Source: Hexactinellida sp. DTS-2022 | Taxonomy: Eukaryota; Porifera; Hexactinellida | Reading direction: 5' to 3' | Assembly: GCA_028753945.1 (NCBI GenBank) | Contig: JAPNXP010000015.1 | Span: 682,001-746,000, forward strand | DNA: 64,000 nt | Shown here: positions 1 through 64,000 of the stretch, piece by piece | Position numbering within the stretch: the stretch's first letter is position 1 | How the letters are laid out: each line of letters starts with the position of its first letter | The notes under the pieces: generated by a model | Database searches by the model: none | The model's input: only the letters and a program-made list of their open reading frames with translations | What the model was told of the DNA's origin: nothing | Position numbers and translations under genes: made by a program

Positions 1-1
1 G

Positions 2-145
2 ATGAGTGATCAGTTTAGGAATGCAGTGGGTGGAAAAGTGGTATTTGCAAGATCGCTTGGACCTAACATAGATAATCGTAGTTATGTCGAGATTCTTGAT
101 GACCAAAACAAAAACATTATTGCTAGTTTATACTCAAACCAATAG
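2..145 (+). CDS. 3' end of an unidentified protein gene (partial)
   Basis: An open frame of 47 codons runs from the window edge to a TAG at 143-145. The first codon in the window is ATG at 2-4, but this is probably an internal methionine because the gene is cut by the edge. The peptide contains FARSLGPNIDNRSYVEIL and ends IIASLYSNQ. It reads like a folded-domain C-terminus rather than random AT-rich sequence, but I do not recognise the family. The codons immediately precede a non-coding spacer of about 380 bp and then a plus-strand gene. Confidence 0.45.
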   Translation: MSDQFRNAVGGKVVFARSLGPNIDNRSYVEILDDQNKNIIASLYSNQ

Positions 146-526
146 AATACAGATCAATTCATTAGTTCCTTTAATTAACTATGATTGCAAGATTGAAGCC
201 TCTCTTATCTTAGTTGCTCGTATTTTGAGTTTCTGAGAGTGAAGGCGCTACAAGCATTTAGAGTCTATTTATATTTCTTTATCTTTGGTTATTCTATCAG
301 CCATTATTTTATTCTATTTCTTAATTAAGTGCAAGTTACTTTGATATTTATTTTCATCTTTATAGAGTGTAAAGGGGTTAAAATTTAAAACTTTATTCCC
401 ACACAGGACACGAATACTTCTACCAACATTTTGGCTATCATAAGGGGCTAAATGTACATAGTATCTGTGATATATATTTGAAGTATAATGGATTATTAGT
501 AGCTTTGTTGATAGCAGTATTGAGAT
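146..526. other. AT-rich spacer
   Basis: No supported gene. It should contain the 3' UTR of the upstream gene and the promoter of the next one. Short ORFs here on the minus strand are low-complexity and unsupported. Confidence 0.5.
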
Positions 527-2166
527 ATGATCAAGAGCAGCCAAGGCTCATCGGCTCGCATTGTAGCAGCAGTTCTCTGCTCGATGCTTGTCATAATACT
601 GATTCTCTACATCCGTCAAACCAACCAATACAGCACGCTACTACGACTGCACCACGGGTCCCAAACTTCTCTGCAAGAGAAGATTATCGATATTGCCAGA
701 CTGAAGAACGAATTGAAAGTTAAGGACTCCCAGTGCACTGCTGAGCTTGAAACTCTCGACAAGGAGGCTTCTGACTGCGAGACGAAGGGGAAATCAATGA
801 AGACGGAGCTTGAAAACACCAAGAAAAAAGCTGTAAGAATATTATTTAAGGCTTTCTTATATATCGGTAGCACCTTTCAATATAAAAACCCGGCTTCACA
901 AAGGTGAAAAAATGACTTTGTCAGTGCCTGAAAGTTACAATAGAAAGGTGTTGGCCGAAATTCCTATAATTAACCTACTGCTATATTTAATTATTATCCA
1001 CTGTATAGGTTCAGTTTGAATCTGAGAAAGGGGAAAATGACGGTGAGTTATACCACACAGTTTGTTCGGTTAGCTAATTAGCACTAGCATTATTGTTGCT
1101 AACTAGCGTCTCTTGCTACTGAGAAGGAGAAGTACACACAGATCCAGGATCAGCTCAAGAAGGAAGCAGACACATGTGCAGCGAATCAGTGAGTAAACAG
1201 CTGGCATAGCTTGCTTATTGTGACGTCATTTATTGAATTCTGTCCTTAGGGAAGATCTTGAAAACAAGTTAAAAGAATGCGTTACCAAACTAGGTAGACT
1301 ATAATTACATAAATAGTGTTACTTATTACTATAATTATATTATATTATACACATATAATCCCAACTTTGAAATTAGGGTCTATAGAGCTAGAGGTCAAAC
1401 AGAAAGAGGCTGAAGCTAAGGTTAGTCACAGTAGAACCTCGTTAGTACGAACACGATTGGTACGAACATTATTTCAGTCCCCTTGAAAACCTTTTCAATA
1501 TAAATAACTTCGGTTAATACGAATTCCTGATAAGGCGAAAACATATTGACGGTCCCCTAGTGTTCGTACTAACGAGGTTGTACTGTATATTTTTAAAGCA
1601 AGGTTACAACCGAATATTTCAATATTCGTTTGACCAAATATCTTTTGTTATTCATATTACGTGATTGGATTAATTATATAATTTATATTACACCCAAACG
1701 GGCCAAACAATCTCTACATATTCTTAAACTATAATAACCTCTGTAAATGTTGATCTAAAATTCTTATTTGTTGGTCACCCGAATATCATAATTCGGCAGA
1801 CCAAAATATTTAGTTTAAGGGTTTTACCTTGAGTTATAAAGTAGAACCTCGTTAGTTTGAGCATCAGGGGATCGTCAAAATGCGTTCGCCTTATCCGGAA
1901 TTCGTATTAACCAGTATCATTTGTATTGAAAAGGCTTTGAAGAGGACTGAAATAGTGTACGTATTAAGTATTAACCAGAATTTCATACTAACGAGGTTCT
2001 ATTGATCCCATACTAACCCCATATTAATCCTATTCAACTATAGAAACCAGAAAGTGAGGTTAAAGTTCCAGCAATCAAATCTAAAGAAATAACAGTTGAG
2101 GAAATCGCAAAGAGTTTGGAAGAGGATACTCTCAAAGTTGATGATTCAGAATCAATGCATCTTTAA
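527..2166 (+). CDS. GOLM1/CASC4-like type II membrane coiled-coil protein (six exons)
   Basis: Exon model 527-832, 1009-1042, 1107-1188, 1250-1293, 1377-1420, 2044-2166. All junctions are GT..AG, phases agree, and the joined frame gives 210 aa with stop TAA at 2164. Residues 11-29 form one hydrophobic signal-anchor segment preceded by a short basic N-terminus, predicting a lumenal C-terminus. Residues about 45-160 are heptad-like coiled coil rich in K, E, Q and L, with regularly spaced cysteines (SQCTAE, SDCETK, DTCAAN, KECVTK). The tail is acidic and ends DDSESMHL. This architecture resembles the Golgi membrane proteins GOLM1/CASC4, but sequence identity is too low to be sure. Two TIR elements sit in the 623-bp last intron, and the fourth intron is only 83 bp. 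Confidence 0.7.
869..960 (+). repeat. Dispersed repeat, AAGGTGTTGG family, copy 1
   Basis: Lies in intron 1 of the coiled-coil gene. It starts CACCTTTCAATATAAAAACC and ends AAAGGTGTTGGCCGAAAT. Its ends are partly complementary (CACCTTTCAATAT against AAGGTG), so it can fold back. The same motif recurs at 15835-15908 and, inverted, at 22004-22077. Confidence 0.55.
1429..1585. mobile_element. MITE family A (CAGTAGAACCTCGTTAGTAC)
   Basis: A 157-bp element in intron 5 of the coiled-coil gene. The left end CAGTAGAACCTCGTTAGTAC is matched inverted at the right end (GTACTAACGAGGTTGTACTG). There is no coding capacity. The internal motif CCGGATAAGGCGAA-like (here CTGATAAGGCGAA) recurs in the other family A copies. 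Terminal CAGT..ACTG with TA flanks in better copies suggests a pogo/Tc1-mariner superfamily non-autonomous element. Confidence 0.75.
1840..2004. mobile_element. MITE family A, second copy in the same intron
   Basis: Begins AGTAGAACCTCGTTAGTTTG and ends ACTAACGAGGTTCTATTG. It shows the same internal order as the 1429 copy (GTCAAAATGCGTTCGCCTT, then CCGGAATTCGTATTAACC). It is diverged at one terminal base and stands 39 bp before the last exon of the coiled-coil gene. Confidence 0.7.
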
Positions 2167-2862
2167 TCTAGACCTGGTTGTTGCCAACTATCCAGATATA
2201 ATTGAATTTATATTAGTCTTCGTTTATACTACTGTGCAGTGTGTTTTGTGTTGTTTACTTACTAATATATTAAGTTTATACAGAAAATGTATACTCTGGT
2301 TAATTTAATTCCGGTTGCGATATTGTGTATTGTACGGAGCTACTTATTGGCTAAGTTATAAGTTGCTTCAAGTATGCAAATACGTAATACACACTTGGAC
2401 AGAAAATGCTAATCATTTGTTTGTTTGGCCCTACGCTTGCCTTTCCTATACAGTAGACTTGTAGTACGAATTCCAGGGGACTAGGGTATTAGACAAAAAA
2501 GGTATTTGAACGCCACATATCTGCAACTTTAGACTAACTTCGATGCTTCATGTCTCAACATATACTAACTATATAATTTCTAATCAGAAAGAGGGTCAGG
2601 ATCGTTGGCTTATAAATTTTTATCTATCCCTATCACGATCCTGGAAAAGGATCGAGAGATTCTAATGCCCTAGAGGGGAGCGTCGAAATCTGTTCCCCTT
2701 ATCTAGGATCTTATTAACAAGGTGTCACAAAGTATTTTAAAAATTTAAAAGGTTTCCGAAGCATTTGAAATGCTGTAATTAATTAAAATGCTATATTATC
2801 TAAACATAACGGCTTCAATTTACAATAATATAATATTGCTGCAATAGACTAACTAAGTAGAT
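2167..2862. other. Spacer with decayed MITE A sequence
   Basis: Between the coiled-coil gene and eS4. About 2450-2725 holds eroded family A sequence (TACAGTAGACTTGTAGTACG and, further right, TTCCCCTTATCTAGGATC). The short ORF near 2096-2308 mostly overlaps the real last exon in another frame. Otherwise nothing recognised. Confidence 0.45.
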
Positions 2863-3672
2863 ATGACTCGCGGCCCCAAAAAGCATTTGAAGCGCCTGAA
2901 CGCTCCGAGACGTTGGATGTTAGACAAACTGAGCGGAAACTTTGCTCCTAAGCCATCTAGCGGCCCGCACAAAACCCGGGAATGTCTCCCTCTGATAATC
3001 CTATTGAGGAACCGACTCAAATACGCTCTCACCTATAACGAGGCTAAGAAAATACTCAAAGGGAGAAACCTCAAAGTAGACGGCAAGGTTCGTACCGAGG
3101 TGAAGTACCCTACCGGTCTCATGGACGTTATAAGCATACCGAAGACTAAACAGATGTTCCGTCTCCTCTATGACGTAAAGGGTCGCTACATCCTACACCA
3201 GATCGGTGAGGAGGAGAGCAGATACAAACTAGGGCGTGTCAAGAAGGTGGGCACAGGCCCGAAGGGTATACACTATATAGTGACTCATGACGGTCGCACA
3301 TTTAGATATCCCAACCCAGATATAAAGCTGAGCGACACAGTCAAAATAGACCTCAAGGATTATAAAATCACCGACTTTATCAAGTTTGACATAGGCGCAT
3401 TAGTGATGGCTACAGGTGGGCGTAACTTGGGTAGAATCGGTATAATTACCAACCGCGAAAAGCACCAAGGTTCATTCGATATTATCCACGTGAAGGACTT
3501 CACACAGCAGACATTTGCTACTCGCATGTCTAACGTGTTTGTAATCGGAAAGGAGAAGAACCCATGGGTGTCTCTGCCTAAGGGGAAGGGAGTGCGTCTC
3601 ACCATAATGGAGGAGAGGAACAGACGCCTAGCTGAGAAGGTAAAGCAGACTAACCCCTCTCTGAGTAGCTAA
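2863..3672 (+). CDS. RPS4: Small-subunit ribosomal protein eS4 (RPS4)
   Basis: A single uninterrupted frame of 269 aa beginning [15 protein letters not shown], close to the usual eukaryotic length of about 263. It carries the eS4 hallmarks: [11 protein letters not shown] and RNRLKYALT in the S4-like N-terminus, [10 protein letters not shown] in the middle, and a KOW-type region around [19 protein letters not shown] with HPGSFD-like HQGSFD, then [20 protein letters not shown] near the end. It belongs to the 40S body and contacts rRNA. The ATG at 2863 is the family start and no intron interrupts the frame. A polyadenylation signal AATAAA lies at 3979-3984, only 78 bp before the next gene's ATG, showing how tightly genes are packed. 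Confidence 0.97.
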
Positions 3673-4056
3673 TGTATTCGCTATAGTGCGCTAGGTAATC
3701 TGTATTAGTATATTTGTAGACGTTTGTAGTGGGTGTTTGTTCGAGCATTCTATTAGTATTAGACATTATGATTTGTGTGTTATGTTGATAGAGGTAGGGA
3801 AACTCAAACGTAGGTAACGCAAAATCCCGAAAATTCGACACCCCCTCTTGAAGTCACGCTTTTTTTTAACCGTATTGTCTTACAAAAGTAATGTATTTCA
3901 CATTGGTTATAACTAACTCCCCCCCCCCCTTTGTAAACGTTTGAACGACCTCTAAGTGTCGTTGATATATATGTAAGCAATAAACATTGGGTTACAATAT
4001 AGAATTAATACAAACTTCAACTGCTATATTCATTTTAATTGAGAGTTTAAGTTGGG
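3673..4056. other. eS4 3' UTR and HtrA2 promoter region
   Basis: Contains a run of ten C near 3920 and the AATAAA at 3979. A minus-strand 63-codon ORF here has no supporting features. Confidence 0.5.
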
Positions 4057-5181
4057 ATGTTCGGCCGTTTGAGTAGAGTACTATACGCTGGGTCAGTTCG
4101 CTATCCACTCAGTAGGAGGCTGGCTCTCCCGGGGCTAGCCATGGCCCTCTCCCTCTACTGCTACTCCCGCAAGAAGAGGTCCCCTGTCCCGATATCGATA
4201 GCACTGTGTACCGACAAGACAGAGAGCCTCAGAGGGAGAATGAACTTCCTGGCTGACGTGTGTGACCGTGTCCTGCCTAGTGTTGTGTACATAGAGTCCA
4301 GGGGCTCTGGTAACACCATGATGGCCCATACAGAGTCGGGGGGCTCTGGGTTTATAATACAGAAGGACGGACTTGTGTTGACAAACGCGCATGTGACTGG
4401 AGGCGCCAAATCGGTAAGTGTGCGCCTTCACGACAAGAGGAAGGTTAAGGGCCTGGTTGTTGCTATCGACCAGCTTAAGGACTTGGCTCTGATTCAGTTG
4501 AATATCGGGTCTTCCCTCCCGGCCCTGAAACTGGTGTCCACAGAGGATTTGAGGGCCGGGGAAATGGTGCTGGCGCTAGGCTCGCCTCTCCGCTTGACTA
4601 ACACAATAACTTCTGGCATCGTCAGTCAGACCAATAGGCGTAGCGACGAGTTGGGACTGAAAGGGGAAATGAATTATATTCAGACGGACGCCGCTATTAT
4701 TTCCGGAAACTCAGGGGGTCCCCTAGTTAACCTGGACGGAGAAGCTATTGGGATAAACACACTGACCGCAGGGCCAGGGGTCTCATTCGCGATTCCGTCT
4801 GATTACGCAATAAAGATGCTAGAAAAGCTCCATTCTAAGAATATTTCTCTGAAACCTAAGTATTACCTAGGTGTGCAGATGGTGTCGCTAACGCCTCAAA
4901 TGATACAGACAATCCTACAACGGACTGCGGACCTGTTTCCCAGTGACGTCACTGAGGGGGTGCTAATCGCTTCAGTGCACTCGCACAGTCCTGCTAACTC
5001 GGCCGGGCTGCAGAGAGGAGATGTGATTACTCAGGTCAACGGACAGACTGTGTATTCTGCAGGGGAAGTTCTTCAGAATATCCCAAAGGGGAAATCTCTG
5101 AAACTTAAAATTATACGAAGGAACATGAACTCCCCTATTATTATTTCAGTGTCACCAGAGTTAGTTGATTGGGTCGACTGA
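4057..5181 (+). CDS. HTRA2: Mitochondrial serine protease HtrA2/Omi
   Basis: An intronless 374-aa protein. The N-terminus (MFGRLSRVLYAGSVRYPLSR) is Arg-rich and lacks acids, as in a mitochondrial presequence, and is followed by a hydrophobic stretch (residues 22-35). The trypsin-like domain has the catalytic triad His112 (LTNAHV), Asp142 (LKDLAL) and Ser219 (SGNSGGP), with the oxyanion-loop context intact, so it should be active. A single C-terminal PDZ domain covers about residues 268-368 (YYLGVQM start, GLQRGDVITQVNGQ). One PDZ domain and the membrane segment fit HtrA2 of the intermembrane space, which handles protein quality control and apoptosis. No AVPS-type IAP-binding tetrapeptide is visible after the hydrophobic segment. 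Confidence 0.93.
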   Translation: MFGRLSRVLYAGSVRYPLSRRLALPGLAMALSLYCYSRKKRSPVPISIALCTDKTESLRGRMNFLADVCDRVLPSVVYIESRGSGNTMMAHTESGGSGFIIQKDGLVLTNAHVTGGAKSVSVRLHDKRKVKGLVVAIDQLKDLALIQLNIGSSLPALKLVSTEDLRAGEMVLALGSPLRLTNTITSGIVSQTNRRSDELGLKGEMNYIQTDAAIISGNSGGPLVNLDGEAIGINTLTAGPGVSFAIPSDYAIKMLEKLHSKNISLKPKYYLGVQMVSLTPQMIQTILQRTADLFPSDVTEGVLIASVHSHSPANSAGLQRGDVITQVNGQTVYSAGEVLQNIPKGKSLKLKIIRRNMNSPIIISVSPELVDWVD

Positions 5182-5757
5182 AGTTATTTGTTAATGATTT
5201 TAATTTGCAATGATGTTCTTTTAATTTAGAACGGATTGTACAAGTAAGCAGCTAATTTCCTGTTTTAATATAATTTCAACTACAAATTAGTTGCTACTGC
5301 GGAGTGCACAAATAATACCATTTTATGAACTAATCGGTAATTAATTAATTAAATAATAGTTGGCAAAACTTCCGAGTAGTTTACTATAAGAAGTTAGTAC
5401 TTAGTATTAATTAATTAACCGAGAACTTTGAATGAACCATGCATTATCGATGTAATTACGAACAATCAATTCTCGTGACTCTAGTTAAAGGTTTTGATTA
5501 GATTTGTTCGAACTTTTTGTGGTATTATCTACACAGCACCTTTAAATGTTTACATGCAAATAGTACATAGTTCTCAAAGTATAATGTCCATTTTGTATTT
5601 ATTCTATGAAACGATTATTTACGTAGAGAAATGCTTTGTATATTCGTATAAAAACAATAGATCGGCCTAGTTGAAAATCCGTTTACAGTTAATCAGTCAT
5701 TTACCAAACTTGTTTTATAGTTCTCTCACTGCAGCGCATACCACTTACTAGATTAAA
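5182..5757. other. AT-rich intergenic region
   Basis: No gene seen. Repeated TTAATTAATTAA-type tracts occur near 5340 and 5407. It presumably holds the 3' UTR of HtrA2 and the promoter of the phosphatase gene. Confidence 0.5.
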
Positions 5758-8700
5758 ATGAGATTTTTAAGAACACGCAACTGCAACTTGGGTCTCTTCC
5801 TACTCGTGTTCCTCTCTTCCCTATGCGTGTCAAGTGCCTCTCTTCAGCTGGCACTAAGTGTAGACAGCTCACTGAACTACACGTACGTATTCAGCCCGTC
5901 ACTTGACAATACCTATTTGCGATATATTAGCAATGAGTCGAGCTATTTACGAATTGAGTGTTTGCCTGTTGGAAATATGAGCAATGTAACTATCAACTGT
6001 AAATCACAAACCAATAATACTTGTCCTGGCAAAGTCACGAATTTGAGAATTCTATCTCTCAACTTATCGCAAGAATTCCAATACAACTACACTTGTATTT
6101 CTAATTCAAATAATATCACAGTTGAGCTTGTACTAGGCTATCGACCTATCATTTATAAGAGCAACGATTCTACTCTATTTGTGGCTGAAAATGATACACT
6201 GGTGCTACAGGTCGAAGTGTATTCTCTCCCAGAGTCTACTATACAGTGGAATTTCAGCTCATTAGTTGGTTTCAATGGAAGCACTACAAGAAATGTGTTA
6301 CTCATAGACTCGTTCAGTGGGGACCTAGAAGGCAATTATACGATTGTAGCTAATAATACGCTCGGTTCCACCAATGCTACTTATCAAGTTAGATTGGGAC
6401 AGCCTCCTATTATTTCTCCCAGTAATGATTCTGTTTTATTTGTAGCTGAAAACCAAGAATTGATCTTGCATGTTTTTGTCTCATCTGAGTACAGTTTGCA
6501 ATGGAATTTTAGTTCAATTGCTGCTTACACTGGTCTAACTAACCAAACTATTTTAAATATTTATCCTTTCACTAGTGAGTTCGCTGGTTATTATACGGTA
6601 GTAGTTACTAACCGTTTCGGGTCTGACTCATTTTCTTTTAATGTGAATATCGGCTCGGCCCCTATAATTTCGCAGAATGAATCAATACTTTATGCTAGGG
6701 AATTCTTGGCTGTGACTCTGTTGGTAGAAATATTTTCTACTCCTATGCCCTCCTCTGTTACATGGTTCTTTAACTCCAAAGAGATTAGCCAATCCTCTAT
6801 AGACTATGCTCTCTCTCATTCTAACACGAATCTTACAATTCGGAATATCACGCGAAATCTAACAGGTATTTATACCATTCGAGTCATCAATCAATTCAAC
6901 CAGACCGATAGTTCATTTGAAGTTAGGATTGGAAATATCCCAGTGAGTTCTGTTGAGAATACAAATCTAACTTACGTCACTAACTCTTCAGTCCCCCTGG
7001 TATGTAGATTCACAGCTGATCCACCAGTTCAGAATTTAAGCTGTCAAATGTGGTATTTCAACACCATACAGCTCTGTGATACCCGCTATGACGTCATCAA
7101 CACTTCTCTAACCATTCCACATGTCCAGTTGTCAGACGCAGGTGTGTACACCTGTAAGCCTGCTAACTTGTACGGCAGTACAAGTATACAGTTTAACCTT
7201 ACTATTCATTCTCCCCCACTCTTTATAACCACTGGTGATACGAGACTCATAACGCGACGGGACAACAAGCCATTCTATATAACCTGCATTGCAGAGGGTA
7301 TCCCAACGCCCATAATAGAATGGCTCTTTAACAATACACTTTTAACTGAAGGCATAGCAGTTACAAACGTACTGAATCGGACTAATAGTACTCTGACAGT
7401 TGACAAACCTGAGAACGCTAATTACACTTGTCGAGCTATCTCCAACATAACCACTAGTCCCGGTAACATAGAGCTATACTCCATAGCCTATAACTACACC
7501 GTCATTGTCATACTCCCTATCCCATATGTGCCCCCTGTGCTCAGTCACCTGGCACAGAGCTTCGTATTCACGGCTCTCTTCTGCATAGCGCTCCTGGTCC
7601 TGGCGTGTCTCGCAGTGGCGATGGCCATCGCGTGTCTGCTGCAAGATAGGTTCCGTACCGTTAAGATAGTGGAGCTAAACCCAAACGCGGAAATAGCAGA
7701 GAACATGGAAATGACGATCTTACACCCGACCGACAAGTTCCAGACAATAGTCCCTAAGGAGTACGCTATGATAGACTCTCTCAGCGAGTCAGGCATCGTG
7801 TTGGACACCAAAGTGCGAGAAATCGCAAAGTACATTGAGAGTCTCAAGGCTAACGACAAGCTAGGGTTTTCTGACCAGTATGAGCAGATCCGTCGCTTAT
7901 CCGACGAGCATGTCGCCTCTAATGGAGAGATGCAGGGAAATAGGAGTAAGAACAGGTACAACAATATATTCTGCTTTGACCACTCGCGAGTAAAGCTGAC
8001 TCCGCTTGACGATACACACAATGATTTCATCCATGCCAACTTCGTTAACGGATTCAACAGTGAAAAGGAGTACATCGCAGCACAGGGACCACTGGAAAAC
8101 ACCGTGGATGACTTCTGGCGTATGATATGGGAGTACAGATGTTGCACCATTGTAATGCTGACAAAGTGTATGGAGAATCTTAAGAGGAAGTGTGCCATGT
8201 ATTGGGTGGAGGAGGGACGCACTGTTTTCTTTCAAATCGCGGTTACTCACACTTCAAGTTTGCATCTAGTTGACTATTCCATCATCAAGCTGAGTATTAT
8301 CCCCGAGGATTATACAGGAGAGAAGTTGGAAGTTAGTTTATTCCAGTTCGTATCGTGGCCGGATTTCGGAACCCCGGATAGTCCAGCCGCCCTCCTCCAC
8401 TTCAGAAACAGAGTGAGAGAGCACCACCCGTACCACGCCACTAGTCCTATGGTAGTGCACTGCAGCGCGGGCGTGGGCAGGTCCGGCACATTCATATCGC
8501 TCGACATAGAGCTGCAGAGAGCCGCGATGGAGGATAAGATAAACCCGTTTACGCGCGTGCTCGAGCTGAGGAAGGATAGGAACTTTATGGTGCAAACCGA
8601 GAGTCAGTATATCTTCCTGCACGACGCTATTTTAGAGGGAGTTTTGTTTGGCTACGAAGACACACCGGTTAGTGAGCTACCATTGCTAATCGAGAATTTA

Positions 8701-9549
8701 TACAAACTAGACGAAGAGGCTGCTAAGACCGGATTCGAGTTGGACTTCAAAGCCCTCACTTCTGGGAAGATCGACACGAGACAGTTTTCAGATGGCAATC
8801 TGCCTGTTAATTTCGCGAAAAATCGCAACACACAAATCATTCCCTTCAATAAAAACCGCGTAAAACTAACAATGACTCCTGGAGTGGACGGGTCTGATTA
8901 CATCAACGCTAGTATGATCGACAGCTACGCTTTTAGGAATGTTTTCATCGCAACACAGGCTCCAATGGATTCCACGATTTGCGATTTTTGGCGAATGGTT
9001 TTCGAGCGCAATGTCCAGACAATAATAATGCTGTGTAACTTGAGAGAACATAATATTGACGTCTGTGCGAAATATTGGCCCGAAATGGGAGACATCCTAG
9101 ATTTGGAGCCTGTTACAGTCACGAATGAAGGAGAGAACCAAACCGAAGATTTAATGATTATCGAGCGAGACCTGAAAGTTGAGTACAAAAAGCTAAAATC
9201 TTCTCGCACCATCAAGCACTACAATTTCTTCGGTTGGTATGATAACAGATTTCCAGAGGATTTGAATGGGCTAATAGAACTATTGGATATCGCCAATGAA
9301 CGAAATAGCGAAGACAAACGGGCTCCAATTATCGTGCATTGTACCACGGGCGTGGGACGCACTGGGGTATTCCTTGCCCTCTACAACTCAGTTGAACAAG
9401 CGACGTTTGAAGAGTGCGTAAATCTCTTCTATGTAATTAAAAAACTTCGGTTACAGCGGGTTCACAGTGTTCAGTCACAACAGCAGTACGAGTTTTCTTA
9501 CCAAACTCTTGTTGAGTGTTTGCGAGCCATCGAGGAGAAGGACATTTGA
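5758..9549 (+). CDS. Receptor-type protein tyrosine phosphatase with Ig-like ectodomain and two PTP domains
   Basis: An intronless 1263-aa protein. A signal peptide lies at about 1-27. The ectodomain, heavily dotted with N-X-S/T sites, carries roughly five Ig-like units. Only the last two keep the cysteine pair (for example VPLVCRF with GVYTCKP). One transmembrane helix is near 597-628. PTP domain D1 has the phosphotyrosine loop KNRYNN, WPD loop W867-P-D869 and P-loop HCSAGVGRSG (901-910, catalytic Cys902), so it should be active. D2 keeps HCTTGVGRTG (Cys1195), but the WPD loop reads WYD (1160-1162) and the recognition Tyr is replaced in KNRNTQ. D2 is therefore likely weak or regulatory, as in LAR/PTPsigma-type receptors. 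The absence of any intron in a gene this long is unusual for an animal. Confidence 0.93.
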   Translation: MRFLRTRNCNLGLFLLVFLSSLCVSSASLQLALSVDSSLNYTYVFSPSLDNTYLRYISNESSYLRIECLPVGNMSNVTINCKSQTNNTCPGKVTNLRILSLNLSQEFQYNYTCISNSNNITVELVLGYRPIIYKSNDSTLFVAENDTLVLQVEVYSLPESTIQWNFSSLVGFNGSTTRNVLLIDSFSGDLEGNYTIVANNTLGSTNATYQVRLGQPPIISPSNDSVLFVAENQELILHVFVSSEYSLQWNFSSIAAYTGLTNQTILNIYPFTSEFAGYYTVVVTNRFGSDSFSFNVNIGSAPIISQNESILYAREFLAVTLLVEIFSTPMPSSVTWFFNSKEISQSSIDYALSHSNTNLTIRNITRNLTGIYTIRVINQFNQTDSSFEVRIGNIPVSSVENTNLTYVTNSSVPLVCRFTADPPVQNLSCQMWYFNTIQLCDTRYDVINTSLTIPHVQLSDAGVYTCKPANLYGSTSIQFNLTIHSPPLFITTGDTRLITRRDNKPFYITCIAEGIPTPIIEWLFNNTLLTEGIAVTNVLNRTNSTLTVDKPENANYTCRAISNITTSPGNIELYSIAYNYTVIVILPIPYVPPVLSHLAQSFVFTALFCIALLVLACLAVAMAIACLLQDRFRTVKIVELNPNAEIAENMEMTILHPTDKFQTIVPKEYAMIDSLSESGIVLDTKVREIAKYIESLKANDKLGFSDQYEQIRRLSDEHVASNGEMQGNRSKNRYNNIFCFDHSRVKLTPLDDTHNDFIHANFVNGFNSEKEYIAAQGPLENTVDDFWRMIWEYRCCTIVMLTKCMENLKRKCAMYWVEEGRTVFFQIAVTHTSSLHLVDYSIIKLSIIPEDYTGEKLEVSLFQFVSWPDFGTPDSPAALLHFRNRVREHHPYHATSPMVVHCSAGVGRSGTFISLDIELQRAAMEDKINPFTRVLELRKDRNFMVQTESQYIFLHDAILEGVLFGYEDTPVSELPLLIENLYKLDEEAAKTGFELDFKALTSGKIDTRQFSDGNLPVNFAKNRNTQIIPFNKNRVKLTMTPGVDGSDYINASMIDSYAFRNVFIATQAPMDSTICDFWRMVFERNVQTIIMLCNLREHNIDVCAKYWPEMGDILDLEPVTVTNEGENQTEDLMIIERDLKVEYKKLKSSRTIKHYNFFGWYDNRFPEDLNGLIELLDIANERNSEDKRAPIIVHCTTGVGRTGVFLALYNSVEQATFEECVNLFYVIKKLRLQRVHSVQSQQQYEFSYQTLVECLRAIEEKDI

Positions 9550-9810
9550 CCAGCATTCACATTCTAGAAAGTTATTTATTTAATACCGAGGAATTACCTG
9601 TAAAGCGGTTCGTTTGTCTACGTGACTTCTTAAACAGAGCTCTTTTATTCAAGACATTAATGTTAACAACGAGTGGTGTTAATTCAGCTTATACTTCAGT
9701 TATGTAATATTCTTTTAACGCCAATTAACTATTTGAGCTATTCTTACTCTATTTAAATTATTAAGTTTTATAAAATCCGTCAGTTTTTATACTACCGTAT
9801 ACATGACACT

Positions 9811-12561
9811 ATGCTAGCGACACACTTAGGACACATTTTGCCCAAATTAGCCACTTACATGCACATATTCACTACATTCCTTCTGCTCACATTACTCACT
9901 AAGTTATGCGAGCCTCAGTGCAGCGATAATGTGACAGACAGTTCAATAAGGTCGCACATTCTCTATCTCCTGAACACACCAATAGAGTCAACAGATCCAC
10001 CCCAGACACCAATACTCGCGGTTTATTACAACTGTCGTGCCCATTCCCCTTCCCATCCCTTATTCACAACTATGTCACTAACTGTTGAATTCCGAGTTTT
10101 GAATCCTGACCCCTCCCCACTGATGTACACACAAATTGACTTTATTTGTACGAACTTTTTTTGGATTAGTGTGCGTTCATCCGCTCCGATTACAAATTCC
10201 TCGGAAACAGCGCTGCACTCATTATACACAGACAACTGTACAGAGTGCCATGTCTCGGCTGGCAACCCGTATCACTGCTTGGAATGTGCCGAGGCGTGTA
10301 GTACGAGTAACTTCGGCTACTGTACTTCTCTAGGTGTTTCTGAGTGCTGTGAGTTCTTATGGCAAGACACCTGTCGTACGACCTGTCCAAATGGGACCAG
10401 GCCCAATCTGAATAGTACTTGTGTTTGCTCTGAGTTCGTATCTGGGATTAATTGTGACGTTTGTAGTTATCCGTGTGAGAATAACGGAACTGCAAATGCG
10501 GAATGTGACAGCTGTGTGTGTCCCCAGGGGTACACCGATGCGAACTGTAGCACCAAGATAGACTTCTGTCTGGGCAGCCCCTGTCCTCAAAACGCGGTTT
10601 GTCACACCTCCCCACTCGGCCACTCCTGTGAATGCAAACAGGGGTACACCGGTAGCGACTGTGAGTCTGAGATCAACCACTGCTTATTGCAGCCCTGCCA
10701 GAACGAAGGGGTCTGTAGATCCGACTTATCTGGGTTCTCTTGTGTCTGCCACGAAGGCACCACTGGACACGACTGTAGCTCTATTATCGACACCTGTTCG
10801 GTAGGGAACCCATGTGCGAATGCCGCGATGTGTGTTAACGGGATCCGCGGAGCAGAGTGTGTGTGCTCTCCCGCGTATACCGGGCGGATATGCGAGTCGG
10901 TGATTGACTTCTGCGAAACTTTCCCGTGCGCTAATAACGGTAGCTGTACACCTTTGCTAGGCAACTACACCTGCTCCTGTGACTTCCCGTATACCGGCTT
11001 GGAATGCGAGAATGCGATTGACCACTGCCTGTCTGGTCCCTGTAGCAACAATACTGTGGATTGTCTGAACACAGCAGAAGGCCCCGTGTGTGTGTGTGAG
11101 AGGGGGTACACTGGAGTCACGTGTGGAGATAATATTAATGACTGTGTGCTTATAGACTGTAATGGAGGGGTGTGTGTAGATGGAGTGATGGGGTATAGGT
11201 GCGAGTGTGAGGTAGGACTTATTGGGAAGAATTGCGAGATTAATGATGTGACGTTGTTATGTGGAAATGTGAGGTGTGAGAATAACGGTACTTGTAACAG
11301 TGAGTATTTTGTGAATGCCGATAGAGACGAGGTGTTATTAGTCGCGGGAGGAAACTTTACGTACAAGCCAGAATACTGTAATTGTATCAATGAGTGGAGC
11401 GGAGTTAAGTGCACAAAATGCACATTAGATTGTGGAGATAACCAGCTAGAAGATACCCTGTGTCACAGGTGTATATGTGAGGGGCTTTGGACCGGAGAGG
11501 GTTGTGTAGATTGCGATTATTTCCTTGAGGCAGGTGCCTGTGTAGAAAACTGTACTTTAGAGAGTTATCAAGTTAGCACCAATAGGACATGTTTCGCCTG
11601 TGGGCTGCCTAACTGTCTTCTCTGCAACCAATCTCGTCCAGAGGAATGTAAGGAATGTGAATCCAATTACACACTAAATATAGACTCAGGTGACTGCGAA
11701 GAAACTCCTTTGCATACCACAACCATCACCATGACAACTCCCTCTCCCACAAAGCTCACAACTGAGCCTCCTGTCGAGTTCCCTAATTTGAACTACGGAC
11801 TTCCTCTCGGGGCTCTGCTTATCCTCCTCGTTATAGTCGCTGTTGTTGTTGTGCTCTACTGCATGTGGCGGTACAAGTGCTGCGTGGGGGGCGGGGGCGG
11901 GGGCGGGGACAGCGGGGCGCCCAGCTGGTGGGGGTGGGGGTCCGGGAGGAAACAGAAAGTGAGAATAAAAGTAACACGGAAAAGTCTTGATGACGAGGTT
12001 GGTGACGTCGTAGTGAGGTCTGGTAAGAAGAAAATTGTGAAAAAGCGCAAGATCAAAAAGAAAGTGGATAAGTATAAGCACCTTGAGAGCAACAGGATGA
12101 GTTTCGAATTCCTGCCTCCAACGGCCGTGCAAATGCCGACTCGATCTGAATCCATAGAACTCAACGAGAACCCAGAGTACAGCCCGCTGAGACAAATATC
12201 GACACCAACGGAGGGGTATGAGTTTATCTACGAGCGTCACCTCCCCTCTTCTACTCCCCTGCACCCTTCTACCCACACAGTTAGTTCTATAGTCGCACCG
12301 CAGGAATCACAGGTCATATTTCCCCTTACAACAGGTCTAGCTAACGATGACGAATCCTATCGAGACTCCTTCACTTCTGAGTCAGTCTACGTAACACCTT
12401 CAGTAACGAACCAGTATGAGAATGTAGTAGTAGCTGGAGATACTCATGAGTACAGTAGCACTGGGTACTACATCTGGCAGACCTCTGATAGCGGCCAGGA
12501 CTACACACAGGCCTCGGACTCAATTCTATCGCAGCACACACACAGCCACACACCGTTATAG
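9811..12561 (+). CDS. EGF-repeat single-pass receptor with tyrosine-rich cytoplasmic tail
   Basis: An intronless 916-aa protein. Its leader is hydrophobic; Met17 (MHIFTTFLLLTLLTKLC) gives the cleaner signal peptide, so translation may begin there. After a unique region (about 35-165) with clustered cysteines come about nine EGF-like repeats (about 200-575), several with the C-x-C-x(5)-G-x-x-C ending (for example CECKQGYTGSDC). A furin-like Cys-rich unit and a Thr/Pro stalk follow. The transmembrane helix is at about 663-690. The tail opens with a run of seven glycines and a WWGWGSG segment, then a strongly basic patch (KKIVKKRKIKKK). Its distal part carries an NPEY motif (787-790) and a YENV motif, both typical docking sites for PTB or SH2 domains. 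I see no DSL domain, so it is not a canonical Delta/Jagged. It follows the phosphatase gene by 261 bp on the same strand. Confidence 0.85.
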   Translation: MLATHLGHILPKLATYMHIFTTFLLLTLLTKLCEPQCSDNVTDSSIRSHILYLLNTPIESTDPPQTPILAVYYNCRAHSPSHPLFTTMSLTVEFRVLNPDPSPLMYTQIDFICTNFFWISVRSSAPITNSSETALHSLYTDNCTECHVSAGNPYHCLECAEACSTSNFGYCTSLGVSECCEFLWQDTCRTTCPNGTRPNLNSTCVCSEFVSGINCDVCSYPCENNGTANAECDSCVCPQGYTDANCSTKIDFCLGSPCPQNAVCHTSPLGHSCECKQGYTGSDCESEINHCLLQPCQNEGVCRSDLSGFSCVCHEGTTGHDCSSIIDTCSVGNPCANAAMCVNGIRGAECVCSPAYTGRICESVIDFCETFPCANNGSCTPLLGNYTCSCDFPYTGLECENAIDHCLSGPCSNNTVDCLNTAEGPVCVCERGYTGVTCGDNINDCVLIDCNGGVCVDGVMGYRCECEVGLIGKNCEINDVTLLCGNVRCENNGTCNSEYFVNADRDEVLLVAGGNFTYKPEYCNCINEWSGVKCTKCTLDCGDNQLEDTLCHRCICEGLWTGEGCVDCDYFLEAGACVENCTLESYQVSTNRTCFACGLPNCLLCNQSRPEECKECESNYTLNIDSGDCEETPLHTTTITMTTPSPTKLTTEPPVEFPNLNYGLPLGALLILLVIVAVVVVLYCMWRYKCCVGGGGGGGDSGAPSWWGWGSGRKQKVRIKVTRKSLDDEVGDVVVRSGKKKIVKKRKIKKKVDKYKHLESNRMSFEFLPPTAVQMPTRSESIELNENPEYSPLRQISTPTEGYEFIYERHLPSSTPLHPSTHTVSSIVAPQESQVIFPLTTGLANDDESYRDSFTSESVYVTPSVTNQYENVVVAGDTHEYSSTGYYIWQTSDSGQDYTQASDSILSQHTHSHTPL

Positions 12562-12840
12562 CATAGCAGCCCTCTTATAGCTATCTAAACAGTTATTTAT
12601 TATTTTTATACATTCCTGACTTTATTTCTTTATTTCAGTTCCGTGTTTCATACACCCCTGAGAAATCTCAAATATTCACAAATTTCATAATCCTACCAAT
12701 TATAGGATTATGAAAGTAATTTACACAAATTAATTATTATTTTGGACACAAAAATTATTATTCTCAATTCGAATTTGCTGATACTTAGGCTACTATACTT
12801 AGAATACTAAAATAATATTTATTTGTACATAGACACCAAT

Positions 12841-14112
12841 ATGAGGGAAATTTTGTTTTTCTTTGACATCGTGTGTCCGTACGCTTACACAGCGAGTACG
12901 CTTCTTAACGAGGTGGCCCTCAAACTCAATGTCCGCTTTATCTGGCGTCCGGTTCTGCTGGGCGGTCTCTACAAGGCCACAGCGGCCCCCCAGGGGGCAG
13001 CCGGCTCCGCCACCGATCCAATGTCGAATGCCAAGCGCATGTACTCGGCGCTAGACCTAATGCGCACACTCGAGCGCTACAAAGTCCCGTATAAACAGGG
13101 GGTAGGGCCCACTCAGAAAACCCTGAATGCGATGCGGCTGCTAACAGGTGTGTCTAACCAGACCACACTCGTGCTCCTAGCGCACAAACTGTTCCGCATG
13201 TACTGGTACGAAGGAAGGGACATGTCCCTGCCCTCTAGCCTGCAGGAGGCAGCTAGCTCATTGGAGATAGGCCTAGATACTGTAGAGGAGGAGAGAGTCA
13301 AACAGGCGCTGAAAGCGAATACAGATTCTGCTGCTGAATCCGGTGTGTTCGGAGTGCCCACTTTCCAATTTGACGGGAAACTGTTCTTCGGAGTAGACAG
13401 TATTCCCAACTTGGCTGCCAAGCTAGGCTCCGCGTTTGTGCAGCCACTGAGACTCTCTTATAGCACTGCTTCTGCGAGGAAAACTAAACTCACTTTCTAT
13501 TATGATTATTCCAGTCCATGGTCATACTTTGCATTCTCGCAGCTAGAGAGGGTACTTAGAAATGTCTCGCCAGTCCAGGTTGATGTAGAGTTTGTCCCAG
13601 TGTTAGTGGGTGCGATATTTCGCACTTTGAACGCTCCAAATGTCCCAATGACAGCAATGCCTAAGGCTAAAGTTGAGTACTACGGTCAGCAAGCGCTTGA
13701 CACCTCGGAACGCATCAAAGTCCCCTTCTCCTACTCCTCGCATTTCCCGCTCAGGAGCGTGCTTGCGCTGAGAACTGACATCGCCTCGGGACACAACACT
13801 AGTCTCATGCGGGCTCTCTTCGCCGCCGCTTGGCAGAGGGACCTGGATATCTCCAAAAGCGAGGTTGTGTCAGTTGTGCTTAGGGAGACAGGACTGAGTC
13901 AGGATCTGCTCGGATCAGCTGACTCGGGCCGCGTGAAGGCTCAGCTGAGAGCCAACACGGAGAGAGCCGTCGCGAACGGCGCGTTTGGTGTGCCCACTTT
14001 CCAGGTGGATGAGGGGCAGATCGTGTGGGGACAGGACCGACTGAATATAGTGGAGGATCTGCTGTGTGGCTGGCGAGACGTGGGGGCCAGCAGTCACAAG
14101 AGTAAACTCTGA
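12841..14112 (+). CDS. Tandem-duplicated kappa-class GST / HCCA-isomerase-like protein
   Basis: An intronless 423-aa protein from ATG 12841. The frame is open a few codons further upstream but without an ATG. It consists of two copies of a DsbA-like thioredoxin-fold domain of the GSTK1/2-hydroxychromene-2-carboxylate isomerase family, at about residues 1-203 and 216-410. Each copy has the beta1 motif (FFFDIVCPYAY; FYYDYSSPWSYF) and the cis-Pro region GVFGVPTFQ / GAFGVPTFQ. Copy 2 has the Ser of the usual S-P-x-S-Y active site. Copy 1 has Cys instead (V-C-P-Y), so the two halves may differ chemically. The usual family length is about 200-225 aa, making this an internal duplication. An AATAAA follows at 14231. 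Confidence 0.88.
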   Translation: MREILFFFDIVCPYAYTASTLLNEVALKLNVRFIWRPVLLGGLYKATAAPQGAAGSATDPMSNAKRMYSALDLMRTLERYKVPYKQGVGPTQKTLNAMRLLTGVSNQTTLVLLAHKLFRMYWYEGRDMSLPSSLQEAASSLEIGLDTVEEERVKQALKANTDSAAESGVFGVPTFQFDGKLFFGVDSIPNLAAKLGSAFVQPLRLSYSTASARKTKLTFYYDYSSPWSYFAFSQLERVLRNVSPVQVDVEFVPVLVGAIFRTLNAPNVPMTAMPKAKVEYYGQQALDTSERIKVPFSYSSHFPLRSVLALRTDIASGHNTSLMRALFAAAWQRDLDISKSEVVSVVLRETGLSQDLLGSADSGRVKAQLRANTERAVANGAFGVPTFQVDEGQIVWGQDRLNIVEDLLCGWRDVGASSHKSKL

Positions 14113-14730
14113 TTAATGTTGTAGTTTTTATGCGAATATGAGTTTGGAAATATTGCACGGTATAACTATAGTTTTGTAATTAGTACCAAATAACCTGCCT
14201 TAGATAAGCAGATTTTAGTTAACTTGTTGAAATAAATATAATTTAAATTCCAGGTTCGTATTGCATTTTAACTGAAATAGCATGGCACTGTTAATTTATT
14301 CGACAGCAATAATTTATAATATAATCCAGTATGCTTTTGTTTTAAATGTCTCTTGATGGATTAGTTCTTATATAATACGTTCATTAATAAATTGTGATTC
14401 CAATTTCTCATGGTTCCCAATAAGTTACTCTGTTTGTATAGCAACCTATATTGTTGAATGAAATGCATTCAATAAAATTTGGGCGAAACTATTAGCTAAT
14501 TAGCCCCAAAAGGAGAGAGCCTCAAATTTTCTAATACTTTTGTGCTAGACTTTCCTTGGCCGCTCCTTGAATGTATTAGATTATATGTACAGTATCTTTA
14601 ATATTATTCTATTATCTAAAAACAATAGATATTTTGGCTTATTTTATTCAAATCATTAATTCTTTAAACCTTGGTTTATCTCGTATTTAGTGTGTTTTGT
14701 AGTCTCCAGTAGAGCCTCTATTGCTAGAGA
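14113..14730. other. Intergenic region upstream of PTEN
   Basis: AT-rich. Contains the 3' UTR of the duplicated GST gene (AATAAA at 14231) and AATAAA-like words near 14472. No further gene or clear repeat seen. Confidence 0.5.
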
Positions 14731-17992
<3,262 letters not shown>

Positions 17993-18648
17993 CCTCTCTC
18001 TCTCCGCGACCTTCTACTTTGTAGTAAATTTTGTTGTTTTATAAATTATATAGCAGGAGAGCGCTTGTAACATATTTAACTCAGTGATACCTCGCTAAGC
18101 ACGTGTAGTGCTCGTACGTTGGTTTTATTGTAATTTTACGGATTATTGTATGCTTATTAGATATGCACGCAGAACTCAATTGTACGGGTCTGTCTGCATA
18201 TGTATTTAATGAGAATATTGTGTACTTAACATACTGTAGTGTTGTCAACTGTAATTATTTATTGTAGAGTTTAGCTTGACTGGCTGTTCAAATTGGGGCA
18301 AATCCACAAATCGTAATAAATTGATTTTTTGCATTGTCGAACTAAATTAAATTGTTTTTTTGCATTGTCGATCTAAATTAAATTGATTTTGTGCCATTAT
18401 CGAACTTAATTACATAGGATAGGATATCTTATTACTTTGCCGACTATATTGGCACAATTCTGATCTTCTTGCTTTAGTATATTTTTGAGATTTTTGTATA
18501 TTTTCCAGTTTAATCCAGAAATTATTTCTTACGAACTTATCAGAATCTATACTATAGTATTTGATATATTACTCGGTCTTGTAATTTCTCCTATGTTTCT
18601 TAACTCGCATACTCTATTGATTCTCTCTAGCAGCTAACTTAACTCACC
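17993..18648. other. PTEN 3' UTR / complexin promoter region
   Basis: AT-rich, with AATAAA at 18315-18320 and a short tandem repeat at 18318-18411. No coding frame supported. Confidence 0.5.
18318..18411. repeat. Three tandem copies of a 31-bp unit
   Basis: The unit begins AAATTGATTTTTTGCATTGT and continues CGAACTAAATT. Copies 2 and 3 differ at a few positions. It lies between PTEN and complexin. Confidence 0.85.
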
Positions 18649-19373
18649 ATGGATAGTGTAACTGGGTTCCTCGTAAAGTCTAAGGTAACAACTGAGGTTA
18701 AGAACATCATGGGGGGGCTGGGACTGGATGACGACAGCAACAGCACAGGTGACGAGGAGAAACGGAAGCGAGACTCGGAGGATGCTGCCAGGAAACAGGA
18801 AGCCAAGACAGAGGAGAAAATGAAACAGATAGAAGCTGGTACAGTCTACTCTCTTTGTAATCAAATGATTGGGACCTGTAAATCCCTTTGTTATATCCAG
18901 ATATTCGTTATAAGCTGATAATAACTAATGCATTTAGTGCTCTGGGGAAAAATATCCATTTCGTTATATCCAACTTCGTTATAACGGGAGTTCACTGTAT
19001 TTGTTTTAAGAGCTTCCTTATATGTAGACAGTCTATATAAAAGCCAATATAAACTAAGATAAAATTTTGTAGACCACAAGTTCCTACCGTTTATGGGTAA
19101 TAAACTATTTAATTAAGTCAAGAAAACCTGTCTAGAAATATACGGTATATTTCTTATTATAATAGCTCACAATGATATGGCGATATTAACTGTTATTCTC
19201 TAGAACACTCGAAGAGGCGAGAAGAGAGGGACAAGAAGCACGCTGAGATTCGCAACAAATACGGAATCGGAGAAAGCGCGAGTTCCAACAAGAAACCCTC
19301 CAATACCGGGTCCAAACCGACCTCTGGAAAATCTGGAAAATCAGAGGGGGGAGACAAGTGTAAAGCCTCCTAA
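18649..19373 (+). CDS. CPLX: Complexin (SNARE-complex binding protein, two exons)
   Basis: Exons 18649-18838 and 19204-19373 join in phase 1 to give 119 aa. Complexins bind assembled SNAREs through a central helix and clamp or promote vesicle fusion. Here an acidic/basic helical region (about 34-62, EDAARKQEAKTEEKMKQIEA) leads into HAEIRNKYGI, matching the conserved complexin end of the central helix (IRDKYGI). The N-terminus (MDSVTGFLVKSKVTTEVKNI, then MGGLGL) fits the amphipathic N-terminal domain. The C-terminus is Ser/Lys/Gly-rich and ends DKCKAS. CKAS has the form of a CaaX prenylation box, a feature of many invertebrate complexins. The frame stays open 23 codons into the intron, so an unspliced read-through would miss the IRNKYGI core. 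Confidence 0.85.
18842..18997. mobile_element. TIR element abutting the complexin splice donor
   Basis: The left end CAGTCTACTCTCTTTGTAAT pairs with right end CGTTATAACGGGAGTTCACTG and is flanked by TA on both sides (18840-18841 and 18998-18999). The T of the left TA is base +2 of the intron donor GT (18839-18840). Internal TATCC/TCGTTATA motifs mark a family distinct from A-C. Confidence 0.75.
19013..19155. repeat. Dispersed repeat with TGTAGACNGTCTAT motif, copy 1
   Basis: In the complexin intron. It shares CTTATATGTAGAC-GTCTATA, TATGGGTAATA and AAGAAAACCTG-TCTAGAAATA with 28690-28858 in the cyclin T intron. Confidence 0.6.
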
Positions 19374-19646
19374 CAAGAATTGGGGATAAATTGATGTGTT
19401 ATATGCTGTAATGTATTATGTTTGCTTGTCCTATACAGCTGATGATATAAATACATCACATTTTTAGACTCACTTCGTGAACTAATAAGCTTGAACAAAT
19501 TAGCAATTTAAGTTATAAGTTATCACTTTCTATACAATGTAACATAATACGCTCTATTCCTATTATATATGGTGGAATTATGGTATAATCTTTAGTTTAA
19601 CTTAACTAAATTAATTTCTCAATTAGACTCCTGGTGACAGAGAGAT

Positions 19647-21484
19647 ATGGCATCTTTCCTATTGTGAGTTAATTTATTTTATGATAAAGCTCATTTTCCT
19701 CCTTTTCCTTATAAAGTATAATAACCTGCATAATCCGACCCTATATAATCCGAAATTCAAGAACCGACACTTTCCTTATCCAAATCAGCGTCGGACTATG
19801 CATTAGAGCTTGCATAATCCGACAATTTGGCATTCCGCCATGTTTTCCCTATCCCAACGCGAGTCGGATTATACAAGTTCTACTGTGTTATCTTGAATAA
19901 TGCCTATAACGGGTGTCTTATTAGACAGGTTCTATTGTCTTTAATAACGCTTATAACTTAACCTGTTTATCCACAGCCCGAGCAGAGGAGCCCGCACTTT
20001 CAAGCCGAAGAAGGAGATGAAGGAATCCTTCTTGAAGACAGACGACTTTATAAAGAAGGCCTCAGCCACGCTGGGGTCCGGCAACCTCAAACAGGCCGTC
20101 AGACTCCCGGAGGGACAAGACCTGTGTGAATGGGTCGCTGTGCATAGTTAGTACTTATTCAATACCACCTGTCTATCTGTATATATATACAGTGGATGCC
20201 CGTTATAAGCACATCGTCGGGCACTGCACTTAATGTGCTTATAACCGACAGAAATTATATATGGTATATGGCAACCGTTTTCCAACATAGTGTTCTTATA
20301 TCCGATATGTTCTTATAACCGGTGTGCTTATATCCGATATCTACTGTAATATCTATCTATCTATCTATCTCTATAATGCCTATCTGTCTATTCTGTAGCG
20401 ATTGACTTCTTTAATCAGATCGACATGCTGTACGGTACCGTGACGGAGTATTGCACGCAGCAGCAGTGCCCTGTCATGTCAGCTGGACCCAAGTACATAC
20501 CTAGATTATACCACCGTAGTTACTCTAATAGCAATGCACTTATCCAGTTAGATAGCTATAGTATCAATAGTTACAGGCAATTTGTTCCGTGCTACAGGCG
20601 TTTTTACTTCTTGCACTAAGATTTAACACCTTCGTTTATACTTCAACATTATACATTGAAATTATATGTAGTATTGTAGACAGAGTGATAACCTATTGAT
20701 TGAATTGTTGTTATGTCGACTCCACTAATTGCTTGTAACTTGATTACTTGCTATTAGAGTGACTATATTAAGACACAATTGGGACACTATTATATTATAT
20801 TTCTGCCTCTCTCTCTCTCTAGATACGAGTATCACTGGGCAGACGGGAAGGAGATAAAGAAGCCGGTTAAATGCTCCGCCCCTAAGTACATAGACTACCT
20901 CATGACATGGGCATCGGACATGATAGACGATGAGACTATATTCCCTAACCAGATAGGTAGCTAATCTTACAAATATTATACAGTAAACCTCCAAAAGTGA
21001 ACACCTTCAATAAATGAACAACTCCAAAACATGAACACTTTTTCTCGGTCCCAAAAATTTTATCATTGGTTTAGAGTCTTTAGACACACGTTATTTTATG
21101 ATCATGAAAAATGAACACCTCTCAAAAGTTAACAATTTGGTGGTCCTCAGGGTGTTCACTTTCTGAAGGTTTTACTGTAACATTAATTACTATAACATTA
21201 TTTAAACTCATGTTTTCGCAGGTGTGCCCTTCCCAAAGAACTTCCTAGCCACATCTAAGACTATTTACAAACGTTTTTTCCGCGTCTACGCACACATATA
21301 CCATTCGCATTTCGACTCCATAGTCGAGTCAGGAGAAGAGGCTCACCTAAATTCCTCTTTTAAACACTTCATGTACTTCGTGATGGAGTTCGAGCTTATC
21401 GACAAGAAGGAATTAGCGCCGCTGCAAGAGCTCATAGACAAGTACTGTGCCGTAGCACCATCTAAAGGAGCCTCCGCTTATTGA
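19647..21484 (+). CDS. MOB1: MOB1 kinase activator (five exons)
   Basis: Exons 19647-19663, 19977-20146, 20399-20492, 20823-20956, 21222-21484, all GT..AG with consistent phases, giving 225 aa (human MOB1 is 216). MOB1 is the LATS/NDR kinase coactivator of Hippo signalling and mitotic exit. Recognisable segments are [76 protein letters not shown] and VPFPKNF. Zn ligands are present as C..C (EYCTQQQCP) and H..H (HIYHSHFD). The very short first exon (17 nt, MASFL plus two bases) matches the variable MOB1 N-terminus. Introns carry four TIR elements. Confidence 0.95.
19719..19885. mobile_element. TIR element with CATAATCCGAC ends, MOB1 intron 1
   Basis: Left end CTGCATAATCCGACCC; right end GAGTCGGATTATACAAGTTC followed by TACTG. 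The internal part repeats GCATAATCCGACAATTTGG. Pogo-like layout, no ORF. Confidence 0.65.
20190..20346. mobile_element. TIR element CAGTGGATGCCCGTTATAAG, MOB1 intron 2
   Basis: Flanked by TA on both sides. The ends CAGTGGATGCCCGTTATAAG and TATATCCGATATCTACTG are imperfectly inverted. A short ATCT microsatellite follows. Confidence 0.65.
20981..21177. mobile_element. TIR element CAGTAAACCTCCAAAAGTGA, MOB1 intron 4
   Basis: A 197-bp element between TA dinucleotides. The left end CAGTAAACCTCCAAAAGTGA is mirrored by TTCACTTTCTGAAGG then TTTTACTG at the right. It occupies most of the 265-bp intron. Confidence 0.85.
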
Positions 21485-21821
21485 TTATACAAATCAATGT
21501 ACAGAGCTTTCTATCAAGCAACATTAGTATTTACAGCTCTGTTGATCCATAAGATGTGCATTATTATATTACAACTAGATTAGTTTTGTATTGTCTGTAA
21601 TTTTAACAGAGTTATCTGTAGTAAGATGTTAGTGGTACATATCAGGATTATGTGTTTTGAACTGACTACTCTCCTATTTAAATGCTTGTATACACAATTG
21701 TTATTTTAACATTGAATTAGACACCACCCTCAAATTTATCGTAAAATTAGAATGTCCATATATTGAGGTTGTAATGGGTTGTTTTTGTTTGTCTCGGAAC
21801 GGTACTTTATTCATATCAATA

Positions 21822-21984
21822 TTATTGAGTTTACTTATCCACCGATCATCGGCGTTTGTATTAAAAAACCTCGCTACTTTCTACCGATTGTTTTTTTATG
21901 TTTATAAAAAAACACCATCGGTAGAAACTAGCCAGGTTATTTAATACAAACGCTGATGATCGGTGCATAAGTAAACTCTATTAT
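21822..21984. mobile_element. Fold-back element (long inverted repeat, about 75-bp arms)
   Basis: The left arm TGAGTTTACTTATCCACCGA, continuing to TTTCTACCGAT, is matched by the inverted right arm (ATCGGTAGAAAC ... ATCGGTGCATAAGTAAACTC) with roughly 90 percent identity and almost no loop. It could form a hairpin transcript or be a foldback MITE. Confidence 0.8.
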
Positions 21985-22003
21985 TATGGACATATTTATT
22001 GGG

Positions 22004-22077
22004 CAACACCTTTTCAATATACATGTATTAAAAAACCGGTTAGCAAAGGTGAATTTTGATGTTAAAAATTACCTTAC
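22004..22077 (-). repeat. Dispersed repeat, AAGGTGTTGG family, copy 3 (inverted)
   Basis: CAACACCTTTTCAATATACA followed by AAAAACCGGTTAGCAAAGGT, the reverse of copies at 869 and 15835. Confidence 0.5.
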
Positions 22078-22148
22078 CTGTGACTAAAAGTTGCATAAGA
22101 AACAGGACCGATATTTAAGTAATTCATATTATTATTAGCTTGCCCAGA

Positions 22149-22337
22149 ATGATATTTGCCTTGAAGCAAGTCAAGATAATCCAATGGCGGAGGAAGTACC
22201 TCGCTAAGATCGCATTTGGCGGCAAGATGTATGACGCAGTGCTCGCAGCACGCAGGAGGCCATCTGATTTCAAATACCCCAAAATATCATTTGACCGAAC
22301 CTTATTATACGTCCCAGATGAGAAGCAGAAAAAGTAG
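22149..22337 (+). CDS. Small basic orphan protein (62 aa) or terminal exon
   Basis: ATG at 22149, stop TAG at 22335. The peptide (MIFALKQVKIIQWRRKYLAK, then IAFGGKMYDAVLAA) is basic and of normal amino-acid complexity, ending DEKQKK, and the local codon use resembles neighbouring genes. TTGCCCAG immediately upstream could be a splice acceptor, so this may instead be the last exon of a gene whose earlier exons I could not find. Family not recognised; a mitochondrial ribosomal or small accessory protein is possible but unsupported. Confidence 0.45.
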   Translation: MIFALKQVKIIQWRRKYLAKIAFGGKMYDAVLAARRRPSDFKYPKISFDRTLLYVPDEKQKK

Positions 22338-22992
22338 CATAACTCTCACCACTAACACTATCCAATTAGTAATTTAATTTAATTAATAAATATTAAATTG
22401 TTTATCGTTCTGTTTCTTAGTCAGGTCATGTAGGCATGCGCGATGCGCCTCTAGGCGCGTAATTTGAAAGGAAACTTTTCTAGGCGCGGTGGAAAATCGA
22501 TAGTGCTCTTCATTAAACTTAATCTAGGCGCAGAAAATTCTGCCTGGATCACCCAAACGAATGCAACTGCAGTAATAAACCACAATGCTATTATGTGTCA
22601 CGTAATGACTTTATTCTATAATAATATTATTGGGCGAACTCGCGGAAGTTTAATCACGCTTGAATAATTTTTGTTGAGCTTTTCATCATAATAATGTCAT
22701 ACTTCCTAGCGCGTAAAACTCCACCTATTCATTCAATCGGTAATAGGCACTATATTTATTTATTCGCGAAACTAATATAAATCAATACATTCATACTATT
22801 TGTCTAGTTACTCACTCTATTGAATTGTAATTTATCCCTAGTTTAGTTTACAATACTACATACAAACTCTATTCACATTTGTTTGGTATAAAAGCAAATA
22901 CTATTGCAACATTTATCAGTTTTGTCTTTCCACTAATATATTTGTTTTCGCAATTAGTTGAATTAGCTTACACATTTTGATTGCAACAGCCA
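22338..22992. other. Promoter region of ZCCHC24
   Basis: Contains three TCTAGGCGC words in about 75 bp (22450-22525), an unusually GC-containing cluster in an AT-rich spacer. A short ORF at 22464-22667 has no family features. Confidence 0.4.
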
Positions 22993-25445
<2,453 letters not shown>

Positions 25446-26492
25446 GCTTTTCTTAGGGGTGGGTAGTATGTCTTCTTTACTCGCCTCTTTACCTTGTGAA
25501 GGTACAACGGCCGTACTTATCTAGCTGTTGTAAGTATTTTATCTCGTTTTTATTTTTGTATCTCCAATCTCGTTGTGTTTATCTACTGCCTATGAATTCC
25601 CAATATACTCTATAGTTCTAGTGTAGTGAGTAGTGCCCGTTAGATTTGTAAATATTGCTTCTCTTTCTCCAGATTCCCACAATTTACTTGTGTTCGGAAT
25701 GTTGATCGATTTATCTCAGCAATATTCTGATGGTGTTTTTTCTACTTTGATTAGTTCTCAGCATAGATTTGGTCCATTTATTATCCTATATCTTTATTCT
25801 TGTGTGTTGGAACGATACTTATTCGATTCTATAGATTCAGTACTATTGGTATTTTGGATTTCGTGCAATTTCTTAATATATATTCTCGTAGTGACAGGTT
25901 GAGCGTTTAACTTTCGTTATTGATATTATTTGTTGTGTGTCTTTTCTTATTTGGGTTTGGATTAGTTTATATTAATAAGAATATACATGTTTGATATATC
26001 TTTATATGCTATGGGGAAATTATGTATAATCTGTATGGGGGAATATGAACGGAGTATATTTACTATGCCTCGTATTCTTAATTCGTTTATAATTCATAAA
26101 CGGACAGCCCTTTACTGCATCGGTGTATATTGATTCCAGTTATTGGTCTCAAATGGTTCTATACAAAGTAATACTGTATTCACTAACTTCGAATTGAAAC
26201 TAATCAGCAACTTCTGAGTTTGGAGGACATTGTTATGTAACTTCAGTTTTATGTATCATCAATTCGGATTCATCCCAAGGGGTAAATTTTAAGTTATGCT
26301 GTGTTTTAAATTATAGATTTACGACATGGGTTTCCTAGGTTTATAGTTTATCCCAGCCCAATGGTATCAATCGATTAATTACTAATTACCACTCTAATGT
26401 GTCAAAAACGATATACCTGATAGAGTCAGATAGACTAACTTAGTTATATGGTCGTTCATTACTACTAAGTACCACATTTGATATAGACTACA
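25446..26492. other. Long T-rich spacer between ZCCHC24 and PSMA3
   Basis: No supported coding region over more than 1 kb. A weak 89-codon ORF (25633-25902) is hydrophobic and AT-driven. It likely holds the ZCCHC24 3' UTR and PSMA3 promoter. Confidence 0.5.
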
Positions 26493-27260
26493 ATGAGCTC
26501 AATCGGCACTGGTTACGACGTGTCAGCCGGCCAGTTCTCCCCGGACGGCCGCGTGTTCCAAGTGGAGTACGCACACAAGGCAGTCGAGAACAGCGGGAAC
26601 GTAGTAGCCCTTCGGTGCTCGCAGGGGGTCGTGTTTGGGGTGGAGAAGTTAGTAACGTCAAAGCTGTATGAGAAGGGGGCCAATACGCGTCTCTTCGCGA
26701 TAGACGAGCACATCGGCATGGCCGTAGGGGGCGTGCTAGCGGACGGTAGACGCGTGGTGCAGATAGCGAGAGACGAGGCCTCGAGCTACCGGTCCAGCTA
26801 CGGCATGCCCTGTCCGCTCCACGTGCTGAGCGACAGGGTAGCCAGCTATCTGCATGTGTACACCTTATACGGGTTCACACGACCCTTGGGCTGCAGTGTT
26901 ATGCTGGGCAGCTTCGATGTGAAGGCTGATAAGCCAGAGCTGTTCATGATAGAGCCCTCTGGGACCTGCTGGGGGTACGTGGGGTGCGCGGTCGGTAAGG
27001 CGAGACAAGCCGCGAAAACCGCAATCGAGAAAGTGATTGTGAACAAAGAGATGGGTATCGAAGAGCTGGTGAGAGAGACAGCTAAGGTAATATACGTAGT
27101 GCATGACGAAATGAAGGACAAGCATTTCGAGCTCGAGCTGGGTTGGGTTGGGAAGCCCTCAAACGGTCTATACGAGAGACTTCCCGAGAAGCTATATTTG
27201 GAAGCTGACAAGTTCGGTAAGGACGCTCTGGTGGAGTCAGATTCGGACGAGGACATATAG
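26493..27260 (+). CDS. PSMA3: 20S proteasome subunit alpha-7 (PSMA3)
   Basis: An intronless 255-aa protein, the family length. It starts [20 protein letters not shown] followed by VFQVEYA, the alpha-subunit signature that gates the 20S ring. Further markers are [60 protein letters not shown] and FELELGWVG. The acidic C-terminus ESDSDEDI resembles the phosphorylatable tail of vertebrate PSMA3. Alpha subunits lack the catalytic Thr, as here. AATAAA occurs downstream near 27439. Confidence 0.97.
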
Positions 27261-28118
27261 CCTAGTATAACTGTAGAGTGAATGAGCAATTGGTATATTC
27301 TATGAGTTTAGTTTGTGAGTGTGTCACAATTTATTAAATTGGCTGAGTATCTCTCCCATGTAGGGTATTACATCAGGTAGCTTGTCTGTAGAACGGAATG
27401 TTGTAAGCCAAATGCCTTCACAAACGCTAAATAATCGTGAATAAATTATTTTATTTGGGATATCTCTACCTCTTATAATAATTAATTCATAAGGGCACAC
27501 GGCCGGCAAATTATTATAACTAATAAAAGTTGTGTGTTTATTCGATAACGAAAGGACTTCCTTTTATGGTTGAAACAGAGGAGATAGGTTAGTATACAGC
27601 TAGAATTCTGGTAGTGGTTCAATTTGTTTAACTTCTTACTAATTAAATAACTCCATTTACGAAATTCAATCAAGTTAGATGTCATCACTGATTCAAATCC
27701 ATACTCGAAATAATACAACAAGTAACTGAAAATACAATCATCATTTGTGTTCTAATAAATAGAACACCAGTCATGGCAATATTTATTGTTGCCAGGATAT
27801 GTAGGCTTTTGTTATATTACATTTATTACAAATATATTCACAGACTAGCATATAGAATAACTCGAGTCTCCACTTATAGCGCAAATAAATTGATATTGTT
27901 TTATTATAAAAAGTTTCCGAAGTGGCTTGGTCCGCTTGACCTAGCAAATAATTTCATAGGAACACCACTAACATATCTGTTTCTGTAGAGCGAGCAGCTG
28001 CATGTCTAAATAAGAGATGTCTGTAGTTATAGCCTGCATGTGTGCGCTAGGCGCATAGGTCTCTGCCTGCTAAGTTGGTTACTTAGTAGTGTATTTTGGT
28101 AGAACCGCGGCATCCGCT
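27261..28118. other. Spacer between PSMA3 and cyclin T
   Basis: Contains one small hydrophobic ORF (27773-27988) described separately; otherwise nothing recognised. Confidence 0.4.
27773..27988 (+). CDS. Possible 71-aa hydrophobic micro-protein
   Basis: ATG 27773 to TAG 27986. Residues 2-22 are strongly hydrophobic (MAIFIVARICRLLLYYIYYK), followed by a basic segment and a second weak hydrophobic end. It could encode a small membrane protein, but Tyr/Ile/Leu richness is also what AT-rich chance ORFs give. No family recognised. Confidence 0.2.
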   Translation: MAIFIVARICRLLLYYIYYKYIHRLAYRITRVSTYSANKLILFYYKKFPKWLGPLDLANNFIGTPLTYLFL

Positions 28119-30258
28119 ATGGCTCACAACGGCGGAATCCGGTACACAGGTCGGGAGGAAAACTGGTACTTCACGAAGGAGGAGCTGGACAGGACTCCCT
28201 CCACCAAACACATGGACAAATCCAAGGAGCTGATCTCCCGACAGCAAGCGGCTAGCTTTATTCAGGACATGGGCCTGCGTCTGAAGGTGAGCCAGGTAAT
28301 CATCAACACCAGCGTGGTGTACATGCACAGGTTCTACATGCACCACTCATTCAAAGTGTTCCACCGGAACCACATAGCCACCGCCTGCATATTCCTGGCC
28401 TGCAAGATAGAGGAGCAGCCCATACGCATATTCGAGATCGTAAAGGTCTCCCTCGTCTCCAAGGGACAGTCCATAAGCGGACTCGACAGGAAAACGTAAG
28501 CACTAATTAGCTACACACTTGTTTGTCCATATACAGTAGTTCTCACTACCCGACAGTCCCAAGAAAGTTGTCAAAAAGTATTGTAAATTAATACAGTACT
28601 ATCCGTGCTAGAATAAGTGGTCAATCGTAAGTACAGGTGCCATTATATTAGTCTGCTTATCGCATACAAATTGATATATTAATTAAATGAGCATCCTTAT
28701 ATGTAGACGGTCTATAAAGCCTATATAAACTAAGCTAAATATTTGTAGACCGTCTATAAATTTTGTATACCAAAATCCCCTGCCGTCTATGGGTAATACT
28801 ATGGTATATGTAAGAAAACCTGGTCTAGAAATAGACGGTCTACATACAAGTTATTTAATATTAAAATTGGCCTAACAGTATAGTCTGTTCTCTCTTGATT
28901 GACTTGGGTCTGGTTTGCCTCTAGCCCCGAGTACCTGCAGCTGGAGGAGCGCATAAAGAACCACGAAATACTTCTGCTGCAGACGCTGGGCTTCGAGGTG
29001 GCTATCGACCATCCGCACCACTACCTCCTGAAGGGCACCCAGCTGGTTAAGATGACGCGAGACATCGCACAGATCTCCTACTTCATGGCGCACAACAGTC
29101 TCCTGCTGACCACCATGTGTCTGGAGTACAAGCCGCAGACGGTGGCCTGTGTCTGCATTAATCTCTCCTGTAGATGGAAGGACATTGTGATACCCCTCAG
29201 CTCCGAGAATAAGCACTGGTGGAAGTACATAGACCCGAGTCTCACGCAGGAGAAGCTCACTGATCTCACGTTTGAGTTTCTAGATATTATCGGGTCTTGT
29301 CCGAGCCGTTTGAAGACTAGGATTGAAGAGTACTGTAAGAACAGGACGGCCCCTGGCCCCTCCCCTTCCCCCCTCCCCCCCGCCCTCTCCTCTCCGGTCC
29401 CCGCTCCCTCTGCCAGGGGCAGCAGCAGCCTCCCCGAGGCCAAGAGGGCGCGCTACTCCTCGGACTCAAGTAATCCCTCCCACTTCCAGGACATGCCCCG
29501 CCCCAACCCCAGCTCTCAGCCCCCGCCCACCCGCCCCTACACAGCCGTAGCTACAGCCACCAACTCAGGTATGAGCATAGCTATTAGGCTATTTAGGCAC
29601 TAACCGGGTACAGTTAACACCGGTTTTTTCTAACCATTTATTTTCAATAATTTTCATATTTTAAAAATAGAAAGAAAAACCGATAGTTAGAAAAAAATCG
29701 ATGAAAAATACTAGTATAGTTGGAATTTCTTACAAAAGATTGCATCACTAATAGTTAGAATAACCCGGGAAGTTAGAATAAACCGAATTCGACTGTATGA
29801 GACATAGCTATTATTCACTAACCAGGTTTAATTAAATGGACTATGGATATATCGTGACTATTTAACTGTGTTCTATCTTCTAGATTAATTCAGAATAAAA
29901 TTGTTATACTCTGTAAACAAACTTATTTACTACAGTATTTAAGTAGTTTATTATTACTGAGTCTACTCATTCACTTATCTCAGGATACCAACCCTCTCAG
30001 CCGCCCCCTCCCGGCACCAAGCTGTCCGGACCCAGGGCCTCCTCCCTCCCCAAGGCCTACCCCCCCGCCCTGCCGGACCACAGGCAGGAGAGACAGAGGA
30101 AGGACACACAACAACAACAACAACAACAACAGACTACACAATACCAACAGCTACCACCACTACCACCTCAGCTACAACAACAACAACAACAACAACCGCC
30201 ACGCCACCTAATCTCTTCATACAAGATCCCACACAGAGACGACAGTAAGAGAATATAG
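28119..30258 (+). CDS. CCNT: Cyclin T (P-TEFb subunit), three exons
   Basis: Exons 28119-28495, 28925-29568, 29984-30258 give 431 aa. Cyclin T pairs with CDK9 to phosphorylate RNA polymerase II. The double cyclin box is clear: NWYFTKEELDRTPS, ISRQQAASFIQDMGLRL, TSVVYMHRFYM, FLACKIEEQP, then ILLLQTLGFEVAIDHPHHYL, QISYFMAHNSLLLTTMCLEY and KHWWKYIDPSLT. After the boxes the protein is Pro/Ser-rich and ends with two poly-Gln tracts of eight and seven residues, encoded by CAA repeats (30108-30200). It is shorter than vertebrate cyclin T1 (726 aa) and lacks a visible His-rich region. A GTG-initiated N-terminal extension is not needed; ATG 28119 starts MAHNGG. Confidence 0.93.
28690..28858. repeat. 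Dispersed repeat with TGTAGACNGTCTAT motif, copy 2
   Basis: In cyclin T intron 1. It includes TATGTAGACGGTCTATAAAG and its inverse ATAGACGGTCTACATACAAG at the other end, so it is itself a TIR element. Related to 19013-19155. Confidence 0.65.
29611..29795. mobile_element. MITE family C, cyclin T intron 2
   Basis: 185 bp between TA dinucleotides. Left end CAGTTAACACCGGTTTTTTC; right end GAATAAACCGAATTCGACTG. Confidence 0.8.
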
Positions 30259-30616
30259 CTCGACAGGTGTCGCCTTAGCTCAATTGGATTTCTCACCCTC
30301 ACTAGGTAACCTATTTAACACATATTTAAGAAGACTGATTATCTTTCTTAGCAGACACGGAGGAAGCAATGTTTGTAGTTTGTTTATTTGTTTGGTCAGT
30401 GGATGGATTGTGAGATTTGACTGACAACTGGTGTACTTCCTGCTTATATTCTGTTACTCTTTTGAAGTTGTGACCTAGCTCTGTAGGGAAGCTTGAATTA
30501 TAAAATTTTATTTAATACACTTGTGTTTCAATCGGGTTTTAAGATTCAGTTGGGAGAGTATACATACATACGAATGATTAGGAACCGTTAGTTAGTTAGC
30601 TAGCAGATACAATGCA
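30259..30616. other. Spacer between cyclin T and PRP16
   Basis: About 360 bp, AT-rich, no repeat or ORF of note. The end includes a two-codon upstream ORF (ATG CAA TGA at 30612-30620) whose stop overlaps the PRP16 start codon. Confidence 0.55.
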
Positions 30617-33600
30617 ATGAGTGCTGAGAGCAGCGATAAGAGTCTTCTGCCAGGTATCAGCTGTGAGCGGGCGGGCGGACTGTTCCTGCAGAAGAGACAG
30701 AAAGGACAAGATCCCAAATCTTCCCCTCTCCCCAAGAGGTCCCTCCTTGGGCTCGACCAGCTGGCTAGGGAGAGAAGAAAGCTGGAATCCGAGGAGCCTT
30801 TCAAGACCCCGCGTCCCAGGCCTGTTCCTGTAGTCCACCCGCGGGAAGGCAGGGAGTACGCGTTTTCTAATTCCAGCGACAAGCGGGGCGTAAAGCGCGA
30901 TCAGCGGGCGGTAGACAGGCGCTATCGGCCGCGGGAAGAGGACACCCCGGGGTCTCTGCACGGGCACAGGGTTAAGGGGCGGGAGAGGTGGGAGGAGAGG
31001 GTGCGGGAGCGCGAAAAGCGACACCCTCTCTACGCCACTTCGCGGCACCACAGGGGGAGCGAGAGGAGCGAGAAGAGCGAGAAGAGCGAGAGGAGAGAGA
31101 GCTCAAGACGGGAGACAGGGGAGTGTACCCCCACTCCTGATCAGAGATTGCACAATCAGATGCTCACACCCTCGCGAGTGGCTTGGGATGAAAACGATCC
31201 AGTAAGCATATACAGTAGAACCTCGTTAGTAGGAACACAATTAATACAATGTTCCGGTTAATACAAACACTACTTGAGTCCCTTCAAAGGCTTTCAATAC
31301 AAATGATATTGGTTAATACGAATTCCGGATAAGGCGAACACATTCTGAAGTCCTCTGGTGTTCATACTAACGAAGTTCTACTGTAAACTGATCCCCTTAG
31401 ACACGTTACAGCAACTAACATAGCCATGTCTATCTAGCAAGAATTATCCAGGAGGGCTAGACGTTCTTATGGGAGTACGATTTTTGGAAATTTTTTAATT
31501 AGGAGCGCGAAGATTTGGAAATCTCCTATATCATAACATTAGTTTGTGATTTAGACGTATGGAAATTGTATCAGCAGGATTAGTAGCGTACTACAAAGCT
31601 GTATAACACACCGCTCTCTAGATATCTGCCACAGACCGTCCCTGGGACAGCCCCGCGCCCAGCAGAGCTCTCTCCCCGGAGCTGTCTCCCTCCCAGGTGT
31701 CCCCCTCCCGCCGCGAGTGGGCGGAGGAGCAGCGGCGCCTGGACCGCGCCTGGTACGCGCAGGAGGAGATGGGAGAGGCGTTCGACGCGACGCACAGCGA
31801 GCTGGCTAACCTGAGGGGCGAGTACGTGCAGCAGAAGGAGGAGCAGGTCCGGAGCAGAGAGACCGCCCGACAGAGGGAGCGCCGGAGGGACACCGAGCTC
31901 TGGGAGGAGAACAGACTCATCGTGAGCGGAGTTATGCGGCGGGAGACCTCGCTGCTGTTCGATGAGGAGGAGGAGGTGGGACGCACACATCTCCTGGTGA
32001 GCATACTTATGTAGGGGACTGTAGTGTAGTGTAGTTATGTATATGGACACTAGGGGAATAATTGTTTCATAATAGAGAGACTTCATAATAAGCAAACTCA
32101 ACTTCATGTTGCTAAATTGAGACCATAGGGCTTGTTCATAATAGAAGTTTTGATAAAATTTATTTCACAATAACCAGACTTGACTGTAATAGGAAAATAA
32201 ACTCTAATTATTGTGAATTTATTTCTTGTGGTTTAGATATCGAATCCGGTTCCTCCTTTCTTAGACGGTCGGGCTATATTTTCGCGGCAGCCAGAGCCAG
32301 TCGTGCCTATCAAAGACCCGACTTCAGATCTCGCGGTTCTCAGCAAGAAGGGCTCTAAACTTGTTAGGTACCATCGCGACGAGAAAGAGCGTAAAAAAGC
32401 GCAGAAGAAGGAGTGGGAGCTGGCCGGGAGTAGAATGGGAGAAATCCTTGGTGTCAAATCGGAGCATAAGGACTCAGACAACGAGGACGACGCAGAGGGC
32501 ACCAGCTACAAGAGCAGTCATCAGTTCGCTAAGTACATCAAACAGAGCAGGGAGGAGGGCAGCAGCAACTTCTCCCGCTCCAAAACACTTCTGCAGCAGA
32601 AGCAGTACCTGCCTATCTACGCGGCGAGAGAGGAGCTAATGCGACTCATAAGACAGAACAGAGTTATTATAATCGTAGGGGAGACAGGCTCTGGGAAGAC
32701 TACACAGCTTACGCAGTACTTGTACGAGGAGGGAATGAGTCGGTTCGGGACTATAGGGTGCACGCAGCCCAGGCGAGTAGCGGCCATGAGCGTTGCTAAG
32801 CGCGTCTCTCTCGAGATGGGACAGGAGCTGGGGGGGGTTGTGGGGTACTCGATTCGATTCGAAGACGTCACTTCCAGCGAGACCAAGATTAAGTACATGA
32901 CAGATGGGATTCTGTTGAGGTGAGAGCAATAATAAAAAACTTTCTGACAAAAACTTTTTCTCTCGTTAATATTACGAATATGGATAAGGTGAATTATTGT
33001 TAAGGAGTACAGAGTTTAATTCCCCTAGTCTATACAAGTGCATGTATGTGACTCCAGTTAATACGAATTCCGGATAATACGAACAAATTTCTGCAGTCCC
33101 CTGGTGTCCGTATTAACGAGTCTACTGTATTTATATTTGTAGAGAGTCGCTTCGGGATTCTGACTTGGAGCAGTACTCGGCTATTATAATGGACGAGGCT
33201 CACGAGCGGTCGCTGAACACAGATGTGCTGTTCGGTCTGCTGAGGGACGTCGTGGCGCGGAGAAGCGATCTGAAGTTAATTGTGACCTCTGCTACCATGG
33301 ATGCTGAGAAGTTCTCTAACTTCTTTGGTAACGTTCCTATATTCAAGATTCCTGGCAGAACATTCCCAGTTGACATTATGTTCAATAAAGATAATGTTGA
33401 GGACTTTGTAGAGGCGGCAGTTAAACAGGTAAGCATACCATGGATATTGAATGTGCTGTGTCTGGGTACATTTAGTTATAGTAACCTCGTTAGTATGAAC
33501 ACCAGGGGACCGTCAAAGTGCGTTGGCCTTATCTGGGATTCGTATTAATCAATATAATTTTGTATTGAAAAGAATTGAATGGGATTGAAATAGTGTTCGT

Positions 33601-36600
33601 ATTATAACCGTGTTGGTACTAACCAGGGTTTCATACAGGGGGTGGTAGGGGGTGCACTTGCCCCCCCCCCCCCTGCTCCTTCAAGTGCCCCTCCCTAGAA
33701 AACCACTTACACACCGAAGTTTTACTTTATGCCTCCCTTAATAATGTACATATCCCAGATTGCCCCCCTTGCATGCAAATCCTGTATGAAACACTGCTAA
33801 CTCGGTTCCGCTGTTGTAGATAATAACAATCCACCTGTCCGCGGCCGAGGGGGACATCCTGGTGTTCATGCCGGGCCAGGAGGAGATAGAGGTCACTTGT
33901 GACGTAGTATCGGACCGGCTGCAGCAGCTGGACGAGTGCCCGCCTCTGGCGGTTCTGCCGATATTCTCGCAGCTCCCTTCCGACCTGCAGGCCAAGATAT
34001 TCCAGCGGGCTCCGGAGGGAGTCCGTAAGTGCGTGGTCGCTACCAACATAGCAGAGACATCGCTCACAGTGGATGGCATTATGTACGTGGTGGACACCGG
34101 GTACTGCAAGCTGAAGGTTTACAATCCTAAGATTGGGATGGACGCTCTGCAGCTGTACCCCGTGAGTCAGGCCAACGCCACTCAGAGGTCGGGCCGCGCC
34201 GGGAGGACAGGGGCAGGTCAATGCTTCAGACTGTACACAGAGAACGCTTTCAGGTGATACACACTACAGTTAATTATACAAGTTGTATACATGCAACTTT
34301 GTTTATACGAACTCGTTGGGACCAGTCAACACGTTTGGATAATCAATTTAAGGTTGAACTAATTTATGGAATAATATTGGGACCAAAACAGGTGTGTTCA
34401 GATTATTGAAGAGCACTGTAATATGTGAATTATCGCTCACGTACAGCTTATTATACGTATGTATAGGACAACTGAAAATTAGGTTATTTAGGAGTAAATT
34501 GTCAATGCGTGCTTGGGGAAAGATTATTATGACTGTAAATATATGTTAGCTGTCAAGTTAAATCGATATTGTACATTATTTTCTGAAATAAATTCCAATT
34601 AGAAAATATCTATCACTTACAAGTTACAACTAATTTTTGTAATACGTGAACTCATGTTCTTATCTAATACTACTAACTAGGGGTTACTCGTTACTGCGGT
34701 TCCGCAAACTCCGGTGGCACCAGTTGCACTGCCCGTTTCGGAAAGCAGTCCTTTGAGATCTCCGCTATAAAGGCGGGTCCCACGCCGCAGCAGCCGCCCA
34801 CTGCGCTGCAGCCCTTCTCCGCCCACCCCCTCACGATGTCTCTGTACTCCGTCACGCCCAGGGACCGGGTCTTCTGGGGAGTGTCTGTTTCGCTATCGAC
34901 GTGGCTCCAAAACTTGTTAACCGTCTCTTTGTCGGGTAGCGGGTCGGAATTGTTGGCGTAAGCACAAACGTATTTAATGTTCTTCCTCCCTTTCACAGCT
35001 TCCATCACAATGTCTAGTCCTTTGGAGATCGGTCCATGGTTCGAACAGTTTAGCGAGACAGCTAATAAATCCGGGAACTTGTCTAGAATAACTGGCAGCA
35101 CCTCTGCCAAAGGCTCTTCGCTGTGCAGTCTGCACTTATCGTTGTCCTGCAGACTCAGAGATATCCACACTGGCTTGTCAGTCACGCGCATCACGCCCGT
35201 GAGAGCGGCAATCGCTTCATCGAGACTAGACATTGTCTCGCAAATGTAGAAATGCACATAAACAGACAGCGCCTTTGTTATCTCCTCGTATATCAGACTC
35301 GCCGCTTCCATATCCTCAATCTTCTCTCCCAGGTAACTGTAGTTGAGAGGAGGAATGCTCCCTGCTACCGATATGGGTCGCGATATCCCTTCCTCCCTCA
35401 TCGCGGTCACTGCCTGCTCCGCTAGTCTCCCCGACAGTTCCACCAGTTCAAGCATCCTGTCCCGTATACCCGCGTTCTCCAGGTATTTGGGGACCGTAGC
35501 GTAGTTGCTCGTGGTTATGACGTCAGCGCCTGCGTGGATGTACCTCTTATGCAGATCCACTACGTAATCCGGTTTGTGCAGCAAATGGGCTGTGCTCCAT
35601 AGCTTGTGTAGGTCGGGAACCTTCGGATAGCTGTCAGTCAGCTCCACCCCCATTCCTCCGTCCAGGATTAGTCTTATCCCTCTCTGCTGTGTTCTGGGGT
35701 CTGCTACCAATGTTGCCATTTGATGGTGTGCTGTTGTAATAATATATACTAAGCCAGGGTTTATTATAGAATTGTGGGCGATGTTAAATGGTATGAAATG
35801 TTGCAGTGTAAGTACGAATTTGGTGTAATCGCGATTACACCAAGGTGCTGGTGCATTCGCGAAAACACTGGTGTAAGTGCGAATCAATAGATCACTAATT
35901 GATTCGTTCTTACACTGGTGTAGATGTAAGTACGAACTATTGAATATCTAATTTTACATAATTAATTTCAAACAACGTGAGAAACACCCACATATAGGGG
36001 TGAAGGAAGGTTCTTTGCGAATTACTGCTAAAATACTAATCACGAAAAAATCTATATATCTAGATGTGCTTATTTCTACAAAAAATTACAACTACTAAGT
36101 ATATAATGCAAGCCTGCCAGAATTCTTGAAAAATTTCAATCATTGATACAAGTATAATGACTGTAATACACATTTTCGTTGAGGGATAAAATAATTTTGT
36201 GGGCCGTATGTTGTCCATCCTGATATATTGTTAGTTATATAAATACTATCATTTGTAAGAGCATAACATACTAATCTGAAAATAATTATATACGTTTCTA
36301 TATTATACTAACAATTATAATAATGAATCTCGTGAATACAATACTTTTAAGTAATCTACTACACAAAATTACAGATGTTATTTACTGTTACGAATGAGTT
36401 TAATGCTTCCTCAATCTTCTCCTGCTATTTCTCTGAGTCTCGATTTCACGTACACTCTAGTTTTCGATCCACGCTCGAAAATACTCGGTTTGGACTTTCT
36501 AACACCTTTAGATTTAGTCCCAGACTTACTAATGTACTTATCCCGCTTAATCTGGTTCCGAATGGCCTCTGGTACGTCTGGCACAACGAATGCCACCACT

Positions 36601-39600
36601 GATACGATCAGAAAAACCAAATGCTACAAAATATACAATATTATACGTGGACATTTATGTTATTTACAGTCAGGTCTGCTTATTGTAAAAATTTTCGTCT
36701 GTTTAATATGAAATTTTTATTATTATGAACAATTTAACAACTTGTATTAAGTTGAAATCGCTTATTATGAAGTCTCTCTATTATGAACACTATTTTCGGT
36801 CCCTTGAATGTTCATAATAGAATAACCTGACTGTATTATGAAAATTAGCGTATATTAATTATCCTATTGACTCATATACCTCAAAGATTATTGCGAATAG
36901 GAGCTTGAATACCATAGTTTTGTAGTAGAACTCTTTCTGTATTACACTCATGTACGCAATCACCTCGTAGCCAGGGTTAAACCTATACACAGTTAGTCAC
37001 CAATAATATCTGAATATTGCAACCTGCTCGATAGAACTAACCTACAAATTGCCGAATCGCTTACAAAGTTGACATTGCATCCACTGAAGAATTCCTTACC
37101 GCATCTTGGGTTACTAGGGTCATTAGCGTCTCCTCCATCTCGGTAGTATAGCGTCCTATTTCCCGAGTTATTCGTTACAAACCTGTTTACGACAGAATCG
37201 CAGCAGCCCTCACAGCTCTCATTTGCTCTATCGAGATACTCTATGCTTCCCTTATGCACCGCGTCAACACAGCAGTAGTTAGTTCCTAATGGTTAATACA
37301 CTCAAATGTTAACTGCACAATATACATAGATTATTGTTAATACGAACACCAGGGGACCGTCGAAATTAGTTCGTATTATCCGGAAATTCGTATTAACCGT
37401 AGTAACATGCATGTATTTGTATAGGCTAGTGGAATTAAATTTTACTCCTTAACCGATATTCGCCTCAGTGTTCGTATTAACGAGAGTCTACTGTACTAAA
37501 CTGTATAGGAAAATAATCTCTTTCAAGAGTAGGGAATTAAATCTGTACCATTGTTAGTGCATTCGCTCTTTCTGTCGCTCCCTGTTCCTGTGAGATTCAG
37601 ATAGCTACAGCAGTCTGTTGCATTCGTACTGGTGCCATTCACAAACTTCTCCACACAGTTAGTATTAGCTTCGTTTGTGCAATAGAAAGTGGTGGGTATT
37701 AGTATCTGTTCATCATAACTCAGTATAGTATTATTAACTGTAACTCTATAGGAATAAATTCATTTTTTTAGAATCAGCAATTTGATAACAGTAAACCTAT
37801 AATTATACTATTTAGAATTATAAGGGAGTTATTTAATATACAGGGTTATTATGGGATCTGAATGCTTGAATGAAAGGCGGCCTCTGTTCATAATTCCTGT
37901 AGGGAGTGTCGAACGTATTTCTGTAGTTTTCCATTAGAGATTTCGTAGCCCAGTTATTTACGTTCTTGTATTGCTTGCGTTTTCTAATTAACTTGACTAG
38001 AATGGCTAAACACACCATTGTGTAGGTCATGAGGAGGTACAGCTGGAGTATTATTGTCATAATCCACTGTACACCTATGCTGCAATACAATATAGAATTT
38101 ATCACAGAGGTAGCACTACTTGACACGTGGAATTTTGGAAATATACTCAATTCATTTACACCCGCGTACTCAGAATGGCTGATTATGAGTAGCATTGTTT
38201 GGATGAATAATATGAAGTAACTAACCAACACAAATAGTAGTCCTGATATTGTGATCAATTGTGCATAGAAATATTGTATTACGATTATACGCTTGCTTCT
38301 GTAATCGCTTTGCGTTGAATGCCAGCGAGCTTCAATGCACCTTCCTTTAAGCAGAATATAAAAACTCTTACAGCTAGGCAAGTAGACACAAACATCTGCG
38401 AATGAAAACAGGAAAACCAACATTTTCGCGAAATCTACGGTCTGAGCAAAAGAGAACAAAGCGAATAGTATAACTGATCTGAAGAGAATCACTATTATAT
38501 ATCCTCTGTTCCATTTCTTGTAAGGCAGATTGATGTAAGCTCTCCTCAATACAATCAGGAGCAAACACATTACGGGACAAAGTGTATTCTGTAGAATTAT
38601 GTAAATATATTTCAAAGGAAATTGGAATCTTATAGGCGTTGCATTTTCTTGTTTTGAAATAGAAATTTCGGATATGTTTAAGTTTGTCGAATAATTGTAA
38701 TGTTTTATATCGAACTCGTACACCTCTCGTATAACCCAGAATAGATTGGTAGCAAACTCAAGAACTGACAGGGTTAGTAGGAAGTTATACACCATGGAAT
38801 CTATCATCAAGTTCTGTTTAACTTTTGAAAGGTCGACACTTAGAATTGTGGAAAATGGCACATTTTTAAGTTTTATCCAAACTCTATGCTTGCAACTTGC
38901 CAAGTACGCAAAAATGAATAGCATCATGAGCAGATAAGGAACCACAGTAACAGCACCCACTTTGCCTAGAATTGTGTAAATTGCAACCATCTCTTCTTCA
39001 GTTCTCTATAGCTAAGCACTGAAGCCGATTACTATATTTATTATTTATACTGATGGATTCATTTTAATATTTCCCCTTCTCCATATCATAAATAGAAAAT
39101 ATATTAAGGGATTACTCAAAGATATATATTTTTAATTCTATGCTAAGACTTAATGATTAATATTGATTATAGCATGGCGTAATGCATTATATTAAAATAA
39201 CCTGAGTGATCTATAGCGGAAATCTGGGAAGTTATCTCTGTTGACGAAATCTCTGATTGGAATACTGACTAGTGTTGTGTTGAGGAGGTCCTCGCGACCT
39301 GGGAAGCTCGACCTGAATATCCACAGGTTAACTGTACTCCCCAAGTACGGTATAAGGAGGGACTAAGGAATATAGGACATTTTAATTATACAACATTGGG
39401 TTATTTGTGGAAATCTCACATTTGTAATCACTGCGAATTTCGCAATTCCGTCTAGGAGGCTGTACCAGGGCCCGATGTCCTGTACCCTCTCGGGGACTGT
39501 CCGTCTGGTTAGTCGCAGGTACTTTATCGCGTCTAGGCGTATCTCGAAATAGTTGTTGATTAGCGCGAGAAGAGGCGCCAGGGGGAAAGCAGTTGCGAAT

Positions 39601-42600
39601 ATCGTCACAAACCCGAATTGAATTACTACAAAATGACTAGTGTACTTGGCAACTATTTATTAATACAGTAGAACCTACTATAACGGCCACTTAGATTAGG
39701 TCCCCACATGACTCCCGTATAGCGGTCAACTATACATAATGATCATTTTGGCCAATCCCTTTTGTAGCCGTTATTCCACTGTACCTACGTACACTCACCT
39801 AACTCGAGATAATCTTCGAACAGTCCTGTCTCCTCCTCCGCCTCCAGCTTCCTGTCCCTCTCCCAGGGCCGCTTGCCGTCCCCTCTCCTCCCTTTGTTCT
39901 TGTTCTGGAACAGAGAGAGCAGCTCCCGGATGCCCACCTTCACAAGGGGGGTCCCTAGCTCCTTTACGTTATTGAGGGTCTGCTTCAGGGCGAATATAAC
40001 GATCAGCTGGAATGTTAACTCCAGCAAGCATCCGTATTGAGCGCACTTAACAATCAATTGAAAAGTAATGCACTTATTGGGCTTTTAATGCGTTTGTTAA
40101 CTTACATGCTCTAGTCCTACTATTCCTGGGAGGATTCCTCTCCTCCCTGGATAGTTCACAAATAATCTTCCTTTAAAGAAAGCGATGTACATCGGTGAAG
40201 CGTAGAAGTTAACAATTTGGAAGAGAGACATCTTAACTGTGAAAGAGTTGTCGTGTTCGCTATGTGTTCTGTTCAGCTCCCATCGGGTTAGTATTATCGC
40301 CAATTGTTTGTAAATCTAAAAATTTGAAATTTCAAACCTTTGTATGAAAATACAGTCAGGACTGCTTATTGTAACAATTTTTCGTCTGCTTAATATGAAA
40401 ACTTTTATCATGAACAAGCCCTATGGTACCAATTTAACAACTTACATAAAGTTTTCATTAAGTTGAGTTCGCTTATTATGAAGTCTCTATTATGAACACA
40501 ATTTTTGGTCCCTTGAATGTTCATAATAAAGAATGTAGTACGTACACGTTATAATACTAACCGCGTTCATAATGAATATGAATATGAGCTGCAGAATGCC
40601 GGCCGTTAGAGATACTAGCATTGCGCCTGCTAGTCCGGCCACAGCACTCAGAGTGGGGTCTCTGTTAACGCTGATTCGCACCAGGGCGAGCCCTATAAGG
40701 GGAGCTATGCCCGCTCGGTAGAATATTATCCCGATTAGAATCGCTATTACCGCCAGTACCAGGGTGAGGGTAACGGAGAGGCCGGCCAGTATCTTTAGTT
40801 TGATCTGTCTGGGCTCTTGAAAGAACTCCGTTTTCTATTCAAACAATGCACATTGTTAATGTGTACTCGTATTAGGGCCGTTCAAACGTTACGTATTCAA
40901 AATTCCATGAAAAACACACCCTCCCTATGCCAGGCTTTTGGAACATTTGTGCTACACATTGGTTGACCCCCTCCTACCTTGGAAGCGTTACGTAACATTT
41001 GAACATGCCTTATGTCCCTTATGTAATATTCCTTACGCCAGTAATAGGATTGACTTTCCAAATCTGTTTCTTGACTGCGTCGCTTGCATCCTTGTATCTA
41101 TTCCGCATGGCGATAACGAACTCCGGTCTGGGACTCTCCACGAGAGGTTCGTAGTCGAGGAGGTCCCATTCGTACTGCAGATAGAACTGGTACCGCTTCC
41201 AGAACTCGAGGAACAGAACTGCCCAGAAGGACATGAATGCCGCGTACAGGACTGTTCCCTCGTTATCAAGAATATTCGATATCTTTGTGGATAATAATAA
41301 TTATATTACAGTCGAAACCGGTTTATTCTAACTCGGGCTATTCTAACTATTAGTGATACAATCTTTTCTAAGAAATTCCAACTATACTAGTATTTTCATC
41401 GGTTTTTTCTTACTATTTTTGTCTGAAAAGAAATGGTTAGAAAAAACCGGTTTCAACTGTATCAATAATTTGTTGTTCTTCCTAATACCAAATACAAACA
41501 ACCTACTTTGACAAGTAAGCAAGACTCCTCTATTGATTCGAAGTCGCATTTAAAGTTACAGTCTGGACACAGCACTAGGGTTTCTCCAGTCCTCTTACAA
41601 GCTTCCGAACTAGTAATACAATTCATAGGGTCTCGCTTTATAATACAATCTCTATCTATTCTAAATTATTTATTTTTAACATATTAACTGTTTGTTGTTG
41701 GAATACTTACGCGATAATGTTATATCCGAGTGTATAAGGTCCCAGCAGGAAGATTATCAGTCCCATTACTGTAGAGACATGCAGCCATTTTGTGTAGAAA
41801 CCTGTTGCATCACGATGTAAATTAAATTAAATTATAACAAGTGATATTATTATACTATGTTACCTAGCCATGCGAAATATATAGCTATTTTCTCCCCGAG
41901 ATAATGCCTTATCTGGGGAATGGGTTGTGTCTTGAAGAAAGCCCTCGGCTTGAAAGATGCCCAGTAGAGTTTTAGAAACTGTCTCTCTGTCAGTGGCTGT
42001 CCCATGTCCTCTCTCTCTTGGTTTTCACAGCCCTATAGCGACAATCAATTTATTTAGAGATAATGCGATTTATATGTATAACTCACCTCATGTAAGGGGT
42101 ATGCTTGTTGAAATATTTTCTTTTTCAAGAGTTTATCTATTCCTGTTTTCAATCCATAAGGATCAGGTCCATACGAAGTGGTGTGTAGCATATATTCTAT
42201 GATTGAGCATCTCTGCCCACTCGAGAAGAATGTATCTTCATTTTCTATTCCGTGATATCTTTAAATACATTTATAATTAGACAAGTCCCGATATTAGTTC
42301 AGCTTACAAAGACTCACTTGTATAAGTTTTTATTCACAAATACTTTTGTTCGGTATTTCAAGGGTTCGAGATGAGACGGCACTTTTGGAACAAGGAAACT
42401 AATGCCTAGCTTCTCAATGAAGGTTTTGTTGAGACTCTGTTTAAACTGATACTCTGGGAACTCATCTAGCTCTTCAGGGTCCTAAATTACAATTATTTCA
42501 GTGTACTATTTGACCTGGTAAGTTTATGGATTTCGAGACTGACTTGGTAAGGCATGGCATAATTCAGCTTCTCTGCAAACTGACAGAGAACTTCAAACGG

Positions 42601-45600
42601 AGCGTGGAGCTTAATGAAATGTAGAGTTGTGGGCTCTTTCTCTTTTCTCTTCAGCAAATTGAATATTTTCTTGATTCTCTTGTCTTTGATGACGAAAGCC
42701 TGAAATTATACATTTACAGTAGAACTTAGTTAGTACGTACTAACTTATAATAATTTATAAACAAATTTTGTCAATTTATATGTAGTGTCAACTCGGTTAG
42801 AACGTACACTTGGATATTACGTACTAATTTTTCTCTCCCGAGGGGGTACGTACTAACTGAGTTCTACTGTACTATTAATGGGGTTGGAGAAGGGTCTATC
42901 CAAAATATACAACATTATATGAAGCAGTTTAGGTATAATTATATTTTACCTCGAGTATTTCTTCTTCCATCTGTATTCCCACACTCTCCAGCTCTTCCAA
43001 GAAATATTCCCTTTCTCCTACCATTTCTAGTCTATTATTGCCATCCTCAGCATATTGCAGCTGTCCCTCTACCGTGGACTCTTCGCTTACCTGTTGGAAC
43101 ACGAGTACGAAATCTATTTTTAGAAATATTGTAAAGGTTTAAATTTAAATTTTTAATGCAAGGCACTATTAGTCAACCACGGCACAGCTGTAATTTTAGA
43201 TTTATAGATATTTTTTGAGAGATTATAGGTAGGATATGTTATATTATAATAAATTACCAATTCTCCTCTTTCCATCACGGAATAACTCTTTGATTGGATA
43301 ATTGATATTGAATTTCTAAAAATATTTTGGAATTAAAATTTGAAATATATATAATTCAAATAAATGCTATTTTTCTTACCTCATCATCAATGGGACTATC
43401 TTCACTAAAGAAAGTTGTAGTAACCTTCTTCGTTTCTAAAAACATTATTACTTGGTAAAGGAACATATTTGACGAATATCTTTTCTAATGTAATTTTCAG
43501 GTACTGACGATGTCCCATAATGCATCTTAATTTAGTGCATCATTTTTGGAAACATAGGTAATTTCTTACCTTCAAAGATGAAAATTTCGTTTTTCTTCTC
43601 AAATTCGACCATTTAGCCTGTTTATTTACAATACATACTACGTATCATGCATATATACAACCCTTGGAATTGAGAATGGGCATACAAACAGTGGTACTTG
43701 AATAGCCATTGTTTTCAAATAACTCAACTGTGACATACAAATATAAAGCTACTTGTACCATTCTTACACTCGTGATTGAGTGACATAATTATGGTATTTC
43801 TCTGTGTGGAATTTGAATGTAAATCGTTTTAAATAATGAATTACAGCAGACGAACATCAGGACTACCAAAATGGGTTCACTTTATCCGAAATGAGTATTA
43901 ACCGATGACATTTGTATTGAACATGATTACAGGACCTTAACTAAAATACAGGGTTGCCAATCCAATCGAGAAGATTCTCGATTGCTGATTGCTGCATTTT
44001 TCATCGATTTTTGTCGATTGGATTGCTTCGATTTTGAATAACACTTTACAAAGAAAATCGAAAAACATAAACAAACAATCGATTGACGAAATTTGGATTG
44101 CCGATTGTCCAAAAAATGGCTCGTTTGGATTGGCAACCCTGGACCTGTAAAACTTAACAAGTTTTAAGCAAAAAATCTATTTTAATTAAGTGCTTAAAAT
44201 TTAAGTTCGGTTTGTTAAGCCCAAGGCTTTCAATTTTTATTTTAACTCTCTTGTTTATAATAAGGGGATTAGCGCGAACGCAGATCCCCACTAACAAAAA
44301 TTACGCCCCCGAGTTTCCCCATTTTGGGGAAATCGCAAACATCAGCCACAAGCGGAGTGCAATGCTCAAGCCTCTTTTTGGGAGTAAAGCCTTGTTGATC
44401 ACTTTATCTCCTGGGCCAGGTAAGTTAAATTACATTCGAACAACTTTTCTATTTATTTCTGTTAATTCAACATAGGTTAAGGGTCAATATTAATTATGCA
44501 GTTTTCATTCTAGTTACTATGGATATGATCTATAATTATCCCATAGTAAACTAAATTGATGTCATAGATGTCAAATAAATATAAGAGCCAAATACTTTTC
44601 CATTTTGGGAAATTTCAAATCTCTATACAGAATATACAAATTGTTTTCAATGATAAGATTAACTAATAGTTAATCTTACCACAAGATTGGCTATAACGAC
44701 AATAATCTATATGATTAAAACTCGATTGTTGTGACAGTGTGTTTGTCCGGATTGTATTAAAATGATGGGGGAATAGAAACCGAATTTATTTATGTGATAG
44801 AAACTAACTTCCAAAAGTTATAATAGGTAAACATGCTGAACACGAATTTCGCATTTATAAATTAGAATATGAATATTTGTTGTTTAAAAGAAAAGGTAAC
44901 AAATTAATGAAAATTTAAATCAACCTAGAAGTTAGATTTCACCAGGTATTATTTGTTAAACAACTTAAAACTATGGAAAATGGTAGAAAGGGATGTATAT
45001 AACATCCTCCATAGTAGAAAGGTGAGACCTGATAAGTGCTGCGGTTAACTGAAACCTCATTATGCTGAAGAAAAGCCATACAAATTAACCGAGCCAACAT
45101 CTTCCAATCGCCAACATCTTCCGTAACATATTTATTTGACATCTATGACATCAATTTAGTTTACTATGGGATAATTATAGATCATATCCATAGTAACTAG
45201 AATGAAAACTGCATAATTAATATTGACCCTTAACCTATGTTGAATTAACAGAAATAAATAGAAAAGTTGTTCGAATGTAATTTAACTTACCTGGCCCAGG
45301 AGATAAAGTGATCAACAAGGCTTTACTCCCAAAAAGAGGCTTGAGCATTGCACTCCGCTTGTGGCTGATGTTTGCGATTTCCCCAAAATGGGGAAACTCG
45401 GGGGCGTAATTTTTGTTAGTGGGGATCTGCGTTCGCGCTAATCCCCTTATTATAAACAAGAGAGTTAAAATAAATACCAAAAAGTGTAAACAAACTAACA
45501 ATTTGCTTAGAACTAAATTAATGAAGTTTTGTTTGGATAAGGTCCTGTCAATACAAAAGACATTGGTTCAGTGTTATTTGTACAGCCATTTATAAATACG

Positions 45601-48012
45601 CTCCTAATCCTGGTCTGATCCAATTTTCATACGCTTCTAATTCCGGTCTAATCCAATTTTCATACGCCTAGATCACAAATTAATATTACACACTGTTCTC
45701 TCTAATATATAAATAGCTGATTTGGACAAGTAAATGAGTGGACTATTAGAGAGAACAGACTGTGCGGTACCAGGAGAGGATTCCAAATTTACAATTTTAC
45801 AAAAATCATGCTCCAATTTCCAAAGGAGTGTCTCGCGCTCCTGGATAATTCCATGTATTGGTTAATAGTAATTCCGGATAAGGCGAACACATTTTGGTGT
45901 TCGTACTGTTGTAATTCATTATATAAAAACGATTTACATTCAAATTCCACATACAGAAATACCATAATTATGTCACTCAATCACGAGTTTGTAAGAATGG
46001 TACAAGTAGCTTTATAATTGAATGTCACAGTTGAGTTATTTGAAAACTATTCTTTCTGGATCACGGGCCAAAAATATGACCATTCTCAATCTCCAAAAAT
46101 GATGTACATACTAAGTCAGGGGTTAGCAAACTCGCCTTTTTAGGCCGGATTGCTTCTTTGGTGCGGCCGGTAGCAGCAATGCCTAAAAGGCTAAATGTTC
46201 TACCGAGGACAATTTTAAGGAATTTTCAACATTCTTAACTCCTGGAATTTTGTTTAGATTCTTTAATAGAAACTGTAGGATTGCCATGTAACTGACTATT
46301 TATTCTTAACAATTTAATTACACAAGTTTGCTAGGTAATTTTGTTCAATAAATGTGATGTAGTGATGCAATATTATTGTAATTAGTCAAAAAATCTGAGG
46401 GCAAGCGAAATTTCCCCAGACCCCCTTATAAGTTGCTCGCTTTGTTTATTGGGCAACTCATATTGACACATTTCTGGATCCGTTAGTGATACTTGTACGT
46501 ATAGTAAGGATATAAGGTTTCATAAGAAAAAACAAACAATTTTTTAGATGCGGCCGGTAATAATATGTCCTTACCTAAGTGTGGCCGTTATGCTGCAAAA
46601 CTTTGCGAACCCCTGTACCAAGTTAACACTGGCTTATCTCAATAGTAACGAGATGCTGGTGGCTACAGTACCAGAGATCCAGCGGACGAATCTATCAAAT
46701 GTTGTTCTCCTGTTGAAGTCTCTAGGAGTGCGAGACCTCCTCCAGTTCCACTTTATGGACCCTCCCCCCGAGGACAACATTCTCAGCTCCATGTACCAGC
46801 TGTGGGTCCTCGGGGCTCTCGACAACACTGGGGAGCTCACAGACCTGGGGAGACAGATGGCAGAGTTCCCTCTCGACCCCGCCCTCTCTAAGCTCCTAAT
46901 CGTATCTTCTGAGCTCGGCTGCTCCGAAGAAGCTCTGACAATTGTTTCAATGCTGTCTGTTCCGGCCATTTTCTACCGGCCCAAAGGCAGGGAAGAGGAG
47001 AGCGACCAAATTAGGGAAAAGTTCGCAGTGCCCGAGTCCGACCATCTAACCTACATGTTTGTGTATCAGCAGTGGAAGAAGCAGAACTGCTCCTCTTCTT
47101 GGTGCCACGATAACTTCATTCAGCCTAAATCTCTTAAAAAAGTGAGTTACAATCTTACATAATCTTACTCACTAGTTCTATTGCAAACAATGCCATACTA
47201 CATTGAATATTATGTCATATTATATTGAAAATATTACAAATTACTAATACCATAGGGAAATTATTGATTTATGCAACTTTCTATTCATTTTGTGGGTAGC
47301 TGCAGACTAAATGTATACTAACCAATTTTAAATAACAAGTACAGTTAACTCGGCTTAATTATTAAGGGTCAGTTTTGTTCCAGGGTAGTTTGACCCAATT
47401 AAGCGGAGAAACTGTACCTCTAATAAGTAAGGGGACCATTACATTACAAACTATGCTACTCTGTAGGTGAGAGAGGTCCGGGCCCAACTCAAAGACATTC
47501 TACTCCAGCAAAAGCTGCCTCTGACGAGCTGCAGCTTCGAGTGGGACATTATGCGCAAGTGCATATGTGCTGCTTACTTCCATCAAGCGGCTCGCATCAA
47601 GGGAGTAGGGGAGTATGTGAATATGAGGACAGGCATGCCCTGTCACCTGCATCCAACTAGCTCTCTCTACGGGATGGGATACACCCCAGATTACGTCATA
47701 TACCACGAGCTGCTGCTGACCTCTAAGGAGTACATGCAATGTGTGACCTCAGTGGACGGTAACTGGCTGGCTGAGCTCGGCGGAGTGTTCTACACAGTCA
47801 AGGAGTCTAGCTGGACTAGGATTCAGCAGCAGGAAGATAGCAAGCGTAAGAAAGGAGAGATGGAGAGTGAGATGCTACGCGCGAGGGAGAAACTTAAGAT
47901 GAACAAAGAACTGGAAGATAATATTACGAGAACGACAAGCGATAGGTTTAAGATAGCTACACCTGGAAAACTAGATGCTTCTTTGCAAAGGAAAACATAC
48001 CACACATTTTAA
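30617..48012 (+). CDS. DHX38: Pre-mRNA splicing helicase PRP16/DHX38 split by a 12.4-kb intron
   Basis: Exons 30617-31201, 31622-31996, 32237-32919, 33143-33428, 33820-34253, 46646-47141, 47467-48012. All junctions are GT..AG, phases agree, and the protein is 1134 aa. Prp16 is the DEAH ATPase that remodels the spliceosome before the second step. The N-terminus is RS/RE-rich; the helicase core has GETGSGKT (468-475), DEAH (565-568), [11 protein letters not shown] and [10 protein letters not shown], followed by the ratchet/OB region ([48 protein letters not shown]). Exon 5 ends LYTENAF plus AG, and exon 6 resumes with T AAC GAG ATG, restoring [18 protein letters not shown] exactly where human DHX38 continues. 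Intron 5 (34254-46645) harbours two minus-strand genes and two U1 snRNA genes. AATAAA lies at 48096. Confidence 0.92.
31213..31383. mobile_element. MITE family A, PRP16 intron 1
   Basis: 171 bp, flanked by TA. CAGTAGAACCTCGTTAGTAG at left and ACTAACGAAGTTCTACTG at right. It starts 11 bp after the splice donor. Confidence 0.85.
31440..31592. repeat. Dispersed repeat with TTTAGACGTATGGAAATTG motif, copy 1
   Basis: In PRP16 intron 1. It shares GATTTTTGGAAATTTTTTAA, TTAGTTTGTGATTTAGACGT and GGATTAGTAGCGTA with 62420-62615 and, inverted, 45595-45865. Confidence 0.65.
32060..32185. mobile_element. MITE family B, PRP16 intron 2
   Basis: TTTCATAATAGAGAGACTTC with core AATAAGCAAACTCAACTTCA and right end AACCAGACTTGACTG followed by TA. 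Left end truncated. Confidence 0.65.
33052..33127. mobile_element. MITE family A fragment, PRP16 intron 3
   Basis: Right half only: CCAGTTAATACGAATTCCGG through GTATTAACGAGTCTACTG, ending 15 bp before the exon 4 acceptor. Confidence 0.65.
33478..33636. mobile_element. MITE family A (diverged) plus C-tract, PRP16 intron 4
   Basis: TAGTAACCTCGTTAGTATGA at left and GTTGGTACTAACCAGGGTTT at right. A run of about 14 C follows at 33661-33674. Confidence 0.55.
34691..35719 (-). CDS. Homocysteine S-methyltransferase-domain protein (nested in PRP16 intron 5)
   Basis: Intronless, 342 aa, from ATG at 35719 down to TAA at 34691. The TIM-barrel methyltransferase family (BHMT, MMUM/YagD, HMT) transfers a methyl group to homocysteine using a Zn-bound thiolate. 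Motifs seen: [10 protein letters not shown] near the N-terminus, [34 protein letters not shown], the first Zn Cys in [10 protein letters not shown] and the CC pair in [10 protein letters not shown] near the C-terminus. The length and SIPP/NYATVP motifs are closer to the S-methylmethionine-type (HMT/YbgG) branch than to BHMT (about 400 aa). The frame is open upstream of the ATG by about 55 codons, but those codons lie in a repeat-rich promoter, so Met at 35719 is preferred. Transcribed opposite to its host gene. Confidence 0.9.
   Translation of the reverse strand: MATLVADPRTQQRGIRLILDGGMGVELTDSYPKVPDLHKLWSTAHLLHKPDYVVDLHKRYIHAGADVITTSNYATVPKYLENAGIRDRMLELVELSGRLAEQAVTAMREEGISRPISVAGSIPPLNYSYLGEKIEDMEAASLIYEEITKALSVYVHFYICETMSSLDEAIAALTGVMRVTDKPVWISLSLQDNDKCRLHSEEPLAEVLPVILDKFPDLLAVSLNCSNHGPISKGLDIVMEAVKGRKNIKYVCAYANNSDPLPDKETVNKFWSHVDSETDTPQKTRSLGVTEYRDIVRGWAEKGCSAVGGCCGVGPAFIAEISKDCFPKRAVQLVPPEFAEPQ
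35720..36410. other. Spacer between the methyltransferase and anoctamin genes (minus strand)
   Basis: Apart from the palindrome cluster this is plain AT-rich sequence. It must hold the 3' UTR of the anoctamin gene and the promoter of the methyltransferase. Confidence 0.5.
35804..35940. promoter_or_regulatory. Cluster of palindromes upstream of the methyltransferase gene
   Basis: Contains a perfect 24-bp palindrome at 35820-35843 (TTGGTGTAATCG and its mirror). Two ACACTGGTGTA palindromes and four GTAAGTRCGAA-type words follow, plus an inverted pair CGAATCAAT..ATTGATTCG. It lies 85-220 bp upstream of the start codon. It could be a regulatory array or the remnant of a small TIR element. Confidence 0.5.
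36411..43612 (-). CDS. ANO: Anoctamin (TMEM16) family membrane protein, 20 exons
   Basis: Exons in transcript order: 43570-43612, 43380-43435, 43258-43315, 42950-43113, 42544-42699, 42318-42481, 42087-42258, 41864-42032, 41711-41801, 41507-41660, 41037-41282, 40562-40834, 40106-40315, 39799-40045, 39420-39625, 39202-39362, 37549-37745, 37042-37285, 36880-36982, 36411-36623. The phases close to 1108 aa. Anoctamins are Ca2+-activated chloride channels or lipid scramblases. Family motifs: [51 protein letters not shown]-like [68 protein letters not shown] and [14 protein letters not shown]. Acidic and Asn residues of the Ca2+ site in helices 6-8 are retained ([17 protein letters not shown]). The loop before the last helix is enlarged and Cys-rich (exons 17-18). 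ATG 43612 has an in-frame TAA directly before it. The subtype is not assignable by eye. Confidence 0.92.
36667..36833. mobile_element. MITE family B, anoctamin last intron
   Basis: 167 bp between TA dinucleotides. CAGTCAGGTCTGCTTATTGT at left and AATAGAATAACCTGACTG at right; the best-preserved copy of this family here. Confidence 0.85.
37333..37493. mobile_element. MITE family A, anoctamin intron 17
   Basis: TTGTTAATACGAACACCAGG at left, GTATTAACGAGAGTCTACTG at right; the left terminus is eroded. Confidence 0.65.
37833..38990 (-). CDS. Orphan multi-pass membrane protein nested in anoctamin intron 16
   Basis: A single-exon frame of 385 aa (ATG at 38990, TAA at 37833) wholly inside the 1456-bp intron between anoctamin exons 16 (ends 39202) and 17 (starts 37745), on the same strand. 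It has about seven hydrophobic segments (for example [91 protein letters not shown]) with short charged loops, and N-glycosylation sites in the second extracellular loop (NYST, NISE). The C-terminal tail is basic then aromatic. The topology suggests a 7TM receptor-like protein, but I see no GPCR motif (DRY, NPxxY). Family unknown. It is not an anoctamin exon: no splice frame links it, and anoctamin sequence is complete without it. Confidence 0.7.
   Translation of the reverse strand: MVAIYTILGKVGAVTVVPYLLMMLFIFAYLASCKHRVWIKLKNVPFSTILSVDLSKVKQNLMIDSMVYNFLLTLSVLEFATNLFWVIREVYEFDIKHYNYSTNLNISEISISKQENATPIRFQFPLKYIYIILQNTLCPVMCLLLIVLRRAYINLPYKKWNRGYIIVILFRSVILFALFSFAQTVDFAKMLVFLFSFADVCVYLPSCKSFYILLKGRCIEARWHSTQSDYRSKRIIVIQYFYAQLITISGLLFVLVSYFILFIQTMLLIISHSEYAGVNELSIFPKFHVSSSATSVINSILYCSIGVQWIMTIILQLYLLMTYTMVCLAILVKLIRKRKQYKNVNNWATKSLMENYRNTFDTPYRNYEQRPPFIQAFRSHNNPVY
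39666..39781. mobile_element. TIR element CAGTAGAACCTACTATAACG, anoctamin intron 14
   Basis: 116 bp between TA dinucleotides. The right end GTAGCCGTTATTCCACTG mirrors the left. It fills most of a 173-bp intron. Confidence 0.8.
40353..40542. mobile_element. MITE family B, anoctamin intron 12
   Basis: Left end CAGTCAGGACTGCTTATTGT after TA; family core GAACAAGCCCTATGGTACCA and TTCGCTTATTATGAAGTCTC. Right terminus truncated near GTTCATAATAAAGAATG. Confidence 0.75.
41309..41459. mobile_element. MITE family C, anoctamin intron 10
   Basis: 151 bp with TA flanks. Left CAGTCGAAACCGGTTTATTC; right AAAAAACCGGTTTCAACTG. The cleanest copy of this family. Confidence 0.88.
42717..42869. mobile_element. 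TIR element CAGTAGAACTTAGTTAGTAC, anoctamin intron 4
   Basis: 153 bp with TA flanks. The right end GTACTAACTGAGTTCTACTG mirrors the left; a relative of family A with different interior. Confidence 0.85.
43613..44235. other. Spacer upstream of anoctamin
   Basis: Holds a partial family A fragment (about 43850-43920) and the CAGGGTTGCC element; otherwise promoter of the anoctamin gene on the minus strand. Confidence 0.45.
43949..44141. mobile_element. TIR element CAGGGTTGCCAATCCAATCG
   Basis: 193 bp in PRP16 intron 5. CAGGGTTGCCAATCCAATCG at left and TTTGGATTGGCAACCCTG at right. The interior is rich in ATCGATT words. No clear target duplication. Different superfamily from the CAGT/TA elements. 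Confidence 0.8.
44263..44427 (-). ncRNA. RNU1: U1 snRNA gene, copy 1
   Basis: 165 nt, read from 44427 to 44263. It begins AACTTACCTGG, carrying the 5' splice-site recognition sequence ACTTACCTG. Stem-loop II has the U1A-binding loop ATTGCACTCC; stem III has GCGATTTCCCCAAAATGGGG; the Sm site is AATTTTTG; the 3' stem is GGGGATCTGCGTTCGCGC then TAATCCCC. Human U1 is 164 nt with the same order. Loop I reads GATCAACAAGG where human has GATCACGAAGG, a change in the U1-70K loop. Located in PRP16 intron 5, antisense to PRP16. An 87-codon ORF across it is fortuitous. Confidence 0.95.
44428..44582 (-). promoter_or_regulatory. U1 copy 1 upstream region (shared arm)
   Basis: The 155 bp upstream of the U1 start are identical in both copies and should contain the proximal sequence element at about -55. 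The stretch around AACCTATGTTGAATTAACAG is the best-placed candidate. No TATA box at -25 is obvious, as expected for Pol II snRNA genes. Confidence 0.55.
45128..45282 (+). promoter_or_regulatory. U1 copy 2 upstream region (shared arm)
   Basis: Mirror image of 44428-44582. Together with the loop it makes an 855-bp divergent promoter region between the two U1 start sites. Confidence 0.55.
45283..45447 (+). ncRNA. RNU1: U1 snRNA gene, copy 2
   Basis: 165 nt on the plus strand, starting AACTTACCTGGCCCAGGAGA. Identical to copy 1 in all U1 landmarks. It is co-directional with, and lies inside, intron 5 of PRP16, but should be transcribed from its own promoter. A 3'-box-like AAACAAGAGA lies 6-15 nt after the end (45455 on). 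Confidence 0.95.
45448..46116. other. Spacer right of U1 copy 2
   Basis: Filled mainly by a dispersed repeat (45595-45865) and a family A fragment (45845-45905). No gene. Confidence 0.5.
45595..45865 (-). repeat. Dispersed repeat with TTTAGACGTATGGAAATTG motif, copy 2 (inverted)
   Basis: Contains ACGCTCCTAATCCTGGTCTG, two tandem TCTAATCCAATTTTCATACG units, a hairpin CTGTTCTCTCTAAT..ATTAGAGAGAACAG (45694-45762), and AGTGTCTCGCGCTCCTGGATAA shared with 62430. Confidence 0.65.
46117..46615. mobile_element. Non-autonomous hAT-type element with 8-bp target duplication
   Basis: 499 bp. The left end CAGGGGTTAGCAAACTCGCC is inverted at the right (AAAACTTTGCGAACCCCTG). The flanks TACTAAGT (46109-46116) and TACCAAGT (46616-46623) match at 7 of 8 bases, the hAT target-site length. 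It contains GCGGCCGGTA near both ends and no transposase frame. It lies 30 bp upstream of the PRP16 exon 6 acceptor. Confidence 0.85.
47342..47414. mobile_element. Short TIR element, PRP16 intron 6
   Basis: 73 bp with TA flanks. CAGTTAACTCGGCTTAATTA at left and CAATTAAGCGGAGAAACTG at right. Confidence 0.7.
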
Positions 48013-48179
48013 CATGCATTTATTTTGTCAGTAGATATAGATGTCAATATCATTCACTCAGGCACCACCTTGTATAATTATACTTGGAAATAATTAATAA
48101 ATTGCAATTCTACATATAATCGAGAAACTTTATTTAAAAACTAATTTCGTTTAGCTATTAATTGACAAACTGCCGTAGC

Positions 48180-49211
48180 ATGAGTTATCTTGATGATGTA
48201 AATGCTCTTTATAAAAATGAACACACCCTAACGACCACTTCAGACATTGATATGCCAAGTGTAGCAGACTATGGGATTCCTACTCAGCAAACGCAGTCAT
48301 TTATTGAATCATTTCAGAGTAACTTTATTTCCAAAGAACAACTTGAAAATCTAAATCCTTTCCAAAATATGTTCAATCAGTCATCCCTTTCCAACGCAGA
48401 ACACGATTCTGCGGTTTTTAAACCGCGGAGCCCTTGGGAGGATGAAAGTTATCATTTGGACAATTTTATACCGTTTTTAACAAAACCTAAGAAATTGAAA
48501 TTATCAAAAATTTCTGACAACTTTCCCACAAATTCTAACTCAAATGACCCTCAGGCAACACAATGTAATTATCAAGAACTCAAAGAATACGGCTTATTGG
48601 ATAAAGTTAAAGTATTTACAGAAGATGAGTCCAACTCGCACCAGACAACAACAGAAAACTCAATTCAGTATGAAGGCATGTCTCTTTTAGAGACTGCAAG
48701 AAAATTCTTAGACCAGAAATCATCTGTCAATTCAATTAAAAAAGAAGATCCCCCTAGATCCGAAGAGACAATTGAAGAAGAAGATGAAGCGCTATTTAAT
48801 AAGCAGAGACCCCGTTTATACCCTGGTTATAAGCCGGGGAAAAGTTTTGTCGATGAAATCAGTTCCAGAGAAGGAGCACCGAATTGCTACCCAGAGGTTG
48901 ACCTCACATCTCCCGATAGTTACAGCTTGCAACACATACACCTACTGACTCAACAGATTTATAACCTTATCGAGGGAGAAGCCGACAATAACAAAAGAGT
49001 TCAAGCCATTAAGGAATCGTACAAAGATTCAGATTTATGCGGTCTACAAGAAAACTTGGATTTTACACTACACCACAGTTTAAATGTAGTGATGGAATGC
49101 CATAATATTTGCCAGAGAGTTTGTAAATTAGAGGAGCATGCCTCTATACTAGCGCACATATTGGTGGAGACAGGTATTGTGAAAGCAGAGACAAATTCTG
49201 ATTCAGACTGA
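48180..49211 (+). CDS. Acidic orphan protein, intronless
   Basis: 343 aa from ATG 48180 to TGA 49209. The first 180 residues are polar and disordered with acidic tracts (TIEEEDEALF). A short conserved-looking segment RPRLYPGYKPGKSFVDEI is followed by a predicted helical C-terminal domain (about 245-325; SLQHIHLLTQQIYNLIEG, CHNICQRVCKLEEHASILAH). It ends AETNSDSD. No family recognised. The start is 168 bp after the PRP16 stop and 79 bp after that gene's AATAAA, so the promoter must be very short. Sustained open frame over 1 kb in AT-rich DNA makes it a real gene. Confidence 0.8.
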   Translation: MSYLDDVNALYKNEHTLTTTSDIDMPSVADYGIPTQQTQSFIESFQSNFISKEQLENLNPFQNMFNQSSLSNAEHDSAVFKPRSPWEDESYHLDNFIPFLTKPKKLKLSKISDNFPTNSNSNDPQATQCNYQELKEYGLLDKVKVFTEDESNSHQTTTENSIQYEGMSLLETARKFLDQKSSVNSIKKEDPPRSEETIEEEDEALFNKQRPRLYPGYKPGKSFVDEISSREGAPNCYPEVDLTSPDSYSLQHIHLLTQQIYNLIEGEADNNKRVQAIKESYKDSDLCGLQENLDFTLHHSLNVVMECHNICQRVCKLEEHASILAHILVETGIVKAETNSDSD

Positions 49212-49786
49212 GTTAAGTAGAATTAAATTAAATTTAAATACTAGACTATATTCTGTTAATGAAAAGGAATTATATACGTATAAGCATATTACACCTTGTG
49301 AACCTCTAAATAATAGAATAAATGGCCCTTATAAGTAATTAAAATATATACTAGATATTTAATTAATAATAGTTCCTTTCAGGAGGAGTAGGAAGTAAGA
49401 AGTTTATTTGAAATTATACGCCTTATGACGTTGTAGACAGTAAATACTAAATTTAATAATTGATTTCTAAATACTGAGGATAGTTGGCTATCTATTGATG
49501 TCACTCACAACAAATAAAACCTCAAATTGATAATGGAGAGTTGGTATTTTAACTAGTTTTCAATGGAAGCTACTGAAAGTTCAATTTCTCTGATTCTAAT
49601 ACTCAATACAAAAGCTTGCGAATCTCAGCTTATGCTTGTTTGGAATCTCAACCACCGTATGAACATGAACACGTAGTATAATAGGCTAAATAGTTGTATT
49701 ATTCATTCAATAGTTGTATTATACAAATATTAACATATCAGTACGTACACGTTATCAATTTCAATAAAAGAACTCGCTATAATACA
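49212..49786. other. Convergent 3' spacer
   Basis: Between the acidic orphan (plus) and alsin-like gene (minus), both of which end here. AT-rich, no recognisable element. Confidence 0.55.
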
Positions 49787-52700
49787 TTAGAGTCGACAGG
49801 GCAGTTTGTCAGGTGCTAGCATCATGTAGCATCCTTCTAGAAGGGTCAGTAGGAAACCGAATTCTCCTTGAGACAACTTCGGGTCCATAAATGTGTAAAT
49901 GTAGTGCAGTTCTGTGCTCAGTTTCTTTACACGCGCGTACACAATTACAATCTGGAAATATGGGATTATCACATCTGTGGTAAGCTCGTTGTTACAGTCT
50001 TTGAGGTTTTCTAGCATAGTGTTAACAGATCTCTTTATAATGTTAAGTTTGCCTTGAATAGTGTACTCCTGTGAAATGGTGGATAGCATTTGAGCGGGCT
50101 CCTTATACCAGTCGGGATCGAAAGGAATTGAATTAATCGAGAAGAGAGTCATTAAATCGTTACATCGCATGTAGGAGAGTAGAGAGACAGCCCTCTCGTA
50201 TTGGGAATCGTTCTTTCGTTGAAACAGTGAAAATAGAGTGAATAGTGTGTGGTAGATGCGGGGCATGAATAAATCTGAGAGAAAATAAACATCAATCATG
50301 TGAATATTATCCTCAATAAATTCTTGTGAAATCAACCCATGAAGGTTTGCCTTTTCATCAATCATGAATGGTGCAAATTTCTGAACAACTTCAGCTAATT
50401 TTTCAAGGAAAACTTTTGTATCTTGAATAGCGTGAGGCAGTAGATATTGAGAAGCCCCTATACCGGCATAGCTCTCGAAAATGACATCTTTAAGATCTTT
50501 GACAAGCTTCCCGAGGGGGTGAGTGCCAGAGGAGCAGTAGGTGTTCAACTGCTCAAATAAGTTCTTCTTAATTTCGTTAATAATTATTTGAGAATCAGTG
50601 AAACTGTTGGATTCTAGCAACATAAGCTCTTGGGAGGTCGAGGAGGAGGGGTTACAGGAACTGAATTCAAACGAACTGTCCGGCTCACTTTCCACTGTCG
50701 GAAGAGAGAGTTTAGAATTCGGAGATCTGGATGGAGTTGGGAGCTCTTCCTCAACAATTCGATCCGATTCAAAGTTGAAATTTAAAGAGTTAGTTCTTGT
50801 ACACTTCATTTTAATGACGCGTGTTGGAGAGGTGTCTGGCATGTTAAACTCTTCAGGATTTGATTTACATCTCAATCGTACACTTTCCCCATTCAACTCG
50901 AGATTTAAGCACCTCCTAATATCTTCATTAATTGGAGATGGGCTCTTCGATGCCGTTGTAACCGGGCCGACCATAATGTCAAATGAATGTTTCGTCGCTT
51001 TTACGACTCCATTGCTTCTGGATCTATTGATTCCGATTATTGTGTTTGATTTACTTGGAGCGCTTTGCGTGGATTTCGCAAAATTCAGTGTATTATTTCT
51101 TTTGAGAGTAGTCGAATCTTGGTCTTCCCTGGAGGCTCTCCTGTTCATCAATTTGCTGCGGGAAACAGGCTGGAGTGTGGGAGAATCGGAGTCCACCAGA
51201 TGCAGCGCTTGCTTGCACTTCTCAAACAAACTGCACCACTTAGCTTGAGAGGCCGCAGAGTATTTCAACGCTTTTCCTTCCCAACTTATAAAATCGAATC
51301 TGGTCGACTTCTTTGTTCCCCCCTGTTTCGAAATGAACCCATTTGTTAGTCTCAATTCAGACCCCACTCCAACCCACTCGCCCCACCTACCACTGAAAGT
51401 ACCAGAAATTACAATGTCATTATCCAGCCTCAACTCTCCTATACCATTCAACCCCATTGCACCACTCAACCAACCTTCATAAGACTTTCCTTGTCCGTTA
51501 ATAATGAACCCTCTCCCGGATAATACATTATCCCTGAACCTACAAGCACAGTACAGATCTCCAGTCGTTATGGTTAACCCCTGACCCTCTCTGACGTCAT
51601 CCTTCCACATTCCATGGTAGCTCTTCTCGGCATCAGTGGCGTTCTCGACACCATACCCGTTTCGCTTCCCATTTGCCCACTCCCCGATGTACATGCTGTA
51701 CTGGTTGTTACGCGTCAGAAGAAACCGCCCGTGTCCATGTCTCTGCCCTCTGCACCACTGACCCTCGTAATTGTCTCCATTGCCAAATAATATATTGCCG
51801 AATCCATGGTACAGGCCCTCTTCGAACTGGCCGTCGTAAACTTCCATGCGTTTCCCATGAATCCCATCAATCTCAGGTGTGGGAGAAGAGAGCTTGCCTC
51901 TCCCGTGATACAGCCCCTTCCTAAAGTGCCCCACGAATGCCTTCCCTTCTGGCCAGATAACCGTCCCCCTCCCATGCTGCTTGCCCTCTACCCAGGCGCC
52001 TGTGTACTTTGCAGACTGGTACTGTCCGCCAGCAAAGGTGTGCGACCCCTTCCGCACTGGAGGTGGCCAGAACAAACTGGATGCCACTCCAACGTGCTTG
52101 CTTGTTGATTCCTGTCGCGGCACGCCGAGATGGTCAATCGTGGCTTCGTTAATGGCTCTCACCCAATAGTCTCTATCGTCCTGACTGCAGCACTGCAGTA
52201 CGAGATGCACCTCTGGCGCGATCAGCTGGATCTGTAGACGGGACTCCGGCTTTGACTTGCTAGCATAAACCCACAGGAGCTCGAGTGGGATAATCTGAGC
52301 TTCGTAGTTCCCAAGGAAGTCAATCGTGAATTTCAATATTGAGTCCTGGAAAAGTACAAATCCAATAGAGTAACTGGACCATTTTGGTAAACTCAATTTT
52401 CTTTCCTTGCTAGTTAGCAAAATCAATTTCTTGATACTCTTTACTTCCAAACAGTTCAAGAGTTTAGAATGCTCGCTCCAAAACTTCCTGGTGACCTCCA
52501 CCTGGTTCTGCAGCTGTCGTTTCTTCTCGGTGAGTCGGGCTAGCTTGTCGCAGCACTGATTGAATTCCGCTTCTTCCCTCTCCATGTGTGTGTCAATGGA
52601 CATACTCAGCTCGTTGGATAGAACTACTATAGAGGCGCGCTCCTCATGTACAATCAGTAGCAGACAAGAGAGCTTGAGAGAGAGTATGCGACTGGAAATA

Positions 52701-53260
52701 GGTTCTTTGTGAATCGAGCTTGTAATGTAGGATGTGTAATTACAAATATCCGCAAACGCTGTGTACCCCCCCTCAATTACTAACTTCGATTGAGGCAGTT
52801 TCGTAACTTCCTCGAATGCTTCAAACGCGTCAGCTTCTGCATACGCGATGAGATATTCCTCCCAAGCCTTTATAATAGCGTTCAGACACGAGGCACAGTT
52901 TTTGAAAATCCTCCGTTCCTCAGTAATAGTTACATTTTTGAAGAACTGAACAGAATATTTGTGGAACTTGGCCACCATTTCTTCGATCACTGTCAACTGA
53001 CTACAGATACGTTTCACACACCTCAGGCCTGGCGATTCCGCTTCCAAACTAAGTATTATATCTTGAATGGGCGTGATCACTTTTTGTTTCAAATTGGTTA
53101 GAGTTCGAGCGTAACTGTTCAGTTCTTCAAGTTCTCCATCAATGCGACTCCCCCTGTCACAGGGCGTTTCAATGGGTGTCGGCGCAAAATGTTCCTCATT
53201 GAATTCAAGTCCATCTAAGCCTATTTTCAAATTGAAGCTCCTCTCTCTTATTATATTCAT
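49787..53260 (-). CDS. ALS2CL: Alsin/ALS2CL-like protein (DH-PH, MORN repeats, VPS9)
   Basis: Intronless, 1157 aa. The order matches the C-terminal two thirds of alsin: a helical DH-like region (about 40-270), a PH domain (about 270-378, ending DRDYWVRAINEA), seven or eight MORN repeats (about 410-625, units such as YTGAWVEGKQHGRGTVIWPE and YEGQWCRGQRHGHG), a disordered Ser-rich linker (about 665-880), and a C-terminal VPS9 domain (about 1030-1150; TTDVIIPYFQIVIVYA, QGEFGFLLTLLEGCYMML). VPS9 domains are Rab5-family GEFs, acting on early endosomes. The N-terminal RCC1 propeller of ALS2 is absent, as in ALS2CL. The unusually long Ser-rich linker between MORN and VPS9 has no counterpart I know. 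No intron in 3.5 kb. Confidence 0.88.
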   Translation of the reverse strand: MNIIRERSFNLKIGLDGLEFNEEHFAPTPIETPCDRGSRIDGELEELNSYARTLTNLKQKVITPIQDIILSLEAESPGLRCVKRICSQLTVIEEMVAKFHKYSVQFFKNVTITEERRIFKNCASCLNAIIKAWEEYLIAYAEADAFEAFEEVTKLPQSKLVIEGGYTAFADICNYTSYITSSIHKEPISSRILSLKLSCLLLIVHEERASIVVLSNELSMSIDTHMEREEAEFNQCCDKLARLTEKKRQLQNQVEVTRKFWSEHSKLLNCLEVKSIKKLILLTSKERKLSLPKWSSYSIGFVLFQDSILKFTIDFLGNYEAQIIPLELLWVYASKSKPESRLQIQLIAPEVHLVLQCCSQDDRDYWVRAINEATIDHLGVPRQESTSKHVGVASSLFWPPPVRKGSHTFAGGQYQSAKYTGAWVEGKQHGRGTVIWPEGKAFVGHFRKGLYHGRGKLSSPTPEIDGIHGKRMEVYDGQFEEGLYHGFGNILFGNGDNYEGQWCRGQRHGHGRFLLTRNNQYSMYIGEWANGKRNGYGVENATDAEKSYHGMWKDDVREGQGLTITTGDLYCACRFRDNVLSGRGFIINGQGKSYEGWLSGAMGLNGIGELRLDNDIVISGTFSGRWGEWVGVGSELRLTNGFISKQGGTKKSTRFDFISWEGKALKYSAASQAKWCSLFEKCKQALHLVDSDSPTLQPVSRSKLMNRRASREDQDSTTLKRNNTLNFAKSTQSAPSKSNTIIGINRSRSNGVVKATKHSFDIMVGPVTTASKSPSPINEDIRRCLNLELNGESVRLRCKSNPEEFNMPDTSPTRVIKMKCTRTNSLNFNFESDRIVEEELPTPSRSPNSKLSLPTVESEPDSSFEFSSCNPSSSTSQELMLLESNSFTDSQIIINEIKKNLFEQLNTYCSSGTHPLGKLVKDLKDVIFESYAGIGASQYLLPHAIQDTKVFLEKLAEVVQKFAPFMIDEKANLHGLISQEFIEDNIHMIDVYFLSDLFMPRIYHTLFTLFSLFQRKNDSQYERAVSLLSYMRCNDLMTLFSINSIPFDPDWYKEPAQMLSTISQEYTIQGKLNIIKRSVNTMLENLKDCNNELTTDVIIPYFQIVIVYARVKKLSTELHYIYTFMDPKLSQGEFGFLLTLLEGCYMMLAPDKLPCRL

Positions 53261-53527
53261 TCTAGTCTAGCAAATAGCAAATATACTTTCATTCTACAAT
53301 AATTTATGTTATTTATAGTTTAAAATAATTGCTTATGCAACTGTATTATTTTTGCCAGGATATATAAGCCATCTAATTCCAATGAAGGTTCACCATACCA
53401 TATAGCATGCTCAATATTACACATTATGTATATGCAAAAGTGTCGTTTTATATGTCGTTGGCAAATTTGTCGACTCCTTTCGTCAAGTCGAATTGACTAA
53501 TTAATTATTGGCGAAGCACATAAATTA

Positions 53528-53616
53528 CAGTCAACATCCGTTAATTGGAAAACTCTTCACTAATTCAACCAAATTTAATTTTCCTTTTGAGACTTTATAA
53601 TTTCCGGACGTTGACT
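53528..53616. mobile_element. Short TIR element CAGTCAACATCCGTTAATTG
   Basis: 89 bp; the right end TTTCCGGACGTTGACT mirrors the left imperfectly. Confidence 0.6.
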
Positions 53617-54349
53617 CTAATTGAGTACACAATTTCGCCGGTTATTCTTCCGCCTACAACTTATAATTAATTAATTAAATCTTTAGCATAATATATCAAC
53701 AGTGGTATTACATCATATCATCTGCTCTTACCAGTTAGTTATCTTCTACTGATTATATAGAAATGCTCTGCACTCATTCCTAACGAAATAGCGACAGCCA
53801 ACTGCTCCAATTATACGTGACAATTCTTGTAATTTCTCCCATTAGGATCGATACCTTATTTCAGGGCTAATTCTCCAGGAACTCTCCTATAATTGATACA
53901 AAGAAAGGGATTATATGATTATACCATTGGTAAACTCAGATTATTCAACAGCAACTTCTTATTGTATTTACGTGACACAAGAATTCATTCAAAGGGGGTA
54001 ACCTTTTATTTTTAATTACTTGATATATTTTATTTATTATATTTCATTATAGAGATTTTCCATTAAATGAGATTACTGTAGAACTCTGTTATTGCTTGCC
54101 ACTTTGTAAAGCCAATTGTATTTTAATTAATTAAACACTTGTTTCATCTGTCAAAATATAAGAGTTTTAAAAGAAATTATTTGTTATGATTACTGACATA
54201 AGATAGCCGATGTCATAGTAGATCCTGTCCCAAGGTCGCCGAACTTTTTGAAGTCCTAAAACTAAGAGGGGGCTCGAAACTTTTAATCTGACTTTGTAGA
54301 AGTTTTGACAACAACAATGTATAATCTATGCTAAGAATAAAATTATGTA

Positions 54350-54797
54350 CACTACCCGGACAAAAGTATTCGACCACCCAACATTTTCCCATTGAAAATA
54401 GTACTATAGTAGGTTTAACAATGGAATATAGTGTATTCAAATTACATGAGATATTGCTATTTTGATTACAAATTCTTATTCTGCGCTTATCAATTGTAGA
54501 AGCTTTCAATTCAATCCCTTTTTGATTTGGTTAGAAATTATCATCCTGTGCCACTATATGGGAGAGATGGGAACAGGTGGCACATGTTGCCATTTGATGA
54601 TAATTTTCAACCGAATTAATATGTAATCAATTTGAAAACATTTACAATGGGTAATTCGAATGCGTAGAATACGAATTTGAATTCAAAATAGCAATATGTC
54701 ATAAAGTTTTAATACATTGAACATTATTATTAGGCCTACTATAGTACTATTTTCAAAGGCAAATGTTGGGTGGTCGAATGCTTTTGTCCGGGTACTG
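54350..54797. mobile_element. Tc1/mariner-type MITE with long TIRs
   Basis: 448 bp between TA dinucleotides. The left arm (CACTACCCGGACAAAAGTAT, then TCGACCACCCAACATTT) and the mirrored right arm (AAATGTTGGGTGGTCGAATG, then CTTTTGTCCGGGTACTG) match over about 60 bp including the TAGTACTAT motif. The ACAAAAGTATTCGACC end is typical of Tc1-like transposons. No transposase. Confidence 0.88.
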
Positions 54798-55010
54798 TAT
54801 ATGAACAGTATTTTCTTCACCGGTACGATAATTGATTTTCCGAGGATTCATATCATTCATAGGATACAGTAAGATATAAATATTGCAGTTTATGGACGTG
54901 TCCATAAACTGTAACATAAATGCTGAAAAACTACTTTGTTTATTTTTAATTCCTTAGGAATAATGTTCGGGGGAACAATATATTCATAGGGAACAGGATC
55001 TACTCTGACA

Positions 55011-55128
55011 CCGGTGTAAGCGCGCTTTTGGGACCCCAGCGTTTTAGGGACCCCGTCCCCATATCGATAATGTTTTAAAGGACAGGGATCCTAAAACGCT
55101 GGGGGTCCCCATAACGCGCTTACACCGG
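55011..55128. mobile_element. Compact palindromic element CCGGTGTAAGCGCG
   Basis: 118 bp. CCGGTGTAAGCGCGCTTTTG at left and ATAACGCGCTTACACCGG at right. The arms extend inward through GGGACCCCAGCGTTTTAG and CTAAAACGCTGGGGGTCCC, so nearly the whole element folds into one hairpin. Confidence 0.88.
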
Positions 55129-55340
55129 AACTAATTTGCCATCAAGATGAAATAGAGAAGTGCAAAGAATTGAGCTAGTTGACAATCTCTATAGGCCGGA
55201 ACCATTACAGTGGAAAATATATCATAACTATCTTTTTTGATTTTTATGGTGTGAGATGCAATTTCTTCAATACAATGCCCTTTTATAGCAGGTTATCGGA
55301 AGTTATTGATGTTTGTATCTTCTAAATATCAGGCATAATA

Positions 55341-58300
55341 ATGGGCGTGGGGAGGGGGCAACTGCCAGCTATACAATTTGTAAATAAATTATTGTATGCT
55401 ATGATGCATATTTAATTAATTATAACATTTTCAGCGCTTAGCTCCCATTTCAGACACTGGAATCATTTCCTGGAAACCGTTGGTTCAAAACTAGTTTAAG
55501 CTTTATAAAGACTTGGATATCAGTTGACAATATTAGAGATCCAGATCAACCAGAGGAAAGTAAGAAGACTCCTGTATTAGAAGGTACTAGAGGGTCTCCT
55601 GAAGGAGCCGAAAAAACCGAGCTGAATAAAAGCACTTCAGTTCCTATAGTATCTGATAATATCAATACTTCTGTTGACACAGGAGATACAATGGCCCAAA
55701 GAGATTCTGACAAAAATGATTGGAGAACTAGGGGAAATCCCAGAGATGAAGAAAGGAAATATGATGATAACTATAATCAGAGAGGCAGCTACTCCAGGGG
55801 AAGAGGACCTCGGCACCCTAAAAGGGGTAATAGAAATAACAGATATAAAGATAGGCCCGCCTCAAGCAACTCATATTATAGGGATGAAAGAGACGGGTAT
55901 GGATATGGATCTGATAATTCTACTTGTAGTGAACCTCCTTTCAATGATCGGAAACACTCAAAAGTATCGGATAAACCATTTTCTAAAGATCCGAGTCAAA
56001 ATATTGATAAGAATAACACTGAACCTGCTCCTAAGACAAGAGCTAATAGTAATCAATCGAATTCCCAGAACTCTAATAAATCGAAGCCTCAGACTCAGAC
56101 AATTTCAAAAGAGGAGAAAAAAGTTCAGAGTGCCAAAACAGACAATCTAGAAACTCCAAACAAAGCTGAACCAGGTTCTAAAACAGACAAACCAGCAGGA
56201 AATGATTCATCTGCAAAAAGTAATTCACAAGAAAAAATTACAAATAAAAATCCCATTGCTCCCAAACCTACTGTACCGAATAAAGATCCACCACCTCCCC
56301 CAATCAATAAATCAACCTCTCTCACAATCCCCACATTACCTCCTACCGGTAAACAAGAACAGGCATATAAACCACCAGATAAAAAGGCAAATGCACCACC
56401 CAACCAAGAGGCGAATATTTCATCAGCTCAAGGGAGGAACAAACCACAAGATCAAAAGACTACTACACCAATAGATTTCAAGGCGAATGCACCTTCTAAT
56501 CTAGGGGCGAAAATTCCACCCGATCAAGGGACTAATAATATACTACCACCAGCTCAAGGGGAAAATAAATTACCTATTCAAAAGGAAAATATACCTGGTC
56601 AAAATATAATTCCAATAACAAATCCATCTCCTACCGAACACCAAAATACTACAAACTCACCAGATGAAAAGACAACTCCTACACCCTCAAATCCATCTCC
56701 TCCTCAAATACCAATATCGCTACCTGACTCGAATAATGATACAACAAATCAAAACACTGGTCCCCAAAGTACAACTCAACCACAAGGAATTACTTCCTCA
56801 ACTACACAATCTCTAAATTTATTTCAACCTACTATAGGATTTAGTATGCGGAACCTATTTCAAATTCCTAGCCTAACTACTTCAATTGGAAGTGTACCCC
56901 CTTTTCAAGAAAACAACAACATTCCTGGTCCAGTTACTAATCCACTTTTTTTTCAATCAAATACTGTTCTGATGAATAAAGGACAGGAAAAGTCTGAAAA
57001 TATACCTGGAGTTAATCCCATCACTCAAGGAAACAGTCAAGAAGTTTCTCAACATAGTCAGCTAATTGATAAAATGTCACCTGTTCAAACTAGTGGGAAG
57101 CCACCAAATAATCCCCCAGACAATACAACCACTTTACAACACCCTCCGACTGATAATAAAACATCAGGTGAAGATATATCAGAAGCCAATAATAACCAGA
57201 ATTTGATTAAAACACGACCATCCAATCAACTTACAGCACCTACATCAGGTGCAAAGGAGGCTACTTATTCTGATTCAGGTTTTAAGTCTCTACCAGGTTC
57301 ATCGATATTATCTACTTCCATGTCAGAAAAGGATCCGTCACAACTCTTAGAAAAGGATCCGTCACAACTCTCAGAAAATATGAAACAACTAAATTCTGAA
57401 TTAGATAAACAAACGAATAAAGCTATTGAAGCTGAAAAGAAAGAAAAGTCTTTGATTACAGAGAATAAAAATCTGAAAGCTGATATTACTCAAATAAACA
57501 ATGATTCAGAACAAAGGAAGGAGGAGAATATTGCCAGAGACAAAGATAAACAAAAGGTGTCAAATGAACTACAAACAGAAAAACAAAAAGTAGCTAGCTT
57601 AGAAAGTGAGAAAAAGAAAACAACAGATGAGCTGAAAGCCTCTAAAAAGGAATGTGAACAGTTCAAAGGACAAGTTCAACAATACACAACTTCTCTAGCC
57701 AACACAAAATCCCAGACTGAAAATCTGAATAAAGATCAACAATCACTTACCACTAAATTAGCTGAATTTGAATCCAAAAATAAGAATACTACCAAAGAGC
57801 TTGAAGCTAAACAAAGAGAATTTGCTAAACTAAAAGAGACTCATTCTATTGAAATTAAAAATCTCAAGAAGACCATGGAAGTATCAAAGGCTGGAGATAA
57901 TGATTCAGTGAATGAGCAGAGAAAGAAATTTGAAGCTAATGAATCTAAACAAAAACAGATCGAAGAAGAATTACAATCAGCTCAAGCAACGATAACTGTA
58001 TCCGAAACAAAGCGAAATGCTAATATGCAGGAAATAACTCTACTGAAACAACAGACAGCGCAATTGACTAATGAAGAAATAAGACTGAAAGAGATTATAT
58101 CTCATTTCCAGATAGAGAAAGACCATTATGCGGCCAGAATGAATTCCTGCGTTGATATTGCCCTACTGACTAAGATTGAAGAAGTTTTCATTGGTTTGAG
58201 TAAACATGAGCCTCCACCTGAGTACACACTTGGCTCGCCAGACCGCGTTGAATGGTTGGTTTCCAGTCTGACATCTTGGAATGCACAACTTTCTGAAAAT

Positions 58301-59698
58301 ATCTCTGACATTCAAAGCTTGCTTCATGAGAAAGAAACTGAGATTGATATACACAAGGAAGAATTACAAGCTATTCTAAATTTTCTGCAGCAGCATAAGC
58401 CTACTAACAAAAGTTGGACAACCAGTTCTACATCTAGCCCGTTCAGCTTAATCCAGGGAATACTAACCCAAAGATCAGATCAACTCGCAAAAGCAAGCGT
58501 GTGTAAATTCGAGCTAGAGCGTTATAACAAAACTATGGAGATACAGATTGCCGAATCTCGTCAGCATTACAAGGACGAATCGAAGAAGAATGACCAGTTG
58601 ATGCAGGACAATGCAGATCTCGAGAGGAGGGTGCAGGGGCTGACTAGCGAGAAAGAAGAACTCGAAATTAAGAACGTAGAACTGATCAACCAACTATCAG
58701 GGCAGAGTGATATCGATAACTTTAATGACCCAAGCTTACAGTTACACAGTATGAATCCTACTTTTGTACAGGAACTACTACACTCTCGACCCTCCCCTCT
58801 CCCATTGGGAATGGTGTCTCCCTTTCCCTTCGAGGCCCCTCCCTCGCCCCCCCCGAGCGCCTTTTCCCTCTCACAGGCACACAGGTCCACTCTCCAGAAG
58901 GCGGCGGACGAATTGAGTCATCTGAAAGTTAGAGTTTGGGAATCGGAAGCTGAGAACAGCAAGCTGCGAGAACAGCTGTCCGTCCGCAACCGAGACCCCT
59001 CCCTCCCGGCCACCGCCTCTCCCGACGCAGAGAGCGCATTCCAAGCAGTGTTCGAAGCCAATCAATTAAACCTTGTCAAATTGGCAGAGAGTAATCGCGA
59101 AAAAGATTTGCTCTGTCGTGACGTAGAGTTCCTGCGTCAGAGAGTTGAGGAGCTCGAGAAGAATATTGAGCGACACAAGATATCCATTGATGTGAAGGAA
59201 GTCGCGTACAAGGAATTGTACTCCGAGTGCCGCGAGTGGGAGCGTAAATACAAAAAGTGCGGACACGTTCACCAAGAGATGGAGCGCGTGAAGAGACAGC
59301 TGATGAGGAGAGAATCGGAGACACAGGAGTGCGCCACTCTCCGAGCAGAGCGTCTCAATCAACAAACGACTCTAGACAATCTCGTAGCTGAATTGCAAGA
59401 GCGGAAGAAAGCCGAACAAATCCTGTCAAGAGAAAACCAGAAGCTCCATGCTAGGCTAGAAGAGACTCTGCAACACATATCAACTATGCAATCACGTATC
59501 CAAGAGCAAACTATTATTGAACCTCACAGAAATCCAAAGCCTGAAGAAATTCAACACCATCCTGTACCCCACCTCCACCCAGTCTCCCCTACTATTCTCA
59601 AGCCCCCTTCCATGAGCTCAGTTCCCCTCTCCCCTCCAACGAGACAGCCCGCTACCAAGCGCCACCCCCCAATCCTATATCCCCCCACCAATTCATAG
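55341..59698 (+). CDS. Large disordered and coiled-coil protein, paralogue A
   Basis: The clear frame runs from ATG 55691 to TAG 59696 (1335 aa). The same frame is open without stops back to a good acceptor (CCCATTTCAG, exon from 55454), 79 codons that look coding. A small exon 55341-55379 (ATG GGC GTG GGG, donor GTAAAT) would join in phase, giving about 1427 aa; this 5' part is a model. Residues counted from ATG 55691: 1-70 are Arg/Gly-rich (RGSYSRGRGPRHPKRGNRNN), an RNA-binding-like RG region. About 70-540 are Pro/Asn/Gln-rich and disordered. About 550-1020 and 1075-1280 are long coiled coils, separated by a Pro-rich stretch. A globular-looking insert (VEWLVSSLTSWNAQLSENIS, about residues 850-900) also appears in the next gene. 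Family unknown. Confidence 0.72.
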
Positions 59699-60238
59699 CT
59701 CACACGTCCATTAGGTTTTAGAGTATCGACGTTTTACATCACTTACGCTTCTCCATTCTCGCTTTACCTTTACATTACTTTCAGATTATTTTGTACATTC
59801 CAAATCATATTTAGGTTTCGAGTTTCTTTCCCTTTTGTTGCTGTCAGTCTCTTGCACAAGTGTGTATTCCCAGTTTGTACGCCAAATTACACTACATACA
59901 CAGAATATGCTGGCTTTTATATTTATAATTAATTAATTAATTCATTATTTGTTAATTCATAGTATATTTTCGTATTTCTAATTTATCATTGTATTTAATA
60001 CTTTATTAAAGCTTTATAGGTGAGTATGACATATCTTTTTTTTTGCCAGTAAGTATTGATTCCGTTGCGAAATAATTCCAGTTGTCTTAAGTTGTAACGA
60101 AGCTAACCCGTAACTACAATACGTACATATCCAGTTTGACATGCACTTATTTTCCCATTCACCATAGCCTATCCGTGGCGATAGTAATATATACTTGTTC
60201 GGCGTTTAGTATTTCACAGTATTATTTTTGTCTATCTT
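59699..60238. other. Spacer between the two coiled-coil paralogues
   Basis: AT-rich, with TTAATTAATTAATTAA near 59928 and an AAAGCTTTATA near 60007. No gene. Confidence 0.55.
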
Positions 60239-61717
60239 ATGCTACCCTATGAATTTAGAATGTCGAATCGCCAGAAAAAGACAAAAAGTCAGAATGATCA
60301 AATTCCCCCCAATTACCAATTTTCTCCAGGAGAATCCAGAGATTGTGTGATCGAATCTTCTCTACAAGAAGAGCCATATTATTTAGCTTTATCCCGCGAG
60401 AGTTACAAAAAGCAAGCCTTCCTGGAAAGCATGATTCGCGAGAAAGATTGCGACATAAAACGGATGGCACATGACCACCAGATCAATATCGCTCAACAAG
60501 CTGCTCAAGTTGATTTCTACAAGAAACAGTATAGTGAAATGATGGAAGAATTGCAGACAGAAACCCGAGATATCCGTGAAACTAATCTCCAATTGACTGC
60601 GAATTATGAACATTCACTTTCGAACGTTCAAAAGCTGACTATTCGATTGCAAAAAGAAAAGGAAGAATTCGGTTCAAAGGAGAAGAGATGCGAAGAGATT
60701 CTTTTGAAGAATCAGAACGAATCTAATTTGACTAAGAAGGAGATTTGCAAACTACAAGACCGCAGTTTGCGTCTGGAAAAGGAGCTAGGAGAGACAATGG
60801 CTAGGGCGGATAGTCTGAACAAAGATCTCAACTCCAGAACACGCGCGCTTTCCAATGCCGAGACACAGCTGCAGAGAATGACTGCAGAAACTCAAAACTT
60901 GCAAACTAAAATTGGAGAAACAATCAAAGAAATGGAATTATACAAGAACTACCTCCTGAGCATAGAAGATAACTTCCACACAGTATTCTCTGGAATCGCA
61001 CGCCCCCGCACCAGCTCTCCGTCTTTCCGATTCGACTGGCTGGTCACCACAATGCGAGACTGCTCACAGCAACTACTAACCGACAACCAACAGCTACAAT
61101 CCAATGCAGCGCAGATCAAAGAAGAGAGAGATTTCCTGAAGAACGAGCATCTCTCAATCTACAATACTCTCATGCGGGAAATCGCCATACTCCATGTAGC
61201 CAACCATCCCAGCGAGGATTCCAGCAACAGCAAGATGCTACACTTCCTAACGACCAACATGAAAGATTCACTGCAGAGCTCTGAAATATCGATGCTCGAG
61301 AAAACACAGGAGAACGAGTTTCTCGGGAAGGAAGTAACAAATCTACAGAACTACATCACGAGTCTGAAACAGGACAAAGAGGATTTGCAGCTGTCCAACA
61401 CACGCCTCGAGCAGTTGAATAAGAAGTCTCTTGATCGTATTAACAACCTGCAGAAGGAAACTACGAAACTGATCAAACCCGAGTACACAGAGGCCCCGGC
61501 TGATATAGCCAACCACTGCTTTTCTCCGCTGAGACAACGAGAGCCAAACATTGTAATGGAGAAAGCTAAACAGGAGATCAGCAATCTGGAGAGAGACAAG
61601 ATGTTTCTTCTCTCTCAGGTGGAATCTCTTTCTCGGAGTCTAAAGAATAACCACTTCTTTCAGTCCACTCCCAACCAACCTGTAAGGAGACTCGCCACCC
61701 AGTCAGCTTACACTTAG
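60239..61717 (+). CDS. Coiled-coil protein, paralogue B
   Basis: Intronless, 492 aa from ATG 60239, or 485 from the second ATG (MSNRQKKTK). An in-frame TAA lies at 60185. Almost entirely coiled coil (about 60-235 and 345-470). A central segment LLSIEDNFHTVFSGIARPRT, then RFDWLVTTMRDCSQQL, lines up with LLTKIEEVFIGLSKHEPPPE, then RVEWLVSSLTSWNAQL of the preceding gene. The spacing before and after is similar. I therefore treat the two as tandem paralogues, B lacking the RG and Pro/Gln regions. No known family recognised; centrosomal, Golgi or cytoskeletal scaffolds are possible. Confidence 0.75.
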   Translation: MLPYEFRMSNRQKKTKSQNDQIPPNYQFSPGESRDCVIESSLQEEPYYLALSRESYKKQAFLESMIREKDCDIKRMAHDHQINIAQQAAQVDFYKKQYSEMMEELQTETRDIRETNLQLTANYEHSLSNVQKLTIRLQKEKEEFGSKEKRCEEILLKNQNESNLTKKEICKLQDRSLRLEKELGETMARADSLNKDLNSRTRALSNAETQLQRMTAETQNLQTKIGETIKEMELYKNYLLSIEDNFHTVFSGIARPRTSSPSFRFDWLVTTMRDCSQQLLTDNQQLQSNAAQIKEERDFLKNEHLSIYNTLMREIAILHVANHPSEDSSNSKMLHFLTTNMKDSLQSSEISMLEKTQENEFLGKEVTNLQNYITSLKQDKEDLQLSNTRLEQLNKKSLDRINNLQKETTKLIKPEYTEAPADIANHCFSPLRQREPNIVMEKAKQEISNLERDKMFLLSQVESLSRSLKNNHFFQSTPNQPVRRLATQSAYT

Positions 61718-62052
61718 CCACGTTAATTACACTGACACAGCACTGCAAATCATTTATAATCAATATTGGAGTTATTTCAAAGATATTCTTTTGAAATCGC
61801 GACAATTCACTGTACTCTCAACCAATTCATGATTTCACGATACTAATTTCATATTATTGATCGCTCGCTTATTTGAACTTTAGATAATTCACATTATTAT
61901 TTAGCTTTTCATCTTATGAAAGTTATGCAGAGTATATTACTATATTTGTTCATATAATCTCTATATTTATTTATATAGAGCGGTTTTGGCTTTGGTCAAT
62001 TAATGTTGTCCATCTATTGTAATACATTGTAGTATACTAATCAATTAGAAAG
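61718..62052. other. AT-rich spacer after paralogue B
   Basis: Contains the likely 3' UTR. No repeats or ORFs worth naming. Confidence 0.5.
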
Positions 62053-62352
62053 ATGAAAAATACTTATGTTGATACAGTAGACAAAATGGCTAAGAGGTTC
62101 AAAAAAGATACTCGAGTAAAATATTAGCAAGAAGATGCCTGTATCACTGCTAATCATGAACAGACAAATAGTTTACAAGATAAATGGACATTTTCCCCCA
62201 CCAGCTCAGGAGTAAACATCTCATTAATTAATAAACAATCTACGTCTCTTAAAAGCGAAAACGAATTCCTAATAAACAAAGTTATGTCTCTTGACAAACA
62301 GCTGAATGAGCTGACATTGAGTGTGCAACTCGCAACTATATATATTTGGTGA
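62053..62352 (+). pseudogene. Possible relic of a third coiled-coil copy
   Basis: One frame from ATG 62053 to TGA 62350 is interrupted only by a TAG at 62125. Its peptide is polar with heptad-like spacing (SLKSENEFLINKVMSLDKQL), resembling the coiled-coil neighbours in composition. Too short to prove homology; it could be a decayed exon. Confidence 0.3.
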
Positions 62353-63059
62353 TTTGGATATTTCCCACAGCTGTTTGGACGAATTTACCATTCAATCTCA
62401 AAGCGAAGACCAGTTATATGCAAAGCAAGGAATTATCCAGGAGCGCGAGACGCTCCTTTTGGAGCATGATTTTTGGAAAATTGAATTTAGGAGAGCGAAA
62501 ATTTGGAATCCTCTCGCTCTCTTCTATACCGCAACATTAATTTGTGATTTAGACGTATGGAAATTGGATCAGACCAGGATTAGGAGCGTATTTACAGATG
62601 ACTGTATATACACTGATGCAAAGGGATTGGAGTATTTGCTGCACATACAGTTGAACTGGTCTCCAGGAGGAAATCGATGACCAAACTACTAATACTTTGT
62701 TTCTATACAATACCAGACCTTGTGATAAGAATTATTATATCGGAATAATTCCTATTTTATAGCAAATCTACATGATTTGATAGATTTTTACTCCTTTTCA
62801 TATCCTCTATTTTTATAAATATTCATATTACAAGTAAACCCGCTAATAATTATCTCAATGACTCACTTTAATTAAGTTCAAGTTACGTATTACGTAACAC
62901 TTTAGTAAAACACTAAGTTCAAATTACTACAAATAGTCTATACAATAATATGCATTGTTACGCCTTCTTAGAAATAATCTATCAGCTGAGAATAATTCAA
63001 TTTCTTAATTAACTAACGATTAACTGAGATTGTATGCCAGAGACTAACTGAGTTAACAA
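62353..63059. other. Promoter region of alkylglycerol monooxygenase
   Basis: The left part is dispersed repeat; the rest is AT-rich with a TTACGTATTACGTAA palindromic stretch near 62884. Confidence 0.5.
62420..62615 (+). repeat. Dispersed repeat with TTTAGACGTATGGAAATTG motif, copy 3
   Basis: AGGAGCGCGAGACGCTCC palindrome, GAGCATGATTTTTGGAAAAT, TTAATTTGTGATTTAGACGT and GGATTAGGAGCGTATTTA, shared with 31440 and 45595. The 119-codon ORF across it is repeat-derived. Confidence 0.7.
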
Positions 63060-64000
63060 ATGAATCAGACTGCCACGTACCTAACTAAGTCGATGGGACT
63101 TAGACAGATGTTCTACCTGGTCCTGCCCCAAGAGGCTAACTATCCAGACTTCAAACAGGTGCCCAACTACATCAGCATTGCGACCCCCTACTTCCTAGTT
63201 ATGATACTAATAGAGTACGCGCTGTGTACCTACATGAGGATAAAGAGAGCTCGTAGGGCCGATGGGATTAGTTCTATCTCGGCAGGTATGCTAATGGGAG
63301 TCCCGAAATTGTTGGTGAAGTCCCTAACCTTTCCAGTGTACTTCTGGGTATACGATAACTACAGACTATTCTCGTTCTCCTGGGAGAGCCCACTCACCTG
63401 GTACATGTCATTCCTGCTTATGGACTTCGGCTACTACTTATTCCATAGAATCTCTCACGAGGTGGCTTTACTGTGGGGGTCGCATCAAGTGCACCACAGT
63501 TCCGAGGACTACAATCTAACCACTGCCCTAAGGCAGTCGGTATTCCAGCACTGCTTCAGTGATCCCCTGTACATCCCGCTAGCCCTGGTGATGCCCCCCT
63601 CCCACTTCCTAATCCACAACCAGCTCAACACCGTCTACCAGTTCTGGATACACACTGAGTGTGTGAGCACCCTGGGGCCCCTGGAGTGGGTGCTCAACAC
63701 GCCCTCGCACCACCGCGTGCACCACGGGAGGAACAGGTACTGCATCGACAAGAACTACGCAGGAGTTCTCATCATATTCGACCGCATGTTCGGCACGTTT
63801 GAGGCCGAAAGGAAAGCGGACCCGGTGGTGTATGGGTTGGTTACGCCTCTGGACAGTTGGAATCCTATCTGGGCACAAATATGTGTGTATGTGGCTCTGT
63901 TTAAACGTGTGTACCACATGAAAGGTGTTAGGAATAAGCTCAGCGTCCTCTTTATGGGACCCGGTTGGACCGAGGGGTCGCCTAGACTCGGAGACAACTC
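63060..64000 (+). CDS. AGMO: Alkylglycerol monooxygenase (5' part, truncated by the window)
   Basis: ATG 63060 opens a frame of 313 complete codons that runs off the window without a stop. It has no intron so far. AGMO is an ER membrane, di-iron, tetrahydrobiopterin-dependent enzyme that cleaves ether lipids. The fatty-acid-hydroxylase histidine boxes are present: HRISHE (in DFGYYLFHRISHE), HQVHHSSEDYNL and SHHRVHHGRNRYCIDKNYAG. Further family signatures are TALRQSVFQ, YQFWIHTE, LGPLEWVLNTPSHH and DRMFGTFEAE. Several hydrophobic helices precede and surround the boxes. Human AGMO is 445 aa, so about 130 residues lie beyond the edge. Confidence 0.95.
   Translation, partial: MNQTATYLTKSMGLRQMFYLVLPQEANYPDFKQVPNYISIATPYFLVMILIEYALCTYMRIKRARRADGISSISAGMLMGVPKLLVKSLTFPVYFWVYDNYRLFSFSWESPLTWYMSFLLMDFGYYLFHRISHEVALLWGSHQVHHSSEDYNLTTALRQSVFQHCFSDPLYIPLALVMPPSHFLIHNQLNTVYQFWIHTECVSTLGPLEWVLNTPSHHRVHHGRNRYCIDKNYAGVLIIFDRMFGTFEAERKADPVVYGLVTPLDSWNPIWAQICVYVALFKRVYHMKGVRNKLSVLFMGPGWTEGSPRLGDN

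Follow-up and report, generated by a model that had tools for sequence, protein, structure and literature searches.

The Drosophila 'gene within a gene' described by Henikoff in 1986 is reportedly a protein gene nested on the opposite strand of an unrelated gene; that case differs from the locus reported here in being of a single level and is not known to involve snRNA genes. The ctenophore Hormiphora californensis has 2357 nested genes, and for 484 of these, the doubly nested ones, the host gene is itself intron-nested; same-strand nests are also present, and many of the nested genes have flanking transposable elements, according to the parts of that article available to us (PMC8527503). For the glass sponge Aphrocallistes vastus, the accessible sections of the genome account put the number of nested genes at 2432, or 12.4% of the gene set, report conservation for many of these and describe microsynteny (PMC10282587). 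In the first intron of Polr3e, as described in the available portion of that work, an antisense MIR is occupied by Pol III and transcriptional interference results (PMC5358760).

Here, we analysed a stretch of 64,000 nucleotides (the window) from the glass sponge Hexactinellida sp. DTS-2022, in which we very probably have a real multi-level nested-gene locus: two opposite-strand genes occupy an intron of PRP16, one of them encloses a third, and no U1 matches were found other than those in the same intron. The locus shares with Hormiphora the presence of a gene in an intron of an intron-nested gene, whereas the Hormiphora nests are not linked, in the parts seen, with a host encoding a splicing factor or with genes for spliceosomal RNAs (PMC8527503). 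Aphrocallistes belongs to the same sponge class as the source of the window and nesting is frequent in it; its nesting account, as far as that text was accessible, mentions neither PRP16 nor the anoctamin nest nor U1 (PMC10282587). Polr3e resembles the locus in having a small-RNA transcription element antisense in a gene of the same system, but that element is a Pol III-occupied repeat, whereas those here are U1 genes, with no others found in the genome (PMC5358760, available in part). Given the nesting frequencies of Hormiphora and Aphrocallistes, nesting at the PRP16 locus is of a known kind, and the rarity implied by an earlier, sequence-only reading of this DNA does not hold, since a glass sponge has many nested genes and a ctenophore many doubly nested ones. 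The portions of the literature available to us contain no account of U1 genes within an intron of a splicing-factor gene, which is not proof of absence.

PRP16 and the protein genes in its long intron

PRP16 was rebuilt from the sequence as seven coding exons that encode 1134 amino acids with zero internal stops. The gene and the protein genes that it contains are as follows (window coordinates).

30617–31201, 31622–31996, 32237–32919, 33143–33428, 33820–34253, 46646–47141 and 47467–48012, forward strand: PRP16 exons 1 to 7 of the gene model
30617–34253, forward strand: PRP16 (DHX38) exons 1–5; human PRP16 5yzg_Z, E 0; Pfam DEAD and Helicase_C
34254–46645, forward strand: PRP16 intron 5, 12,392 bp, phase 2, GT–AG, with boundaries CAG/GTGATA ... 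CTCAATAG/T
46646–48012, forward strand: PRP16 exons 6–7; Pfam HA2 and OB_NTP_bind; aligned to human PRP16
34691–35719, reverse strand: homocysteine S-methyltransferase, 342 amino acids, single exon; Pfam S-methyl_trans 8.2e-50
36411–43612, reverse strand: anoctamin (TMEM16), 20 coding exons, 1108 amino acids, no internal stop; Pfam
37746–39201, reverse strand: anoctamin intron 16, 1,456 bp, which houses the third gene (gene model)
37833–38990, reverse strand: seven-helix membrane protein gene, 385 amino acids, one exon; belongs to a multigene family

The encoded protein possesses a DEAH helicase core together with HA2 and OB domains, and its best phmmer match is PRP16 (1388 bits in all, versus 785 bits for DHX8), which identifies it as PRP16/DHX38 rather than DHX8/PRP22, PRP2 or PRP43. 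Human PRP16 (5yzg_Z) aligns to query residues 145–1123 in a single phmmer stretch that is continuous through the exon 5/6 junction. The sequence-only reading had proposed that exon 5, ending at 34253 in phase 2, and exon 6, starting at 46646, restore the conserved protein; the join is exact and the alignment unbroken. The gene model likewise bears out the coordinates, phase and size of the 12,392-bp intron, as against 223–420 bp for the other introns (420, 240, 223, 391, 12392 and 325 bp in order), and the dependence of PRP16 on the removal of a gene-bearing intron follows from the sequence. On read-through past exon 5, a stop is met immediately after the intron-split codon. Weak 5′ splice sites in the gene-bearing introns were considered and ruled out: counted from the weakest, the donor of PRP16 intron 5 ranks 14th of 25 and that of anoctamin intron 16 ranks 13th of 25.

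Repeats account for much of several longer introns in PRP16 and the anoctamin gene, including 337 of the 420 bp of PRP16 intron 1 and 178 of the 223 bp of intron 3, and short elements carrying terminal inverted repeats (TACAGT) lie inside introns at 31211–31385, 41307–41461 and 42715–42871. Elsewhere in the window, long single-exon ORFs encode an Ig-domain receptor tyrosine phosphatase (5752–9549), an EGF-repeat protein (9757–12561) and a MORN/VPS9 protein with a below-cutoff alsin match (49787–53266).

Gene models and Pfam matches agree with the earlier claim of two opposite-strand protein genes in PRP16 intron 5, the methyltransferase and the 20-exon anoctamin. The coding spans of both, and both of the U1 genes described below, lie wholly within 34254–46645. 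The anoctamin protein contains both the channel and the dimerization domain (Pfam Anoctamin, 7.7e-130; Anoct_dimer, 3.3e-45), and anoctamin-6 is its best solved relative by phmmer. Introns of this gene other than intron 16 measure 50–263 bp. Exons 16–18 (36983–39362) encode approximately 200 residues (824–1020) that appear by eye to be Cys-rich and Asn-rich; residues 824–1020 are omitted from the phmmer alignment to anoctamin-6.

A third gene, also anticipated from the sequence, is present within anoctamin intron 16, where the coding span 37833–38990 is enclosed by 37746–39201 and is co-oriented with its direct host. Since this host itself lies inside the PRP16 intron, the nesting is three deep. 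The label 'orphan' that had been attached to the 385-residue product is wrong: public sequence contains 43 relatives, and a search of its own genome gave 28 matches at 24 places, itself included, so that 23 other places encode relatives, several matches being pieces of one place (counts from our genome searches for large families and repeats are lower bounds). A relative in Oopsacas minuta is 40% identical. An AlphaFold2 model of the protein (pLDDT 78.9, pTM 0.73) was obtained, and the predicted fold of the family appears GPCR-like; among the structures listed, no family besides GPCRs stood out. Pfam searches at E up to 1 assign none of 33 sequences (the window protein and 32 of the 43 homologues) to a receptor family. 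An RPPFIQAFR tail is conserved in most aligned members of the family.

The U1 pair, its inverted repeat and its putative promoter

The distal part of PRP16 intron 5 contains the following features; arms and spacer are given without strand.

43708–43911: outer left arm of an older inverted duplication, 86.5% identity to the right arm
44236–44582: inner left arm of a perfect 347-nt inverted repeat (U1 unit), 0 mismatches
44263–44427, reverse strand: U1 snRNA gene copy 1; Rfam RF00003, 141.8 bits, full length
44478–44493, reverse strand: PSE-like element of U1 copy 1, −66 to −51; the upstream 150 nt are identical in both copies
44583–45127: 545-bp spacer between the U1 arms, largely interspersed repeat according to genome matches
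45128–45474: inner right arm of the perfect 347-nt inverted repeat (U1 unit), 0 mismatches
45217–45232, forward strand: PSE-like element of U1 copy 2, −66 to −51; resembles U2, U4, U5 and U6 upstream stretches
45283–45447, forward strand: U1 snRNA gene copy 2; Rfam RF00003, 141.8 bits, full length
45853–46050: outer right arm of the older inverted duplication, 86.5% identity to the left arm

The two snRNA genes noticed earlier in intron 5 are thus both U1, each scoring 141.8 bits where the RF00003 gathering cut-off is 69.5 bits. They are arranged head to head (genomic C7:726263–727447, window 44263–45447), are identical, span covariance-model positions 1–166 and carry ACUUACCUG, the end that pairs with the 5′ splice site; GUAAUUUUUGUUAG occupies the place of the Sm-type site. 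In the 112.4-Mb, 18-contig assembly, where the window corresponds to C7:682001–746000, both of the two U1 matches lie in the PRP16 intron (41 of 1702 first-look candidates scored), and a 225-nt U1-unit query found no further U1 in the whole assembly at E up to 10.

The outer arms align at 86.5% over 208 columns with 14 mismatches and five gap openings, and no further copy of them was found among the scored places of the genome (40 of 506 candidates scored). For the spacer, 84 genomic matches were obtained, counting itself, from the scoring of 40 of 2470 candidates; those elsewhere fall within query positions 104–445, and the stretch at approximately 43939–44133, between the left outer and inner arms, is an interspersed repeat with 112 matches, itself included. 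At the outer-arm rate about 12 mismatches would be expected in the 182 inner-arm positions outside U1; none is observed. The simplest reading is that gene conversion across the inverted repeat keeps the U1 units identical, and a very recent event or strong constraint is also possible. Folding of 44236–45474 gives a long perfect hairpin with a minimum free energy of −736 kcal/mol, a value that stands without a shuffle comparison at that length. Because the U1 genes lie in a perfect 347-bp inverted repeat, the PRP16 pre-mRNA is itself predicted to contain a long U1/anti-U1 hairpin. This repeat within a single pre-mRNA, and not convergent transcription, is the clearest possible source of double-stranded RNA.

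The 16-nt element at −66 of U1 has counterparts at −66 to −71 of one U2, the U5, the U4 and two U6 genes and resembles a proximal sequence element. None of 500 mononucleotide shuffles reaches its score of 53 (highest 50) over the six upstream regions, two of which come from U6 genes whose upstream regions are related to each other, a kinship that is lost in the shuffles; with U1, U2, U5 and U4 alone, 20 of 500 shuffles reach the score, in what is a weak test. The element suggests that U1 is transcribed from its own snRNA-type promoter. By eye, the snRNA upstream stretch near −66 approximates TTATTANNNAACCAYA, a possible promoter element.

Spliceosomal RNA genes were found in small numbers in the 112-Mb assembly: searches gave two matches for U1, two for U2, one each for U4 and U5, and two full-length and three weak partial matches for U6. 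The loci besides U1 (contigs numbered as in our genome searches) are as follows.

C8:399459, C8:555682, C1:5431278, C11:594441, C12:5868954 and C15:3602552: snRNA loci other than U1

The two U2 genes are 156 kb apart, with two differences in the body and upstream identity limited to 40 nt, and the U2 gene at C8:399459 (forward strand) is flanked on both sides by exons of a dynein heavy-chain gene (reverse strand, C8:389700–409400). A general placement of snRNA genes in splicing genes was not seen, as none of the ten neighbouring ORFs scanned (three near the U2 gene at C8:399459, two near the other U2, one near U5, three near U4, one near one U6 and none near the other U6) gave a splicing family. 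With U2 between dynein exons and no splicing family among the ten ORFs scanned, the pairing of U1 with PRP16 may be a coincidence, and chance is a fair rival as its source.

Linkage in related assemblies and competing explanations

Related assemblies were compared for the methyltransferase, the seven-helix gene and the PRP16 ORFs (not the anoctamin); contigs of equal size in base pairs were taken as the same contig, without names or coordinates, and the size given is that of the longest contig per match. The methyltransferase homologue set comprises seven sequences at 66% identity or more, the next being at 40%; the Oopsacas minuta homologue is 69% identical. A contig of 927,430 bp carries the methyltransferase, the seven-helix gene and the PRP16 exon-3 and exon-7 ORFs. 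The methyltransferase is found with the seven-helix gene on each of the contigs of 1,155,672 and 13,716 bp, with the PRP16 exon-3 and exon-7 ORFs at 1,026,804 bp (each ORF on two contigs) and with the exon-7 ORF at 324,920 bp. At least one partner is thus present on 5/7 methyltransferase contigs (seven-helix gene 3/7, PRP16 pieces 3/7), and those of 796,183 bp (O. minuta) and 96,047 bp have neither a seven-helix nor a PRP16 match. From the PRP16 side, ten ORFs taken as close relatives lie on eight contig sizes, five of which (711367, 17969, 1220174, 67494 and 984920) have no methyltransferase or seven-helix match. The relatives' proteins were clustered at 90%, PRP16 was represented by the best 120 of 463 matches and ORFs of suitable length alone were considered, so that the absence of a partner means little. 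The same nesting, which had been suggested as something to look for in related species, may be kept at least in part, judging by the shared partners of five methyltransferase contigs, with two showing none.

We accept the locus as real on the gene models, the family matches, the ordinary donor, the intact U1 genes and the lack of further U1 matches, the PSE-like element of the snRNA upstream regions, the identical inner and decayed outer arms, the linkage and the commonness of nesting. Perfect inverted repeats are a known hazard in assembly and library preparation, which counts for an artefact in which the joining of two PRP16 halves enclosed foreign sequence, or fold-back created the inverted repeat. 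Such an artefact is highly improbable, since the 545-bp spacer and the older outer arms at 86.5% are unlike a simple fold-back, the contig of the window is 3.58 Mb long in an 18-contig assembly, and the partners found together at 927,430 bp and in pairs at 1155672, 13716, 1026804 and 324920 bp argue against misassembly. Assembly of PRP16 from two transcripts by trans-splicing is extremely unlikely. Leader trans-splicing adds a 5′ leader and joins no two coding halves, and the PRP16 halves are collinear, on the same strand, of matching phase 2 and bounded by ordinary splice sites. In its favour, Aphrocallistes has a trans-spliced leader, so that the process is present in the group, as stated in the portion of that account available (PMC10282587). 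Misassembly and trans-splicing, both named by the sequence-only reading as cases that would overturn it, are made less likely by the linkage in other assemblies. That the 385-residue ORF is an alternative part of the anoctamin transcript would fit its position within intron 16 on the same strand, but is very unlikely: the ORF encodes an entire protein from start codon (ATG) to stop, this protein is 68–83% identical to three proteins on other contigs, and none of the 23 other places in its own genome that encode relatives lies less than 200 kb from an anoctamin match.

A functional coupling, in which the supply of U1 sets the level of full-length PRP16 and U1 is in turn tuned by transcription of PRP16 across the pair, has been considered beside chance. 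The U1 supply could act by way of 5′ splice-site use, by suppressing intronic polyadenylation or by means of the U1/anti-U1 hairpin. The coupling would be in keeping with the failure to find U1 genes other than this pair in the assembly, the 347-bp hairpin predicted in the PRP16 pre-mRNA, the stop met directly after the intron-split codon and U1 telescripting, which is a known phenomenon in the sources available in part. An excess of intronic poly(A) signals was ruled out, as PRP16 intron 5 contains ten sense-strand AATAAA against about 12 expected from base composition; this and the U2 gene between dynein heavy-chain exons, showing that snRNA genes occupy unrelated hosts too, leave the coupling unlikely. 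A putative feedback device, in which all U1 genes form a self-homogenizing inverted pair within the PRP16 intron, is distinctly unlikely; U1 supply would then decide the recognition of the long PRP16 intron and its protection from premature 3′ ends, and PRP16 transcription across the pair and the 347-bp hairpin would tune U1 output.

Proposed origin and significance of the nest

Under the preferred reading of a real nested-gene locus, PRP16 would be transcribed through the entire nest and intron 5 would be removed by ordinary cis-splicing. The nested genes would use their own promoters, for which, in the case of U1, the snRNA-type upstream element offers support. The nest probably originated by the insertion or carriage of existing genes into the PRP16 intron; because exons 6–7 encode the conserved HA2 and OB domains, genes would have moved in rather than PRP16 having gained distant exons. 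The U1 units would have been homogenized by gene conversion while their flanks decayed and collected repeats.

Three-level nesting has already been described, and the locus adds one well-resolved example. What is unusual is that the only U1 genes found, arranged as a perfect inverted repeat, sit in an intron that U1 must help to remove, and that this intron belongs to a gene encoding a different splicing factor. The locus thereby offers a natural case for studying the expression of an essential snRNA whose genes lie within a Pol II gene, the maintenance of identity between snRNA genes present in two copies and the tolerance of cells for a long perfect hairpin when an essential gene has one in its pre-mRNA.
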